Assembly: GCF_032917945.1 (NCBI RefSeq) | Contig: NZ_CP136624.1 | Span: 1,736,001-1,800,000, forward strand | Length of the DNA: 64,000 bases | Direction: 5' to 3' | From: Bradyrhizobium sp. sBnM-33 | GTDB taxonomy: Bacteria; Pseudomonadota; Alphaproteobacteria; Rhizobiales; Xanthobacteraceae | Part shown: positions 1-64,000 of the stretch, piece by piece | Layout: each line of letters opens with the position of its first letter | How positions within the stretch are numbered: position 1 is the stretch's first letter | Translations under genes and position numbers: made by a program | Notes under the pieces: model-generated | Databases searched by the model: none | What the model saw: only the letters and a program-made list of their open reading frames with translations | What the model was told of the DNA's origin: nothing

Positions 1-999
1 GTCTCCCAGCACATCGGCGATCTCGATACGGCTGAAGGCATCCGCTTCTTCGAGGAGACGATCCGGCACCTCACATCGACCCTCGACATCGATCCTGTCG
101 TCATTGCCCATGATCTGCATCCCAACATGGCGGCCACCCGCTTTGCGGAAGCAAGCGGCCGCGCGCTGGTCGCTGTTCAGCATCACCACGCGCACGCTGC
201 GGCCGTCATCGCGGAGCATGGCCTTGCGGGGCCTACGCTCGCCCTTCTCCTCGACGGCTATGGTTATGGCTCCGACGGCGGCAACTGGGGTGGCGAACTC
301 TTGTTGTGCGAAGGCGCCGGGTTTCGACGGATCGGGCATTTCGCGCCGTTGCAAATGCCTGGCGGAGATCGCGCAGCCCGCGAGCCTTGGCGCATGGCGA
401 GCGCAATATTTCACTCGCTGGGACGGGAAAACGAAATCAGGCCGCGCTTTGCAGCACAGCCTCAGGCCGAGCGTCTGCCGTCAATGCTCGATCAGCCCGG
501 CGTGGCGACCACGACCAGCGCGGGCCGACTGTTCGACGCAGCGGCGGCGCTGCTGGGGATCGCGACTTTGCAGAGCTATGAGGGCGAAGCCGCGATGAAG
601 CTCGAGGCGCGTGTGCGGCGGACTGCGGTGCTTGAAGCGGGCTGGATAATCGATGGCGACGTGCTGTCCTTTCGCCCGCTGTTTGCGCGTTTGATTGCAG
701 ACAACGTCGGCGCCACGGAGGGAGCGGGGCTGTTTCATGGCACGTTTGCCGCTGCCTGCGTTGACTGGGTCGCGCGCGCGGCGCGGACAACTGGCGTTAC
801 CGCCGTCGTTCTGAGCGGTGGCTGCTTCCTGAACGCGGTACTCGCGGATGAAATCGAGCGCGGCTGCATTGCGGCCGGCCTCACTCCGCTGCTGCCACGG
901 CAGGTTCCGCCCAATGACGGTGGATTGAGCCTCGGACAAGCCTGGATAGCCGCTCTGCAGATTGCAGAACGGCCGTCAGCCCTGGAAGGAACAGCCTAA
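1..999 (+). CDS. hypF: HypF, carbamoyltransferase for [NiFe]-hydrogenase maturation (3' part)
   Basis: HypF converts carbamoyl phosphate into a thiocarboxamide on HypE, which is the source of the cyanide ligands of the [NiFe] centre. Only the C-terminal Kae1-like carbamoyltransferase part is present: the frame is open from base 1 and the 5' end lies outside the window. Visible motifs are the metal-binding HHHAHAAAVIAEHG stretch, the glycine-rich LLDGYGYGSDGGNWGGE segment and the nucleotide-site LSGGCFLNAVL near the end. It stops 1 nt before hypC, so the genes are surely co-transcribed. No frameshift is seen in this part. Confidence 0.95.
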   Translation, partial: VSQHIGDLDTAEGIRFFEETIRHLTSTLDIDPVVIAHDLHPNMAATRFAEASGRALVAVQHHHAHAAAVIAEHGLAGPTLALLLDGYGYGSDGGNWGGELLLCEGAGFRRIGHFAPLQMPGGDRAAREPWRMASAIFHSLGRENEIRPRFAAQPQAERLPSMLDQPGVATTTSAGRLFDAAAALLGIATLQSYEGEAAMKLEARVRRTAVLEAGWIIDGDVLSFRPLFARLIADNVGATEGAGLFHGTFAAACVDWVARAARTTGVTAVVLSGGCFLNAVLADEIERGCIAAGLTPLLPRQVPPNDGGLSLGQAWIAALQIAERPSALEGTA

Positions 1000-1000
1000 T

Positions 1001-1237
1001 ATGTGTCTCTCGGTACCAGCTGAGGTCGCGAAAATTCTTGCTGATGACATGGCCATCGTGTCCATCGACGGCATCAGCAAGGAGATATCGATCGCGTTCA
1101 TCGACGATCTCGCGGTGGGGGACTACGTCCTTGTCCATGTCGGCTATGCCCTGGCTAGAATTGACCCGGCGGAAGCCAAGCGCACGCTGCAGCTCCTACA
1201 GGAGCTGGGCAGCGTGGGGCAGGACCTCCAGTCATGA
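1001..1237 (+). CDS. hypC: HypC, hydrogenase maturation chaperone
   Basis: Small (78 aa) chaperone that works with HypD in assembling the Fe(CN)2CO group and delivers it to the hydrogenase large subunit. The start at 1001 is chosen because it gives the diagnostic N-terminus MCLSVPAEV, whose Cys2 is the essential residue of the family; a longer in-frame start at 962 lies inside hypF and would bury that cysteine. An OB-fold-like beta-rich body follows (IVSIDGISKEISIAFIDD, VGDYVLVHVGYAL). The stop codon overlaps the hypD start (ATGA), which indicates translational coupling. Confidence 0.95.
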   Translation: MCLSVPAEVAKILADDMAIVSIDGISKEISIAFIDDLAVGDYVLVHVGYALARIDPAEAKRTLQLLQELGSVGQDLQS

Positions 1238-2373
1238 AATATGCCGACGAATTTCGCGACAAGACCATCGTGCGGGGGCTAGCGCGTTTGATTGGCGCCG
1301 AAGCCGATTCGCAAAGGGAATATCGGTTCATGGAATTCTGCGGCGGACACACGCATGCGATTTCCCGCTATGGCCTGGAGGATATGCTGCCTGCGAATGT
1401 TCGCATGATCCACGGGCCAGGTTGTCCCGTCTGTGTTCTCCCCGCCAGCCGGATCGACATGGCGATCAGGCTCGCCGAGCAGCCGGAGGTCACTCTCTGT
1501 GTCTATGGCGACCTGATGCGCGTGCCCGGCTCGCAGGGAAAATCCCTGCTGAGCGCCAGGGCGTTCGGCGCCGACATTCGGATGGTCTACTCGACGCTCG
1601 ATGCGATCCGGATCGCCGAACAGGCGCCGAATCGAGAGGTGGTCTTTTTTGCCATTGGATTTGAGACCACGACGCCGCCGACAGCGGTGATGATACGGTT
1701 TGCCGAGAAGAAATGGCTGAAGAGTTTCAGCGTGTTCTGCAACCACGTGCTGACTCCCTCGGCGATGCACAGCATTCTCGAGAGTCCCGATATCCGCAAT
1801 ATCGGGCGGGTCGAAATCGATGGCTTCGTCGGGCCTGCGCATGTCAGCACCATCATCGGCACGGAACCTTACGAGGTCCTCGCAGAACAATTCGGCAAGC
1901 CGATCGTGATCGCGGGATTTGAACCGCTCGACATGATGCAGGCGATCCTGATGCTGGTGCGGCAGGTGAACGAAGGCCGACATGAGGTGGAGAACCAATA
2001 CAGCCGTGCGGTGACGCGGAAAGGCAATCGGCGCGCCCAGGAAGAGGTGTCGGATATCTTCGAATTGCGTGACCAGTTCGAATGGCGCGGGCTCGGGCTC
2101 GTACCCCATAGCGGACTAAAGCTAAAGCAGGCTTACGCTCAGTTCGACGCCGAGATGCGTTTCACGATGCACGAAGTGCGCGTCGCCGATAATCCGGCGT
2201 GCGAGTGCGGGGCCATCCTGCGCGGCGTGAAGAGGCCGGTTGACTGCAAGCTGTTCGGAACCGTCTGCACGCCGGAAATCCCGATAGGATCCTGCATGGT
2301 CTCATCGGAAGGCGCCTGTGCCGCGCAATGGACGTATGGACGGTTTCGCGATTATCGGTTGAGGCGGGCGTGA
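1234..2373 (+). CDS. hypD: HypD, iron-sulfur scaffold for Fe(CN)2CO assembly
   Basis: 379 aa, the normal family length. HypD is the [4Fe-4S] redox scaffold on which HypC and HypE assemble the iron-cyanide-carbonyl group. Family motifs are intact: FCGGHTHAISRYG near residue 30, HGPGCPVCVLP near residue 67, GFETTTPPTA near residue 145, and the C-terminal cysteine-rich region (CECGAILRG, then CKLFGTVCTPE) that holds the cluster. The start overlaps the hypC stop and the gene ends with its stop overlapping the hypE start (TGATG). No sign of decay. Confidence 0.96.
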   Translation: MKYADEFRDKTIVRGLARLIGAEADSQREYRFMEFCGGHTHAISRYGLEDMLPANVRMIHGPGCPVCVLPASRIDMAIRLAEQPEVTLCVYGDLMRVPGSQGKSLLSARAFGADIRMVYSTLDAIRIAEQAPNREVVFFAIGFETTTPPTAVMIRFAEKKWLKSFSVFCNHVLTPSAMHSILESPDIRNIGRVEIDGFVGPAHVSTIIGTEPYEVLAEQFGKPIVIAGFEPLDMMQAILMLVRQVNEGRHEVENQYSRAVTRKGNRRAQEEVSDIFELRDQFEWRGLGLVPHSGLKLKQAYAQFDAEMRFTMHEVRVADNPACECGAILRGVKRPVDCKLFGTVCTPEIPIGSCMVSSEGACAAQWTYGRFRDYRLRRA

Positions 2374-3413
2374 TGAGAGCCTATCAACGCAAGCTCGACA
2401 TCAAGAACGGACGGGTCGACCTGTCCCATGGCGCCGGGGGACGCGCCATGGCGCAGCTGATCTCCGGCCTGTTTCACGAAGCCTTCGGCAATGAATGGCT
2501 CGCCCGCGGCAACGATCAGGCGGCCTTCGATGTTGGCGCCGGCAGGATGGTGATGACGACCGATGGCTATGTGATTTCGCCGCTGTTCTTTCCCGGCGGC
2601 AATATCGGATCGCTCGCGGTGCACGGCACGATCAATGATGTCGCGATGGGCGGCGCGCGTCCGCTCTATCTGTCGGCAAGTTTCATCATCGAGGAGGGCT
2701 TCCGCTTTTCGGATTTGAAGACGATTGCGGATTCGATGGGCGAGGCCGCGCGCGCCGCCGGCGTTTACATCATCACGGGCGACACCAAGGTCGTCGAGCG
2801 CGGGAAGGCGGACGGCCTGTTCATCTCGACGACGGGGGTCGGGGTTTTAGCCGATGGGCTCGATCTCTCCGCCGAGAAGGCAAGGGTCGGCGACCGCGTG
2901 CTGGTCTCCGGCAGTCTCGGCGACCATGGTACGGCGATCATGTCGAGGCGCCAGAATCTCGCTTTCGAGACCGAGATCGTCTCGGATTCCGCAGCGCTGC
3001 ATGATCTCGTAGCCCTAATGGTTGCGGCCGGTGGCAGCAGCATCCGGGTGATGCGCGACCCCACGCGCGGCGGTCTTGCGGCGATGCTCAACGAGATTGC
3101 GCATCAGTCGGGCCTCGGGTTCCATCTGCAGGAAGAGGCCATTCCGGTGAAGCCGGCGGTTGCCGCCGCCTGCGAACTCCTTGGGCTTGATCCGCTACAT
3201 GTCGCCAACGAGGGCAAGCTCGTTGCCATCGTGGCGCCTGACATGGCCGATGCCGTGCTTGCAGCCATGAAGGCGCATCCGCTCGGGTGCGATGCGGCTG
3301 ATATCGGCGAGGCCGTAGCCGACAATCATCAGTTTGTGCAGATGTCAACCAGCTTTGGTGGCGGGCGAATTGTCGATTGGCTGTCGGGCGAACAATTGCC
3401 CCGGATCTGTTGA
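2373..3413 (+). CDS. hypE: HypE, carbamoyl dehydratase of hydrogenase maturation
   Basis: 346 aa member of the PurM/HypE ATP-dependent family. It dehydrates the carbamoyl group received from HypF on its C-terminal cysteine to a thiocyanate and passes CN to iron on HypC-HypD. The protein ends exactly in PRIC, the functional C-terminal motif with the modified Cys. N-terminal LSHGAGGRAMAQLI and the GDTKVVERGKADG segment fit the nucleotide-binding fold. The start at 2373 overlaps the hypD stop; an upstream in-frame ATG at 2328 lies well inside hypD and is less likely. It is the last gene of the visible hyp run. Confidence 0.96.
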   Translation: MRAYQRKLDIKNGRVDLSHGAGGRAMAQLISGLFHEAFGNEWLARGNDQAAFDVGAGRMVMTTDGYVISPLFFPGGNIGSLAVHGTINDVAMGGARPLYLSASFIIEEGFRFSDLKTIADSMGEAARAAGVYIITGDTKVVERGKADGLFISTTGVGVLADGLDLSAEKARVGDRVLVSGSLGDHGTAIMSRRQNLAFETEIVSDSAALHDLVALMVAAGGSSIRVMRDPTRGGLAAMLNEIAHQSGLGFHLQEEAIPVKPAVAAACELLGLDPLHVANEGKLVAIVAPDMADAVLAAMKAHPLGCDAADIGEAVADNHQFVQMSTSFGGGRIVDWLSGEQLPRIC

Positions 3414-3720
3414 GCGCAATCGCACTTCTGCCATTTCGTTGTTGCTTTGAGGAGATCGCCCTGCGATCCTCATGAAGCGCTCGTTCGCCTCGAGCGCATC
3501 AATCAGACCGAACATGCGGGATGGGACTCGAAGCGGAACGGCGCGCACGTCGATCCTCGACATCAAGCCCTGCTCTCAACATCAGTTGTGTGATAAATTC
3601 CTTCTTCTCACAATCATTAAATGAGTGTCAGGGAGTGGCTATCGCTCCCGCTATCATGCTAACTGGTCTCCTTAGCATGGACATCGACGGAACGCAGATT
3701 TCGCGGCTAAAGCGGACCGA
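3414..3720. other. Non-coding gap between hypE and the hemN-like gene
   Basis: About 300 bases with no supported gene; short frames have no recognisable content. No convincing intrinsic terminator with a T-run was seen after hypE. The FixK-type box immediately follows. Confidence 0.5.
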
Positions 3721-3734
3721 TTGATATGGCGCAA
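3721..3734 (+). promoter_or_regulatory. FixK/FNR-type box upstream of the hemN-like gene
   Basis: The 14-mer TTGATATGGCGCAA fits the FNR/FixK half-site pattern TTGAT-N4-(A/C)(T/G)CAA. It lies about 60 bp before the TTG start of the hemN-like gene. Rhizobial hemN genes are known FixK targets under low oxygen, so both position and sequence agree. TATAAG at 3771 could be part of a -10 element, but the spacing is not decisive. Confidence 0.65.
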
Positions 3735-3792
3735 AGACACAGGGGAGCGCAGCGGTTAGGGTGATGCTGATATAAGCGTGGGATAGTAACCG

Positions 3793-5129
3793 TTGCAGGC
3801 CTCAATCCTGAAAAAGTATTGCGATGCCCGCCTGCCTTGGTACACCGTCTATCCAACTGTACCGGAGTTCTCCCCGGCTGTCGGTGCACAGGATTGTGAG
3901 AAATTGCTGAGGCGCCTGCCGGCTGACGACTCCGTGTCGCTCTATCTCCACATTCCGTTCTGCCGGTCGATCTGTTGGTATTGCGGCTTCCCTACGGCCA
4001 TCACTCGCCGGGTTGCGCCGATCCTCAATTATTTGTCGGTGCTGCGCGAGGAGATCCGGTTGGTCGCGGAGCAAGCGCCGCAAGCGCTGCCCGTGAGCGA
4101 CGTGCACTTCGGCGGCGGAACGCCGACCGTCATCGAGCCAGCGGAGTTCCTGGCCCCGATGGAACTCCTGCGCCGCCGCTTCGCGTTCAGGAAAACGGCT
4201 GCGATCGCCGTCGAGATCGACCCGCGCACGTTCACGGTCGAGATGGCCGAAGCCTTAGGAGCAGCCGGCGTGAACCGCGCGAGCCTCGGCGTGCAGAGCT
4301 TCGATCCCATTGTTCAAAAAGCGATCAACCGGGTCCAGAGTAAGGCGCAGACGGCCGCTGCCGTCGAAAATCTGCGCCAGCACGGAATAAGCCGCATCAA
4401 CTTCGACCTCATTTTCGGTCTCCCAAATCAGACGGTGCAGTCCTGCGTCGAGAGCGCGACGACGGCGGTGGCCATGCGCCCGGACCGGCTTGCGGTTTTC
4501 GGCTACGCGCACGTTCCTTCGTATATGAAACGTCAGCGCCTGATCGATGAGGCAGCGCTGCCGGGGACAACGCTGCCCGCGCCGAACAGGCCGCGGCCGT
4601 GGCCGATACGCTTGTCGCCGCCGGCTATCACCAAATCGGGCTCGACCATTTCGCCTTGCCGGACGATGAGCTCGCGCTGGCGCAGAAAGCCGGTCGCCTG
4701 CGGCGTAACTCCTTGGGTTACTCGGCCGACACCTGCAAAGCCCTGATCGGCTTCGGCAGGTCGGCCATCGGCCGTCTCGGCGACGGTTACGTCCAGAACG
4801 ATGTTGCAATAGGCTCCTACAGCCGGCACATCAGAGCTGGCCGTCTGGCGACGTCAAATGGCTACCGTCTCACCGATGAAGACCGCGTCCGAGCCGCGAT
4901 CATCGAGCGGCTGATGTGCGATCTGGAGGCCGACGTGCCGGCAATCTGTGCCGCCCACGGAGTTTATGCGATCCCTTTTCTCGAATCAGCTGAACGCTTG
5001 TCGATGCTCGCCGAGGACGGGGTACTCGACATCGAAAAGGGTTTCATCCGCGTGAGGCAGGAGCACCGCTTTGTGATTCGCGCTGTTGCTGCCGCATTCG
5101 ACGCTTATCTCAACCGTTCACCCTATTAG
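3793..5129 (+). pseudogene. hemN: hemN-like radical SAM coproporphyrinogen III oxidase, frameshifted
   Basis: The N-terminal part (TTG start at 3793) carries the radical SAM CX3CX2C motif in LHIPFCRSICWYCGF, the glycine motif FGGGTPT, and GVQSFD and FDLIFGLPNQT, all typical of oxygen-independent coproporphyrinogen III oxidase (anaerobic haem synthesis). After DEAALPG near 4565 the frame is lost and the expected continuation (AAGYHQIGLDHFALPDD, then LRRNSLGYSAD) resumes in another frame to 5129. A single-base loss near 4562-4568 explains this. Joined, the length is normal for HemN (about 445 aa). It is either a recent pseudogene or a sequencing error. The FixK-type box upstream suggests microaerobic control. 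Confidence 0.85.
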
Positions 5130-5408
5130 CACAACAAGCAGCGTGAGCGGATCCAAAAGCATCACCGCTCGTCGCTAACAGGACGGCGCCTCGACCATGT
5201 AGTGAAATGGTTCTGTGGAATCTGATCCAGACTGCCGTCGGCTGCGGCAACGATGGCGACGCCGCTCGGCGAGCGTCACGTTGGAGACCCCGGCACTGCC
5301 GTAAGCTTTGGGCACCGTAATCGCCCGGCAGGCCCAGCTTTGCAAGAAACGATCAACCGCGTCGAGCAGGTGGCGGGCTGGACTAGCCTGTAGCACTCTG
5401 GGATGTCA

Positions 5409-5930
5409 TCAAGGCTCGTCAGGCTTCGGTCCTGAGACCAGTGGCGCGCCCCCGACGGAAACCGGCCCTTGTGGTTTCGACGAGCGCACGAGTGTCTTGG
5501 CCGGCTCCGACACGGCATGGCCAGGCGTCGGACGAGGAACATGAGGAGGAGAAGCCGTGGGTGCGGGATTCTGCAATGAGTCGATTCGTAAAGTCAGCGC
5601 TGCGATTTGATCTGAGATTCGTGTTAAATCGGCCAGCTGGGCACTGATGCTGCGGTTGAGTTCGGCGAGCTCGTCGCTAGCCTTCTGTTGTCCCGACTGA
5701 ATCTCCGACAGGGCCGCCCGGTCCTCCGGTGACAAGCTTGGCATTGTGGCGACTTCACGGGCGGCCGCCACCGTCTCGACAAATTGTCCGACGTTGGTCC
5801 AAAAATAGGCTCCTGCAGCGCACAGGCCAACGAGGACAACCACGAGTAGTAAAAGCCACGAAACGCGTCTCGACGACGTGTGCAATACCGGCGGCAAGTC
5901 CGAACCGGCCGTTTGATCCATCATCTCCAT
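5409..5930 (-). CDS. Single-pass membrane protein of unknown function with coiled coil
   Basis: 173 aa. A short polar N-terminus is followed by a strong hydrophobic segment at about residues 24-46 (WLLLLVVVLVGLCAAGAYF). A heptad-like helical stretch follows at about residues 65-115 (DELAELNRSISAQLADLTRI), then a proline-rich, probably disordered tail. This suggests an inner-membrane anchor with a periplasmic coiled coil. I do not recognise a named family. It is convergent with the hemN-like gene and has no obvious operon partner. Codon use is normal for a GC-rich rhizobial gene. Confidence 0.65.
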   Translation of the reverse strand: MEMMDQTAGSDLPPVLHTSSRRVSWLLLLVVVLVGLCAAGAYFWTNVGQFVETVAAAREVATMPSLSPEDRAALSEIQSGQQKASDELAELNRSISAQLADLTRISDQIAALTLRIDSLQNPAPTASPPHVPRPTPGHAVSEPAKTLVRSSKPQGPVSVGGAPLVSGPKPDEP

Positions 5931-6520
5931 CGTCCCTCGCTCGATGTCCGGGTCTGTGTTGGCTTTTCTCGTTGACGCGCTATCACACGATGGTCAAGAG
6001 CTGCAGCGAGCCGCGACCATCGACAAATCGTTATCCGCAACGTTGCCCTCATCGCTTGGTCATCCAGTCCTATGATCGGTTCGATGTGACACTTTTTGCG
6101 CATGGCCGGCTCCTACATCATAGCGCCACCGCAAAGCAATAGTTCTCGTCTTCATCGGCCATGGCGCAGCATTTCCTCGCATTCAGAAAAAGCCTGCGAA
6201 CAATCTTCCATTTGCCGGCACCGAATGCGAGCCAGTCGTTATTTCCTGAATTATCTTTCAGGCTCGTATCGAGCTAGTCATCGCCACTTGCCGTGGCCCG
6301 CAAGTCCATCCCTTGACGAGACGCGTCACTTAGAGCTCTACGAGCTGCCCGTGGGTCCACTCTTCACGCGCCGGAATAGTCGGCTCATGCCCAATTACTC
6401 TTCAAGCTATCCTGGCCTGCGCAGTCGAATACGGAGCACAACGCCAACTATGTCGAGCCCAATTGCACAGAAAAATCTTGGGGAAAACAAACCGTTCGGC
6501 GAGTCCGGCGGTCGGCATAA
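5931..6520. other. No supported gene
   Basis: Only short overlapping frames with low-complexity or frame-shadow composition are seen. No RNA gene or repeat was recognised. Confidence 0.4.
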
Positions 6521-6646
6521 ATCTGCAAGATCAATGACGTCGGTCCTCTCGCCTACGTCACCGACATCCTGAGGATGATGGTCAATGGTCACCCGAACGA
6601 TGAACTCGGCCAACTTCTTCCCTGGGCCGATCCGGGCAACCCCTAA
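6521..6646 (+). mobile_element. IS66-family transposase, C-terminal remnant
   Basis: Read after an in-frame stop, this frame gives ICKINDVGPLAYVTDIL followed by NGHPNDELGQLLPWADPGNP and a stop. This matches the well-conserved IS66 TnpC tail (thr/val-asp-val-leu, NGHP, LLPWA). Nothing upstream continues the transposase, so it is a 5'-truncated relic. Confidence 0.7.
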
Positions 6647-7685
6647 AAGCCGTCGCTTGAGAACGACGCTAATGATGCAGATCAACAAATCGCGGTTTAA
6701 CTGCGTTTCCGCCGAGAGATGGGCGCGTAAAGAGCTGAGCGGCTGCAGCGCTCACGAGTGACCGACGCCCGATTTCCACTGGACCGATGCCAGCGTCGCC
6801 AGAGTTCGTCTAGTCGCCGAGGGGCCTCACCCCGAGCAGCGAAACAGCCACGATCCCTGCATCGACAGGCAACGCCTTGCGACCCAGTCAACTACCAACG
6901 TTAGCAGTTGGAGGAGATGACGGACACATGGCAATCGGCGGTTAATAAAGGTCGCGCGGGTCACACGTCAAGGAACTGGGATGCAATATAGAACTGGCCG
7001 CTCCAACGGCCCTGATGGATGTGCCAACGCATCTGCGGCTATCAAATCGGTTCCAACCGCGATCTCTCCTTTCTTATGCGAGCCCATGATGGACCTTCTG
7101 GCGCGATCGCCGAGCGCACAGGTTTCAACGGTCTCTCGGCTTCGGGCCTGTCAGTCGCCTCGTCTGTCGGCTACCGCGATGCCAGTGAAGCATCATGGAG
7201 CCAACGCGTCGTCGCTGGCGCGCGAGCCCTGCTTTCTGATGACTGCTATCTTCTCGAAGGAGACGTCTTCTTCGATCAGAATGCTGCACGGCCGAAATCC
7301 TCATGCTTGTGGTGGAAGAGGCGGGTCGTTCGCAGTGTATTGGTGGCGGCGCCGTCCGCCCGTCGCCACTATCTCGCCGAGCGAAGGCGCCGAATAGAGC
7401 CGGCCGCTGTCGACACCGAGGCAGCGCAACAGAACTGCGTTGGAACAGTCGATTGGCTTGGCCGCGGTATGGCGTGCTCGACACGTGCGTCGCCGAAAGC
7501 CAATCGCGTGGCGGCCGGTGACGAGGTCGGGAAGGCTCAGCGGGTATCGCTGAGATAGACGGGCCGATTGCTGCCAAGCATCAGCCCCGGAGCCTTCAGA
7601 CATTAGAAGGTTGGGGGTCAGCTCCGGGCCAATCAGGCCGGAGCGTAATCCATTCAAGACTAGCAATGCGGACGCGGAGTTCACT
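6647..7685. other. Decayed DNA between IS66 relic and porin
   Basis: About 1 kb with several medium frames on both strands (for example 7019-7558 + and 7301-7684 -), none with recognisable domains and each overlapping the others. I see no reliable gene. The porin promoter should lie in the last 100-200 bases, but no clear -35/-10, FixK or sigma-54 site was found. Confidence 0.4.
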
Positions 7686-9278
7686 ATGCATGGTTACTTT
7701 GTCGTGGCGACGGCTGCGGCACGCGTTGTCAGCTTTCGATCAACTACGAAGCACAGAGGGCTGGCTATCGCACTCTCCCTGGCAGCGAGCCTCGTCGGCA
7801 GTTCGGCGCTGGCACAGACTGCCAATGGGCCTAAGCCAAAACGCGACATTCCAGATGAGGTTGCTAAAAGAAGAATTGAGATGGAGTCCGATTCGGTCAC
7901 AAAATTCCGAAGCCGCCAGCTCAAACGAGCAACGCTTCTCGTCGGTAATTCGGCGCTAGCACAAACTGCCAGTTTGCCTTCCGCAAAGCGAGACAGTGCG
8001 GATGAAATTGCTAAAAACAGAACTCAAAAGGAGATCGACCCATTCGCAAAGTTCGAGAACCTCCGCGAAAAAGGTATGTGGCTCAATATCCCTGGTCCTG
8101 CCGATACGATAGATCACGATAAAGGCGGCGTTAGATCCGCGCTGGCAGAGGTCGGGATCGGCTACGTTGGCGGGACAGTAATCAGCCTCGTAGACAATCA
8201 ACTGCCAAATGCAGCCAGTGCCACCACCGCCAATCAGCTATATATGGGCCAGAATCCGACATTTAGTACCGTAAATTTCATGATTGTGACCTACGATCTC
8301 AGCCGCTTTGGAATTCCCGATGGTCAGATCGTCGTGGGAGCCGAGCAGCAGTACTGGACATGGAAACCCGGAGGGCCAGATAGAGTGGGTCTCAATACAT
8401 TGGCCTATTACCAGACGTTTTTCGACAGGAAACTCGAACTTAAAATGGGTTACCTCAGAAATGTAAATGAGTTCGCAGGCACATTGGTCGGAGGGAACGC
8501 AGGAGCAAGCGTTTTGGCCCCCTCGTCGAATATTTTGTATCAAGCTGGCATGAGCAACAATGCCGCGCCTACGCCAGCTCTCAACGTGAAGTACAATTTT
8601 GATGATCACCTATATGACAAGGTCTCAATCCAGCGCTCAATCAGTCCAGACGGTCAGTATGCGCAGATCACCGAAAATCCCAGCGGCTTAAGCTGGAGCA
8701 CGGCCAACGCGGGCATTCTTTTGCTTGATGAAATTGGCTACAAGAACAAAGCTGCTCCGGGCTTACCCGAGACCTGGTTGCGGGCGGGCGCCGGTTTCAA
8801 TAACAGCACCTACAAGAACTTGCAGTATCCGCAGCAATCGAGAGCCGACGCGAACAGCGTCTACTACGTCGCAGCGGACAGGCAACTCTGGCAGTCTGAT
8901 GTCCAGGGCTCGGCATATCGTGGTATCTATGGTGGTTTCTCTGTAATGTACGCTCCACCTGACCTAAATAAAGTCAGCCAATATTACGAGCTTCGTCTCT
9001 ATGCGAAGGGACTGTTTGACAGCCGGCCCAGTGATCAGATTGCTATTGTTGCCACTAACACCGTCTGGAGCAACTTTGCAGTGGACGCTGCCTTGGCTAA
9101 AGGGAATCTCGTGCATCGCGACAGCACAGCGATCTTGGGCACCTATACCGCGCATCTGGCACCCGGGATATATGCAAGTGTAGGACTGGCATACATCAAC
9201 AACCCGACGAGCATTACACACACGCGCCAAACGGGACATGCTCTGAATTTGTTGGTGTCTACCTCGATATTCTTCTAA
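7686..9278 (+). CDS. OprB-like carbohydrate porin
   Basis: Outer-membrane beta-barrel channel, about 530 aa from the ATG at 7686; an upstream in-frame ATG at 7611 would place a long polar tail before the signal peptide and is less likely. The N-terminus contains a signal peptide with cleavage site near SALAQTA. The body shows alternating aromatic strands of the OprB/carbohydrate-selective type (LAEVGIGYVGGTV, YYQTFFDRKLELKMGYLRN, WLRAGAGFNNS, RGIYGGFSVMY) and ends in the barrel-signature Phe (LLVSTSIFF). Residues 36-84 are followed by a diverged second copy that repeats the signal-peptide end. The substrate cannot be told from sequence. Confidence 0.8.
   Translation: MHGYFVVATAAARVVSFRSTTKHRGLAIALSLAASLVGSSALAQTANGPKPKRDIPDEVAKRRIEMESDSVTKFRSRQLKRATLLVGNSALAQTASLPSAKRDSADEIAKNRTQKEIDPFAKFENLREKGMWLNIPGPADTIDHDKGGVRSALAEVGIGYVGGTVISLVDNQLPNAASATTANQLYMGQNPTFSTVNFMIVTYDLSRFGIPDGQIVVGAEQQYWTWKPGGPDRVGLNTLAYYQTFFDRKLELKMGYLRNVNEFAGTLVGGNAGASVLAPSSNILYQAGMSNNAAPTPALNVKYNFDDHLYDKVSIQRSISPDGQYAQITENPSGLSWSTANAGILLLDEIGYKNKAAPGLPETWLRAGAGFNNSTYKNLQYPQQSRADANSVYYVAADRQLWQSDVQGSAYRGIYGGFSVMYAPPDLNKVSQYYELRLYAKGLFDSRPSDQIAIVATNTVWSNFAVDAALAKGNLVHRDSTAILGTYTAHLAPGIYASVGLAYINNPTSITHTRQTGHALNLLVSTSIFF
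7791..8075 (+). repeat. Internal 147-bp tandem duplication in the porin N-terminus
   Basis: Two copies start at 7791 (LVGSSALAQTA...KRDIPDEVAK) and 7938 (LVGNSALAQTA...KRDSADEIAK), exactly 49 codons apart. The second copy fades after KFENLREKG. The duplicated piece contains the signal-peptidase cleavage region, so the mature N-terminus may carry a second, unused AxA-type site. Confidence 0.8.
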
Positions 9279-9302
9279 GTCCTCAAGGCTAGTCACGTGA
9301 CT

Positions 9303-9535
9303 CTAAAGTTCGCCACATAAAGTCTCCTGGGCTTTGTGGCAGAAGCGTTTGACGGAAGCCAAAATCTGGTACGCCGACTTGGTCCATTTGAAGGGCTTCT
9401 GATATTTGTTGTGCTGGTCGATGAAGGTACGGCTGTCGGCCTCGAGCTGCCTGACGGAGGTGTGGACACCTCGCTGGATCTGCTTTCTGGTGAGTTCAGC
9501 GAACCAGCGCTCGACCTGATTGATCCATGACAGGG
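9303..9535 (-). mobile_element. IS630-family transposase, C-terminal fragment
   Basis: On the minus strand the frame gives SWINQVERWFAELTRKQIQR then LEADSRTFIDQHNKYQKPFKW and KRFCHKAQETLCGEL with a stop at 9303. This is the classical end of IS630-type DDE transposases, including the catalytic-region NQVE. Homology stops near 9535, so the N-terminal two thirds are gone. A perfect 12-bp palindrome (AGTCACGTGACT, 9291-9302) abuts the stop codon. Confidence 0.8.
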
Positions 9536-9609
9536 CTTCGACGTCTTGTCGGTCGGAGCACAGTTCGGATGGCGAGCGATCCTTGAAGCAAATCGCCATA
9601 GAGGGGCTG

Positions 9610-9863
9610 CCAGGCGGCGAACGTTGAAAAAAGCCCTCGCGACCACGCGTGCGGTTCTCAAAGATCAACGCGAGGAGGAAGCCGAAGATCTTGGCTTGCC
9701 GGTCCGCGGTGCGATTCAGGCAATGCGTGCCACTCACGAAGCACGAGCCGCGCAGCGCAATGTTGAAGCAGAAGAAGCCGAACGGCTGAAGCGTTTGGAG
9801 CGGTTGAACACGATCATGCCCCTGTCAAACGCACCGATCGGCGAGCACATTCGAATTGGATAG
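9610..9863 (+). CDS. Hypothetical coiled-coil fragment
   Basis: The open frame here has a long charged helical stretch (TRAVLKDQREEEAEDLGLPV, then EARAAQRNVEAEEAERLKRL) that looks like true coding sequence rather than a shadow. The beginning of the frame (9546) overlaps the IS630 fragment boundary and is probably not native, so the gene appears 5'-truncated. No family was recognised. Confidence 0.3.
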
Positions 9864-9889
9864 AGACGCCGCACTCAAGCCTCAACGGG

Positions 9890-10171
9890 ATGACACCGCG
9901 CGAAGCCGCAGCACAATCCGCCGGACTTCTCGAAAACGCGACACGCCTGCTGCACAATTTCGCGGCGGAGTTTGCGAAGACGGCGAAATGGGTCGATGAG
10001 TTGGAGCGGGAAGCGTCCAAGCTGTTTCCACGCCCCGACAAGCTTTGTCTCTATATGACAGTCAGCGATCCGGACCTGCCGGGACTGGCCTCGCCAAGCG
10101 TCTACATCAAGGAGGAGCAAACGATGCAGCAATGTCTCGTACTTTTGAGGCGTCGTTTTGGAAAGCGGTAG
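9890..10171 (+). CDS. Small hypothetical protein
   Basis: 93 aa, predicted mainly helical (LLHNFAAEFAKTAKWVDELE), with no recognised domain. It lies just after the coiled-coil fragment and before the broken HEPN-like gene, and may have been part of the same small operon. A GGAGGAG motif near 10110 lies inside its 3' part and may serve a downstream start near 10124. Whether the protein is real is uncertain. Confidence 0.35.
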   Translation: MTPREAAAQSAGLLENATRLLHNFAAEFAKTAKWVDELEREASKLFPRPDKLCLYMTVSDPDLPGLASPSVYIKEEQTMQQCLVLLRRRFGKR

Positions 10172-10216
10172 TGTCGCCTATCGCACAGCGCCAACGGATA
10201 CGAGGGTCGAGAGCCT

Positions 10217-10983
10217 GTGAAATTCTTTTCGACTATCATCGAACAGTTGGACATGGCGGTTGCGGAGATTGCCGTCGATCAGCCGATCCACAGCCGCTTC
10301 GCGCTGATCCTGATCGATAACGCCACGGAATTGCTCATTCACCGATCGTGCAATACGCTGCCCACGGCGCCGGAAAAGATAAGACTCCGCTTAGTCCCAA
10401 GATGCGTCGCGAGGCGACGGGTAATTACTTCGAGCCGAAGCTGGCCGTAATGAGGCATGTCGATGCAATCACGGAGGATGAAAGACGCTTCATTGCGATA
10501 GCGCATGCCTATCGTAATGAACTGTATCACGTCGGATTGCGCCACGTTGGGAATGTCGCTCAAGACCGAACTGATGCAGCGGATCGGACGCATCGAAAAG
10601 CACTTCAATTACATCAGTCGTGATCTTGATGGGAGACACCGCCGGCTGCGATGCTGGAAAATCTCCAATTTGCATACGATCATAATTCCGCGCTTCGGAA
10701 GAAGGGTGGCGAGAACATTTGGATTCCATGGGACGCGCCGTTCATGCAGGGCCATAAAACGCGTCTCATGGCGACGTGGAAGCGACGGTACTCGACTGTG
10801 CCCATTGTTAAGTGGCGGCAGAAGGCGAATCTCATCGGAACGGAGACGAATTGGCTGCGCGCAGCCGCGGCGCATGATGATCTCAACCGGCAGATGGATT
10901 ATTTGGATGACGCTATCACCGAAGCGCTTTCTGAATTTGATGGCTGGGTGCAACAGCAGATCGACCGGGCGCGGGGCAAGTGA
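10217..10983 (+). pseudogene. Broken HEPN-like protein gene
   Basis: Four consecutive frames form one decayed gene. It begins GTG (FFSTIIEQLDMAVAEIAVDQ, then SRFALILIDNATELLIH). It continues from about 10378 in another frame (KMRREATGNYFEPKLAVMRH, then AIAHAYRNELYHVGLRH), shifts again at about 10540 (LKTELMQRIGRIEKHFNYIS), and ends in 10651-10983 (HDDLNRQMDYLDDAITEALS). The RNELYH sequence fits the R-(N/polar)-X3-H signature of HEPN ribonuclease-like domains, common in toxin-antitoxin and abortive-infection systems. At least two or three frameshifts inactivate it. The HEPN assignment rests on this motif and the helical context only. Confidence 0.5.
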
Positions 10984-11256
10984 GCTGTGCGATGAGCCGA
11001 AGTGGTAGTGGCACCTCAGGTCCTTCCCGCGGAGGCCCGAGTCAAGCGATGACAGCGCCACCTCAGGGCACCGGAATTCCATGACCGTATGACGGTATTC
11101 CTGAGGGTCGCTAGTCCTGCTGGGCCGGATCATCAGCGGCAGCAGCATGCGGCGAGTATGGCAGATCGGGCCATTGACCGAGGCCGGCTCGTTTCACCCG
11201 CCTTCCGAGCGCCAGCACCTGCGGGAACTGACCGTCCCAAGCCAAACTGTTCGATA

Positions 11257-11368
11257 GATACGTTTGCGGATCATTTCCAACCCGAAAGATTCGTTTACGT
11301 TTCATCTTGACCGATCGAAATGATCTGTTTACGTATCACTCACTGGCAAATGATCCGGGAACATATCA
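11257..11368 (+). promoter_or_regulatory. Four operator-like repeats upstream of hipBA
   Basis: Four 17-bp near-palindromic copies precede hipB: GATACGTTTGCGGATCA (11257), GATTCGTTTACGTTTCA (11288), GATCTGTTTACGTATCA (11322) and GATCCGGGAACATATCA (11352, ending on the A of the hipB ATG). Start-to-start spacings are 31, 34 and 30 bp, about three helical turns. HipB dimers are known to bind spaced palindromes in front of hipBA, so these are probably its autoregulatory operators. The promoter should lie among them. Confidence 0.65.
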
Positions 11369-11682
11369 TGACCTCCGCCCCAGACCCCTTGCTCAAGGAT
11401 CTTGGCATGCACTTTAGAAAGGTGCGCATGGCCGCTGGCTTGTCCCAGGAGCAAATCGCCCTTCGGGCGAACATCAGCAGACCACGCTATCGGGACATTG
11501 AAACCGGTGCCGCTGCCGCCCGTGCAACGACGCTCGTCAACGTCGCCCGCGCCCTTGGCATGGAAATGATGTTGATCCCGCAGGCGATGGTGCCCGCTAT
11601 TCAGTCGATGCTGCAGCCCGCCGCCGACGATGATGATCGCCCCGCATTCACGTCAGACGTTGAAGAGGAGGAAGGCGCATGA
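11368..11682 (+). CDS. hipB: HipB-like antitoxin, XRE-family regulator
   Basis: 104 aa. A Cro/C1-type helix-turn-helix spans about residues 10-65 (FRKVRMAAGLSQEQIALRAN, then RPRYRDIETGAAAARATTL). The tail is acidic and probably disordered (VEEEEGA). It should neutralise HipA and repress the operon with it. The ATG at 11368 is preferred over an upstream in-frame ATG at 11320, because the earlier one lies inside the operator-like repeats and the domain starts soon after 11368. The stop overlaps the hipA start (ATGA), giving translational coupling. Confidence 0.85.
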   Translation: MTSAPDPLLKDLGMHFRKVRMAAGLSQEQIALRANISRPRYRDIETGAAAARATTLVNVARALGMEMMLIPQAMVPAIQSMLQPAADDDDRPAFTSDVEEEEGA

Positions 11683-12923
11683 GTCCGACCGTTCTCGCGG
11701 CAGAGCGCATCCAGTCGCTCGATATCTCGTTGAACGATCTTCCAGTCGGCACGCTCGTGCGGACGCCGGGCGACTACAATGCGTTCAACCTTTTGCCCGC
11801 TTACCGGAACTTAAACAACCCGCCAATCTTCAGCCTGTCGCTTCGCTCAGCGGACGGCAGCCTCCGCCGGGATCCAAAACCCATACGCGGCGCGCTGCCA
11901 CCGTTCTTTGCGAACCTGCTGCCCGAAGAGAAACTGCGCGAGGCGATGGAAAAGCACCACGCGGCGTCAGTAAGACCAGGAAACGACTTCGATCTCTTGG
12001 CTGCGCTGGGGATCAACCTGCCAGGAGCGGTATGCGCTTTGCCGAGTGATGGTATCCCCATTCCAACTGGTCCAGAAGCGGAGGGCAATAAAAAGGCGCG
12101 ATTTTCGCTTGCCGGTGTGCAGATGAAGCTTTCCGTCATGAAGAACACAGGAAAGGAAGGTGGGATCACACTCGCCGTAGACGGCGAGCAAGGGCAATAT
12201 ATCGCGAAATTTCCCTCGCTCACTCACATCGGGCTTTCGGAAAACGAATTCGCAGTTCTCGCCTTGGCGGAAGCGCTGGGGATGGAAGTGCCGGCACGCG
12301 AACTCGTCGACAAGAAGGAGTTCGCCGGCATTCCGGAAGAGTTCAACACCATGTCCACGGGCAAGGTGCTGCTTGTCCGTCGCTTCGACCGCGGCGCGGA
12401 CGGAGCGCGCGTCCATATGGAAGACTTCGCACAGGTCTTTGGCCGCTATCCGTCGGAGAAATACATTGGCGCAGCCTATCATAATATCGCAGCAGCGCTG
12501 AACAGCGGCGTCTCCTTTGATTCAGCCATCGAATTTGTTCGGCGCCTTGCACTCACCGCGGTCACCGGGAACGGTGATATGCATCTCAAGAATTGGTCGC
12601 TGCTGTATCCCGGAGACGGACGGACACCAACGCTGTCGCCTGTCTACGACGTGCTTTCAACAGTTCCTTACATCCCAAAGGACGGTATGGCGCTGAGCCT
12701 TGCCGGCGAAAAGTCGTTCAAGGCGCTTACTCCAAAGCGCTGGCGCAACTTCGCAAATCGAAGTCGTCTTCCGGAAGGGGCAGTGGTGACAGCCGTAGCC
12801 GAGACGGCGGCGACCGTGCGCGACAAGTGGTCGGTTCTTCCAGAACGCGATGTTGTGCCTGCCCAGGTCCTCAGCCGGATCGATGCCCATATCGAAGAAA
12901 TGGCAAACGTTCTCGATCCGTAG
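11679..12923 (+). CDS. hipA: HipA-like serine/threonine kinase toxin
   Basis: 414 aa, close to the usual 430-440 aa of HipA. Kinase-fold features: N-terminal subdomain ending in LPPFFANLLPEEKLRE; the P-loop-like FSLAGVQMKLSV that carries the regulatory serine region in the family; KVLLVRRFDR; the catalytic loop GNGDMHLKNWSL with the Asp; and SPVYDVLST in the metal-binding position. HipA of E. coli phosphorylates glutamyl-tRNA synthetase and causes persistence; the substrate here is unknown. The gene seems intact and is coupled to hipB. Confidence 0.88.
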   Translation: MSPTVLAAERIQSLDISLNDLPVGTLVRTPGDYNAFNLLPAYRNLNNPPIFSLSLRSADGSLRRDPKPIRGALPPFFANLLPEEKLREAMEKHHAASVRPGNDFDLLAALGINLPGAVCALPSDGIPIPTGPEAEGNKKARFSLAGVQMKLSVMKNTGKEGGITLAVDGEQGQYIAKFPSLTHIGLSENEFAVLALAEALGMEVPARELVDKKEFAGIPEEFNTMSTGKVLLVRRFDRGADGARVHMEDFAQVFGRYPSEKYIGAAYHNIAAALNSGVSFDSAIEFVRRLALTAVTGNGDMHLKNWSLLYPGDGRTPTLSPVYDVLSTVPYIPKDGMALSLAGEKSFKALTPKRWRNFANRSRLPEGAVVTAVAETAATVRDKWSVLPERDVVPAQVLSRIDAHIEEMANVLDP

Positions 12924-12998
12924 ATCCCAACGACCAAGCAGGATCAGGGACGTGAACCTATAAATCCGGAGTGGTCCGCAGACTTCCGCTTTGATACG

Positions 12999-13216
12999 GA
13001 TTGTGTTGAAAAACTCGAAAATCGCGGGGTTCCGAAAATCTCGCAAGTGTCGCGCATTGGCAATTTCAGCCGCTGCAAGGCTTTGCAGAATCAATACGAG
13101 CGCCAGCGATCGTTTTTGGGTAATTGATGTGGTCCCTCATCTCACAGCGAGATAGACGCACCAGCGGTCCTGAGAATTTTCAGTCATCAGCGAACAAGGA
13201 CTTTTTCAACACAATC
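12999..13216. mobile_element. MITE-like element, copy 1 (218 bp)
   Basis: Bounded by 18-bp inverted repeats, GATTGTGTTGAAAAACTC on the left and GACTTTTTCAACACAATC on the right, with one mismatch. The same 5 bases, ATACG, occur on both outer sides (12994-12998 and 13217-13221), consistent with a target duplication. No coding potential inside. A second copy lies at 16918-17136. Confidence 0.75.
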
Positions 13217-14486
13217 ATACGCATTCCGGGCTCCAGCCCGGACATCGCGTGAGGTCTGGAAAAGGGCCAGGCTGACCGCCCGACGACCACAGTATCGAGC
13301 ATGAGATGATGAACAGATGCGGGCTCCCCGTCTGCAAGCATTTCCGCAAACCTGCTGTATCAGTCCGTCCCGATCAATTGGCATCGCTCGGGCTACGGCT
13401 AATTGATCCTGCGCAATAGGGGCGGAAATCGCTGAATTTCTGCACCATTTGGCCGCCAGAGGACGGCCGAAGACCTTGCTCCCGCGCGAACCGAGATATT
13501 TTTTGTTCGATGCCGTCTATTCATAATATTTCGGAACGCGATGTCTCTATTATTCGCGAGGCGACTGAGCACAACAGGACGCGCGTGTTGTGGATGTCGG
13601 CGGGCGTTAGAAGAATATTTCAACAAACGGACGAAGTCGCAAACGCAAGTGATTCAAGTGGACGATAGATGATGCCGCGAAGCGCGGACTGGCGACAATT
13701 TGAGAGAGCTTTCAGCGACCATGCGATAGGTGGCCGCAAATCGCTTCGACAGAATGGAGACAATTGTCGTTAGAGGAACAGGAGAGCCGCTCGCTTGCAA
13801 TCGCGCACGCAGGGAGCAGAATTGTACGAATTCGTTAGGTAACGAGTTCGTGCACGCTGTTCGTCACCGCACGGCAACAAACAATGCGTCTGCTGCGAAA
13901 TTAAGAAAAATTGAGTATCTCCTCTCAACGAAAAATGGTTCATCTTAGACTCGCGCATTCGAGAATTCTTTGAGAGGATTGATTATCAAGCAATGATGCC
14001 GGTCAGGGAGCTCATGATGCGCAACAACATCTTCGACATCGTGATTCCATTACGCGCAGAGCTTGTTAATGACTTGTGTGCGTCCTTTTGTTGACGCTGC
14101 CCAGATGCCGCTGGTCGGCCAGCCGCTCGAGCTGTTCACGAAGGGGGAGAATAGATCGACATGCGCGGGGCTGCTCGCAAACGGTCAGCCGCGCTCCTGC
14201 GACGTCCTAGCACGAACACGAGGGCCCCGATGTGGGGGCGGCACGCAGGTCCAAAGAAGAGAGCGCTCCAGACGACCATGACGATGTGGTCGACAGGTTA
14301 TCTTTCGATTTTCTGTGATATTTTTGGCCAGGAGCGACACGAACATCTTATCACCTCATTGTGAACTAAGGCGTCATATTAATTTCAACCAGAGGGTGTA
14401 TCAGCCTCGGGCTGGGTGCTGCAGCAGCCTCCGGCGCCGCTACTGAACTAGCTGGCATGTTGCTTGAGCTTGGACGAGGACGTGAC
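13217..14486. other. Long gene-free stretch
   Basis: More than 1.2 kb with only short, unconvincing frames. A weak resemblance to a type III secretion regulator (tts) box near 13692-13722 is not good enough to call. No RNA gene was recognised. Base composition drops toward AT in parts (13500-13950), as in island DNA. Confidence 0.4.
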
Positions 14487-15086
14487 ATGGTGACCACGCG
14501 CGAAGTGTCTGTCGATGACGTCACAACGGTAACCCACATGGTTGCTGCCCTACTTGCCGAACTTGAGGGCGGCCAAGTGCAGGCCGGACTAGATACCCAG
14601 CTTGCTGTCGACCTCCTCATAAAAGAGCGCGTCTATGGGTTTCTTGCTTTCGCGGAGGCTCGTCCTGTGGGCATCATCATGTTGTCGGAAAGCGCGGCCC
14701 TTTTTGCGCGCGGAACCTACGGCATCATTACCGAACTCTACGTGGTGCCGGACCAGCGATCGTCTGGGATCGCGATGCGCCTCATTGAGGCTGCCGTGAG
14801 CCTGGGGACGGTAAAAGGCTGGGGTCAGCTTGAACTGGGGGCGCCGAGGCAGCCGACGTGGAGCCGCAACCGCAGCTTGGCCTTCTACTTGAAGGCCGGT
14901 TTTGCAGAGATCGGCCCACGCCTCAAGTTGCCGTTGCACGGCCTTGGCCAGAGCATTTTCGCCGAACGCTGGCCAGTCTCCCAGGGCGTCCGGACAGGAA
15001 GGCTTGCGAGCGGGCCGTTTCTCGAACGTCGCGATAGCTCTAACAGGTTGTTGAAGAAGTCACTAGCGGGCAGGCGTTTGGCATAA
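14487..15086 (+). CDS. GNAT-family N-acetyltransferase with IS-derived tail
   Basis: An acetyl-CoA-dependent acyltransferase fold is clear: VEDVTTV-like N-terminal helix (VSVDDVTTVTHMVAALLAEL), ARPVGIIMLSES, and the acetyl-CoA-binding segment ITELYVVPDQRSSGIAMRLI, with the late motif SLAFYLKAGFAEIG. Start 14487 gives the usual short N-terminus; an ATG at 14457 is also possible. The last 15 or so residues (NRLLKKSLAGRRLA) are read from the terminal repeat of the following IS5-type remnant, so the native C-terminus was replaced. The substrate is unknown. Confidence 0.7.
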   Translation: MVTTREVSVDDVTTVTHMVAALLAELEGGQVQAGLDTQLAVDLLIKERVYGFLAFAEARPVGIIMLSESAALFARGTYGIITELYVVPDQRSSGIAMRLIEAAVSLGTVKGWGQLELGAPRQPTWSRNRSLAFYLKAGFAEIGPRLKLPLHGLGQSIFAERWPVSQGVRTGRLASGPFLERRDSSNRLLKKSLAGRRLA

Positions 15087-15340
15087 TTCTCTGGAGTGAT
15101 TGAATCGGGAAATGGAGATGCGCCGCTCTGACGAGCAGTATGGATTGCTATTCAGCTATGTGGATTTGGAAGCCCGCCTCCGCGGTGATCATCCGCTGCG
15201 AACGATCCGGGTAATAGCAAACGCGGCGTTGAGTGTCGAAGGCTTTCACGGCGCTTTACGTGGACTTCGGGCGGCCATCGATCGCACCAGAGAAGCTGCT
15301 TCGAGCGGTGGTACTGCAACCCTTCTAGTCATCTGGAACG
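15046..15340 (+). mobile_element. IS5-family remnant, left end and transposase N-terminus
   Basis: An inverted-repeat-like end (AACAGGTTGTTGAAGAAGTC, near 15042-15061) is followed by an ATG at 15112 and MRRSDEQYGLLFSYVDLEA then LRGDHPLRTIRVIANAALS, the N-terminus of IS5-type (DUF772) transposases. A frameshift follows near 15240, after which FGRPSIAPEKLLRAVVLQ can be read in another frame until about 15335. The rest is lost. Confidence 0.7.
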
Positions 15341-15394
15341 CAAGTTCGTCACATTATAATGATAGCTCGAATCTCTCTGTAGACGAGAGCGCTT

Positions 15395-15552
15395 GTGGCG
15401 AATGCAGCTGTGAGAGGCCGGCCGATCGAGCCGTTGGTGCTGAGTGCGCAGGAGCGGACGTACTTGGAGAGACAAGTCCGTCGTCACCGTGTTGCGCGGT
15501 CGCTATCTGAGCGGTGCCGCGCGATCCTGCGATGTGCGGACGGCTGGCCAAT
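15395..15552 (+). mobile_element. IS630-family transposase, N-terminal fragment
   Basis: A GTG-started frame reads VRGRPIEPLVLSAQERTYLE then ARSLSERCRAILRCADGWP, the helix-turn-helix N-terminus of IS630-type transposases. It is cut at about 15552, where the opposite-strand IS5 copy begins. Confidence 0.65.
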
Positions 15553-16262
15553 GCCCCATGAAGGAGAGCTTGGCGCCTTGGCCATCACCTTTGCGATAGA
15601 GCCTGGCGTCCGGATCGGTGGTTGATCCATGCGTCTCGTTGGAGCGCTTCTCCTTGTGGAAGCCGCGCTCGCCATTGCGGCCTGGATCCGGCGGCTTGTC
15701 CTTGCCGTCCTTGCGTCGGAAGCTCTTCATTGATGCCCACGCCTCGATAAGCGTGCCATCGACCGAGAAGTGATCGTTCGACAGGAGCTGCTTCACCTCA
15801 GCCTGGTCCAACACCGCGCCGAAGAACTTCGCCGCGACATCCCCTTCCAGAAGCCGCTTCCGGTTCTTGGTGAATACCGTCACGTCCCAGATCGGCGCGT
15901 CCATCGACAGCCCGACGAACCAGCGAAACAACAGATTGTAATCGAGTTGCTCCATCAACTGGCGCTCTGAGCGCACCGAGTAGAACGCTTGTAAAAGCAG
16001 CGCCCGCAACAGCTTCTCTGGCGGAATCGAAGGCTGGCCAAGCTTCGCGAAATCGCCTGAGAGCGCCTCACGTGCCCCATCGACAAGCCGCCTAATGGCC
16101 CGCAGCGGGTGATCTTTGGGAACCCGCGCCGAGCAGCTCACGTACGAAAAAAGGCCCTCTGACGCCTCATCTTCTCCGCGCATCGGCTGTCCTCTGCCCC
16201 GATTCAACAGGACAAAGGAATCACAATCGCAGCCGATCCGCGATACTTTTTCCGCAGCCTGC
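15553..16262 (-). mobile_element. IS5-family element, transposase truncated at C-terminus
   Basis: Minus-strand transposase starting near 16183-16207 (MRGEDEASEGLFSYVSCSAR), with the DUF772 block GQPSIPPEKLLRALLLQAFY, the LLFRWFVGLSMDAPIWD segment, the DDE aspartate in NDHFSVDGTLIEAWASMKSF and THGSTTDPDARLYRKG. The frame breaks at the GH of the next conserved block, where the IS630 fragment abuts. The terminal repeat TTTTTCCGCAGCCTGCTAG lies at about 16247-16265. It is thus half an element. Confidence 0.8.
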
Positions 16263-16613
16263 TAGTCTAGTAGGTAAACCTCTGCGCTGACGAGTGGGGG
16301 AGAGCGATGTCGTACTGCGCAACCGCTAACCCTCCAGCTAAGGAGCAGTCCCAAACGCTGCATGACGCCGAACACTTCATCGCCAAGCTGCCAAACGCGA
16401 GCACGACGCGGCGGAACCTTGGTGGATAAGATTACTGTAGTCCATCCGATCGGCGCTGCCGAAATTGCCGACATTGTAGTAGCCGGCAATGACCTCTCTG
16501 TGCGACGGAGCGGTCGAAAGTTTGGACAGAGCCTCCATTTGTCAATTCTGGCATTTTGGGCGCCCCCTTCGTTGCGTCGAAGCAATGCAGCGTCTCGCCT
16601 CCGTTCCGCTTGT
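16263..16613. other. No supported gene
   Basis: Frames on both strands are open but have no recognisable content. They may be diverged upstream parts of the serine hydrolase fragment (VVHPIGAAEIADIVVAGNDL), which cannot be shown. Confidence 0.3.
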
Positions 16614-16796
16614 TATCAGCCTGGTACAGGCTGGGAATACTCGCTTACGACGGACGTGCTGAGGGCCGTGATCGAGAAAGTGACGGGAAACAGCCTGGAA
16701 TCGTTTGTCACCGAGCGGTTCATGACCAAGACGGCGATTATTGGCTCCGGCGCGATCTCGAATCCCATTCGGGAAGCGTTCTATGCGGCTGATTGA
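16614..16796 (+). pseudogene. Beta-lactamase-family serine hydrolase fragment
   Basis: YQPGTGWEYSLTTDVLRAVI then EKVTGNSLESFVTERF is a strong match to the segment around the conserved Tyr-x-(Ser) region of class C beta-lactamase/esterase-like proteins. The frame upstream to 16362 and the end after 16770 do not resemble the family. This is an isolated internal piece of about 55 residues. Confidence 0.55.
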
Positions 16797-16917
16797 GGTT
16801 CGACCCCAGCGCTCTTCTGATCACAATCGTCGGATCCGCCCCGCGAGGCTGACACGTTCGAGTTGGGCCCATAAGCATCGGTCGAAGGCCAGCGCCAACC
16901 CTGTCCGATTCACCCCA

Positions 16918-17136
16918 GATAGTGTTGCAAAAGTCGAAAGTTGCAGGGCTCAAGATTTTTCGCGAAAGCACTAAGCAGCGAGCGATCGCTGATTCGTATG
17001 ACCTCAATCGTGGTATCGAAGTTGCCTGTGAATTTTGCGTGAGGCCGTGAGGTCCCTCACATTTTGTATACGAAAGTCGCGCCCACGGCCCGCAGAATTT
17101 TGGTCATCGGCGAAAATCGACTTGTGCAACACAATC
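16918..17136. mobile_element. MITE-like element, copy 2 (219 bp)
   Basis: Inverted ends GATAGTGTTGCAAAAGTC and GACTTGTGCAACACAATC differ at two positions. The flanks CCCCA and CCTCA could be a worn 5-bp target duplication. Size, ends and inner blocks (GTCCCTCA, AGAATTTTGGTCATC compared with AGAATTTTCAGTCATC in copy 1) match the element at 12999-13216. Confidence 0.7.
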
Positions 17137-17214
17137 CCTCAGAAAGTGGACCGCGCGTCCTTAGGATGGTCTTCGGCTTGGGGCCAATAGCCGGCGTTCA
17201 GCTCGCTCCCAGCC

Positions 17215-17696
17215 CTAATCGCGGGGGCCCTGCCGCGGCTGAGGATTGTTGGCGGGGTTGGTATCGTACTTCGATATTCGCGTGATGAGCCCGCTAGTGG
17301 TGAGCGGTTGCAAGTCCGCCTCCAGCGCGTCGGCAATCTCCTTGGCATAGATCTCCCGGTCGTCTACGTAGAGTGCAAAGGATTTCAAATACTTTTCCTT
17401 CTTCGCTGGATTCTCAATCGTCGCCTTTGTCCACTGTAGAGCGGATAGTTTTCGACGCCGTGCTCTTCTGCTGCGGCGACATACTCCGCAAAGGCATCGA
17501 ACTGGCATTTCGGCGCAGCGCGATGCTTGGCGAGGATATCGAACAGCGGTGCCAGTGCCGGAACACGAAGTTTTCGGCCTACCGATTCCGCCGTGGCGGA
17601 ATCATTCACATCGAACCTAACCTGATACTGCCAGTGAGAAGCCACGCTATGCTCGCCTTCTGGTCGCACCCGATTATTCTCCTTTTCCCATCGCAA
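17215..17696 (-). pseudogene. Frameshifted hypothetical gene
   Basis: The minus-strand frame from 17696 (VASHWQYQVRFDVNDSATAE, then FDAFAEYVAAAEEHGVENYP) runs out near 17440. A second frame then continues with coding character to 17215 (NPAKKEKYLKSFALYVDDRE, then YAKEIADALEADLQPLTTSG). One frameshift at about 17430-17450 would join them into a protein of about 160 aa. I do not recognise the family. Confidence 0.5.
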
Positions 17697-17757
17697 GGCG
17701 CTACTGCTTCCTCACGAGCAGATCCGGCATGCATTGTATCACAAGCTGGCCGCAATG

Positions 17758-18045
17758 TCAGGCCGACCGTTGCGTTAGGAGCTCCTCATTTTTAAGGCAC
17801 TCGTTGGACGAACGAAGATCGATCACCACCCGTTGATAGGTGCCGCTGCCGATCTCCTCTATCCCGTCGCTTGCCGGCACCTTGAAGTCAACTCGTTTTC
17901 CCTCGACGTTGATTACCTCGGCCGTCGCGCACACCTCGTGGCCTACAGGCCGTGGCGGCGAAGGGCTGTACGTCTACTGCAGCGCCGACCCCGCTTTCGA
18001 TGAGGCTCGCGAAAACCAGATCTTCGTCAGCCCCGCGCTGGCCGT
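17758..18045 (-). pseudogene. FlK-like thioesterase fragment, frameshifted
   Basis: Minus strand: VFASLIESGVGAAVDVQPFA in one frame, then, after a shift near 17948, PVGHEVCATAEVINVEGKRV followed by DFKVPASDGIEEIGSGTYQR and VVIDL. This is the strand pattern of the hot-dog thioesterases related to fluoroacetyl-CoA thioesterase (VGT-x-VDVRHLAATPVG, then GxGTHERxVID). The usual active-site His at the GTH position is Tyr here. The N-terminal half is missing. It lies directly downstream of the TauD-type gene on the same strand. Confidence 0.55.
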
Positions 18046-18122
18046 TTGACCTCAACTTGCACAAGCAACGAACGCGGGAGCATAGTCTATAACGGTAGGA
18101 TCTCCGTGAATTTGCGAACGCG

Positions 18123-19052
18123 TTAGGCGGTCTTCATTGGGCCGCTGCTTGGTGACCTTACGCGCGTTACACTGCACCTGCCATCAATGCTGACGGGCAC
18201 GTCACCCTCGATGGTGGCGCGACGAACGACGCGATGCTGGTCGCCGTAATCATTGACCGCGTAATGGTGTGTGGCGCGGTTATCCCAGATCGCGACATCG
18301 CCCTCCCTCCAGTTCCAGCGCACGGTGTTTTCAGGCGCGGTGATATGAGACTGGAATATATCCAACAGCTTTTGGCCGTCATATTTGGGGATGCCAAGAA
18401 AACGCTGTACCAAAGCGCCGAGCACTAGCGTCCGCTCTCCGGTCTCGGGGTGGACACGCACCACGGGATGCTCAGTCTCGAAGTTGGTTCTGGTGAAGAC
18501 CTCGTCAAAATGCTTCTTATCGACCTCGCGGACTCGGGCCATTCCGGCATAGTCGAAGACGTTGCTGTGAACGGCCCAGAGCTCGTCTGCAAGCCGTTGC
18601 AGCGGTGGCGGCAGGTCGAGATAGGCGGCCGCGGCGTTCGACCAGACCGTATCGCCGCCGAATAGTGGGATCACAACGGCCCGCAGCACCAAAATCTTGG
18701 GATAGGAATCGGCGAAGGTCCCATCGGCGTGCCACACATCGGCCCGGCCACCGCCGCGCGCGGAGTCAAGCTCGAGGAGCGATGCCGTTCCCTTGGCAAC
18801 GCCGAGCATCGGATGCGGCACCAGCTTCCCGAAACGGGCAGCAAATCGCTCCTGCTCGGCGTCATCGAGATGACCTTGGTCGCGGAAGAAGATCACCTTG
18901 TGGTCGAGCAGCAAGCTGTTGAGTGCAGCGATCGTCTGGTCCGGCAAATCGCTCGAGAGCTTGATATTTCTGATTTCGGCGCCGATGCGCGCTGCGCGTT
19001 TGACGATATCGGTACGCGGAATGACATTATCGATCAAGGTCGTTTCGCTCAT
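18123..19052 (-). CDS. TauD/TfdA-family Fe(II)/2-oxoglutarate dioxygenase
   Basis: About 309 aa from the ATG at 19052 (MSETTLIDNV); an ATG at 19094 adds 14 residues. The iron-binding facial triad is visible: WHADGTF supplies His and Asp, and NRATHHYAVNDYGDQHRVVR supplies the distal His followed by the Arg that binds 2-oxoglutarate. NSLLLDHKVIFFRDQ and FGKLVPHPM are also family-typical. Relatives include taurine, alkylsulfatase and 2,4-D dioxygenases; the substrate cannot be decided. The gene looks intact. A consensus sigma-54 promoter lies about 0.4 kb upstream on the same strand. Confidence 0.88.
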   Translation of the reverse strand: MSETTLIDNVIPRTDIVKRAARIGAEIRNIKLSSDLPDQTIAALNSLLLDHKVIFFRDQGHLDDAEQERFAARFGKLVPHPMLGVAKGTASLLELDSARGGGRADVWHADGTFADSYPKILVLRAVVIPLFGGDTVWSNAAAAYLDLPPPLQRLADELWAVHSNVFDYAGMARVREVDKKHFDEVFTRTNFETEHPVVRVHPETGERTLVLGALVQRFLGIPKYDGQKLLDIFQSHITAPENTVRWNWREGDVAIWDNRATHHYAVNDYGDQHRVVRRATIEGDVPVSIDGRCSVTRVRSPSSGPMKTA

Positions 19053-19094
19053 GGATGTTCCAGCCTTTGCGGTTTCTTCACCAAACAAACGCAT

Positions 19095-20163
19095 TCAGCT
19101 GCGAGCCGGAATGGGTGAACGCTAGATTGCTAATCATCAAAATCCGCGGCAATCGGCCCGTTGGTGCGCTGTTCGTGCGAGGCAAAAGCGGCCACGCACG
19201 GATCGCGGCTGATCCGTACCATTTTCGATGGGATACGCCTGAAACTCGCCGGTGCCCCTTGCCTCGGTGCAGCATTAGCTTGATTGAGGATCGACGATCC
19301 GGCAGGTTCAACTTCGAAGAGTCTCATCGAGACTGCCTTCGATCATTGGTTTGGTGAAACTTCTCTACTATCGCGGATACGATCTCGTCCTTCCAAGAAG
19401 ATACGAAGCGCTTGGGTGCGCAGGTGACGTCACCGGGTTTCATAGGCAAACCTCGCATTTAGCAAGTGATCTCCAGCAAGCACCGTGCCAGCCGCGAAAA
19501 CGAGCCGCGAACGACTACCTGGCGGCAAGAGCGCCAAAGGGATCGGGAAAACCCGGCGCGACGGTCACCAAATTGGGCCGATAATTCGACCAGATAGCTG
19601 GCTAGCCCCGATGGCCAGCGCGCGCGAAGAAGCAGCGCCTAACGATACCTGAGGTCGAGCGCCTAGCTCGGGGCCAACGGCACAGTGGCGTATGATCGTC
19701 AGGCGTCCGTTCGGCTCAGCACGAGAGGCGATAGTCATCAGATGACCTTCCATCTTTCAACATCAGGCACGTCAGGTTCAAGACGGAGATGTCGGAGATC
19801 TGACAACCTGCAGCGTCGATCCAAAGGCATGCTGGCGGCTACGCGTGTGTTTTCTCTCGTGAAGCAAGGCACACACCAAATCCGGCACCATCGCGGCACC
19901 CCCGATCTCGATGTGGTGGCACCTTTCATTCCCGAGCTGCTCCGGCGATAGCCGACCGCCCGATGCACGTAGATTCAGATCGAGTTACGGGGGGCTGGTC
20001 GACAATACCGCCGGCGCATCGTTTGCAGCTCTCCGCGAGTGATCGAAGTTCCCGTCACGAGAACATCGCGGTTGATGTTTGCCCAGGTCATTCCCCGGCC
20101 AATGGATGAAGAGAACCGTGACCCGCCTCGCTGCTAGCGTTCTGTCCCGCAAGTTCGTAGCAT
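19095..20163. other. No supported gene
   Basis: About 1 kb without a convincing frame. Apart from the sigma-54 site on the minus strand nothing was recognised; the short frames overlap on all six phases. Confidence 0.4.
19475..19490 (-). promoter_or_regulatory. Sigma-54 (-24/-12) promoter upstream of the TauD-type gene
   Basis: Minus strand reads TGGCACGGTGCTTGCT, an exact match to TGGCACG-N4-TTGCT with the obligatory GG-N10-GC spacing. It points toward the dioxygenase gene, whose start is about 385-425 bp away. No TGT-N10-ACA NifA site was found in the 250 bp upstream, so the activator is unknown. Confidence 0.55.
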
Positions 20164-20204
20164 GGTTATTGCATGGGTTCCGCGTATCCGATGAAGGAGA
20201 TATC

Positions 20205-20670
20205 GATGCGCACCGGACAGGCGAAGGCGATGCTGACGATTTCCAGCGACGAAGACACGCAGCTCACGGCCATAACACGGTCGCGCTCGCTGCCGCGGCG
20301 CTGACGCTGCGAACAGAGATCGTGCTGGCCTGCCAACGCGAGCCGAGCACGTCGTCTTGGCGACGCGGCTTGGTGGTCGGCCCCATACGATCGGCAAACG
20401 GCCCAATCGCTTTATCGCAAATCGCATTGAGGATCATCTACGATGAGATGCGTACCGGCGGACCCCCGCACGGTTGAGGATGAGGCTGTGGCCGAGCTGA
20501 TCAGCAAGACACTTGCTCGCAAGCCCAAAGCCGCAATCCATTGGAGCGTGCGCCCATCTAAAGAGACGGAAATTGCCAAAAGCACCGTTCATCGCCTGTT
20601 CCAACTCTTCGGTCTGCGGCCTCACTGTACCGGCAGCTTTAAACCCTCGACCGATGTTTTTTTGTCGAGA
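20205..20670 (+). mobile_element. IS630-family transposase, heavily decayed
   Basis: Frames spliced by eye give MRTGQAKAMLTISSDEDTQL then TAITRSRSLPRR, a shift to TEIVLACQREPS, TIGKWPNRFIANRIEDHL, and finally AVAELISKTLARKPKAAIHW and IAKSTVHRLFQLFGLRPHC with TGSFKPSTD. These are the successive helix-turn-helix blocks of an IS630 transposase. At least three frameshifts are present and the catalytic half is absent. Confidence 0.65.
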
Positions 20671-20716
20671 AGTCCCGCTTCCAGAAGATTGGAAGGCGAT
20701 GGAGGAGACTGCTCGC

Positions 20717-20908
20717 ATGAGTGACGGGCTTCAAAAGGGCGATGAGGCGGCCACCATTGAGGAACTGCTCCAACTGCTAATCAGCATCCTAGCGTCAGCA
20801 AGGCGGCTTCCGCGCGGCCCAGAAAGCGATGCAGCGTTACGGCAGATAGGGGAACTTCAAAAAGGTGTAGGCGTGGTCCTGCTGAAGCGGTTTTACGATA
20901 AAGCATAG
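20717..20908 (+). CDS. Small hypothetical helical protein
   Basis: 63 aa with a strong ribosome-binding motif (GGAGGAG, 20700-20706) ten bases before the ATG at 20717. The sequence is helical and amphipathic (TIEELLQLLISILASARRLP, then ALRQIGELQKGVGVVLLKRF). The family is unknown. It may belong to cargo left between two IS remnants. Confidence 0.4.
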   Translation: MSDGLQKGDEAATIEELLQLLISILASARRLPRGPESDAALRQIGELQKGVGVVLLKRFYDKA

Positions 20909-22049
20909 CAAGCTCCCATTGCCGTGGGGCAGGGGCTGCCTGCGGACAATCTGCCTCAACTCACGACGGAGCCGCGTAAGGCCCGCAACGAGATGTCGGA
21001 TCTCGCTTGGCGGCTGATGACTCCGGGCGAAATCTACCCCCCCGTCGGCCTCCCGGTTGAATCGCTACAGTCAGCAATCTCGGCGAAGCACAGTGGAGCG
21101 CGCGGCTTCGGCACATCAGAGTCAAGCTCTTGGGCTGCCGCGAGACTTGGCATCGCTGCACTTCACCTGCCAGCGTGGTGAAGCGGCGAAGAAAATGCAA
21201 GGGGCTATCCGCCGAAAGGCGAGAATGCGTAACAGCTCCCATACTTTCCTGCGCGGTCCAGTAAGGTGCCGCGGCGATATGCGGCAGAAAGTTCGCTGGT
21301 TGCGAGCGGCTTGATAGATGGCGGCCATAACCAGACAGACCTTGAAGGGAGCACATTGAATATCACGCACAACGTTCTCTTCGGATTTCATCTTTTAGAC
21401 AGCTCGTGCTGGAACACCATCGGCTATTTTGTTTCAGGGGAGGGTGAGAGATAGACAATGCAAGCGCTAAGCGTCTGCGGACTACCGGGCGGCCGTAAAG
21501 TGTCTGAACGCCGCCGAGCGGCGGCGGTTTGCTAGAGCCGGCCACTCGGGTCGCTTCCGAAATCGATCGGTTGTGCCGCCCTTTTCACTCAGCGGCAACA
21601 GGAGCTCCAAAATCGTCCTATCGGCACCGGCCGCCATTGAACTCGATAGCTGCATCGTAACTGTCCCGACGCTCAAACGCCTCAAGCCCGGTATGCGAAA
21701 AAGCCTGGTACTTTCCACGATGTGTGCTGTGATGATGCCGATCGATTACGCGTGCTCAAAAAGGGGGCCCACCGCCCGCATCGAGTAGTACATCGAGAAG
21801 CTTACTGAGGCTGTCGAACCCGTGATCTTGCGGGGCTATCACGGCGCAGCACGACCGACGCCGGCATTTATCACCGTGAGGAACCTCGCACGCATGACCG
21901 CGGGGTGATGACCGAAAGATTGCGGGTCATCACCGATGGCGGGCATTCCTATTCCAAAGAACTCGTCGATTTCTTGCAGCATATATTACGTACCGGGTGC
22001 CAAAATCCGAACGTGCGCACTGTCGTGCTCGACGGGTCCTACCATGACG
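20909..22049. other. No supported gene
   Basis: Frames are short and without recognisable content. The last 150 bases before the ISNCY fragment may be its diverged upstream part. Confidence 0.35.
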
Positions 22050-22349
22050 ATGGAATCGGCCAAGGGCATCTTCCGCGGCAACACACGGGCAGAGGACAAG
22101 CTCTTCAGCGTGTTCGAGCCCTCGACGGAGATCATTCGAAAGGGTAAGGCCGGCAAGCCCAACGAGTTCGGCAAGATGGTCAAGCTGCAGGAGGCCGAAA
22201 ACCAAATCGTGATCGACTACGAAGTCTACGATCGGCGGCCGAGTGATTCGGACCTGTTGGTTCCGGCCATCGAAATCCACCAAGCCAAGCTCGGCCGCAC
22301 GCCGCGCCTGGTCGCAGCAGACGCCGGGTTCTATTCCGCCAAGAATGAA
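22050..22349 (+). mobile_element. ISNCY-type transposase, internal fragment
   Basis: The frame reads GNTRAEDKLFSVFEPSTEII then RKGKAGKPNEFGKMVKLQEA, YDRRPSDSDLLVPAIEIHQA and GRTPRLVAADAGFYSAKNE. This is the central catalytic region of a rhizobial ISNCY-like transposase. Homology ends abruptly at KNE (22349), exactly where an opposite-strand gene remnant begins. No start or end of the element is retained. Confidence 0.75.
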
Positions 22350-22671
22350 GGCAGAATCGTCGCCATTGTGGATGTAGAAGTGGCCGAGGAGCCTGTCTGC
22401 AGTGGCGATCATAGCCATCCGCGACCGCAGGACGGATCGTTCTCGTCGTGCCCTTCCCATGAGAACTCCGCGCACGCCGATCCGTCGCGGGTGCCGTAGC
22501 GCACGTCCAAGAAGCTCTTGAGAGCCCCAAACGCGATTTCGCCATTGGACTTGCCCTGGAAGGTGAGATGCGCTTCCTCGAGAAGATCGAGGTACTCGTT
22601 GTCCAGACGTCCATCTCGACGATGCGCCAGCGGCCTGCAAAGGCCTTGGCGAAGCCGGGCACCTTGGCCAT
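22350..22671 (-). pseudogene. Conserved hypothetical gene coupled to an IS5 transposase, frameshifted
   Basis: The ATG at 22671 overlaps the transposase stop (TGATG). The reading is MAKVPGFAKAFAGRWRIVEM, then after a frame change NEYLDLLEEAHLTFQGKSNG and FLDVRYGTRDGSACAEFSWE, and after a second change TADRLLGHFYIHNGDDSAF. I recall this as a conserved protein of unknown function in rhizobia. Two frameshifts and fusion to the ISNCY fragment at 22350 make it a pseudogene. Confidence 0.6.
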
Positions 22672-23799
22672 CAGCCGGTCTCCGCGATCCGCTTGGGCAA
22701 CCGCACCAGATTGTAGTCGGTGGCAGCGAAGGTAAAGGCCCATGCGACGCGGTCACGGCCACGGAACCGGGTCTTCTGTTGCCCCGGGATCGTCTTGATC
22801 CAGCCGAATGCCTCCTCGATCCGCTTCGGATGCGCTGGCTGACAGCATAGCCGCCGTGCCGGGTCGTTCGCCCGTCAATCGTAGAGCGGCGGCCGCTGGT
22901 GTTCTGTGCCACATGCGGCGTCACGTTCATCGAGCGCAGCTCGTTGACGAAGTCTTCCACGTCGTAGGCTTTGTCGGCGCCAAGCGTGATCGCTGTCGGT
23001 CGGTCAGCACGAGGCTCGATCATGTGCAGCGCGGCCACCCGCTCGGCATGCCCGTCGGCCTGCGTCAGGCAGGCGTCGACCAGCAGACCGTGGCGGTTCT
23101 CCATCGCCCGTGCCCAATGAAGCACAGCTTCGTCTCCTTGCCTTTGCCCTTGCGATACAGCCTGGCGTCTGGATCGGTAGTCGAAGCATGGGTGTCGTTC
23201 GAGCGTTTCTGGCCGTGGAAAGTCCGCATCGGCATTGCGGCCGCCGCCTTGCGCCGGCGGTTCGCCGGAGCCGTCCTTCGGCTTGATACTCTTCATCGAG
23301 GCCCAGGCCTCGATCAGCGTACCATCGACCGAGAAGTCATCACTCGATAGAACCTCTTCACCATAGGCTGCGCCAGCACCGCCGCCAAGAACTTCGCCGC
23401 GATGTCGCCTTCCAGCAGCCGGTCGCGGTTCTTCGAGAACACCGAACGGTCCCAGGCTGCGTCGTCGACGCCGATGCCGACGAACCAGCGGAACAGCAGG
23501 TCGTATTCCAGCCGCTCCATCAGGAGCCGCTCCGAGCGGATCGAATAAAACGCCTGCAACAGCATCGCCCGCAGCAGCTTCTTCGGCGGGATCGACGGCC
23601 GCCCAATCGGCGAATAGAGCGCGGCAAACTCGCGCTCCAGCTCTGACAGCGGCTCGTTCACCATCCTCCGGATCGCTCGCAGCGGATGATCGCGCCGCAC
23701 CCGCGACTCCAGGTCGACGTAGCTGAACAACTCGCCCGTTCGATTGTCGAGGCAACGCGCACGCACCGTCTCCGAATCTCGTCGGAGCCAATGAATCAC
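22671..23799 (-). mobile_element. IS5-family transposase, several frameshifts
   Basis: The minus-strand N-terminal frame runs from 23799 to about 23340 (GELFSYVDLESRVRRDHPLR, GRPSIPPKKLLRAMLLQAFY, LLFRWFVGIGVDDAAWDRSV). It is continued in other frames by DDFSVDGTLIEAWASMKSIK, by ENRHGLLVDACLTQADGHAE, and ends YNLVRLPKRIAETG with a stop at 22671. The long unbroken frame 22409-23833 on the same strand is a composite of true and shadow coding, not one protein. The element interrupts an IS110 gene at its 5' side. Confidence 0.75.
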
Positions 23800-23811
23800 G
23801 CTCGCCGGCCA

Positions 23812-24080
23812 AAACCATCGCGACTGCCTTCAAAGGCGACCGCTATGCGTGTAATCGCGTGCCCAAAGTTTGCCGCCTCCTCGCGCCAGCGGTGTAGCAA
23901 CCGGAGCAGCGCGTCTTCTTCGTCGGCGCCAAGCTTCTTCAACAGATGACGATCCAGCCCGAGGACGATTTCAGCGACCAGCCAGCTTGAGAGGCTCATG
24001 ACCGCGATCAGCGTACTATTCTGTTCAAGGACCGTGGAAGACCGGCCGAGATCGTTTGCCTTTTGCATGGGGTGCTCCAT
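23812..24080 (-). mobile_element. IS110-family transposase, N-terminal fragment
   Basis: The minus-strand frame begins MEHPMQKANDLGRSSTVLEQ and continues LVAEIVLGLDRHLLKKLGAD and NFGHAITRIAVAFEGSRDGF, the N-terminal part of a rhizobial IS110-type transposase (DEDD recombinase). It stops matching after RDGF at about 23812, where IS5 sequence begins. Confidence 0.65.
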
Positions 24081-24241
24081 TGCTCATGACCAGCATCAAT
24101 ACTCTCACGCCTCTGCCGGTCACCCCATAGTATATTCCGTCGCATCCTCGCCTGGCTCAGTAAGCTCTTGCACTTCATCCTGATCGTCCTTTTGCGCGCC
24201 TTCGCAATCTCGGTTCGCTCTCAACCCCGCTTGTTAACGGA

Positions 24242-24420
24242 CGACTAAATCTTCAGTTTGGCGCCCGCTGCAATCATCGTGATGCCCGCACCGCGGCGGA
24301 TCACTCGAGATAGCTGTTCCCCATCCGTACGACGACGTCGCCGATCGCAATCTCGACCTTGATCGCCGGATCGTGACGCTCCTCCGACGGCCTTCCACAA
24401 CCAGCGGCAAGGATGTCGAC
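24242..24420 (-). mobile_element. Possible IS66 tnpA/tnpB junction relic
   Basis: IKVEIAIGDVVVRMG, then EQLSRVIRR in another frame, resembles the end of IS66 TnpA. It is followed by MIAAGAKLKI and a stop, which resembles the first residues of TnpB. The match is short and frameshifted, so the call is tentative. Confidence 0.3.
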
Positions 24421-24639
24421 TGCGAGGCTTCGCACGGCAGCAATGCGCCTCTCTGTCCCAAGCGTCATCGCCAACCGTAAACCCGCCAGCGCGCCGCACC
24501 GGTCCGACGCACCACCTCGATCGCGATCGGAGACAGAGGGCTTCTTTTTTGCCTGCAGCCTTGCTGCCGCGCATTCTCTTCAAATCGACGATTGATTCGG
24601 CGATAGCGTTTGTCGTGGAGTCTCACGGCAAGTCGCAAA

Positions 24640-25214
24640 GGCTGGCTCGCGCGAAGCTCGACGGAAGTCGACAGTGACGGATCCGGGATAGGGGATGTGG
24701 GAAAGTTCGCGACCCGATCGTGAACTGACGGAACCGTTGAGGCTGACGGGACGATTTGAACGCGTCATGATCCGATCGCGTCGCCAGGCCGGCTGATGAG
24801 AATTCTCGGACCCGATTGTTGAGAGATTTGTGCTGCGGACGTGAAAGGCCATCTTCGCCCCTGCAGCACCGAACGGAGCTTGTCGCTGATCATCATCACG
24901 CGCGGCGACGTGTCGGTGGATTTCAAGAGCTTCTTCATGAGCCGCTGCGCAGCGCGCGAATCTCGTCGGCGCTTGATCAAGACGTCGAGAACGAGGCCAT
25001 TCTGGTCGACAGCGCGCCAGAACCAATGTTGTTCGCCGGGAATCGAGATAACGACTTCGTCCAGATGCCATTTGTGGCTGCGAGCGGAGCTGGCGAATCG
25101 GATCGGAGTGGATAACGCAAGTACGTTAGATGTCCGACAATGTCGGATGAGTGACATAGCAGTGTTAGGGTTAGCATACTGACAGAGAACGATTTCTCCT
25201 TTGGCACGATACAT
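24640..25214 (-). mobile_element. IS6-family transposase, decayed
   Basis: Minus strand: KWHLDEVVISIPGEQHWFWR then AVDQNGLVLDVLIKRRRDSR and AAQRLMKKLLKS contain the first catalytic Asp block of IS6/IS26-type transposases. In another frame SENSHQPAWRRDRIMTRSN and LSHIPYPGSVTVDFRRASRE give the C-terminal part with the catalytic Glu region. At least one frameshift is present and the N-terminal helix-turn-helix is missing. The NifA-type site lies at the upstream end of this relic. Confidence 0.7.
25141..25156 (+). promoter_or_regulatory. NifA upstream activator site for NRPS 1
   Basis: TGTCGGATGAGTGACA matches TGT-N10-ACA. Its centre is about 80 bp before the start site expected from the -24/-12 element at 25202, within the usual range for NifA sites. 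Confidence 0.5.
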
Positions 25215-25216
25215 GC
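25202..25216 (+). promoter_or_regulatory. Sigma-54 (-24/-12) promoter for NRPS 1
   Basis: TGGCACGATACATGC has the perfect -24 block TGGCACG, the required GG-N10-GC spacing and one mismatch in the -12 block (ATGC for TTGC). It is 340 bp upstream of the NRPS ATG. The paralogous NRPS at 52089 has an equivalent element 335 bp upstream. Confidence 0.55.
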
Positions 25217-25261
25217 GTAGTCTCCTCTATAAAGGCGCATTGACTGAGGAGAAGTCGTCCG

Positions 25262-25471
25262 ATGATCACGCTCACCGGAAACTCAGATCAGGCTAAGGCG
25301 GCAGCTGCGATTCTGCCGGAGACGATATCTGGAGGCGTGGGGGCCTGCCGGCGACATTGGGAAGATCTGGGCTGCGCGCAAGAGTTTCGGCACCGTCAAT
25401 ACACCCATATTGCGCAAGCGACTGTGGGCGCGGTTATCCCGAGCAAATTCGAACCAGTGTGGCTGATTTGA
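25262..25471 (+). CDS. Short leader ORF before NRPS 1
   Basis: 69 aa, with a good ribosome-binding motif (GAGGAG, 25246-25251) eleven bases before the ATG, so it could be the first translated frame of the NRPS transcript. The start is not conserved upstream of the second NRPS. A different frame in the following leader (PEQIRTSVADLSRYVAR, ending 3 bp before the NRPS start) does resemble PEQILTSVTGLGRHVAR upstream of the second NRPS. The leader may therefore hold a broken small gene. Function unknown. Confidence 0.3.
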   Translation: MITLTGNSDQAKAAAAILPETISGGVGACRRHWEDLGCAQEFRHRQYTHIAQATVGAVIPSKFEPVWLI

Positions 25472-25541
25472 GTCGCTACGTGGCGCGACGCACGTGGTGG
25501 GAACTGCCCAGCTTGATGGATGGACTGCAGGAGCGGTGAAG

Positions 25542-28500
25542 ATGACATATCGGGCATCTCCGGCGCGCGGGAGCGCCTGCCAACCAGGCGATCAGGACAG
25601 GCTACCTGAAGCGCGATCGATCTCCTCTACCGTCGTTGTCGGCAGTGGTACGCTCGCTATCAGATGCGCGCAGCTGGCAATTGAGATGGGCCACGTCATT
25701 GGTGCAGCGTTGTGTGCCGACGGCGTATTCCGCGATTGGGCTGTTCGCTCGAACATCCCGTCTGTAGCAAGCGTTGAAGAGCTCTCTTCTTTTTTGAAGG
25801 CCGCGCCGGTAGATTTGGTTTTCTCCGTTGCCAATCCGTTCATATTGCCAGCGGATGTATTGGGGCGGGTTCGTCGAGGTGCTTTTAATTACCACGACGG
25901 TCCATTGCCACGATATGCGGGAACGCGCGCGACGTCCTGGGCGCTGCTGGCGCAGGAGACCGAATACGCCATCACATGGCATCGGATCGATGATGGCGTT
26001 GATACAGGAGACGTCGTGGTTCAGCGCCAAGTGCTGATTGCGCCCACCGATACGGCACTGACCCTGAACCTCAAATGCTATGAAGTCGCGATAGAGGGCT
26101 TCCGTGAGCTTTTAACTGGCTTAGCGAAGGGAGAGCTTACTGCCTATCCGCAGGCACTGGTGAGCCGGAGCTACTTTCCGAGACGTCGACGCCCAGATGC
26201 GGCAGGCTGTCTGCGATGGGATCGGCCCGCGCAAGATCTGTCAGCGATGACGCGTGCCTTAAACTTTGGGCCATATCATCCCAATCCATTGGGGCTGTCC
26301 AAGGCTTTCGTAGGCGATGAAGTTGTCACAGTCAGCCGCTTGGAGGTGCTGCCTCAACGCTCGGGCCTCCCAGCAGGTTCCCTGCTTGAGGTCCACTCCA
26401 GCCACTGGCGGGTGGCGACGGGTACAGAGGATGTCGATGTTTGCTTTGGCAGCTCCGATGGTCAGGTGCTGGACGCGCAAGCCCTCGCCAGGCACTCCAA
26501 TCTGGATGAAGGTGGTCGCCTTCCTATTTTGAGCGAAGATGAGGCGCGGAGCATAACTGCGAGCCATGAATTGCTGGCGCCTTCAGAGGAGTTTTGGGTA
26601 CAGCGGCTAGAGCAGCTTAGAATATTGCAGCTTCCTTTGTCGTTGTCCGTGGCTGAGGCGCCGCCCAGATGGCAGTCGAGTTCGTGGTTCATTGCAAGAG
26701 CTTTGGCTAAGTTGTCGCCACATGATCGCACGGAATATTTGGTAACGGCATGTCTGATCTATCTCGCCCGCATCACAGGAGAAACAGAGCTTCAATTGGG
26801 CTGGACGCCTGTATCGGATGGACCGCTAGCTGGCTCTAAAGCGGTGGAGGTGCTTATTGCCTCTGTCGTGCCGATGGAAATTACCGTCGACCTTGCACAT
26901 GATTTTGAAGAAGTGCGCAAAGCGGTCGCGGCCGAATGCGCTCAGCTGAGGGAACACGGTAGCTTTGCCCGGGATCTTATCGCGCGCTGCCCGGCATTGC
27001 GGGGTGTGGAGGCGCTACAGTCGCACCAGCCCTGGCCGATTGGCATCACAATCACCACAGACAGCGGCGCTGGCGATCTGACGACGAGCCAAAGTGCTGG
27101 GGCAGCCCTATGCGGCGATTTGCTGACGTTTGAGGTTTCCGCTCTGGATGGGAGCCTTCGATGGCATTTTGATGCAAGTCGGCTAGAGCCGAAGCAGATC
27201 GACCGTATGACGCAGCATTTGCAAACTTTGTTGTATGGTGTGATGGCCGATGCCGGGCAGCCGGTCGGCCGCATCAACATCCTGCCGGCCGACGAACGCA
27301 GCTATCTGCTGGAGGAGTTGAACCGGACGGCGACGGCCTATCCGTCGGAGCGGTGCATCCATGAACTGTTCGAGCAACAGGTCTGGCGCGCACCCGAAGC
27401 GGTCGCCCTCGTCCATGAGGACGAGCGCCTGAGCTATGGCGAGCTCAATGCGCGGGCCAACCGGCTGGCGCATCATCTGATCGCGCTCGGGGTCAGGCCG
27501 GATCAGCCGGTGGCGATCTGCCTGGAGCGCAGCCCGGCGATGGTGGTGGGGCTCTTGGCGATCCTGAAGGCGGGCGGCGCCTATCTGCCGCTGGATCCGG
27601 CCTATCCGTCTCAGCGGCTGCGCCAGGTGCTGGGCGATGCCGCGCCGCAGCTGCTGCTTTGCGATGCGGCCGGCCGCGCCGCGCTCGGCACCGAGGCGCT
27701 CGCCGATGTGAGCGTGGTCGATCTTACGACAGACACCCCGGCCTGGGCCGAGCTGCCCGCCTCTGATCCCGAGCCGCGCGCCCTCGGCCTCACCTCGCGC
27801 CATCTCGCCTATGTGATCTACACCTCCGGCTCAACCGGAACCCCCAAAGGGGCAAAGAATGAGCATCGGGGTATTATCAATCGCCTGGTCTGGATGCAGA
27901 AAGCCTACGCTCTCAATGCGACTGATGTCGTCTTGCAGAAGACGCCATTTGGCTTCGATGTCTCGGCTTGGGAATTCTTCTGGACGTTGCTTGAAGGGGC
28001 GACCCTGGTGCTGGCACCTCCGTCTGCACACAAAGACCCCGATGCGCTTGTAAACCTTATAATCAGCCAGCGCATTACCACTGCACACTTTGTACCATCC
28101 ATGCTGGTAAGCTTTATGGACACGAGGGGTGTTGATCGCTGCAGCTCGCTGCAGCGTCTCCTGTGCAGTGGCGAGGCGCTTCCTGCCTCCCTTGTGCACA
28201 AGGTTCGGCGCGTATTGCCTTGGACTGGTCTGCACAATCTATATGGCCCCACGGAAGCTGCTATCGACGTTACAGCCTGGAGTTGCCCGGCTGATTTTGA
28301 TGGGGCTACTATCCCCATTGGCCGTCCGATTGCCAACACGCGTGTGTATCTGCTGGACGGCCATGGCGCGCCTGTGCCGTTGGGGGCGGTGGGTGAGCTT
28401 TACATCGGCGGGGCGGGGGTTGCGCGTGGCTATCTGAACCGTGCCGATCTGACGGCGGAGCGGTTCATCGCCAGTCCCTTTGTGGACGGCGATCGGCTGT

Positions 28501-31500
28501 ACCGGACCGGCGACCTGGCGCGCTATCTGCCGGACGGCAATCTGGAGTTTCTGGGCCGCAATGACGACCAGGTGAAGATCCGCGGCTTCCGCATCGAGCC
28601 GGGCGAGATCGCCGCGCGGCTTTGCGAGCACGCCTGGGTGCGCGATGCGGTTGTGGTGGCGCGCCAGGACCGGTCCGGCGACAAGCACATCGTCGGCTAT
28701 GTGGTGTGTGCGCCCGAAGCTCAATCGGATGAGCTGGATGGCGCTGACCTTGCCAGCGCCTTGCGCACGCACTTAGGTGCGTACCTGCCGGACTACATGG
28801 TGCCGGCGGCGTTCGTGCGGCTATCGGGGCTGCCGCTGACGGTGAACGGCAAGCTCGACCGCAAGGCACTGCCGGCGCCGGCCGACGATGCCTATGCGCG
28901 GGCGGCCTATGCGGCGCCGCGCGGCGCGATCGAGACGGCGCTGGCAGAGATCTGGGCGGAGCTTCTCGGGGTCGAGCGGGTCGGCCGCCACGACCACTTC
29001 TTCGAACTGGGCGGCCACTCGCTCCTGGCGGTGCAGCTCTTGAGCCGGCTGTCGCAGGCTGTTGGCGTCGCGCTGCCGCTGACGGGGCTGTTTGCCAAAC
29101 CGGTGCTGGCGGAGCTGGCGGCAAGCATCGTGGAGGTGTTGAGCCGCTCCGGTCCGCAAGAGCTGCCGGCGATTGCGGCCGTGTCGCGTCATGAGCCGCT
29201 GGTGCTGTCGTTTGCGCAGCAGCGGCTGTGGTTTTTGGCGCAGCTGGACGAGGGCAGCACGAACTACCACATTCCGCTGGCCTCGCGGCTGCGCGGGGCG
29301 CTCGACCGCAGCGCCTGGCAGCGCAGCCTTGACCGTTTGTTTGCCCGTCACGAGGCGCTGCGCAGTGTCTTTGTCGCACCGGAGGGCAAGCCCCGGGTTG
29401 AGGTTCTGCCGGCGGATGCGGGGCTGCCGGTGCTCGAGCACGATCTGCGGGGCCGGCCGGATGCTGAGGCGGCGCTTCTGGAGCTGTGCCATGAAGAGGC
29501 AGGCACGCCGTTCGATCTTGCGCGCGGGCCGCTGATCCGCGGGCGTCTGATCCGGATGTCGGATGAGGAACACGTCTTCCTGCTGACCCAGCATCACATC
29601 GTCTCGGACGGCTGGTCGCTGGGCGTGCTGGTGCGTGAACTCAGTCAGCTTTACCGGGCGTTTGAGGCTGGACAGGACGATCCTTTGCCGCCGCTGGCAA
29701 TCCAATATCCGGATTATGCCGCCTGGCAACGGCAGTGGCTGTCGGGGGAACGGCTGCAGAAGCAGGCGCAGTATTGGCGCGACACCCTGTCCGGTGCTCC
29801 GGCCCGTCTGGCGCTGCCGACGGACCGGCCGCGGCCGGCCCAGCCGTCGTTTGCCGGGGCCAGTGTTCCGATCGTCATCGATGCGGATCTGACGCGGGGG
29901 CTGAAGCGGCTGAGCCGGCAGCATGGCACGACGTTGTTCATGACGGTGCTGGCGGCCTGGGCGGCGGTGCTGGCGCGTCTATCGGGGCAGGACGACCTTG
30001 TGATCGGCGTGCCGAGCGCCAATCGCGGCCGCCGCGAGATCGAAGGGTTGATCGGCTTCTTCGTCAACAGCCTGCCGCTTCGGCTGGAGCTGTCGGGCGA
30101 GCCGAGCGTGTCGCAGCTTCTGGAACGGACGCGGCGCACGGCGCTGGCTGCGCAGGAGCATCAGGACCTGCCGTTCGAGCAGGTAGTCGAGATCGTGCAG
30201 CCGCCCCGGCATCTCGATCAGACGCCGTTGTTCCAGGTGATGTTGGCCTGGCAGAACAACGCCGTCGGGTCGTTCGACCTTGCCGGGCTGAGCGTGGAGG
30301 CTGCCGGGGAAGGGCTCGATCAGGTCAAGTTCGATCTGGAGCTGAGCCTTCATGAGCAGGGCGAGGAGATCGCCGGGGCGTTCGGTTATGCCACGGCGCT
30401 GTTCGATCAGGCGACGATCGAGCGGCAGCGTGGTTATCTGCTGGCGCTGCTGCGGGCGATGGCTGCCGATGCGGGGCAGCCGGTCGGCCGCATCAACATC
30501 CTGCCGGCCGACGAACGCAGCTATCTGCTGGAGGAGTTGAACCGGACGGCGGCGGCCTATCCGTCGGAGCGGTGCATCCATGAACTGTTCGAGCAACAGG
30601 TCCGACGCGCACCCGAAGCGGTCGCCCTCGTCCATGAGGACGAGCGCCTGAGCTATGGCGAGCTCAATGCGCGGGCCAACCGGCTGGCGCATCATCTGAT
30701 CGCACTCGGGGTCAGGCCGGATCAGCCGGTGGCGATCTGCCTTCAGCGCAGCCCGGCGATGGTGGTGGGGCTCTTGGCGATCCTGAAGGCGGGCGGCGCC
30801 TATCTGCCGCTGGACCCGGCCTATCCGTCTCAGCGGCTGCGCCAGGTGCTGGGCGATGCCGCGCCGCAGCTGCTGCTTTGCGATGCGGCCGGCCGCGCCG
30901 CGCTCGGCACCGAGGCGCTCGCCGATGTGACGGCGCTCGATCTGGATACGGCCACCCCGCCCTGGGCCGCGCTGCCTGTTTCTGATCCCGAGCCGCGCGC
31001 CCTCGGCCTCACCTCGCGCCATCTCGCCTACATCATCTACACCTCAGGCTCAACCGGAACCCCCAAGGGCGTCATGGTCGAGCATCGCGGACTGGTGAAC
31101 TATTTGCATTGGTCGGATCGCCGCCATTGCGAACGAGCTGGGAACGGCTCGCTGATGCTGCTGTCGTTTAGCTTTGACGGCAGCATTACGACCTTGTTTG
31201 GGCCTTTGCTGGCCGGTACCAAGCTCCGCATTCTAAACCAGACTGTCCCAATAGATTGGCTTGCTGCTGTCGAGGATGGCCAGACCTATGATCTGATCAA
31301 GCTGACGCCTTCGCATCTAAGCATGCTGAACAAACGGCTCGAAGCCAACAAAGGATCGGCTCCGACAAGAGTGCTCATGGTTGGGGGCGAGGCCTTAATT
31401 CCGGCAGACATGCAGTTTTGGCAAGAGCGTTTTCCGAGCGTGCGTCTGATCAATCATTTTGGTCCGACGGAAGCAACGGTTGGATGTGCCACATTCGAGA

Positions 31501-34500
31501 TATCCGAATCCGTCGAGGGGCTGGCCTCGATCCCGATCGGCCGTCCGATTGCCAACACGCGTGTGTATCTGCTGGACGGCCATGGCGCGCCTGTGCCGTT
31601 GGGGGCGGTGGGTGAGCTTTACATAGGCGGGGCGGGGGTTGCGCGTGGCTATCTGAACCGTGCCGATCTGACGGCGGAGCGGTTCATCGCCAGTCCCTTT
31701 GTGGACGGCGATCGGCTGTACCGGACCGGCGACCTGGCGCGCTATCTGCCCGACGGCAATCTGGAGTTCCTCGGCCGCAACGACGACCAGGTGAAGATCC
31801 GCGGCTTCCGGATCGAGCCGGGCGAGATCGCCGCACGGCTTTGCGAGCACGCCTGGGTGCGCGATGCGGTTGTGGTGGCGCGCCAGGACCGGTCCGGCGA
31901 CAAGCACCTTGTCGCCTATGTGGTGGGCTCGGACGAGGCTGGCTCGGACGAGGACGGTGGAGGCGGGCTGGCCGGCGCCTTGCGGGCGCACTTAAGTGGG
32001 CGACTGCCGGACTACATGGTGCCGTCGGCGTTCGTGCGGCTATCGGGGCTGCCGCTGACGGTGAACGGCAAGCTCGACCGCAAGGCACTGCCGGCGCCGG
32101 CCGACGATGCCTATGCGCGGGCGGCCTATGCGGCGCCGCGCGGCGCGATCGAGACGGCGCTGGCAGAGATCTGGGCGGAGCTTCTCGGGGTCGAGCGGGT
32201 CGGACGCCACGACCACTTCTTCGAGCTCGGCGGCCACTCGCTGTTGGCGGTACGGCTCTTGAGCCGGCTGTCGCAGGCTCTGGGTGTAGCGCTGCCGCTT
32301 ACGGCGCTGTTCGCCAAGCCGGTGCTGGCCGACCTGGCGGGGAGCGTTGTCGAGACATTGAGCCGCTCCGGTCCACAAGATCTGCCGGGCATTGTGGCTG
32401 TGTCGCGCGATGCGCCATTTGTGCTGTCGTTTGCGCAGCAGAGGCTGTGGTTTTTGGCGCAGCTCGACGAGAGCAGTACGAACTATCACATTCCGCTGGC
32501 GTGGCGGCTCAAAGGTGTGCTCGAGCGCAGCGCCTGGCAGCGCAGCCTTGACCAGTTGGTGGCGCGGCATGAGGCGCTGCGGAGCATTTTTGTCGCGTCG
32601 GAGGGTGAGCCTTGGGTTGAGGTTCTGCCGGCGGATGCGGGGTTGCCGGTTGTGGAGCACGATCTGCGGGGCCGGGCAGACGCGGAGGCGGCGCTGTCGG
32701 AGCTGTGCCAGGAAGAGGCGCGCACGCTGTTTGATCTGGTGCGCGGGCCGCTGATCCGCGGGCGTCTGATCCGGATGTCGGATGAGGAACACGTCTTCCT
32801 GCTGACCCAGCATCACATCGTCTCGGACGGCTGGTCGCTGGGCGTGCTGGTGCGTGAACTCAGTCAGCTGTACCGGGCGTTCCTGGCGGGACAAGACGAT
32901 CCGCTGCCGCCGCTTGCGATCCAGTATCCGGACTATGCTGCCTGGCAACGGCAGTGGCTGGCTGGCGAGCGATTGCAGAAGCAGGCGGAGTATTGGCGCA
33001 ACACCCTGGCTGGCGCGCCGGCCCGTCTGGCCTTGCCGACGGACCGGCCGCGGCCGGCCCGGCAGTCGTTTGCCGGGGCCACTGTGCCTGTTGTCATCGA
33101 TGCGGATCTGACGCGGGAGTTGAAGCGGCTGAGCCAGCAGCATGGCACGACGTTATTCATGACGGTGCTGGCGGCGTGGGGCGCGGTGCTGTCGCGTCTG
33201 TCAGGGCAGGACGACCTTGTGATCGGGGTGCCGAGCGCCAATCGGGGCCGCCGCGAGATCGAAGAGTTGATCGGCTTCTTCGTCAACAGCCTGGCGCTTC
33301 GCCTCGACCTGTCGGGCGCGCCGAGCGTGGCAGAGCTGTTGGAACGGACGCGGCGCACGGCGCTGGCTGCGCAGGAGCATCAGGACCTGCCGTTCGAGCA
33401 GGTAGTCGAGATCGTCAAGCCGCCCCGGCATCTCGATCACACGCCGTTGTTCCAGGTGATGTTGGCCTGGCAGAACAACGCCGTCGGGTCGTTCGACCTT
33501 GCCGGGCTGAGCGTGGAGGCTGCCGGGGAAGGGCTCGATCAGGTCAAGTTCGATCTGGAGCTGAGCCTAGGCGAGTGTGATGAGGTCATAGCCGGAACGT
33601 TTGATTATGCCACGGCGCTGTTCGATCAGGCGACGATCGAGCGGCAGCGTGGTTATCTGCTGGCGCTGCTGCGGGCGATGGCTGCCGATGCGGGGCAGCC
33701 GGTCGGCCGCATCAACATCCTGCCGGCCGACGAACGCAGCTATCTGCTGGAGGAGTTGAACCGGACGGCGGCGGCCTATCCGTCGGAGCGGTGCATCCAT
33801 GAACTGTTCGAGCAACAGGTCCGGCGCGCACCCGAAGCGGTCGCCCTCGTCCATGAGGACGAGCGCCTGAGCTATGGCGAGCTCAATGCGCGGGCCAACC
33901 GGCTGGCGCATCATCTGATCGCGCTCGGGGTCAGGCCGGATCAGCCGGTGGCGATCTGCCTTCAGCGCAGCCCGGCGATGGTGGTGGGGCTCTTGGCGAT
34001 CCTGAAGGCGGGCGGCGCCTATCTGCCGCTGGACCCGGCCTATCCGTCTCAGCGGCTGCGCCAGGTGCTGGGCGATGCCGCGCCGCAGCTGCTGCTTTGC
34101 GATGCGGCCGGCCGCGCCGCGCTCGGCACCGAGGCGCTCGCCGATGTGACGGCGCTCGATCTGGATACGGCCACCCCGCCCTGGGCCGCGCTGCCTGTCT
34201 CTGATCCCGAGCCGCGCGCCCTCGGCCTCACCTCGCGCCATCTCGCCTACATCATCTACACCTCAGGCTCAACCGGAACCCCCAAGGGCGTCATGGTCGA
34301 GCATCAAAGCGCCGTGAACCTGCTGCATTGGAGCAGCGGCGTATTTGCGGAGTCAGAGATTAGCCGCACACTGTTTTCTACCTCGATCAGTTTTGATCTG
34401 TCCGTCTATGAGTGCTTCGTACCGCTGTCGCAAGGAGGCACTCTGTATCTTGTCGAGGATGCACTGGCGCTGGCGCAGACGTCCTTGGATGTTTCCTTGA

Positions 34501-35630
34501 TCAACACCGTCCCCTCGGCGATCGCCGCTCTGGTCGACCAACAAGCCGTGCCGGCTTCGACAAGCGTCATCAATTTGGCCGGTGAGCCGCTGACGGCAGG
34601 TCTGATCGAGAGGGTCTTCGAGGGCAGTGGCGTAGAGAAGATCTGTAACCTGTACGCTCCTTCGGAAACGACGACGTATTCGACCTGGATTTGCATGCCC
34701 AGGAGAGAGGCTGTCGTTGAGACGATCGGGCGTCCGATTGCCAACACGCGTGTGTATCTGCTGGACGGCCATGGCGCGCCTGTGCCGTTGGGGGCGGTGG
34801 GTGAGCTTTACATCGGCGGGGCGGGGGTTGCGCGTGGCTATCTGAACCGTGCCGATCTGACGGCGGAGCGGTTCATCGCCAGTCCCTTTGTGGACGGCGA
34901 TCGGCTGTACCGGACCGGCGACCTGGCGCGCTATCTGCCGGACGGCAATCTGGAGTTTCTGGGCCGCAATGACGACCAGGTGAAGATCCGCGGCTTCCGC
35001 ATCGAGCCGGGCGAGATCGCCGCGCGGCTTTGCGAGCACGCCTGGGTGCGCGATGCGGTTGTGGTGGCGCGCCAGGACCGGTCCGGCGACAAGCACATCG
35101 TCGGCTATGTGGTGTGTGCGCCCGAAGCTCAATCGGATGAGCTGGATGGCGCTGACCTTGCCAGCGCCTTGCGCACGCACTTAGGTGCGTACCTGCCGGA
35201 CTACATGGTGCCGGCGGCGTTCGTGCGGCTATCGGGGCTGCCGCTGACGGTGAACGGCAAGCTCGACCGCAAGGCACTGCCGGCGCCGGCCGACGATGCC
35301 TATGCGCGGGCGGCCTATGCGGCGCCGCGCGGCGCGATCGAGACGGCGCTGGCAGAGATCTGGGCGGAGCTTCTCGGGGTCGAGCGGGTCGGCCGCCACG
35401 ACCACTTCTTCGAACTGGGCGGCCACTCGCTCCTGGCGGTGCAGCTCTTGAGCCGGCTGTCGCGGGCTGTTGGCGTGGAACTGCCGCTGTCGACGCTGTT
35501 TGCCAAACCGGTGCTGGCGGATCTGGCTCGCGCAACTTCGATCACTTTGATCGAACAAGAGTTTGATCGCCAAGAGCTTCTGAAGTTGCTCTCTCTGGAC
35601 TCTAGAGAAGCTGCTCTTTCTGGAGTCTAG
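25542..35630 (+). CDS. NRPS 1: formyltransferase-initiated three-module peptide synthetase
   Basis: 3362 aa; the order is F-(half C)-A-T-C-A-T-C-A-T. The F domain (about residues 20-250) has [13 protein letters not shown] and GVDTGDVVV, placing Asn116, His118 and Asp154 with the spacing of methionyl-tRNA formyltransferase. Residues 340-585 resemble only the C-terminal lobe of a condensation domain. Three A domains have intact [10 protein letters not shown] (one reads GTPKGAKNE) and each T domain carries GGHSLL. Both complete C domains have HHIVSDGW. Manual codes: A1 DVWHLSLID (Ser), A2 DGTKMGHVG (Asx-like, uncertain), A3 DLYNNALTY (Ala). No thioesterase, so the chain passes to NRPS 2, 2 nt downstream. 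The ATG at 25542 is chosen because GGTGAAGATG is conserved at the paralogue start; the ORF could begin at 25494. Confidence 0.92.
29200..30530 (+). repeat. Condensation domain block shared by NRPS 1 and NRPS 2
   Basis: This first complete C domain of NRPS 1 is nearly base-identical to 35772-37102 in NRPS 2 (offset 6572), apart from changes such as GTGCAGCCG versus GTCAAGCCG near 30195/36767. The tail of A1 in NRPS 1 (28320-29030) likewise matches that of A3 (34728-35438). Confidence 0.8.
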
Positions 35631-35632
35631 AA

Positions 35633-38600
35633 ATGACAGATTTGATTAGATCCGGATTGGAAGAACTGGACGCAGAAAGCCTAACTGAGCTTTTTTCACT
35701 TGCCAAAGAGAGAAGCCGGACTGGCAGCCGAGAAACTACGTTGCTACCAAAGGTCGGACGCAAAAGCGTCCTAGTACCATCGTTTGCGCAGCAGCGGCTG
35801 TGGTTTTTGGCGCAGCTGGACGAGAGCAGCACGACCTACCACATTCCGCTGGCGTGGCGGCTGCGCGGGGCGCTCGACCGCAGCGCCTGGCAGCGCAGCC
35901 TTGACCGTTTGTTTGCCCGTCACGAGGCGCTGCGCAGTGTCTTTGTCGCACCGGAGGGCAAGCCCCGGGTTGAGGTTCTGCCGGCGGATGCGGGGCTGCC
36001 GGTGCTCGAGCACGATCTGCGGGGCCGGCCGGATGCTGAGGCGGCGCTTCTGGAGCTGTGCCATGAAGAGGCAGGCACGCCGTTCGATCTTGCGCGCGGG
36101 CCGCTGATCCGCGGGCGTCTGATCCGGATGTCGGATGAGGAACACGTCTTCCTGCTGACCCAGCATCACATCGTCTCGGACGGCTGGTCGCTGGGCGTGC
36201 TGGTGCGTGAACTCAGTCAGCTTTACCGGGCGTTTGAGGCTGGACAGGACGATCCTTTGCCGCCGCTGGCAATCCAATATCCGGATTATGCCGCCTGGCA
36301 ACGGCAGTGGCTGTCGGGGGAACGGCTGCAGAAGCAGGCGCAGTATTGGCGCGACACCCTGTCCGGTGCTCCGGCCCGTCTGGCGCTGCCGACGGACCGG
36401 CCGCGGCCGGCCCAGCCGTCGTTTGCCGGGGCCAGTGTTCCGATCGTCATCGATGCGGATCTGACGCGGGGGCTGAAGCGGCTGAGCCGGCAGCATGGCA
36501 CGACGTTGTTCATGACGGTGCTGGCGGCCTGGGCGGCGGTGCTGGCGCGTCTATCGGGGCAGGACGACCTTGTGATCGGCGTGCCGAGCGCCAATCGCGG
36601 CCGCCGCGAGATCGAAGGGTTGATCGGCTTCTTCGTCAACAGCCTGCCGCTTCGGCTGGAGCTGTCGGGCGAGCCGAGCGTGTCGCAGCTTCTGGAACGG
36701 ACGCGGCGCACGGCGCTGGCTGCGCAGGAGCATCAGGACCTGCCGTTCGAGCAGGTAGTCGAGATCGTCAAGCCGCCCCGGCATCTCGATCACACGCCGT
36801 TGTTCCAGGTGATGTTGGCCTGGCAGAACAACGCCGTCGGGTCGTTCGACCTTGCCGGGCTGAGCGTGGAGGCTGCCGGGGAAGGGCTCGATCAGGTCAA
36901 GTTCGATCTGGAGCTGAGCCTTCATGAGCAGGGCGAGGAGATCGCCGGGGCGTTCGGTTATGCCACGGCGCTGTTCGATCAGGCGACGATCGAGCGGCAG
37001 CGTGGTTATCTGCTGGCGCTGCTGCGGGCGATGGTTGCCGATGCCGGGCAGCCGGTCGGCCGCATCAACATCCTGCCGGCCGACGAACGCAGCTATCTGC
37101 TGGAGGAGTTGAACCGGACGGCGGCGGCCTATCCGTCGGAGCGGTGCATCCATGAACTGTTCGAGCAACAGGTCCGGCGCGCACCCGAAGCGGTCGCCCT
37201 CGTCCATGAGGACGAGCGCCTGAGCTATGGCGAGCTCAATGCGCGGGCCAACCGGCTGGCGCATCATCTGATCTCGCTCGGGGTGAGGCCGGATCAGCCG
37301 GTTGCGATCTGTCTTGAGCGCAGTCTGGCGATGGTGGTGGGGGTTTTGGCGATCCTCAAGGCGGGTGGCGCGTATCTGCCGCTGGACCCGGCCTATCCGT
37401 CCGCGCGGCTGCGGCAGGTTCTCGAGGATGCGGCACCGGGTCTGGTGCTTGCCGATGCGGCGGGCCGTACCGCGCTGGGCGCCGATGCCCTGGTGGACGT
37501 GACGGTGGTTGATCTTGAGACGGCCACGCCAGCCTGGGCCGAGCTGCCGGCCTCGGATCCGGACCCGCGCGCGCTGGGCCTGACCTCACGCCATCTCGCC
37601 TATGTGATCTACACCTCAGGCTCAACCGGAACCCCAAAGGGCGTCATGGTCGAGCATCGGGGAGTGGCCAATTATCTGTCCTGGGCTTGCGAAGCTTATG
37701 CGCCCAGGTCATCCTCCCTGGTCTCCTCTTCCCTGGCCTTCGATGCCATAATCACGAGCCTGCTTGCGCCTTTGCTCTGTGGTGGCCACGCACAGCTTGT
37801 CAGGGAGGGAGACGAGGTCGAGGGGGTAAAGGAAAAGATCAGCTCGGGCTGCGGGATCATTGATATCACCCCCAGCCATCTGGATGTGCTTGGGCAACAG
37901 ATGCTGGCGGACTCGGCCGCCAGCCAGGTTGGACTGTTTATCATCGGCGGTGAAGCGCTGTCGCATTCGACAATCGAGCTGTGGCGCAGGATCCAGCCCA
38001 CGGCCAGACTGGTGAATGAATACGGCCCCACCGAAACGATCGTCGGCTGTCTCTTTTATGAGGTTCCGACAGGGCCAGCTGTATCTGCGAACGTCCCGAT
38101 CGGGCGTCCGATTGCGAACGCGCGGGTGTATCTTCTGGATGGTCATGGTGCGCTGGTTCCGTTTGGTGCGGTGGGGGAGCTTTACATAGGCGGGGCGGGG
38201 GTTGCGCGTGGCTATCTGAACCGTGCCGATCTGACGGCGGAGCGGTTCATCGCCAGTCCCTTTGTGGACGGCGATCGGCTGTACCGGACCGGCGACCTGG
38301 CGTGCTATCTGCCCGACGGCAATCTGGAGTTCCTGGGCCGCAACGACGACCAGGTGAAGATCCGCGGCTTCCGCATCGAGCCGGGCGAGATCGCCGCGCG
38401 GCTTTGCGAGCACGCCTGGGTGCGCGATGCGGTTGTGGTGGCGCGCCAGGACCGGTCCGGCGACAAGCACCTTGTCGCCTATGTGGTGGGCTCGGACGAG
38501 GCTGGCTCGGACGAGGACGATGGAGGCGGGCTGGCCGGCGCCTTGCGGGCGCACTTAAGTGCGCGGCTGCCGGACTACATGGTGCCGGCGGCGTTCGTGC

Positions 38601-41600
38601 GGCTATCGGGGCTGCCGCTGACGGTGAACGGCAAGCTCGACCGCAAGGCACTGCCGGCGCCGGCCGACGATGCCTATGCGCGGGCGGCCTATGCGGCGCC
38701 GCGCGGCGCGATCGAGACGGCGCTGGCAGAGATCTGGGCGGAGCTTCTCGGGGTCGAGCGGGTCGGACGCCACGACCACTTCTTCGAACTCGGCGGCCAC
38801 TCGCTCCTGGCGGTGCAGCTCTTGAGCCGGCTGCGGCGGTTGTCGCTCGGGGTGGAGGTGCGCACCCTGTTCGCCAGGCCGGTGCTGGCCGATCTTGCCG
38901 CAAGCCTGGGCAGCCATCACGAGGTGGCGGTGCCTGCCAACCTGATCACCGAGCAGAGTACGGCGATCACGCCGCAGATGCTGCCGCTGATCGAGCTGAC
39001 GCAGGGCGAGATCGACCGGATCGTCGCCACGGTGCCTGGTGGCGTCGGCAACATCCAGGACATTTATGGCCTGTCGCCGCTGCAGGACGGCATCCTGTTC
39101 CATCATCTGCTGACCAGCCGGGGCGATCCCTACCTGCTGGTGTCGCAGATGGCGTTTGCCGACCGTGGCCTGTTGGATCGCTATCTTGGTGCGGTTCAGC
39201 GGGTGGTGGATCGGCACGACATTCTGCGCACGGCCTTTGTCTGGGAGGGGCTGTCGAGCCCGGCCCAGGTGGTGTGGCGTCGTGCGCCGCTGGAGGTGAG
39301 CGAGGTCGAGCTGGATGGCTATGATTGTCCCGGCGCCGATGAGCTCCGGCGCCGGTTTGATCCGCGCCAGCACCGCATCGATCTTGGCCGGGCGCCCTTG
39401 TTGCGGTTTGTGACCGCGCGCGAGCCCGGCAGCGGGCGCTGGCTGCTTTTGGAGCTGCAGCATCATTTGATCGGGGATCACACGACGCTGGACGTGATGC
39501 ATGCCGAGGTGCGGGCCATGCTTGCGGGGCGGGCCTATGAACTGGCCGCGCCGCTGCCATTCCGCAATCTGGTGGCGCAGGCGCGTCTTGCTGTTGATGC
39601 CAAGGCGCATGAAGAGTTCTTCCGGGGACTGCTGGCCGACATCGACGAGCCGACCATGCCGTTCGGGCTAAGCGAGGTCTACGGCGACGGCAGCGGCGTC
39701 GGCGAGGCGCATCGGGTGCTGCCGCAGGCGCTCAACGAGCGGCTGCGCGAACAGGCGCGGCGGCTCGGGGTGAGCCTGGCCAGCCTGTGCCATCTGGCCT
39801 GGGGGCAGGTGGTGGCGCGCAGCAGCGGCCGCGAGCAGGTGGTGTTCGGCACGGTGCTGTTTGGCCGGATGCATGGCGGCGCCGGTGCCGACCGCACCAT
39901 GGGCCTGTTCATCAACACCCTGCCGCTGCGGCTTGATCTCGACGGCACCGGGGTTGCGGCGAGCGTGCGCAGCACCCATGCGCAGCTTTCCGAGCTGCTG
40001 GCGCACGAGCATGCCTCGCTGGCGCTGGCGCAACGCTGCAGCGGCGTTGCGGCGCCGGCGCCGCTGTTCAGCGCGCTGTTGAACTACCGCCATAACAGGC
40101 CGGCGGCCACGCCCGGCTCCGGAACGGATGATGTCCTGTCGGGGATGGAATGGCTGGGCGGCGAGGAGCGCACCAACTATCCCGTGACCCTGTCGGTGGA
40201 GGATTATGGCGAAGCGCTCGGGCTGACGGCGCAGGTGGCGGAGCCTGTCTCTGCGGATCGGGTCTGCGGCTACATGCAGCGGGCGCTCGAGCAACTGGCG
40301 GAGGCGCTGGAGCATGCCCCCAACACGCCGGTGCGCGAGCTCGACATCCTGCCGTCCGCTGAGCGCGCGTATCTGCTGGAGGAGTTGAACCGGACGGCGG
40401 CGGCCTATCCGTCGGAGCGGTGCATCCATGAACTGTTCGAGCAACAGGTCCGGCGCGCACCCGAAGCGGTCGCCCTCGTCCATGAGGACGAGCGCCTGAG
40501 CTATGGCGAGCTCAATGCGCGGGCCAACCGGCTGGCGCATCATCTGATCGCGCTCGGGGTCAGGCCGGATCAGCCGGTGGCGATCTGCCTTCAGCGCAGC
40601 CCGGCGATGGTGGTGGGGCTCTTGGCGATCCTGAAGGCGGGCGGCGCCTATCTGCCGCTGGATCCGGCCTATCCGTCTCAGCGGCTGCGCCAGGTGCTGG
40701 GCGATGCCGCGCCCCAGCTGCTGCTTTGCGATGCGGCATGCCGCGCCGCGCTCGGCACCGAGGCGCTCGCCGATGTGACGGCGCTCGATCTGGATACGGC
40801 CACCCCGCCCTGGGCCGCGCTGCCTGTCTCTGATCCCGAGCCGCGCGCCCTCGGCCTCACCTCGCGCCATCTCGCCTACATCATCTACACCTCAGGCTCA
40901 ACCGGAACCCCAAAGGGCGTCATGGTCGAGCATGCTCAGATGGCTCGTCTGTTCGAGGCGACCCAGGACTGGTATGGCTTCACCGAACACGACGTATGGT
41001 GCCTGTTCCATTCCATCTCGTTTGACTTCTCGGTGTGGGAATTGTGGGGCGCACTGCGCTATGGCGGGCGTTTGATACTCGTGCCGAGTAATACCGCCCG
41101 TTCTGCTTCCGACTTCCATGAGCTAGTCTGCAAGTCTGGCGTCACGGTTCTCAATCAGACCCCCTCGGCTTTTAAAGCTTTCATGGATGTAGAATGCCAG
41201 AGCAATGTTCGAAACCGCCTTCGCTATGTGATTTTTGGTGGGGAGGCTCTGGAACCGTCCATTCTAAAGCCGTGGTATGCAAGGCATTCAGACAGCGTTC
41301 CGCAATTGATCAACATGTACGGCATCACGGAAGCTACCGTGCATGTAACCTATCGACCTCTTAATCAATCTGACACCTCCAACTCGGCCAACCTGATCGG
41401 AGAGCCCATCCCCGATCTTCGGTTGTACTTGTTGGATCGGTTCGGCCAGCCTGTGCCGTTGGGGACGGTGGGTGAGCTTTACATAGGCGGGGCGGGGGTT
41501 GCGCGTGGCTATCTGAACCGTGCCGATCTGACGGCGGAGCGGTTCATCGCCAGTCCCTTTGTGGACGGCGATCGGCTGTACCGGACCGGCGACCTGGCGT

Positions 41601-44600
41601 GCTATCTGCCCGACGGCAATCTGGAGTTCCTGGGCCGCAACGACGACCAGGTGAAGATCCGCGGCTTCCGCATCGAGCCGGGCGAGATCGCCGCGCGGCT
41701 TTGCGAGCACGCCTGGGTGCGCGATGCGGTTGTGGTGGCGCGCCAGGACCGGTCCGGCGACAAGCACCTTGTCGCCTATGTGGTGGGCTCGGACGAGGCT
41801 GGCTCGGACGAGGACGATGGAGGCGGGCTGGCCGGCGCCTTGCGGGCGCACTTAAGTGCGCGGCTGCCGGACTACATGGTGCCGGCGGCGTTCGTGCGGC
41901 TATCGGGGCTGCCGCTGACGGTGAACGGCAAGCTCGACCGCAAGGCACTGCCGGCGCCGGCCGACGATGCCTATGCGCGGGCGGCCTATGCGGCGCCGCG
42001 CGGCGCGATCGAGACGGCGCTGGCAGAGATCTGGGCGGAGCTTCTCGGGGTCGAGCGGGTCGGACGCCACGACCACTTCTTCGAACTCGGCGGCCACTCG
42101 CTCCTGGCGGTGCAGCTCTTGAGCCGGCTGCGGCGGTTGTCGCTCGGGGTGGAGGTGCGCACCCTGTTCGCCAGGCCGGTGCTGGCCGATCTTGCCGCAA
42201 GCCTGGGCAGCCATCACGAGGTGGCGGTGCCTGCCAACCTGATCACCGAGCAGAGTACGGCGATCACGCCGCAGATGCTGCCGCTGATCGAGCTGACGCA
42301 GGGCGAGATCGACCGGATCGTCGCCACGGTGCCTGGTGGCGTCGGCAACATCCAGGACATTTATGGCCTGTCGCCGCTGCAGGACGGCATCCTGTTCCAT
42401 CATCTGCTGACCAGCCGGGGCGATCCCTACCTGCTGGTGTCGCAGATGGCGTTTGCCGACCGTGGCCTGTTGGATCGCTATCTTGGTGCGGTTCAGCGGG
42501 TGGTGGATCGGCACGACATTCTGCGCACGGCCTTTGTCTGGGAGGGGCTGTCGAGCCCGGCCCAGGTGGTGTGGCGTCGTGCGCCGCTGGAGGTGAGCGA
42601 GGTCGAGCTGGATGGCTATGATTGTCCCGGCGCCGATGAGCTCCGGCGCCGGTTTGATCCGCGCCAGCACCGCATCGATCTTGGCCGGGCGCCCTTGTTG
42701 CGGTTTGTGACCGCGCGCGAGCCCGGCAGCGGGCGCTGGCTGCTTTTGGAGCTGCAGCATCATTTGATCGGGGATCACACGACGCTGGACGTGATGCATG
42801 CCGAGGTGCGGGCCATGCTTGCGGGGCGGGCCTATGAACTGGCCGCGCCGCTGCCATTCCGCAATCTGGTGGCGCAGGCGCGTCTTGCTGTTGATGCCAA
42901 GGCGCATGAAGAGTTCTTCCGGGGACTGCTGGCCGACATCGACGAGCCGACCATGCCGTTCGGGCTAAGCGAGGTCTACGGCGACGGCAGCGGCGTCGGC
43001 GAGGCGCATCGGGTGCTGCCGCAGGCGCTCAACGAGCGGCTGCGCGAACAGGCGCGGCGGCTCGGGGTGAGCCTGGCCAGCCTGTGCCATCTGGCCTGGG
43101 GGCAGGTGGTGGCGCGCAGCAGCGGCCGCGAGCAGGTGGTGTTCGGCACGGTGCTGTTTGGCCGGATGCATGGCGGCGCCGGTGCCGACCGCACCATGGG
43201 CCTGTTCATCAACACCCTGCCGCTGCGGCTTGATCTCGACGGCACCGGGGTTGCGGCGAGCGTGCGCAGCACCCATGCGCAGCTTTCCGAGCTGCTGGCG
43301 CACGAGCATGCCTCGCTGGCGCTGGCGCAACGCTGCAGCGGCGTTGCGGCGCCGGCGCCGCTGTTCAGCGCGCTGTTGAACTACCGCCATAACAGGCCGG
43401 CGGCCACGCCCGGCTCCGGAACGGATGATGTCCTGTCGGGGATGGAATGGCTGGGCGGCGAGGAGCGCACCAACTATCCCGTGACCCTATCGGTGGAGGA
43501 TTATGGCGAAGCGCTCGGGCTGACGGCGCAGGTGGCGGAGCCTGTCTCTGCGGATCGGGTCTGCGGCTACATGCAGCGGGCGCTCGAGCAACTGGCGGAG
43601 GCGCTGGAGCATGCCCCCAACACGCCGGTGCGCGAGCTCGACATCCTGCCGTCCGCTGAGCGCGCGTATCTGCTGGAGGAGTTGAACCGGACGGCGGCGG
43701 CCTATCCGTCGGAGCGGTGCATCCATGAACTGTTCGAGCAACAGGTCCGGCGCGCACCCGAAGCGGTCGCCCTCGTCCATGAGGACGAGCGCCTGAGCTA
43801 TGGCGAGCTCAATGCGCGGGCCAACCGGCTGGCGCATCATCTGATCGCGCTCGGGGTCAGGCCGGATCAGCCGGTGGCGATCTGCCTTCAGCGCAGCCCG
43901 GCGATGGTGGTGGGGCTCTTGGCGATCCTGAAGGCGGGCGGCGCCTATCTGCCGCTGGATCCGGCCTATCCGTCTCAGCGGCTGCGCCAGGTGCTGGGCG
44001 ATGCCGCGCCCCAGCTGCTGCTTTGCGATGCGGCAGGCCGCGCCGCGCTCGGCACCGAGGCGCTCGCCGATGTGACGGCGCTCGATCTGGATACGGCCAC
44101 CCCGCCCTGGGCCGCGCTGCCTGTCTCTGATCCCGAGCCGCGCGCCCTCGGCCTCACCTCGCGCCATCTCGCCTACATCATCTACACCTCAGGCTCAACC
44201 GGAACCCCAAAGGGCGTCATGGTCGAGCATGCGAACCTGTTGAATTTCATATATGCTCTTTCGGATATATTGAGGATCACTGAGCAGGATGTATTCCTAG
44301 CCATCACGTCCATCTCATTTGATATCGCAGGACTGGAGCTATTTCTTCCATCGTGCACGGGAGCCACAATCGTCCTAGCCAGCCGTAAGGATGTTACGGA
44401 TGCTACGGCGTTGCATTACCTTATAGATCAGCGCAAGATTTCTATGATGCAGGCCACTCCAGCAACGTGGCGTTTGCTGTTGGATGCCGGCTGGCAAGGA
44501 ACACCGGGCTTAAATGTATTGTGTGGAGGTGAGGCGTTACCTGCGAGTCAGTCGTCGCGGCTCAGTAGAGGGGTGAGGTCTCTAAGAAATCTTTACGGTC

Positions 44601-46387
44601 CGACCGAAACAACGATCTGGTCGTCCAGTTTTGTTATTGACGCGAGGCTCGTTGTGTCTCATCAAAACGTCCCGATCGGCCGCCCGATTGCCAACACGCG
44701 GGTGTATCTGCTGGACGGTCATGGCGCGCCTGTGCCGTTGGGGGCGGTGGGTGAGCTTTACATAGGCGGGGCGGGGGTTGCGCGTGGCTATCTGAACCGT
44801 GCCGATCTGACGGCGGAGCGGTTCATCGCCAGTCCCTTTGTGGACGGCGATCGGCTGTACCGGACCGGCGACCTGGCGTGCTATCTGCCCGACGGCAATC
44901 TGGAGTTCCTGGGCCGCAACGACGACCAGGTGAAGATCCGCGGCTTCCGCATCGAGCCGGGCGAGATCGCCGCACGGCTTTGCGAGCACGCCTGGGTGCG
45001 CGATGCGGTTGTGGTGGCGCGCCAGGACCGGTCCGGCGACAAGCACCTTGTCGCCTATGTGGTGGGCTCGGACGAGGCTGGCTCGGACGAGGACGGTGGA
45101 GGCGGGCTGGCCGGCGCCTTGCGGGCGCACTTAAGTGCGCGGCTGCCGGACTACATGGTGCCGTCGGCGTTCGTGCGGCTATCGGGGCTGCCGCTGACGG
45201 TGAACGGCAAGCTCGACCGCAAGGCACTGCCGGCGCCGGCCGACGATGCCTATGCGCGGGCAGCCTATGCGGCGCCGCGCGGCGCGATCGAGACGGCGCT
45301 GGCAGAGATCTGGGCGGAGCTTCTCGGGGTCGAGCGGGTCGGACGCCACGACAACTTCTTCGAGCTCGGCGGCCACTCGCTCCTGGCGGTGCGGTTGCTC
45401 AGCCGAGCGCTAAATCTTGGAATGAAGTTTAATGCCGCCGATCTCTTCCAGGCTCCTGTCCTGAAGGAACTTGCATCGAGGGTTGAGTTGGACCCGCAAC
45501 GTCATCCAGCTGGAGTGCTACCCGTTCAGGCGACGGGATCTCAACCGCCACTCTTCTTTGTTCCGACAGGTTACGGAGATTATTCGTATGTCCTCACTTT
45601 AGCAAAAGAAATGGATGTAGACTGCCCGATCTATGCTTTGCCATGGCCGTCTTTCAATGAACTTTGTCAACCAGCTCTCGATGCGATCGCCGCGGAGGTA
45701 ATCCTCGCAATCGGAAAGATCCAGCCGCAGGGTCCGTATCGCTTCGCTGGTTACTCCTCAGGGGCAATCTTGGCTTATGCGCTTGCCAAACACTTGCTAA
45801 GTCGCGGGGAAGCTGTCTCATTTATGGCGTTCATCGATGTCACATTACCTGCAAATCCATCGAGCAGGTCGGATGCCCAAGTAGCATTAGATATGATATT
45901 CGAGCCTCTCGAGTCTTTAGATGATGAGCGGTTCGAATTGCTGGAGAAACTTTCTGAACAAAGTTCAGTTGCTCAGTTGTTTGAAAAGGCGCAGCAAATT
46001 GGGGCCATAGCTTCAGATCGCGATCTCTATGACAACGCCTTGAGGTATGTCTATTTTCACAGGGCACTACGATCGTATCGAGCTGCGACCCTGCCAATTG
46101 AGATACATCAGTTTTATGCAGCTGATCCTTTCCCTAGTCGTCGTGTGCGGGGCAAAAACTCAATCGCCCCGGAGGCAAGATCGGTCATGCGCGGCTGGGA
46201 CCGCGTTTTGAGTGGGGCGGCCATTCATGCAGTTTCAGTTCCAGGCAATCACGTAACGATGATGAGCAACCCAGAAAACCGCGAAGTTCTGGCACGCATG
46301 TTATCGAGAGCCTTGAATGGTTCGCCAATAAACACGCTGAACTGCACCCCGTTTTCACCGGATACCCGCGTTAGCCGGAGGAGCTAG
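35633..46387 (+). CDS. NRPS 2: three-module peptide synthetase with terminal thioesterase
   Basis: 3584 aa; C-A-T-(E/C)-A-T-(E/C)-A-T-TE. The N-terminal 45 residues are a possible docking segment. The first C has HHIVSDGW (His178) and the LCL-type opening [10 protein letters not shown]. The next two begin with [29 protein letters not shown] fits the HH[I/L]X4GD signature of dual epimerisation/condensation domains, with the core HHLIGDH, so residues 4 and 5 should be D. Codes: A1 DATDIGEVG (unclear, Asx-like), A2 DFWNIGMVH (Thr), A3 DILQLGLIW (Gly). The thioesterase has GYSSG (Ser near 3375), and His about 3540 in PGNHVTMM. Starts 2 nt after NRPS 1, so same transcript. The TAG stop lies in the CTAG target copy of the IS701 element. 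Confidence 0.93.
38179..44230 (+). repeat. Near-identical 2.75-kb module repeat in NRPS 2 (period 3297 bp)
   Basis: 38179-40933 and 41476-44230 cover the tail of one A domain, T, dual E/C and the start of the next A domain. They look the same almost base for base (differences such as GACCCTGTCGG/GACCCTATCGG near 40187/43484). Only the A-domain cores between them differ. Confidence 0.85.
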
Positions 46388-47919
46388 TCTTACTGAGTCA
46401 GAAAAAGCGTCTGATTCAAAAGGTCGCGGGCGAGGTGCTGTCAGAATCAGTTACCGGTTGAGATTCAGGCATCGGCAACGGGGGCTGATATGGATCTCCG
46501 GACATCAGACGGCAGTGAATCGCGATTTTCGGCTTTTGTCGAGGGACTTGTGAGCGTGATCGGACATGCGGACCGGGCCCGGCCGTTGTTTGATTATTGC
46601 ATCGGCTTAATCATGCCGGGGGAGCGTAAGAGCGTTGAGCCGATGGCAGCGGTGACGGCACCTGATCGGACGGCGGCACAGCATCAGTCGCTGCTGCACT
46701 TCGTCGGTCAATCGCCTTGGTCTGACGAGGGTGTTTTGGCCAAAGTGGGTGAGATGGTACTGCCGGCGATAGAGCGCCATGGACCGATCGAAGCGTGGAT
46801 CATCGATGACACCAGTTTTCCCAAGAAGGGAGCGCACTCAGTCGGTGTGGCGCGTCAATACTGCGGGCAGCTCGGCAAGCAGGATAACTGCCAAGTCGCG
46901 GTGTCCCTGTCGCTTGCCAATCACCACGCCAGTCTGCCGGCGATGTATCGTCTCTATCTGCCGCAGGAATGGGCGGCAGATAAGAAGCGTCGGCGCAAAG
47001 CGGGCGTGCCCAAGGAGATCAGCTTTAAGACCAAGCCAGAGATCGCGCTTGAGCAGATCGACGCGGCCTGCCGAGCCGGGCTTCCTCGCGGCGTGGTGCT
47101 GATGGATGCCGGATATGGCTGCAACACGGACCTGCGGACCAGCATCAGCGCGTTGGCGTTGACCTATGTGGCCGGTATCTTGCCAAACACCACGGTGTGG
47201 ACGTCCGACACGGCGCCGCTGCCGCCAAAAAAATGGTCGGGCAAAGGGCGACCACCAAAGCTGCTGCGCCGCGACCACAAGCATCAACCGATTTCGGTCA
47301 AGGAGCTTGCTCTTTGCCTTCCTAAGCGGGTCTGGCGCACGATCAAGTGGCGAGAGGGTGCGGCCGAGCGGCTATCGTCGCGCTTCGCTCGCGCGCGCGT
47401 TTGCGTCGCGCATCGAGATTACCAGCTCACCGAAAGCCGACCGGAAGAATGGCTTTTGATCGAATGGCCAGAAGGTGAGGACGAGCCGACCAAATACTGG
47501 CTTTCAGCGTTGCCGGAAACGATCACTTTCGGCAGGCTAGTCGAGCTAACCAAGCTGCGCTGGCGCATCGAGCGCGACTATCAGGATCTCAAACAAGAGG
47601 TTGGGCTCGGGCATTTCGAAGGGTGAGGTTGGCGTGGCTTCCACCACCACGCCACGCTGTGCATCGCGGCCTACGGGTTCCTGGTCTCCGAGAGGGAGAC
47701 GATTCCCCCCTCGGGATCTCGTTCCACCAGGCCGTTCAAGAAACTTGCGGTTCCCAACGGTTACCGACCCAGAGGCTCCGCCGCTGCGACCCGAACGTCA
47801 CATCCCGAACTCGATCAGGACGATGCGGCGAAGACTGATCGTTGCCATCGCCCGGAACATCTCACGCTGTCCTTATTGCACCCGGCAGACGAAGCGCCTT
47901 CTTTTGTGACACAGTAAGA
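46388..47919 (+). mobile_element. IS701-family insertion sequence with broken transposase
   Basis: 1532 bp between inverted ends TCTTACTGAGTCA and TGACACAGTAAGA, flanked by CTAG on both sides (46384-46387 and 47920-47923), the 4-bp duplication typical of the family. The transposase starts at 46490 (MDLRTSDGSESRFSAFVEGL) and has the DDE region (WIIDDTSFPKKG, VLMDAGYGCNTDLR, LRWRIERDYQDLKQEVGLG). A TGA at 47624 replaces an expected CGA (GHFEG-stop-GWRGFHHH), and a later frameshift moves the C-terminus to MRRRLIVAIARNISRCPYC. It is probably inactive by itself. Confidence 0.85.
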
Positions 47920-47923
47920 CTAG

Positions 47924-48395
47924 GAGCCTGTCCAGTTAGCATCGGGAAGCCAGTTTTATCCGAATGATAGCGGCTCATGCGGCCCTCGCCAGCTTGACGA
48001 GGTTGTGAGCGGTGCAAATCAGGGCCCATTCGGGCTTCACTTTGTCGATGCCGCGCAGCAGGAATTGCCTGAACCCTCTTGCCTGTTTGATCTGTCCGAA
48101 CACGGGTTCGACGATCTGCTTACGCAAGCGGTAGCGACTTCGGTAGCCGGCGCGCTTGAGCTTGGTGCTCATCTTGGCGATCAGCGAGCCGGCTCTTGAA
48201 GGCTTTTCCGCGGTGGCGGACTTGGTGCCGTGCTTCTGCCTTCCGGTTGGCGATGTAGCCCTCAATGCGCCGCCGTTTGATCGCGCGAAGATTGGCGGCG
48301 GAGCAGTAGCCGGCGTCGGCCGACACTTCGTCGGGATTGGTCCCCAGAATAGCCCTGATCCCGTTGAGCAACGGCGCCAGTTGCGCCTGGCGGCG
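47924..48395 (-). mobile_element. IS1182-family remnant, transposase C-terminus
   Basis: The terminal sequence GAGCCTGTCCAGTTAGC at 47924 is followed on the minus strand by the transposase tail: QAQLAPLLNGIRAILGTNPD then EVSADAGYCSAANLRAIKRR, a frame change, and RLRKQIVEPVFGQIKQARGF with a stop near 47975. This is the IS1182-type catalytic and C-terminal region. The rest is missing beyond about 48395. A second copy of the terminus is at 50744. Confidence 0.75.
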
Positions 48396-48559
48396 TCGAT
48401 CCTCGACTTCACCGACGAGATCACGCGCAAGACCCTGCCGTCGCTCGGACCGGCGCTGGAGACAGCCGCGAGCAACGTTTTCAAGCTGGCGAAGCGGTGA
48501 GCGCTGCGGCATCCCGCTTGACAGCGAGTTCGCAACGGTCGCCGCAGCGAAGTTGAGGT
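48396..48559. other. No supported gene between IS1182 remnant and sulfotransferase
   Basis: Frames are open on both strands but without recognised content. The plus-strand string LDFTDEITRKTLPSLGPALE looks coding-like but has no start or family match. Confidence 0.3.
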
Positions 48560-49186
48560 TCAAGTAAGATACCCAAAACGAACAAACCAGTCCCGATTAT
48601 CGGAAACGATTGCCTCGGCCGTATCTGCATTCAGATTGCCAATCCACCGACCTATCCGACCGTCGCGCCGATGGTTTGGGTGTAGCAGGTTCTCCGTGTT
48701 GTAAGAAGCAACTCCATCAATGAGGCCATCTACTTCGCGGACAATTTGAGCAGCCGTATTCGGGTCAATAGATATCCCACAAGCCCTCGCTATCCTCTGC
48801 GCCGAGGTTTGCGGATGATTTATGATTTCGACGTAGGATAGATCGATGTCGGATCGTGCTGACCAATACTCATGACATTCGCGCGTAGTTTTTGCAGCGG
48901 CGAGAGCAGCGCCTTTATCGTCCTTGTTCACCCAACCACGATCATGAAGGGACACGATAATATCACGCAGATCGCGATGGCAAGTTAGTACAGTTTCCGC
49001 TCTCTCGCTCCATTGATCGTCAGGGATGTGAATTTTCAATAGCGCCGACGTTTCTGTTCCCGGCACATAATCGTCGATCCATGCTGTCTTTAAGTTCGGG
49101 TCCTGAGTTCTCAAGCTTAATCGAGCTACATTGAAGACCCATGTGCTTCCAGAACGCTGTGTACCAGCCGCTAGAATAACCCGCAT
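48560..49186 (-). CDS. PAPS-dependent sulfotransferase
   Basis: 208 aa. The 5'-phosphosulfate-binding loop is at the very start (ILAAGTQRSGSTWVFNVARL), and the 3'-phosphate-binding region follows as TCHRDLRDIIVSLHDRGWV. Both are hallmarks of the sulfotransferase fold, which moves sulfate from PAPS to an alcohol or amine. It is shorter than NodH and lacks its sequence, so it should not be taken as Nod-factor specific. It lies between two NRPS loci on the opposite strand; a tailoring role is possible but unproven. The frame appears intact. Confidence 0.75.
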   Translation of the reverse strand: MRVILAAGTQRSGSTWVFNVARLSLRTQDPNLKTAWIDDYVPGTETSALLKIHIPDDQWSERAETVLTCHRDLRDIIVSLHDRGWVNKDDKGAALAAAKTTRECHEYWSARSDIDLSYVEIINHPQTSAQRIARACGISIDPNTAAQIVREVDGLIDGVASYNTENLLHPNHRRDGRIGRWIGNLNADTAEAIVSDNRDWFVRFGYLT

Positions 49187-49507
49187 AGCTTTCTCCCACC
49201 GGTTCCAATTCCAACCCTATCAGCCGCACCCGTGGCGTCAAATGGGTTTTTAGAGCCTGAAGAGGCCAGCGGCCGACCATGACTTACACGCTATTAGGTC
49301 AGTATGCCCTCCTGACATATCCGTGGTGAGCGTCGCGACGGGGGCTCTTGTGAGGCATGCACCCATTAACGCCGCGCGGCTGCGCCCGTAAGCTTATCGG
49401 CATGTCGGGATCCTCCGCGTCACTTCGGAGGCGTCGGGCGCTTCGCCTCGGCCTCGGCGGCTTCGCATACGGCAACCGGATCGGGTTCGAACGGCGACAA
49501 CCTGGCA
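49187..49507. other. No supported gene
   Basis: About 320 bases upstream of the sulfotransferase. Frames on both strands are shadow-like. No recognisable promoter was found for the sulfotransferase. Confidence 0.3.
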
Positions 49508-49720
49508 TCAAGCAGACGCTTGAGCAGCTCGGCGGCCCAGCGCTCGTCGCGCGGAGGCTGCCGCAAACAGCGCGACACGCACCTCGCGACAGCGAAGCCA
49601 GTCCTCGCGCGCGACGTATCCCAGCGGGTGACACGGCTTGGCGCTGCGGTCGTTTACATGGTTTCCAGTCCACCATTCGCTGACGGGGCCAAGCAGACGA
49701 GCCAACGCTCGCGAGCGACC
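49508..49720 (-). pseudogene. Hypothetical protein C-terminal fragment
   Basis: The minus-strand frame gives [20 protein letters not shown] then SAKPCHPLGYVAREDWLRCR and EVRVALFAAASA. I recall similar conserved short proteins in rhizobia (WTG..VNDRSxxPxHPxGYVAxEDWxRCREVR) of unknown function. The N-terminal part is missing or fused to the acyl carrier gene upstream, whose frame overlaps it. Confidence 0.4.
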
Positions 49721-50010
49721 CTCGAACTTCTGACCTCGCTGCGGCATGCGCTCGATCCCGGCAAACAGCGCGAGCGCCTCAGCGGTCGTCTAGTGAGTTC
49801 TACCGCATCGCCGACGGCCAAAATACACTCAACAGCATCATCGGAAATCTCGAAACCAAACTCCCGCTCAAATTTGAGCACCAATTCGACCATGTCTAGG
49901 CTATCGGCGCCAAGGTCTTCGATGAGGCTGGCATTATCCACCACTTCATCGGGATCAACAACAAGCTGTTCGACCACGATAATCCTGGCGCGTTCGGCAA
50001 TGTCGATCAT
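49654..50010 (-). CDS. Acyl carrier protein with abnormal C-terminus
   Basis: Residues 1-72 are a typical [23 protein letters not shown], then [20 protein letters not shown] with the phosphopantetheine Ser in DSL, and [21 protein letters not shown] normal ACP would end within ten residues. Here the frame runs on for about 46 basic residues ([20 protein letters not shown]) that are an out-of-frame reading of the next gene. The true stop has been lost by deletion or frameshift, and the ACP helix IV is cut. It could be a second ACP besides the housekeeping AcpP; NodF identity is not supported. Confidence 0.7.
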
Positions 50011-50216
50011 GTTTCAAGCCCGCATCGTTGCATCATGGCAAGAATGGCTCGTCATTCAGTCCGCCGTAGCAGGGCCGTCCACCGTCATGAAAGGCACCTG
50101 TAAGAATATTGCTTCGCTGGAGTTCGTTCATCTCGTTTTTGCGGTTACAAGGAGAAGGCTGTTCTCCGCACGCAACCGACTCATCCGCATTGAGGGGCTT
50201 GGAGCCGAGCAGCGTG

Positions 50217-50516
50217 TCAATTCAGGGCGGGAAAACCGCCGCGCATCAGGTGTCGATATCCGTGCTCGCTCATCCATTTTGCGCGTGCAAGATGGCTGTC
50301 GAAGGTGCGGCGGGCCCGCTGCGGCTCGTTGTCCGCGTCGATATGCAGCACAATCTTTGCTACTTCGCGCCAGTCGGCCCCCTCGGCATCCGCGTCCAGC
50401 AGACGCCAGTAGGTGACGAGGTGCTCGTAATCATAGGGCGTGAGCATCGAATCTACCGGCGCCGTGTCGGCGACGTCGGGATCGAGCGGCGGTTTTTGCA
50501 TGGGACGAGCTCGCAA
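50217..50516 (-). CDS. DUF2285-like small protein
   Basis: 99 aa. PLDPDVADTAPVDSMLTPYD then YEHLVTYWRLLDADAEGADW, VAKIVLHIDADNEPQRARRT and DSHLARAKWMSEHGYRHLMR fit the short DUF2285-type proteins common in rhizobial islands and often annotated as DNA-binding. The whole domain is present, so it may be functional. Function unknown. It is on the same strand as the ACP, about 200 bp upstream of it. Confidence 0.6.
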   Translation of the reverse strand: MRARPMQKPPLDPDVADTAPVDSMLTPYDYEHLVTYWRLLDADAEGADWREVAKIVLHIDADNEPQRARRTFDSHLARAKWMSEHGYRHLMRGGFPALN

Positions 50517-50743
50517 TGTTCTGTCTGATGCGTCACTTAGCGCCGCCTTTTTGACCGCCTGATGTCATATCAGGGCCGTCTTGCGCATCACGCGATGTTC
50601 GGGATGTATCAGGCTTGCCGATGTGTTAGTTGGCCTGGGGTCCGGACGCCGATCGGAGAGCCCGAAGCTATTGATCAAGCTAGCGAAGGAGGCGTCAACG
50701 TAAAGCGGATCACCAGTCCCTAGATGGCGACGGCCTAGTCTAG

Positions 50744-50797
50744 GAGCCTGTCCAGTTAGCTTTGGGAAGGCAGTTTTATCTTGATAATGGCGGCTCA
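50744..50797. mobile_element. IS1182-type terminal fragment
   Basis: CTAG followed by GAGCCTGTCCAGTTAGC, then GGGAAGGCAGTTTTATC and GGCGGCTCA, matches the end at 47920-47978 over about 55 bases with few changes. No transposase coding remains next to it. Confidence 0.6.
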
Positions 50798-51619
50798 ACT
50801 TGACGCTACGTGCGATTCAAGCCCTTCGAGAGCTCGTCGCGTGCATATGTCCAAACTCGCGGGTGCCAGAAGCTGTGACGACACGATTCACATCGTCCAT
50901 AAGTTGTCCCAAGAAGATCGCATCGCTACGAGGTCCGTGACGCGCTAAACGAGTATCGACGAACGGCGAGTCACCATATCCCCGATCACGTACCCCATAC
51001 GTCCGCAAGTGGGTGGGTCCTGCTGATCAGCTCGAAAGTCGCTGACGAACGGCTCGCGGCGGCGCATCGGGCTAAGTTGCCTATGTCTACGCGGCAGTTG
51101 TCCGTCAACCAGGTGCGGCGGCACCAGGAGAGCACCGTGTTGGCGATACCGGCTGTCAGATTGCGCCACCGGTCTGGGCTGACCTCATAACGCTGGGACA
51201 GATCCTACTGTCGCTGCTCCCGCACGGTTTCCAGCGCAATCCTTGCCTTCAGTGTCGCGTCGATCCTGTGTCTCGTCTTCGTCGTCATTATCCGCTCCGT
51301 CTATCAAACGGAGCAGCCGTTTCCAACTAAGCAAATGGCCCCAAAATCGGGGCCCATTTCAGACAATCGTGCGCGCAGCCATGCTTCCAATGCCGTTAAA
51401 TTGCGGGCGGGGGTACCAAAGCCCTGTGGCACGCCACGAAATGATGGTCGTGCCGACGCGTTGGCTATGTTGGGTTCAGGGGCAGCACATGGCCTGGCTC
51501 ACCAGTTCGGCCGGGGTCTCTGAGCAGGGCAAAGGTACGGCGGCATCAATGGCAAGCGCCGAAAAGCGCATGCTGGTGCGATGAGTTATGCATAAACAAC
51601 CGTTCTTAATATGCCGCTC
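50798..51619. other. Decayed DNA upstream of the second NRPS locus
   Basis: Short frames on both strands without family matches. The next recognisable signals are the two NifA-type sites starting at 51620. Confidence 0.35.
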
Positions 51620-51635
51620 TGTATTGTCGCGAACA
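51620..51635 (+). promoter_or_regulatory. NifA upstream activator site, distal, NRPS 3
   Basis: TGTATTGTCGCGAACA matches TGT-N10-ACA, centred about 150 bp before the expected start site of the -24/-12 element at 51754. Confidence 0.6.
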
Positions 51636-51658
51636 GCCGTGTCCAATTGACGATGTAG

Positions 51659-51674
51659 TGTCCGGAACCGAACA
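51659..51674 (+). promoter_or_regulatory. NifA upstream activator site, proximal, NRPS 3
   Basis: TGTCCGGAACCGAACA matches TGT-N10-ACA, 39 bp downstream of the distal site and about 113 bp before the expected start site. Paired sites of this kind are common at NifA-dependent promoters. Confidence 0.6.
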
Positions 51675-51753
51675 CAGAGGATCAAGTATTTCGCCGCCGC
51701 GGCGCAAAGAGTGGTTTTTCCCTCTTCAAGTAAGCCCTCCACAACCTGTTTGG

Positions 51754-51768
51754 TGGCACGCGGATTGC
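51754..51768 (+). promoter_or_regulatory. Sigma-54 (-24/-12) promoter for NRPS 3
   Basis: TGGCACGCGGATTGC followed by T is an exact match to TGGCACG-N4-TTGCT with GG-N10-GC spacing, 335 bp upstream of the NRPS 3 ATG and downstream of two TGT-N10-ACA sites. Confidence 0.75.
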
Positions 51769-52088
51769 TCTGAGACAGTGAGGATCCAAAGGACGATATC
51801 GGTCCCGCGGTCGGCCCCGCGCCCACACATTCAGAGGAATCTTGCTCGATTGATTCTCACTTCGATAGACGCTGCACGGTTGAGTGCGATCCCGCCAAAT
51901 GAAGCGTTGTGGCGTCCGTCGGGGATGTCGCTGTCATTCGTAGCGCTGGATAACTCTCATGGCTGGCCGGAGTCGATTAGCATTCAGTGCGGCAATTCCC
52001 GAGCAAATCCTGACGAGTGTGACAGGCTTAGGTCGCCATGTGGCGCGCGCCTTGGCCGGGAACCGCATGCATTGGCTGAGGGGTGAAG

Positions 52089-55000
52089 ATGGCGCATTGG
52101 TCTCCTCTGGCGCAGCCAAACGCTTGCGAGTCAGGCGATTGTGGTGGGCAACGACTTGCAACCTCCCCAATCGGTTCTACCGTCTTTGTTGGTAGTGGTA
52201 CGCTGGCCATCAGGTGTGCTGAGCTAGCGAGGGAGAAGGGTCACGACATCCGCGCGGCGCTGTGTGCCGACGCCACATTCGCCGATTGGGCCGCTCACGC
52301 CAATATCCAGTGTGTTGGGAGCATTGAAGAGCTCTCCACGTTGCTGAAGACCGAACCGGTTGAGTGGATTTTTTCGGTTGCCAACCCGTTCATTTTGCCG
52401 CCAGTGGTGTTTGAGCGAGCCCGTCAAGGCGCTTTCAACTACCATGACGGTCCGTTGCCACGATATGCGGGTACTCACGCGACGTCTTGGGCGCTGCTGG
52501 CCCAAGAGGCCGAACATGGCATCGCGTGGCATCGTATCGATCATCGGGTTGATGCTGGTGCTCTGGTGGTTCAGCGCCACGTCTTAATTGCGCCCAGCGA
52601 TACGGCGTTAACGCTGAACCTCAAATGTTATGAAGCCGCGATCGAGGGCTTCCGTGAGCTTTTGACCGGCTTAACAAATGGAGAGCTCAGTGCCCGTCCG
52701 CAGGCGCTAGTTGACAGAAGTGTTTTCCCGAGGCGTCGACGCCCAGATGCTGCGGGGTGTCTGCGATGGGATCGATCCGCGCAAGATCTGTCAGCAATGA
52801 CACGCGCCTTGGATTTTGGGCCGTATCATGCCAATCCCTTGTGTCTGTCCAAGGTTCTCGTGGGCGATGACGTTGTCGCAGTCAGGTGCTTGGAGGTGAC
52901 GGTGAGGCGCTCGGGCTTTCCGGCGGGCTCCCTGGTTGAAATCCATCCCCGCCACTGGCGTGTGGCGACCGGGACAGAGGATGTTGATGTTTGGTTTGGC
53001 GGCCTGGATGATCAGGCTCTGGATGCGCGGGCACTCGCAAGGTGCTCCGATCTGGATGAAGGCGATCGCCTGCCGATCTTAAACGATGGTCAGGCGCGGA
53101 GTATAACTGTTACGCATGAAATGCTGGCGCTTCGGGAGAGTTTTTGGCGACAACGGCTTGAGCAGTTTAAAATATTGCAGCTTCCGTATCAGTCGTCTTC
53201 AGTAGCTGCGGCTCCGCCCCAATGGCAGTCGAGTTCATGGCTCATTCCAAGTGCTTTGGCCGAGCTGTCCCCCAATGATCGCACGGAATATCTATTGAGC
53301 GCTTGGCTGATCTATCTCGCTCGCGTCACTGGAGAATCAGAGCTTCGATTGGGATGGACCCCCGCAGCGAATGGTTCGCGAGCCGGGATGAAGGCGGTGG
53401 AGGTGCTTATCGCTTCTGTCGTGCCAATGGAAATTATCATAGATATCGGTCACGATTTTGCAGAGGTGCGCAGGGCGGTGGCGGCCGAGTGCGCTCGGCT
53501 GAGGCAGTACGATAGCTTTGCGCGGGATCTTATCGCGCGCTACCCGACGTTGCGGGGGGCGGAGGCGCTACGATCGCGCCGTCCCTGGCCCGTTGGCGTT
53601 ACGGTTACTGCAAATAGCGCGTCTCCTGCGTCAAACCCAAGTGATACGCCCCTATCCGGTGATCTGCTGACGTTTGAGGTTTGCGCTCTGGAAGGGAGCT
53701 TTCGATGGCACTTTGATGCCAGTCGTTTGGCGCCCCCGCAGATCGACCGCATGACGCAGCATTTGCAGAATTTGTTGTGTGCTGTGATGACTGATGCGCA
53801 TCGAGCGGTTGGGCGGATTGAGCTGTTGTCGTCGGATGAGCGCACCTACCTGTTGGAGGAGCTGAACCGGACGTCGGTCTCGTACTCAGCGGAGCGGTGC
53901 ATCCATGAGCTGTTCGAGGCGGAGGTGCGCAAGGCGCCGGATGCGGTGGCGGTGGTCTGTGCGGAGGAACACCTGAGCTATGGCGAGCTCAATGCGCGGG
54001 CGAACCGGCTGGCGCATCATCTGATCTCGCTCGGGGTGAGGCCGGATCAGCCGGTTGCGATCTGTCTTGAGCGCAGTCTGGCGATGGTGGTGGGGGTTTT
54101 GGCGATCCTCAAGGCGGGTGGCGCGTATCTGCCGCTGGACCCGGCCTATCCGTCCGCGCGGCTGCGGCAGGTTCTCGAGGATGCGGCACCGGGTCTGGTG
54201 CTTGCCGATGCGGCGGGCCGCGCCGCGCTTGCCGATGGGCTGCTCGATCTGACGGTGGTCGACCTGGAGACGGCGACGCCGGCGTGGGCAAACCTGCCGG
54301 CCTCGGATCCGGACCCGCGGGCGCTGGGCCTGACCTCACGCCATCTCGCCTATGTGATCTACACCTCCGGCTCAACAGGTACGCCCAAGGGCGTCATGGT
54401 CGAGCATGGTAATTTGGTGAACTATTTGCAATGGTCAGGTCGCAGCTATTACAAACGAGCTTTGAACGGCTCGCCCATACTGCATCCGTTGAGCTTCGAC
54501 GGCATCGTTACAACCTTGTTCGGACCTCTGTTGGCCGGTGCCAAACTCCGTCTTCTAAAGCCGATTGCCCAAATCGGTTCGGTTGCTGCTGTAGAGCAGG
54601 GGCAGACCTATGATCTGATTAAGCTGACTCCTTCGCATCTGAGCATGCTGAACAAGCGGCTTGATGCCTATAAGGGACCAGCTCCGACAAGAGCTCTGAT
54701 GGTCGGCGGCGAGGCGTTAATCCCGGCAGATATACAGTTCTGGCAAGAGCGTTTTCCGAACGTGCGTCTGATCAATCATTATGGTCCGACAGAAGCAACG
54801 ATTGGGAGTGCCACATTCGAAATATCTCACGCTGTCGAGGGGCTAAGCTCGATCCCGATTGGCCGTCCGATCGCGAACACGCGGATCTATCTGCTTGACG
54901 GTGATGGTGCGCTGGTTCCGTTTGGTGCGGTGGGGGAGCTTTACATCGGTGGGGCGGGGGTTGCGCGGGGCTATCTGAACCGTCCCGATCTGACGGCGGA

Positions 55001-58000
55001 GCGGTTCATCGCCAGTCCCTTTGTGGACGGCGATCGGCTGTACCGGACCGGGGACCTTGCGCGGTACCTGCCGGACGGCAATCTGGAGTTTTTGGGCCGC
55101 AACGACGATCAGGTGAAGATCCGCGGCTTCCGGATCGAGCCGGGCGAGATCGCAGCGCGGCTGTCCGAGCACGCCTGGGTGCGCGATGCGGTAGTGGTGG
55201 CGCAAGAGGATCGCAGTGGCGAGCCGCGTCTGGTGGCCTATGTGGTCGCGGTGGCCGAGCATGCCGGCGAGGCGGAGGGATCTGAGCTTGCCGCCACCTT
55301 GCGCGCACATGTAAGTGCGCGATTGCCGGATTACATGGTGCCGAGTGCGTTCGTGCGGCTCGCGGCGCTGCCGCTGACGGTGAACGGCAAGCTGGATCGC
55401 AAGGCGCTGCCGCGGCCTGCGGATCAGGCGTATGCGCGAGGCATCTATGAGGCGCCGCAGGGCGAGATCGAGACGGCGCTGGCGACGATCTGGGCAGAGC
55501 TTCTGGGTTTAGAGCGGGTCGGTCGCCACGACAACTTCTTCGCGCTGGGCGGCCACTCGCTGTTGGCGGTGCAACTGATGGAGCGTCTGCGACGGCTGTC
55601 ACTGGGGGTCGAGGTGCGGACCTTGTTCGCCAAGCCGGTGCTGGCCGATCTGGCCGCGAGCCTTGGCAACCATCACGAAGTGGCGGTCCCCGCCAACCTG
55701 ATCACGGAGAGAAGCAGGGCGATTACGCCGCAGATGCTGCCGCTGATTGAGCTGGCTCAGCCGGAGATCGATCGGATCGTCGCCACGGTGCCCGGTGGGG
55801 TCGGCAACATCCAGGATATTTATGGCTTGTCGCCGCTGCAGGACGGCATCCTGTTCCATCATCTGCTGGCCCGCCAAGGCGATCCGTACCTGCTGGTGTC
55901 GCAGATGGCGTTTGCCGAGCGTGGCGTGTTGGACCGCTATCTTGCCGCGGTTCAGCGGGTGGTGGACCGGCACGACATTCTGCGCACGTCGTTTGTCTGG
56001 GAGGGGCTGTCGCGCCCGGCGCAGGTGGTGTGGCGGAAAGCGCCACTGGATGTGACCGAGGTTGAGCTGGATGGATCTGGCGGTCCTGGCCACGCGCAGC
56101 TCCGGCATCGGTTTGATCCGCGCGAGCACCGCATCGATCTTGGCCGGGCGCCGTTGTTGAGGTTTGTGATCGCGCGCGAGCCCGGCAGCGGGCGCTGGCT
56201 ATTGCTGAAGCTGCAGCACCATTTGATCGGGGATCACGCCACCTCGGAAGTGATGCATGCCGAGATTCGTGCGCTGCTCGGCGGGCACGAGCATGAGCTC
56301 GCAGCGCCGCAGCCGTTCCGCAATCTGGTGGCGCAGGCGCAGCTGGGCGTTGGAGCCAAAGCGCACGAAGAGTTCTTCCGGACGATGCTGGGGGACATCG
56401 ATGAGCCGACCACGCCGTTTGGGCTGAGTGAGGTCCGCGGCGACGGCAGCAGGTCCCATGAGGCGCGGCGAATGCTGCCGCAGCAACTGCACGAACGGCT
56501 GCGCAGCCAGGCGCGGCGGCTTGGGGTGAGCCTGGCGAGCCTGTGCCATCTGGCGTGGGGACAGGTGGTGGCGCGGAGCAGCGGACGAGAGCAGGTGGTG
56601 TTCGGCACGGTGCTGTTCGGCCGCATGCATGGCGGTGCCGGCGCCGACCACACCATGGGCCTGTTCATGAACACCCTGCCGCTGCGGCTTGATCTGGACG
56701 GCACCGGGGTCGAGGCGAGCGTGCGGACCACCCACGCCCGGCTGGCCGAGTTGCTGGCGCATGAACATGCCTCGCTGGCGCTGGCGCAACGCTGCGGCGG
56801 CGTTGCATCGCCGGCGCCGCTGTTCAGTTCGTTGTTGAACTACCGCCACAACACCCCGGCGATGTCCTTCGGATCGGATGATGTGCTGTCTGGCGTGGAA
56901 CGGCTGGGCGGGGAGGAGCGCACCAACTATCCGTTGACCTTGTCGGTGGAGGATTTTGGCAAGGCGCTCGGGCTGACCGCGGAAGCGGCGGAGCCGGTCT
57001 CTGCGGATCGGGTCTGCGGCTACATGCAGCGCGCGCTCGAGCAACTGGCTGATGCGCTGGAGCACGCGCCGAACACGCCGGTGTGCGACCTGGACATCCT
57101 ACCACGTGATGAGCGCATCTACCTGTTGGAGGAGCTGAACCGGACGTCGGTCTCGTATCCAGCGGAGCGGTGCATCCATGAGCTGTTCGAGGCGGAGGTG
57201 CGCAAGGCGCCGGATGCGGTGGCGGTGGTCTGTGCGGAGGAACACCTGAGCTATGGCGAGCTCAATGCGCGGGCGAACCGGCTGGCGCATCATCTGATCT
57301 CGCTCGGGGTGAGGCCGGATCAGCCGGTTGCGATCTGTCTTGAGCGCAGTCTGGTGATGGTGGTGGGGGTTTTGGCGATCCTCAAGGCGGGTGGCGCGTA
57401 TCTGCCGCTGGACCCGGCCTATCCGTCCGCGCGGCTGCGGCAGGTTCTCGAGGATGCGGCACCGGGTCTGGTGCTTGCCGATGCGGCGGGCCGTACCGCG
57501 CTGGGCGCCGATGCCCTGGTGGACGTGACGGTGGTTGACCTTGAGACGGCCACGCCAGCCTGGGCCGAGCTGCCGGCCTCGGATCCGGACCCGCGCGCGC
57601 TGGGCCTGACCTCACGCCATCTCGCCTATGTGATCTACACCTCAGGCTCAACCGGAACCCCAAAGGGCGTCATGGTCGAGCATCGGGGAGTGGCCAATTA
57701 TCTGTCCTGGGCTTGCGAAGCTTATGCGCCCAGGTCATCCTCCCTGGTCTCCTCTTCCCTGGCCTTCGATGCCATAATCACGAGCCTGCTTGCGCCTTTG
57801 CTCTGTGGTGGCCACGCACAGCTTGTCAGGGAGGGAGACGAGGTCGAGGGGGTAAAGGAAAAGATCAGCTCGGGCTGCGGGATCATTGATATCACCCCCA
57901 GCCATCTGGATGTGCTTGGGCAACAGATGCTGGCGGACTCGGCCGCCAGCCAAGTTGGACTGTTTATCATCGGCGGTGAAGCGCTGTCGCATTCGACAAT

Positions 58001-61000
58001 CGAGCTGTGGCGCAGGATCCAGCCCACGGCCAGACTGGTGAATGAATACGGCCCCACCGAAACGATCGTCGGCTGTCTCTTTTATGAGGTTCCGACAGGG
58101 CCAGCTGTATCTGCGAACGTCCCGATCGGGCGTCCGATTGCGAACGCGCGGGTGTATCTTCTGGATGGTCATGGTGCGCCCGTTCCGTTTGGTGCGGTGG
58201 GGGAGCTTTACATCGGCGGGGCGGGGGTTGCGCGGGGCTATCTGAACCGTCCCGATCTGACGGCGGAGCGGTTCATCGCCAGTCCCTTTGTGGACGGCGA
58301 TCGGCTGTACCGGACCGGGGACCTTGCGCGGTACCTGCCGGACGGCAATCTGGAGTTTTTGGGCCGCAACGACGATCAGGTGAAGATCCGCGGCTTCCGG
58401 ATCGAGCCGGGCGAGATCGCAGCGCGGCTGTCCGAGCACGCCTGGGTGCGCGATGCGGTAGTGGTGGCGCAAGAGGATCGCAGTGGCGAGCCGCGTCTGG
58501 TGGCCTATGTGGTCGCGGTGGCCGAGCATGCCGGCGAGGCGGAGGGATCTGAGCTTGCCGCCACCTTGCGCGCACATGTAAGTGCGCGATTGCCGGATTA
58601 CATGGTGCCGAGTGCGTTCGTGCGGCTCGCGGCGCTGCCGCTGACGGTGAACGGCAAGCTGGATCGCAAGGCGCTGCCGCGGCCTGCGGATCAGGCGTAT
58701 GCGCGAGGCATCTATGAGGCGCCGCAGGGCGAGATCGAGACGGCGCTGGCGACGATCTGGGCAGAGCTTCTGGGTTTAGAGCGGGTCGGTCGCCACGACA
58801 ACTTCTTCGCGCTGGGCGGCCACTCGCTGTTGGCGGTGCAACTGATGGAGCGTCTGCGACGGCTGTCACTGGGGGTCGAGGTGCGGACCTTGTTCGCCAA
58901 GCCGGTGCTGGCCGATCTGGCCGCGAGCCTTGGCAACCATCACGAAGTGGCGGTCCCCGCCAACCTGATCACGGAGAGAAGCAGGGCGATTACGCCGCAG
59001 ATGCTGCCGCTGATTGAGCTGGCTCAGCCGGAGATCGATCGGATCGTCGCCACGGTGCCCGGTGGGGTCGGCAACATCCAGGATATTTATGGCTTGTCGC
59101 CGCTGCAGGACGGCATCCTGTTCCATCATCTGCTGGCCCGCCAAGGCGATCCGTACCTGCTGGTGTCGCAGATGGCGTTTGCCGAGCGTGGCGTGTTGGA
59201 CCGCTATCTTGCCGCGGTTCAGCGGGTGGTGGACCGGCACGACATTCTGCGCACGTCGTTTGTCTGGGAGGGGCTGTCGCGCCCGGCGCAGGTGGTGTGG
59301 CGGAAAGCGCCACTGGATGTGACCGAGGTTGAGCTGGATGGATCTGGCGGTCCTGGCCACGCGCAGCTCCGGCATCGGTTTGATCCGCGCGAGCACCGCA
59401 TCGACCTTGGCCGGGCGCCGTTGTTGAGGTTTGTGATCGCGCGCGAGCCCGGCAGCGGGCGCTGGCTATTGCTGAAGCTGCAGCACCATTTGATCGGGGA
59501 TCACGCCACCTCGGAAGTGATGCATGCCGAGATTCGTGCGCTGCTCGGCGGGCACGAGCATGAGCTCGCAGCGCCGCAGCCGTTCCGCAATCTGGTGGCG
59601 CAGGCGCAGCTGGGCGTTGGAGCCAAAGCGCACGAAGAGTTCTTCCGGACGATGCTGGGGGACATCGATGAGCCGACCACGCCGTTTGGGCTGAGTGAGG
59701 TCCGCGGCGACGGCAGCAGGTCCCATGAGGCGCGGCGAATGCTGCCGCAGCAACTGCACGAACGGCTGCGCAGCCAGGCGCGGCGGCTTGGGGTGAGCCT
59801 GGCGAGCCTGTGCCATCTGGCGTGGGGACAGGTGGTGGCGCGGAGCAGCGGACGAGAGCAGGTGGTGTTCGGCACGGTGCTGTTCGGCCGCATGCATGGC
59901 GGTGCCGGCGCCGACCACACCATGGGCCTGTTCATCAACACCCTGCCGCTGCGGCTTGATCTGGACGGCACCGGGGTCGAGGCGAGCGTGCGGACCACCC
60001 ACGCCCGGCTGGCCGAGTTGCTGGCGCATGAACATGCCTCGCTGGCGCTGGCGCAACGCTGCGGCGGCGTTGCATCGCCGGCGCCGCTGTTCAGTTCGTT
60101 GTTGAACTACCGCCACAACACCCCGGCGATGTCCTTCGGATCGGATGATGTGCTGTCTGGCGTGGAACGGCTGGGCGGGGAGGAGCGCACCAACTATCCG
60201 TTGACCTTGTCGGTGGAGGATTTTGGCAAGGCGCTCGGGCTGACCGCGGAAGCGGCGGAGCCGGTCTCTGCGGATCGGGTCTGCGGCTACATGCAGCGCG
60301 CGCTCGAGCAACTGGCTGATGCGCTGGAGCACGCGCCGAACACGCCGGTGTGCGACCTGGACATCCTACCACGTGATGAGCGCATCTACCTGTTGGAGGA
60401 GCTGAACCGGACGTCGGTCTCGTATCCAGCGGAGCGGTGCATCCATGAGCTGTTCGAGGCGGAGGTGCGCAAGGCGCCGGATGCGGTGGCGGTGGTCTGT
60501 GCGGAGGAACACCTGAGCTATGGCGAGCTCAATGCGCGGGCGAACCGGCTGGCGCATCATCTGATCTCGCTCGGGGTGAGGCCGGATCAGCCGGTGGCGA
60601 TCTGTCTGGAGCGCAGTCTGGCGATGGTGGTGGGGGTTTTGGCGATCCTCAAGGCGGGTGGCGCCTATCTGCCGCTGGACCCGGCCTATCCGTCCGCGCG
60701 GCTGCGGCAGGTTCTCGAGGATGCGGCACCGGGTCTGGTGCTTGCCGATGCGGCCGGCCGCGCCGCGCTCGGCACCGAGGCGCTGGCCGATGTGAGCGTG
60801 GTCGATCTTACGACAGCCACCCCGGCCTGGGCCGAGCTGCCGGCCTCGGATCCGGACCCGCGCGCGCTGGGCCTGACCTCACGCCATCTCGCCTATGTGA
60901 TCTACACCTCAGGCTCAACCGGAACCCCAAAGGGCGTCATGGTCGAGCATCGGGGAGTGGCCAATTATCTGTCCTGGGCCTGCGAAGCTTATGCGCCCAG

Positions 61001-64000
61001 GTCATCCTCCCTGGTCTCCTCTTCCCTGGCCTTCGATGCCATAATCACGAGCCTGCTTGCGCCTTTGCTCTGTGGTGGCCACGCACAGCTTGTCAGGGAG
61101 GGAGACGAGGTCGAGGGGGTAAAGGAAAAGATCAGCTCGGGCTGCGGGATCATTGATATCACCCCCAGCCATCTGGATGTGCTTGGGCAACAGATGCTGG
61201 CGGACTCGGCCGCCAGCCAGGTTGGACTGTTTATCATCGGCGGTGAAGCGCTGTCGCATTCGACAATCGAGCTGTGGCGCAGGATCCAGCCCACGGCCAG
61301 ACTGGTGAATGAATACGGCCCCACCGAAACGATCGTCGGCTGTCTCTTTTATGAGGTTCCGACAGGGCCAGCTGTATCTGCGAACGTCCCGATCGGGCGT
61401 CCGATTGCGAACGCGCGGGTGTATCTTCTGGATGGTCATGGTGCGCTGGTTCCGTTTGGTGCGGTGGGGGAGCTTTACATCGGCGGGGCGGGGGTTGCGC
61501 GGGGCTATCTGAACCGTCCCGATCTGACGGCGGAGCGGTTCATCGCCAGTCCCTTTGTGGACGGCGATCGGCTGTACCGGACCGGGGACCTTGCGCGGTA
61601 CCTGCCGGACGGCAATCTGGAGTTTTTGGGCCGCAACGACGATCAGGTGAAGATCCGCGGCTTCCGGATCGAGCCGGGCGAGATCGCAGCGCGGCTGTCC
61701 GAGCACGCCTGGGTGCGCGATGCGGTAGTGGTGGCGCAAGAGGATCGCAGTGGCGAGCCGCGTCTGGTGGCCTATGTGGTCGCGGTGGCCGAGCATGCCG
61801 GCGAGGCGGAGGGATCTGAGCTTGCCGCCACCTTGCGCGCACATGTAAGTGCGCGATTGCCGGATTACATGGTGCCGAGTGCGTTCGTGCGGCTCGCGGC
61901 GCTGCCGCTGACGGTGAACGGCAAGCTGGATCGCAAGGCGCTGCCGCGGCCTGCGGATCAGGCGTATGCGCGAGGCATCTATGAGGCGCCGCAGGGCGAG
62001 ATCGAGACGGCGCTGGCGACGATCTGGGCAGAGCTTCTGGGTTTAGAGCGGGTCGGTCGCCACGACAACTTCTTCGCGCTGGGCGGCCACTCGCTGTTGG
62101 CGGTGCAACTGATGGAGCGTCTGCGACGGCTGTCACTGGGGGTCGAGGTGCGGACCTTGTTCGCCAAGCCGGTGCTGGCCGATCTGGCCGCGAGCCTTGG
62201 CAACCATCACGAAGTGGCGGTCCCCGCCAACCTGATCACGGAGAGAAGCAGGGCGATTACGCCGCAGATGCTGCCGCTGATTGAGCTGGCTCAGCCGGAG
62301 ATCGATCGGATCGTCGCCACGGTGCCCGGTGGGGTCGGCAACATCCAGGATATTTATGGCTTGTCGCCGCTGCAGGACGGCATCCTGTTCCATCATCTGC
62401 TGGCCCGCCAAGGCGATCCGTACCTGCTGGTGTCGCAGATGGCGTTTGCCGAGCGTGGCGTGTTGGACCGCTATCTTGCCGCGGTTCAGCGGGTGGTGGA
62501 CCGGCACGACATTCTGCGCACGTCGTTTGTCTGGGAGGGGCTGTCGCGCCCGGCGCAGGTGGTGTGGCGGAAAGCGCCACTGGATGTGACCGAGGTTGAG
62601 CTGGATGGATCTGGCGGTCCTGGCCACGCGCAGCTCCGGCATCGGTTTGATCCGCGCGAGCACCGCATCGATCTTGGCCGGGCGCCGTTGTTGAGGTTTG
62701 TGATCGCGCGCGAGCCCGGCAGCGGGCGCTGGCTATTGCTGAAGCTGCAGCACCATTTGATCGGGGATCACGCCACCTCGGAAGTGATGCATGCCGAGAT
62801 TCGTGCGCTGCTCGGCGGGCACGAGCATGAGCTCGCAGCGCCGCAGCCGTTCCGCAATCTGGTGGCGCAGGCGCAGCTGGGCGTTGGAGCCAAAGCGCAC
62901 GAAGAGTTCTTCCGGACGATGCTGGGGGACATCGATGAGCCGACCACGCCGTTTGGGCTGAGTGAGGTCCGCGGCGACGGCAGCAGGTCCCATGAGGCGC
63001 GGCGAATGCTGCCGCAGCAACTGCACGAACGGCTGCGCAGCCAGGCGCGGCGGCTTGGGGTGAGCCTGGCGAGCCTGTGCCATCTGGCGTGGGGACAGGT
63101 GGTGGCGCGGAGCAGCGGACGAGAGCAGGTGGTGTTCGGCACGGTGCTGTTCGGCCGCATGCATGGCGGTGCCGGCGCCGACCACACCATGGGCCTGTTC
63201 ATCAACACCCTGCCGCTGCGGCTTGATCTGGACGGCACCGGGGTCGAGGCGAGCGTGCGGACCACCCACGCCCGGCTGGCCGAGTTGCTGGCGCATGAAC
63301 ATGCCTCGCTGGCGCTGGCGCAACGCTGCGGCGGCGTTGCATCGCCGGCGCCGCTGTTCAGTTCGTTGTTGAACTACCGCCACAACACCCCGGCGATGTC
63401 CTTCGGATCGGATGATGTGCTGTCTGGCGTGGAACGGCTGGGCGGGGAGGAGCGCACCAACTATCCGTTGACCTTGTCGGTGGAGGATTTTGGCAAGGCG
63501 CTCGGGCTGACCGCGGAAGCGGCGGAGCCGGTCTCTGCGGATCGGGTCTGCGGCTACATGCAGCGCGCGCTCGAGCAACTGGCTGATGCGCTGGAGCACG
63601 CGCCGAACACGCCGGTGTGCGACCTGGACATCCTACCACGTGATGAGCGCATCTACCTGTTGGAGGAGCTGAACCGGACGTCGGTCTCGTATCCAGCGGA
63701 GCGGTGCATCCATGAGCTGTTCGAGGCGGAGGTGCGCAAGGCGCCGGATGCGGTGGCGGTGGTCTGTGCGGAGGAACACCTGAGCTATGGCGAGCTCAAT
63801 GCGCGGGCGAACCGGCTGGCGCATCATCTGATCTCGCTCGGGGTGAGGCCGGATCAGCCGGTTGCGATCTGTCTTGAGCGCAGTCTGGCGATGGTGGTGG
63901 GGGTTTTGGCGATCCTCAAGGCGGGTGGCGCGTATCTGCCGCTGGACCCGGCCTATCCGTCCGCGCGGCTGCGGCAGGTTCTCGAGGATGCGGCACCGGG
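52089..64000 (+). CDS. NRPS 3: second formyltransferase-initiated peptide synthetase (5' part)
   Basis: Open from the ATG at 52089 to the window end, at least 3970 residues, so the 3' end is unseen. Order: F-(half C)-A1-T-(E/C)-A2-T-(E/C)-A3-T-(E/C)-A4 start. The F domain keeps [13 protein letters not shown] (Asn117, His119) and VDAG (Asp155). All three complete condensation domains read ILFHHLLARQGD, the dual epimerisation/condensation signature, with core HHLIGDH, so the first three residues should be D. Codes: A1 DGTKMGHIG, similar to A2 of NRPS 1; A2 and A3 both DATDIGEVG, the same as the first A domain of NRPS 2. The start GGTGAAGATG and about 110 bp before it are shared with NRPS 1. No internal stop or frameshift was detected. 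Confidence 0.9.
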   Translation, partial: MAHWSPLAQPNACESGDCGGQRLATSPIGSTVFVGSGTLAIRCAELAREKGHDIRAALCADATFADWAAHANIQCVGSIEELSTLLKTEPVEWIFSVANPFILPPVVFERARQGAFNYHDGPLPRYAGTHATSWALLAQEAEHGIAWHRIDHRVDAGALVVQRHVLIAPSDTALTLNLKCYEAAIEGFRELLTGLTNGELSARPQALVDRSVFPRRRRPDAAGCLRWDRSAQDLSAMTRALDFGPYHANPLCLSKVLVGDDVVAVRCLEVTVRRSGFPAGSLVEIHPRHWRVATGTEDVDVWFGGLDDQALDARALARCSDLDEGDRLPILNDGQARSITVTHEMLALRESFWRQRLEQFKILQLPYQSSSVAAAPPQWQSSSWLIPSALAELSPNDRTEYLLSAWLIYLARVTGESELRLGWTPAANGSRAGMKAVEVLIASVVPMEIIIDIGHDFAEVRRAVAAECARLRQYDSFARDLIARYPTLRGAEALRSRRPWPVGVTVTANSASPASNPSDTPLSGDLLTFEVCALEGSFRWHFDASRLAPPQIDRMTQHLQNLLCAVMTDAHRAVGRIELLSSDERTYLLEELNRTSVSYSAERCIHELFEAEVRKAPDAVAVVCAEEHLSYGELNARANRLAHHLISLGVRPDQPVAICLERSLAMVVGVLAILKAGGAYLPLDPAYPSARLRQVLEDAAPGLVLADAAGRAALADGLLDLTVVDLETATPAWANLPASDPDPRALGLTSRHLAYVIYTSGSTGTPKGVMVEHGNLVNYLQWSGRSYYKRALNGSPILHPLSFDGIVTTLFGPLLAGAKLRLLKPIAQIGSVAAVEQGQTYDLIKLTPSHLSMLNKRLDAYKGPAPTRALMVGGEALIPADIQFWQERFPNVRLINHYGPTEATIGSATFEISHAVEGLSSIPIGRPIANTRIYLLDGDGALVPFGAVGELYIGGAGVARGYLNRPDLTAERFIASPFVDGDRLYRTGDLARYLPDGNLEFLGRNDDQVKIRGFRIEPGEIAARLSEHAWVRDAVVVAQEDRSGEPRLVAYVVAVAEHAGEAEGSELAATLRAHVSARLPDYMVPSAFVRLAALPLTVNGKLDRKALPRPADQAYARGIYEAPQGEIETALATIWAELLGLERVGRHDNFFALGGHSLLAVQLMERLRRLSLGVEVRTLFAKPVLADLAASLGNHHEVAVPANLITERSRAITPQMLPLIELAQPEIDRIVATVPGGVGNIQDIYGLSPLQDGILFHHLLARQGDPYLLVSQMAFAERGVLDRYLAAVQRVVDRHDILRTSFVWEGLSRPAQVVWRKAPLDVTEVELDGSGGPGHAQLRHRFDPREHRIDLGRAPLLRFVIAREPGSGRWLLLKLQHHLIGDHATSEVMHAEIRALLGGHEHELAAPQPFRNLVAQAQLGVGAKAHEEFFRTMLGDIDEPTTPFGLSEVRGDGSRSHEARRMLPQQLHERLRSQARRLGVSLASLCHLAWGQVVARSSGREQVVFGTVLFGRMHGGAGADHTMGLFMNTLPLRLDLDGTGVEASVRTTHARLAELLAHEHASLALAQRCGGVASPAPLFSSLLNYRHNTPAMSFGSDDVLSGVERLGGEERTNYPLTLSVEDFGKALGLTAEAAEPVSADRVCGYMQRALEQLADALEHAPNTPVCDLDILPRDERIYLLEELNRTSVSYPAERCIHELFEAEVRKAPDAVAVVCAEEHLSYGELNARANRLAHHLISLGVRPDQPVAICLERSLVMVVGVLAILKAGGAYLPLDPAYPSARLRQVLEDAAPGLVLADAAGRTALGADALVDVTVVDLETATPAWAELPASDPDPRALGLTSRHLAYVIYTSGSTGTPKGVMVEHRGVANYLSWACEAYAPRSSSLVSSSLAFDAIITSLLAPLLCGGHAQLVREGDEVEGVKEKISSGCGIIDITPSHLDVLGQQMLADSAASQVGLFIIGGEALSHSTIELWRRIQPTARLVNEYGPTETIVGCLFYEVPTGPAVSANVPIGRPIANARVYLLDGHGAPVPFGAVGELYIGGAGVARGYLNRPDLTAERFIASPFVDGDRLYRTGDLARYLPDGNLEFLGRNDDQVKIRGFRIEPGEIAARLSEHAWVRDAVVVAQEDRSGEPRLVAYVVAVAEHAGEAEGSELAATLRAHVSARLPDYMVPSAFVRLAALPLTVNGKLDRKALPRPADQAYARGIYEAPQGEIETALATIWAELLGLERVGRHDNFFALGGHSLLAVQLMERLRRLSLGVEVRTLFAKPVLADLAASLGNHHEVAVPANLITERSRAITPQMLPLIELAQPEIDRIVATVPGGVGNIQDIYGLSPLQDGILFHHLLARQGDPYLLVSQMAFAERGVLDRYLAAVQRVVDRHDILRTSFVWEGLSRPAQVVWRKAPLDVTEVELDGSGGPGHAQLRHRFDPREHRIDLGRAPLLRFVIAREPGSGRWLLLKLQHHLIGDHATSEVMHAEIRALLGGHEHELAAPQPFRNLVAQAQLGVGAKAHEEFFRTMLGDIDEPTTPFGLSEVRGDGSRSHEARRMLPQQLHERLRSQARRLGVSLASLCHLAWGQVVARSSGREQVVFGTVLFGRMHGGAGADHTMGLFINTLPLRLDLDGTGVEASVRTTHARLAELLAHEHASLALAQRCGGVASPAPLFSSLLNYRHNTPAMSFGSDDVLSGVERLGGEERTNYPLTLSVEDFGKALGLTAEAAEPVSADRVCGYMQRALEQLADALEHAPNTPVCDLDILPRDERIYLLEELNRTSVSYPAERCIHELFEAEVRKAPDAVAVVCAEEHLSYGELNARANRLAHHLISLGVRPDQPVAICLERSLAMVVGVLAILKAGGAYLPLDPAYPSARLRQVLEDAAPGLVLADAAGRAALGTEALADVSVVDLTTATPAWAELPASDPDPRALGLTSRHLAYVIYTSGSTGTPKGVMVEHRGVANYLSWACEAYAPRSSSLVSSSLAFDAIITSLLAPLLCGGHAQLVREGDEVEGVKEKISSGCGIIDITPSHLDVLGQQMLADSAASQVGLFIIGGEALSHSTIELWRRIQPTARLVNEYGPTETIVGCLFYEVPTGPAVSANVPIGRPIANARVYLLDGHGALVPFGAVGELYIGGAGVARGYLNRPDLTAERFIASPFVDGDRLYRTGDLARYLPDGNLEFLGRNDDQVKIRGFRIEPGEIAARLSEHAWVRDAVVVAQEDRSGEPRLVAYVVAVAEHAGEAEGSELAATLRAHVSARLPDYMVPSAFVRLAALPLTVNGKLDRKALPRPADQAYARGIYEAPQGEIETALATIWAELLGLERVGRHDNFFALGGHSLLAVQLMERLRRLSLGVEVRTLFAKPVLADLAASLGNHHEVAVPANLITERSRAITPQMLPLIELAQPEIDRIVATVPGGVGNIQDIYGLSPLQDGILFHHLLARQGDPYLLVSQMAFAERGVLDRYLAAVQRVVDRHDILRTSFVWEGLSRPAQVVWRKAPLDVTEVELDGSGGPGHAQLRHRFDPREHRIDLGRAPLLRFVIAREPGSGRWLLLKLQHHLIGDHATSEVMHAEIRALLGGHEHELAAPQPFRNLVAQAQLGVGAKAHEEFFRTMLGDIDEPTTPFGLSEVRGDGSRSHEARRMLPQQLHERLRSQARRLGVSLASLCHLAWGQVVARSSGREQVVFGTVLFGRMHGGAGADHTMGLFINTLPLRLDLDGTGVEASVRTTHARLAELLAHEHASLALAQRCGGVASPAPLFSSLLNYRHNTPAMSFGSDDVLSGVERLGGEERTNYPLTLSVEDFGKALGLTAEAAEPVSADRVCGYMQRALEQLADALEHAPNTPVCDLDILPRDERIYLLEELNRTSVSYPAERCIHELFEAEVRKAPDAVAVVCAEEHLSYGELNARANRLAHHLISLGVRPDQPVAICLERSLAMVVGVLAILKAGGAYLPLDPAYPSARLRQVLEDAAP
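54917..64000 (+). repeat. Tandem near-identical NRPS modules, 3267-bp period
   Basis: The units 54917-58183, 58184-61450 and 61451-64000 (cut) repeat with a period of exactly 3267 bp (1089 codons). They comprise A-domain tail, T, dual E/C and the next A-domain core. Only scattered base changes are visible, such as ATGAACACC versus ATCAACACC (56667/59934) and a divergent tract at 60745-60840. Confidence 0.85.
57283..58204 (+). repeat. A-domain core shared with NRPS 2 (37257-38178)
   Basis: About 920 bp of A-domain core here is almost identical to 37257-38178 in NRPS 2 (constant offset 20026) and to 60550-61471. The flanks of each copy follow their own gene's sequence type instead. Confidence 0.8.

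Follow-up and report, generated by a model that had tools for sequence, protein, structure and literature searches.

An intact formyltransferase-led NRPS operon of a rhizobial family, preceded by a NifA/sigma-54-type promoter, in Bradyrhizobium sp. sBnM-33

The NRPS locus N1, in a 64,000-nt stretch of the Bradyrhizobium sp. sBnM-33 genome (the window), is probably an intact operon of a rhizobial F-halfC family that is switched by NifA and RpoN and makes a formyl-capped hexapeptide in bacteroids. A preliminary description had proposed two proteins carrying a formyltransferase domain (F), a half condensation domain (half C) and a first A-T unit, then five modules and a thioesterase (TE), and intact reading frames and Pfam domains confirmed this layout. 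That description understated the observation, overlooking four sister loci, the promoter and the family's link with nodulators. Coordinates are collected in Table 1.

Two long adjacent ORFs (25494..35630 and 35633..46387) are without internal stops in the ORF listing, and the ATG at 25542, where the preliminary description placed the start, has AGGAG immediately 5' of it. The two intact NRPS proteins follow the order F-halfC-A-T, five C-A-T modules and TE over 25542-46387. A Pfam scan found Formyl_trans_N, three AMP-binding, two full Condensation and three PP-binding domains in N1a, and three C, three A and three T domains plus a Thioesterase in N1b. The half C is genuine though weakly matched (22.3 bits against a 30.6-bit cut-off, positions 191-455 of 456), and a search of it for the HHxxxDG motif found none, while HHIVSDG is present in C domains 2-4. 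C5 and C6 are of the dual E/C type, which we take to be defined by an N-terminal HH[IL]xxxxGD in addition to the domain's own active-site His motif; HHLLTSRGD occurs in C5, and HHLIGDH in C5 and C6. Residues 4 and 5 should therefore be D, which supports the D residues proposed earlier at these positions. An AlphaFold model of F-halfC reached a mean pLDDT of 51, with parts of the F core at 85-93, and was too poor for a fold search. Neither Rfam matches nor tRNAs were found in the window.

Table 1. Features of N1 and of the neighbouring locus N2, in window positions.
Feature	Position	Strand	Basis or remark
NifA upstream activator site (UAS) TGT-N10-ACA, 61 bp above -24 element	25141..25156	+	pattern scan
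Sigma-54 -24/-12 promoter TGGCACGATACATGC of N1	25202..25216	+	with UAS, sole such match in 9.18-Mb genome
N1 5' leader	25217..25541	+	partly conserved in N1-type relatives, among matches listed
N1a, F-halfC-A-T-C-A-T-C-A-T	25542..35630	+	ORF and Pfam
Formyltransferase domain	25623..26525	+	start, first strand of AlphaFold model; end, ArnA alignment
Half condensation domain, profile 191-455, without HHxxxDG	26574..27308	+	profile search
A1, DVWHLSLIDK, Ser	27369..28436	+	Pfam and code
C2, HHIVSDG, LCL type	29202..30527	+	profile and motif
A2 (limits approximate), DGTKMGHVGK, Asp-like	30588..31655	+	code
C3, HHIVSDG, LCL type	32421..33746	+	profile and motif
A3 (limits approximate), DLYNNALTYK, Ala	33807..34874	+	code
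N1b, C-A-T-C-A-T-C-A-T-TE; begins 2 nt past N1a stop	35633..46387	+	ORF and Pfam
C4, HHIVSDG, LCL type	35780..37099	+	profile and motif
A4 (limits approximate), DATDIGEVGK, Asn-like	37160..38227	+	code
C5, dual E/C type	39056..40375	+	profile and motif; residue 4 should be D
A5, DFWNIGMVHK, Thr	40436..41515	+	Pfam and code
C6, dual E/C type	42353..43672	+	profile and motif; residue 5 should be D
A6 (limits approximate), DILQLGLIWK, Gly	43733..44800	+	code
Thioesterase domain, GYSSGA serine motif	45548..46309	+	Pfam
N2 NifA sites, two (51620-51635, 51659-51674)	51620..51674	+	pattern scan
N2 sigma-54 promoter TGGCACGCGGATTGC	51754..51768	+	pattern scan
N2, second F-halfC NRPS, 10 modules	52083..64000, continuing to window-scale 85670	+	ORF, domains and codes

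The F domain sits at the N-terminus, in one chain with the first module, and matches PF00551 at 66.4 bits (cut-off 26.1). Inactive catalytic residues would have spoken against the earlier proposal; in sequence, the N-H-D triad is kept as N116, H118 and D154 (numbered from the M at 25542), which we take to be catalytic after ArnA and Fmt. Ten PF00551 matches were found in the genome, five of them NRPS-linked. NRPSs that begin with an F domain are in general rare, as the preliminary description stated, but less so in nodulating rhizobia; this genome alone has five NRPS-linked F domains. The triad is also present in N2 and N3; the F domain of N4 has H in place of the catalytic Asp, and in N5, which is broken, it is degraded as judged by eye. 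Among 56 motif-readable F domains (49 distinct; 13 of 69 stretches failed to match the motif), N-H-D is intact in 40 (35 distinct) and the Asp is lost in 16 (14 distinct).

The A-domain codes of N1 were read as Ser, Asp-like, Ala, a variant Asn-like, Thr and Gly, and the six substrates proposed earlier agree with these specificity readings, made for all six domains. We assume the Asp and Asn readings of A2 and A4; the A4 code has D where the DATKIGEVGK of N3 has K278. In the published excerpts available, the Thr code is the same as one loading Thr, the Ser code is the same as one read as Ser, the Gly code is nearly identical to DILQLGMIWK and DILQIGLIWK, and the Ala reading is based on partial residue statements. 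The codes to use are those read from protein. A DNA alignment of the A domains gave wrong letters at position 278 for several modules and gaps at 301 for others; its same-code class consequently puts DATDIGEVGK and DATKIGEVGK together. In the synthetases compared here, the substrate-binding cores of the A domains are 36% identical in DNA and the flanks approximately 80%.

Judged from these domains and codes, A1 would load Ser, the F domain would formylate it on the carrier with 10-formyl-THF as donor, and the formyl-Ser would be passed through five further modules. The TE would then release a predicted formyl-Ser-Asp-Ala-D-Asn-D-Thr-Gly, in which Asp and Asn stand for codes close, not equal, to known Asp/Asn codes, as either a linear peptide or a lactone closed on Ser or Thr. 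With the residues taken as Ser, Asp, Ala, Asn, Thr and Gly, the calculated [M+H]+ is 592.22 for the linear formyl peptide and 574.21 for the lactone; different residues at positions 2 and 4 would change these values. Across the F-halfC family, specificity probably shifts as A-domain cores are exchanged and modules duplicated.

A TGT-N10-ACA activator site lies upstream of a -24/-12 sigma-54 promoter at N1, using what we take to be the NifA-site and sigma-54 consensus. The combined pattern has a single match in 9.18 Mb, with 0 in the backwards control; the -12 half is ATGC rather than TTGC, and the GG-N10-GC spacing is retained. When the TTGC form was scanned across the genome, nifD and nifH were recovered among ten downstream ORFs. 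The other eight are two thioredoxin-like, one aldo-keto reductase-like, one TagH-like, one VgrG-like and one 4HPPD-like ORF and two without a match, the TagH-like and VgrG-like type VI secretion ORFs both falling below curated cut-offs. A strict UAS and sigma-54 pair was found in 11 of 57 upstream regions, a strict or one-mismatch pair in 18, and a relaxed sigma-54 element was lacking in 14. This set includes near-identical orthologues and some loci twice; after merging at 95% identity to 30 clusters, the respective numbers are 6, 10 and 8. Twenty rounds of Markov shuffling of the upstream regions yielded 0 of 57, and neither a long nod box nor a tts box was among the matches listed for the 57. 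The leader of N1 holds a small reading frame (MITLTGNSDQ...), the frame of which is not conserved throughout relatives.

The N1 form of the promoter, with the same -24/-12 letters and 61-bp spacing, was also found upstream of an F-less NRPS in genome G027, as the sole match there. This gene (L114:4848-14777) fits blr2108 of B. diazoefficiens USDA110, since the ORFs on either side match the names given to blr2106 and bll2109 in the published tables: shortly upstream, in the same orientation, lies an ectoine synthase/cupin ORF, and downstream, on the opposite strand, a Crp-family gene. In the tables consulted, blr2108 is a NifA+RpoN1 target ('+'), is 39.0-fold up in bacteroids and is among 62 proteins raised in microoxia, with a protein log2 of 6.5 (PMC6515984 Table 2); in nifA-mutant nodules its log2 is -4.6 (PMC4926349 Table 3). 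It is named once in each of three papers, always in a table in the excerpts available. The blr2108 NRPS shares with N1 the half C start, the TE and the promoter element with its spacing; unlike N1, it has no F domain, and its three modules read Pro-like, Ser and Phe-like. By analogy, N1 itself would be NifA-dependent; under joint NifA and RpoN control, production of its peptide would be expected in microoxic bacteroids within nodules.

The genome holds five F-NRPS loci (N1-N5), three of them within 115 kb, and N2 encodes 11,195 aa. N1, N2, N3 and the remnant N5 each carry a NifA site and a -24/-12 sigma-54 promoter, and F-NRPS frames 10 to 34 kb long remain open. Transposase-like ORFs surround N1 and N3, and an orphan N2-type promoter lies near 2634274. 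The neighbour ORFs scanned beside N1 included none recognisable as an exporter, tailoring or immunity gene. In a clustering of ORFs taken from 10 kb ahead of the loci and from parts of the downstream sequence, the 16 largest clusters each occurred in 5 to 9 loci. VOC and PLP-aminotransferase ORFs were observed near N4-type loci, and one TauD-like ORF among the clustered neighbours scored 24.1 bits, below the cut-off of 27.

The F-halfC starter represents a rhizobial family, and its close relatives came almost exclusively from nodulators. A genome scan seeded by two peptide patterns, which therefore sees close relatives only, found it at 54 loci in 39 genomes, all of genera with nodulators, and nodC was present in 39 of 39 (tested with 39 of the 54 loci, one per genome). 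In N1's own genus, 42 of 265 genomes carry it by a strict criterion and all 42 have nodC, which is found in 135 of the 265 overall. By a loose criterion, nodC accompanies it in 61 of 62 (of 265); all of these nodC counts are raw and uncorrected for shared descent. In Mesorhizobium, 12 of 146 genomes had a match, 12 of 12 with nodC (also raw and uncorrected); strong matches number 9 of 146, because G815 is approximately 1550 aa and G727 and G805 are partial. An order-level sample gave 10 matches, seven in frames of approximately 1550 aa, of which one (G379) was examined. The symbiotic setting proposed for N1 was borne out on its own contig, where N1 (1.76 Mb) and nodC (2.59 Mb) are 830 kb apart and the NifA-type sites ahead of nifD and nifH lie at 1.905 and 1.979 Mb. 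Nine genomes have a full F hit that shares a large contig with nodC (a count that leaves out drafts and G198, a partial hit at 467 kb); the nearest distance is 30-518 kb in seven of them (G000 via N4) and 2.4 and 4.4 Mb in two. The F-NRPS and nodC are on separate contigs in G011, G012, G036, G092 and G196. No paper on a rhizobial F-NRPS was found among the literature matches listed, as titles and abstract openings.

Known systems resemble N1 in part. LgrA of linear gramicidin synthetase, a family match in a PDB search, likewise carries a formyltransferase domain at its N-terminus, on the same chain as the first A-T; in its solved chains F matched at approximately 45-162 and A from approximately 201, with no half C between. 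In N1, F is not joined directly to A-T: a half C of approximately 245 residues intervenes, which distinguishes N1 from linear gramicidin synthetase; host, regulation and products also differ. The MupA/Atu3671-type protein of G379 (1551 aa) is 34% identical to N1 and, over F and the region after it, matches positions 30-487 of the family profile. It has one T domain and, inside its A domain, a luciferase-like monooxygenase (TIGR04020/PF00296) that the Pfam scan showed to be absent from N1. In a comparison that scored the 2478 candidates sharing most words, two F-NRPS of Mycetohabitans (P0027, P0028), a fungal endosymbiont, were 43-44% identical over 94% of the F-halfC unit. The anabaenopeptilide synthetase (apd) of the cyanobacterium Anabaena resembles N1 in having a formyl transferase, described in the published excerpt as acting on the N-terminal residue of a small peptide (PMC2533009).

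Not all of these observations favour a working, formylating synthetase. That N1 is decaying mobile-element cargo, functionless and kept by chance on symbiosis islands, would fit the broken N5, the altered N4 triad, the transposase-like ORFs and the orphan promoter; we consider it quite improbable, as the long frames are still open, N1, N2 and N3 keep the F triad, and the protein of the relative blr2108 is detected and raised in microoxia. Loss of the Asp in part of the F domains, together with the F-less blr2108 relative, does suggest that some members of the family can do without formylation. The hexapeptide of N1 might then be made unformylated with F as a structural start unit only, an improbable reading in view of the N-H-D triad intact in N1 and in most F domains read. 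Several further points count against our main reading: the Asp-like and Asn-like codes are inexact, the -12 half of N1 is ATGC, a minority of the 57 upstream regions have the UAS and sigma-54 pair, an exporter, tailoring or immunity gene was not recognised beside N1, N1 lies 830 kb from nodC, and five genomes have the F-NRPS on a different contig from nodC.

Other readings concern the use of the product. Peptidic siderophores resemble the Asp-, Ser- and Thr-like residues and D centres predicted here, and a TauD-family protein lies at 18123-19094. A siderophore or metallophore for nitrogenase or iron supply in bacteroids is nevertheless very improbable: the scanned neighbours contain no hydroxamate, catecholate or TonB-receptor families, the codes of N3 and L079 (aromatic, Gln, Leu and similar) share no chelating pattern, and the N1 promoter is of the NifA type. 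The siderophore reading was rejected on the TauD neighbour, which is nearest taurine dioxygenase at 229.7 bits, below its cut-off of 313. NRPS products are often antibiotic-like, and an antibiotic-like peptide that acts against other microbes of the nodule or its surroundings, not on the plant, is possible but rather unlikely. Variable sequences are consistent with competition and the below-cut-off type VI ORFs also lie behind NifA/sigma-54-type sites, but an immunity or export gene was not recognised beside N1. Returning to the formyl-capped bacteroid peptide, we tentatively suggest that it is released and targets the host cell or rival bacteria in the nodule, the formyl cap shielding it from aminopeptidases.

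Research on rhizobial symbiosis covers Nod factors, polysaccharides, secreted effectors and plant NCR peptides. A nodule-expressed family of N-formylated peptides nearly restricted to nodulators would, if real, be a further class of bacterial product in the symbiosis. With their shared flanks and differing cores, the F-halfC synthetases compared here also lend themselves to studying how A-domain cores are exchanged in nature. More speculatively, and in our view unlikely as yet, alpha- and beta-rhizobia may share NifA-controlled F-halfC synthetases in which core swaps and module duplication yield hypervariable formyl-capped bacteroid peptides as a strain- or host-specific signature. If true, this would add a third chemical layer in the nodule, beside Nod factors and secreted effectors.

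The preliminary description, made from the sequence alone, had proposed a two-gene assembly line for a formylated hexapeptide in a symbiosis setting, and our analyses indicate that this observation holds and that the system is more extensive than described there. Both frames of the nonribosomal peptide synthetase (NRPS) pair N1 are fully open, and their Pfam domains bear out a start by a formyltransferase (F) domain, six modules of condensation (C), adenylation (A) and carrier (T) domains, and a thioesterase (TE). The partial condensation domain (half C) between the F and the first A is a weak match (profile 191-455, 22.3 bits against a cut-off of 30.6). The F domain could be aligned to ArnA and Fmt, and its catalytic residues, whose inactivity had been named as a possible refutation, are retained as Asn 116, His 118 and Asp 154 (numbering of the protein from 25542). 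By its domain order N1 starts with an F that is followed by a half C, and its chemistry and role are putative. No partner gene was recognised among the scanned neighbours of N1.

Features of the window, the genome and the loci discussed
Feature	Position	Content
N1	window 25542-46387	two neighbouring NRPS genes, spaced 2 nt
N1a (first gene)	frame from window 25494	3378 codons; Formyl_trans_N, three AMP-binding, two full Condensation, three PP-binding (Pfam)
N1b (second gene)		3584 aa; three C, three A, three T, one Thioesterase (Pfam)
N1 NifA site (UAS)	window 25141-25156	TGTCGGATGAGTGACA
N1 σ54 -24/-12 element	window 25202-25216	TGGCACGATACATGC
Leader	window 25262-25470	GAGGAG like a ribosome-binding site, then start MITLTGNSDQ
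N2, sister F-NRPS locus	genome 1788083-1821670; window 52083-64000, continuing to 85670 in window numbering	10 modules, 11,195 aa
N3, sister F-NRPS locus	genome 1854947-1875691	six modules
N4, sister F-NRPS locus	within genome 2561679-2569625	two modules
N5, sister F-NRPS locus	genome 2079856-2082945	broken
N4 locus	L016:4198-14622	in order: NifA/σ54-type site, VOC protein, aminotransferase, two-module F-NRPS
Two more NRPS loci	genome 3418940-3451744 and 2031751-2038416	no F domain among PF00551 matches there
HypD-like and AIR-synthase-related (HypE-like) genes	window 1234-3413	uptake-hydrogenase setting
HipA-like protein	window 11679-12923	N-terminal coupling domain
Strict NifA/σ54 sites (L108, L109)	genome 2512124 and 2525250	precede a TagH-like and a VgrG-like ORF of type VI secretion, each below its curated cut-off
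Orphan promoter (L112)	genome 2634274	resembles that of N2
Ectoine synthase/cupin ORF	L114:3890-4300	directly upstream of the G027 NRPS, same strand

The ten-residue A-domain specificity codes of N1 were extracted via the GrsA anchor motifs and read DVWHLSLIDK, DGTKMGHVGK, DLYNNALTYK, DATDIGEVGK, DFWNIGMVHK and DILQLGLIWK for modules 1 to 6. Modules 2 and 4 presumably take Asp and Asn, by likeness to known codes; module 4 has Asp where the last module of N3 (DATKIGEVGK) has Lys. The motif HHIVSDG is present in C2 to C4 and HHLIGDH in C5 and C6, and in C5 the sequence HHLLTSRGD, typical of the dual E/C type, is seen as well. In the literature, DFWNIGMVHK stands at a Thr position (PMC2533009, Table 1), PMC10634486 assigns Ser to DVWHLSLIDK and Gly to DILQIGLIWK, and PMC12283262 counts DILQLGMIWK as a Gly-domain code and attributes D-L-Y/W-N to Ala domains. 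Together, the six codes and the C-domain motifs predict formyl-Ser-Asp-Ala-D-Asn-D-Thr-Gly (Asp and Asn by likeness), in agreement with the peptide that had been proposed, there with Asx-like residues at positions 2 and 4.

PF00551 has ten matches in the 9,184,954-bp single-contig genome, and for five of these an NRPS frame that includes a half C contains or adjoins the match. The codes of N2 are read as Asp-like, X, X, Ala, Thr, Ala, Ala, Y, X, Gly (X, DATDIGEVGK; Y, DANNIGEVGK) and those of N3 as aromatic-like, Gln, aromatic-like, Leu, Ser, Asn-like, where substrates for codes without a match in the cited papers are assumed. Both N4 codes are DILHLGCTFK, for which a substrate like 4-hydroxyphenylglycine is a guess. 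The VOC protein at that locus is a 185-aa glyoxalase/VOC protein (closest NCBIfam 4HPPD, below cut-off) and the aminotransferase a 461-aa class I/II enzyme.

The A domains show a pattern of identity that fits module exchange. A domains with different codes in N1 to N4 share a median of 36% DNA identity in the core and 79% and 83% in the flanks (256 pairs), compared with 87% in cores and 84% and 82% in flanks for same-code domains of different synthetases (12 pairs), the code classes being rough; the pattern is also visible in 60-bp steps. In N2, a 5,658-bp stretch is repeated exactly at an offset of 3,186 bp, as tandem module repeats, and three of its Ala modules match at 100% over 1,845 aligned bases. 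These exact repeats may be an assembly artefact. Exact repeats of at least 200 bp number 150, and the longest 45 are each confined to one synthetase (N1a and N1b taken as one). Core and module exchange is a known kind of event among NRPSs. Recombination is described for cyanopeptolin operons in PMC2533009.

By its elements, the putative N1 promoter is of nitrogen-fixation type: a NifA site (UAS, TGT-N10-ACA) stands above a σ54 element in a form that occurs once in the whole genome. In N2, N3 and N5 the σ54 element takes the stricter TTGC form, and a UAS lies 88-134 bp above it. Among 57 upstream regions, 11 carry the strict pair and 18 a strict or one-mismatch pair (shuffled, 0 in 20 rounds), while a relaxed σ54 element is found in 43, compared with 21 of 540 stretches taken at random and 7 of the 57 regions read antisense. 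When regions of 95% identity are merged, the figures become 6, 10 and 22 of 30, respectively. Genome-wide, the strict pattern at a gap of 60-90 gave 18 matches, all within 1.647-2.841 Mb, and none in the backwards control; two, among ten downstream ORFs scanned, precede nifD and nifH. At the orphan promoter, tblastn found no F-NRPS start in the 3.1-kb locus. The MITLTGNSDQ leader start is seen again in N1-type relatives, its frame disrupted in several.

A relative of N1 without an F domain (half C-A-T-C-A-T-C-A-T-TE) is present in G027, a genome fitting B. diazoefficiens USDA110, preceded by TGGCACGATACATGC with a UAS 61 bp above, the sole match of this kind there. Since its ectoine synthase/cupin neighbour and the opposite-strand Crp-family gene downstream match blr2106 (ectC or cupin) and bll2109 (Crp-like) as named in PMC4926349 and PMC8632152, this NRPS is taken to be blr2108. 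Table 2 of PMC6515984 lists blr2108 as a NifA and RpoN1 target, 39.0-fold in soybean bacteroids and with protein at log2 6.5 in microoxia; in nifA-mutant nodules, blr2108 is at log2 -4.6 and blr2106 (ectC) at -6.5 (PMC4926349, Table 3).

We count the missing F domain of this blr2108-like relative against our reading of N1, as we do the lack of a recognised partner gene among the scanned neighbours and the loss of the catalytic-position Asp, seen in 16 of the 56 F domains that could be read (14 of the 49 distinct ones). The 830 kb between N1 and nodC, and mixed nodC linkage in other genomes, also point against it. A scan of named genomes, seeded with two F-domain peptide patterns and confirmed by tblastn, found 54 F-NRPS loci in Bradyrhizobium, Mesorhizobium, Sinorhizobium/Ensifer, Rhizobium and Paraburkholderia atlantica. 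Seven loci (L057-L062, L075) have an opposite-strand gene of about 316 aa upstream, with a weak TauD match below cut-off; in six, the ones read, the first A code is DAFWLGGTFK.

In a large protein set, all 22 named proteins among the best 24 matches come from these rhizobial genera; matches at 43-44% follow, among them Mycetohabitans and two proteins from an assembly of Basidiobolus ranarum. An order sample gave matches in 10 of 397 genomes. Three belong to the own genus; the other seven score 217-258 bits and lie in frames of about 1550 aa, one of which, when inspected, was a MupA/Atu3671-type protein. All 39 genomes bearing the F-NRPS loci have nodC (TIGR04242). Within the own genus, a profile match at E<=1e-60 is present in 62 of 265 genomes and nodC in 135, with 61 of the 62 having both (Fisher P 9e-21, kinship ignored); the sole nodC-less genome, G138, has a partial, weak match (305 bits). 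Where the match spans the F part, nodC is present in 42 of 42 (P 1e-14, kinship ignored), and in Mesorhizobium the 12 matching genomes of 146 all lie within the 101 having nodC (P 0.018). The N1 family is tied to nodulation.
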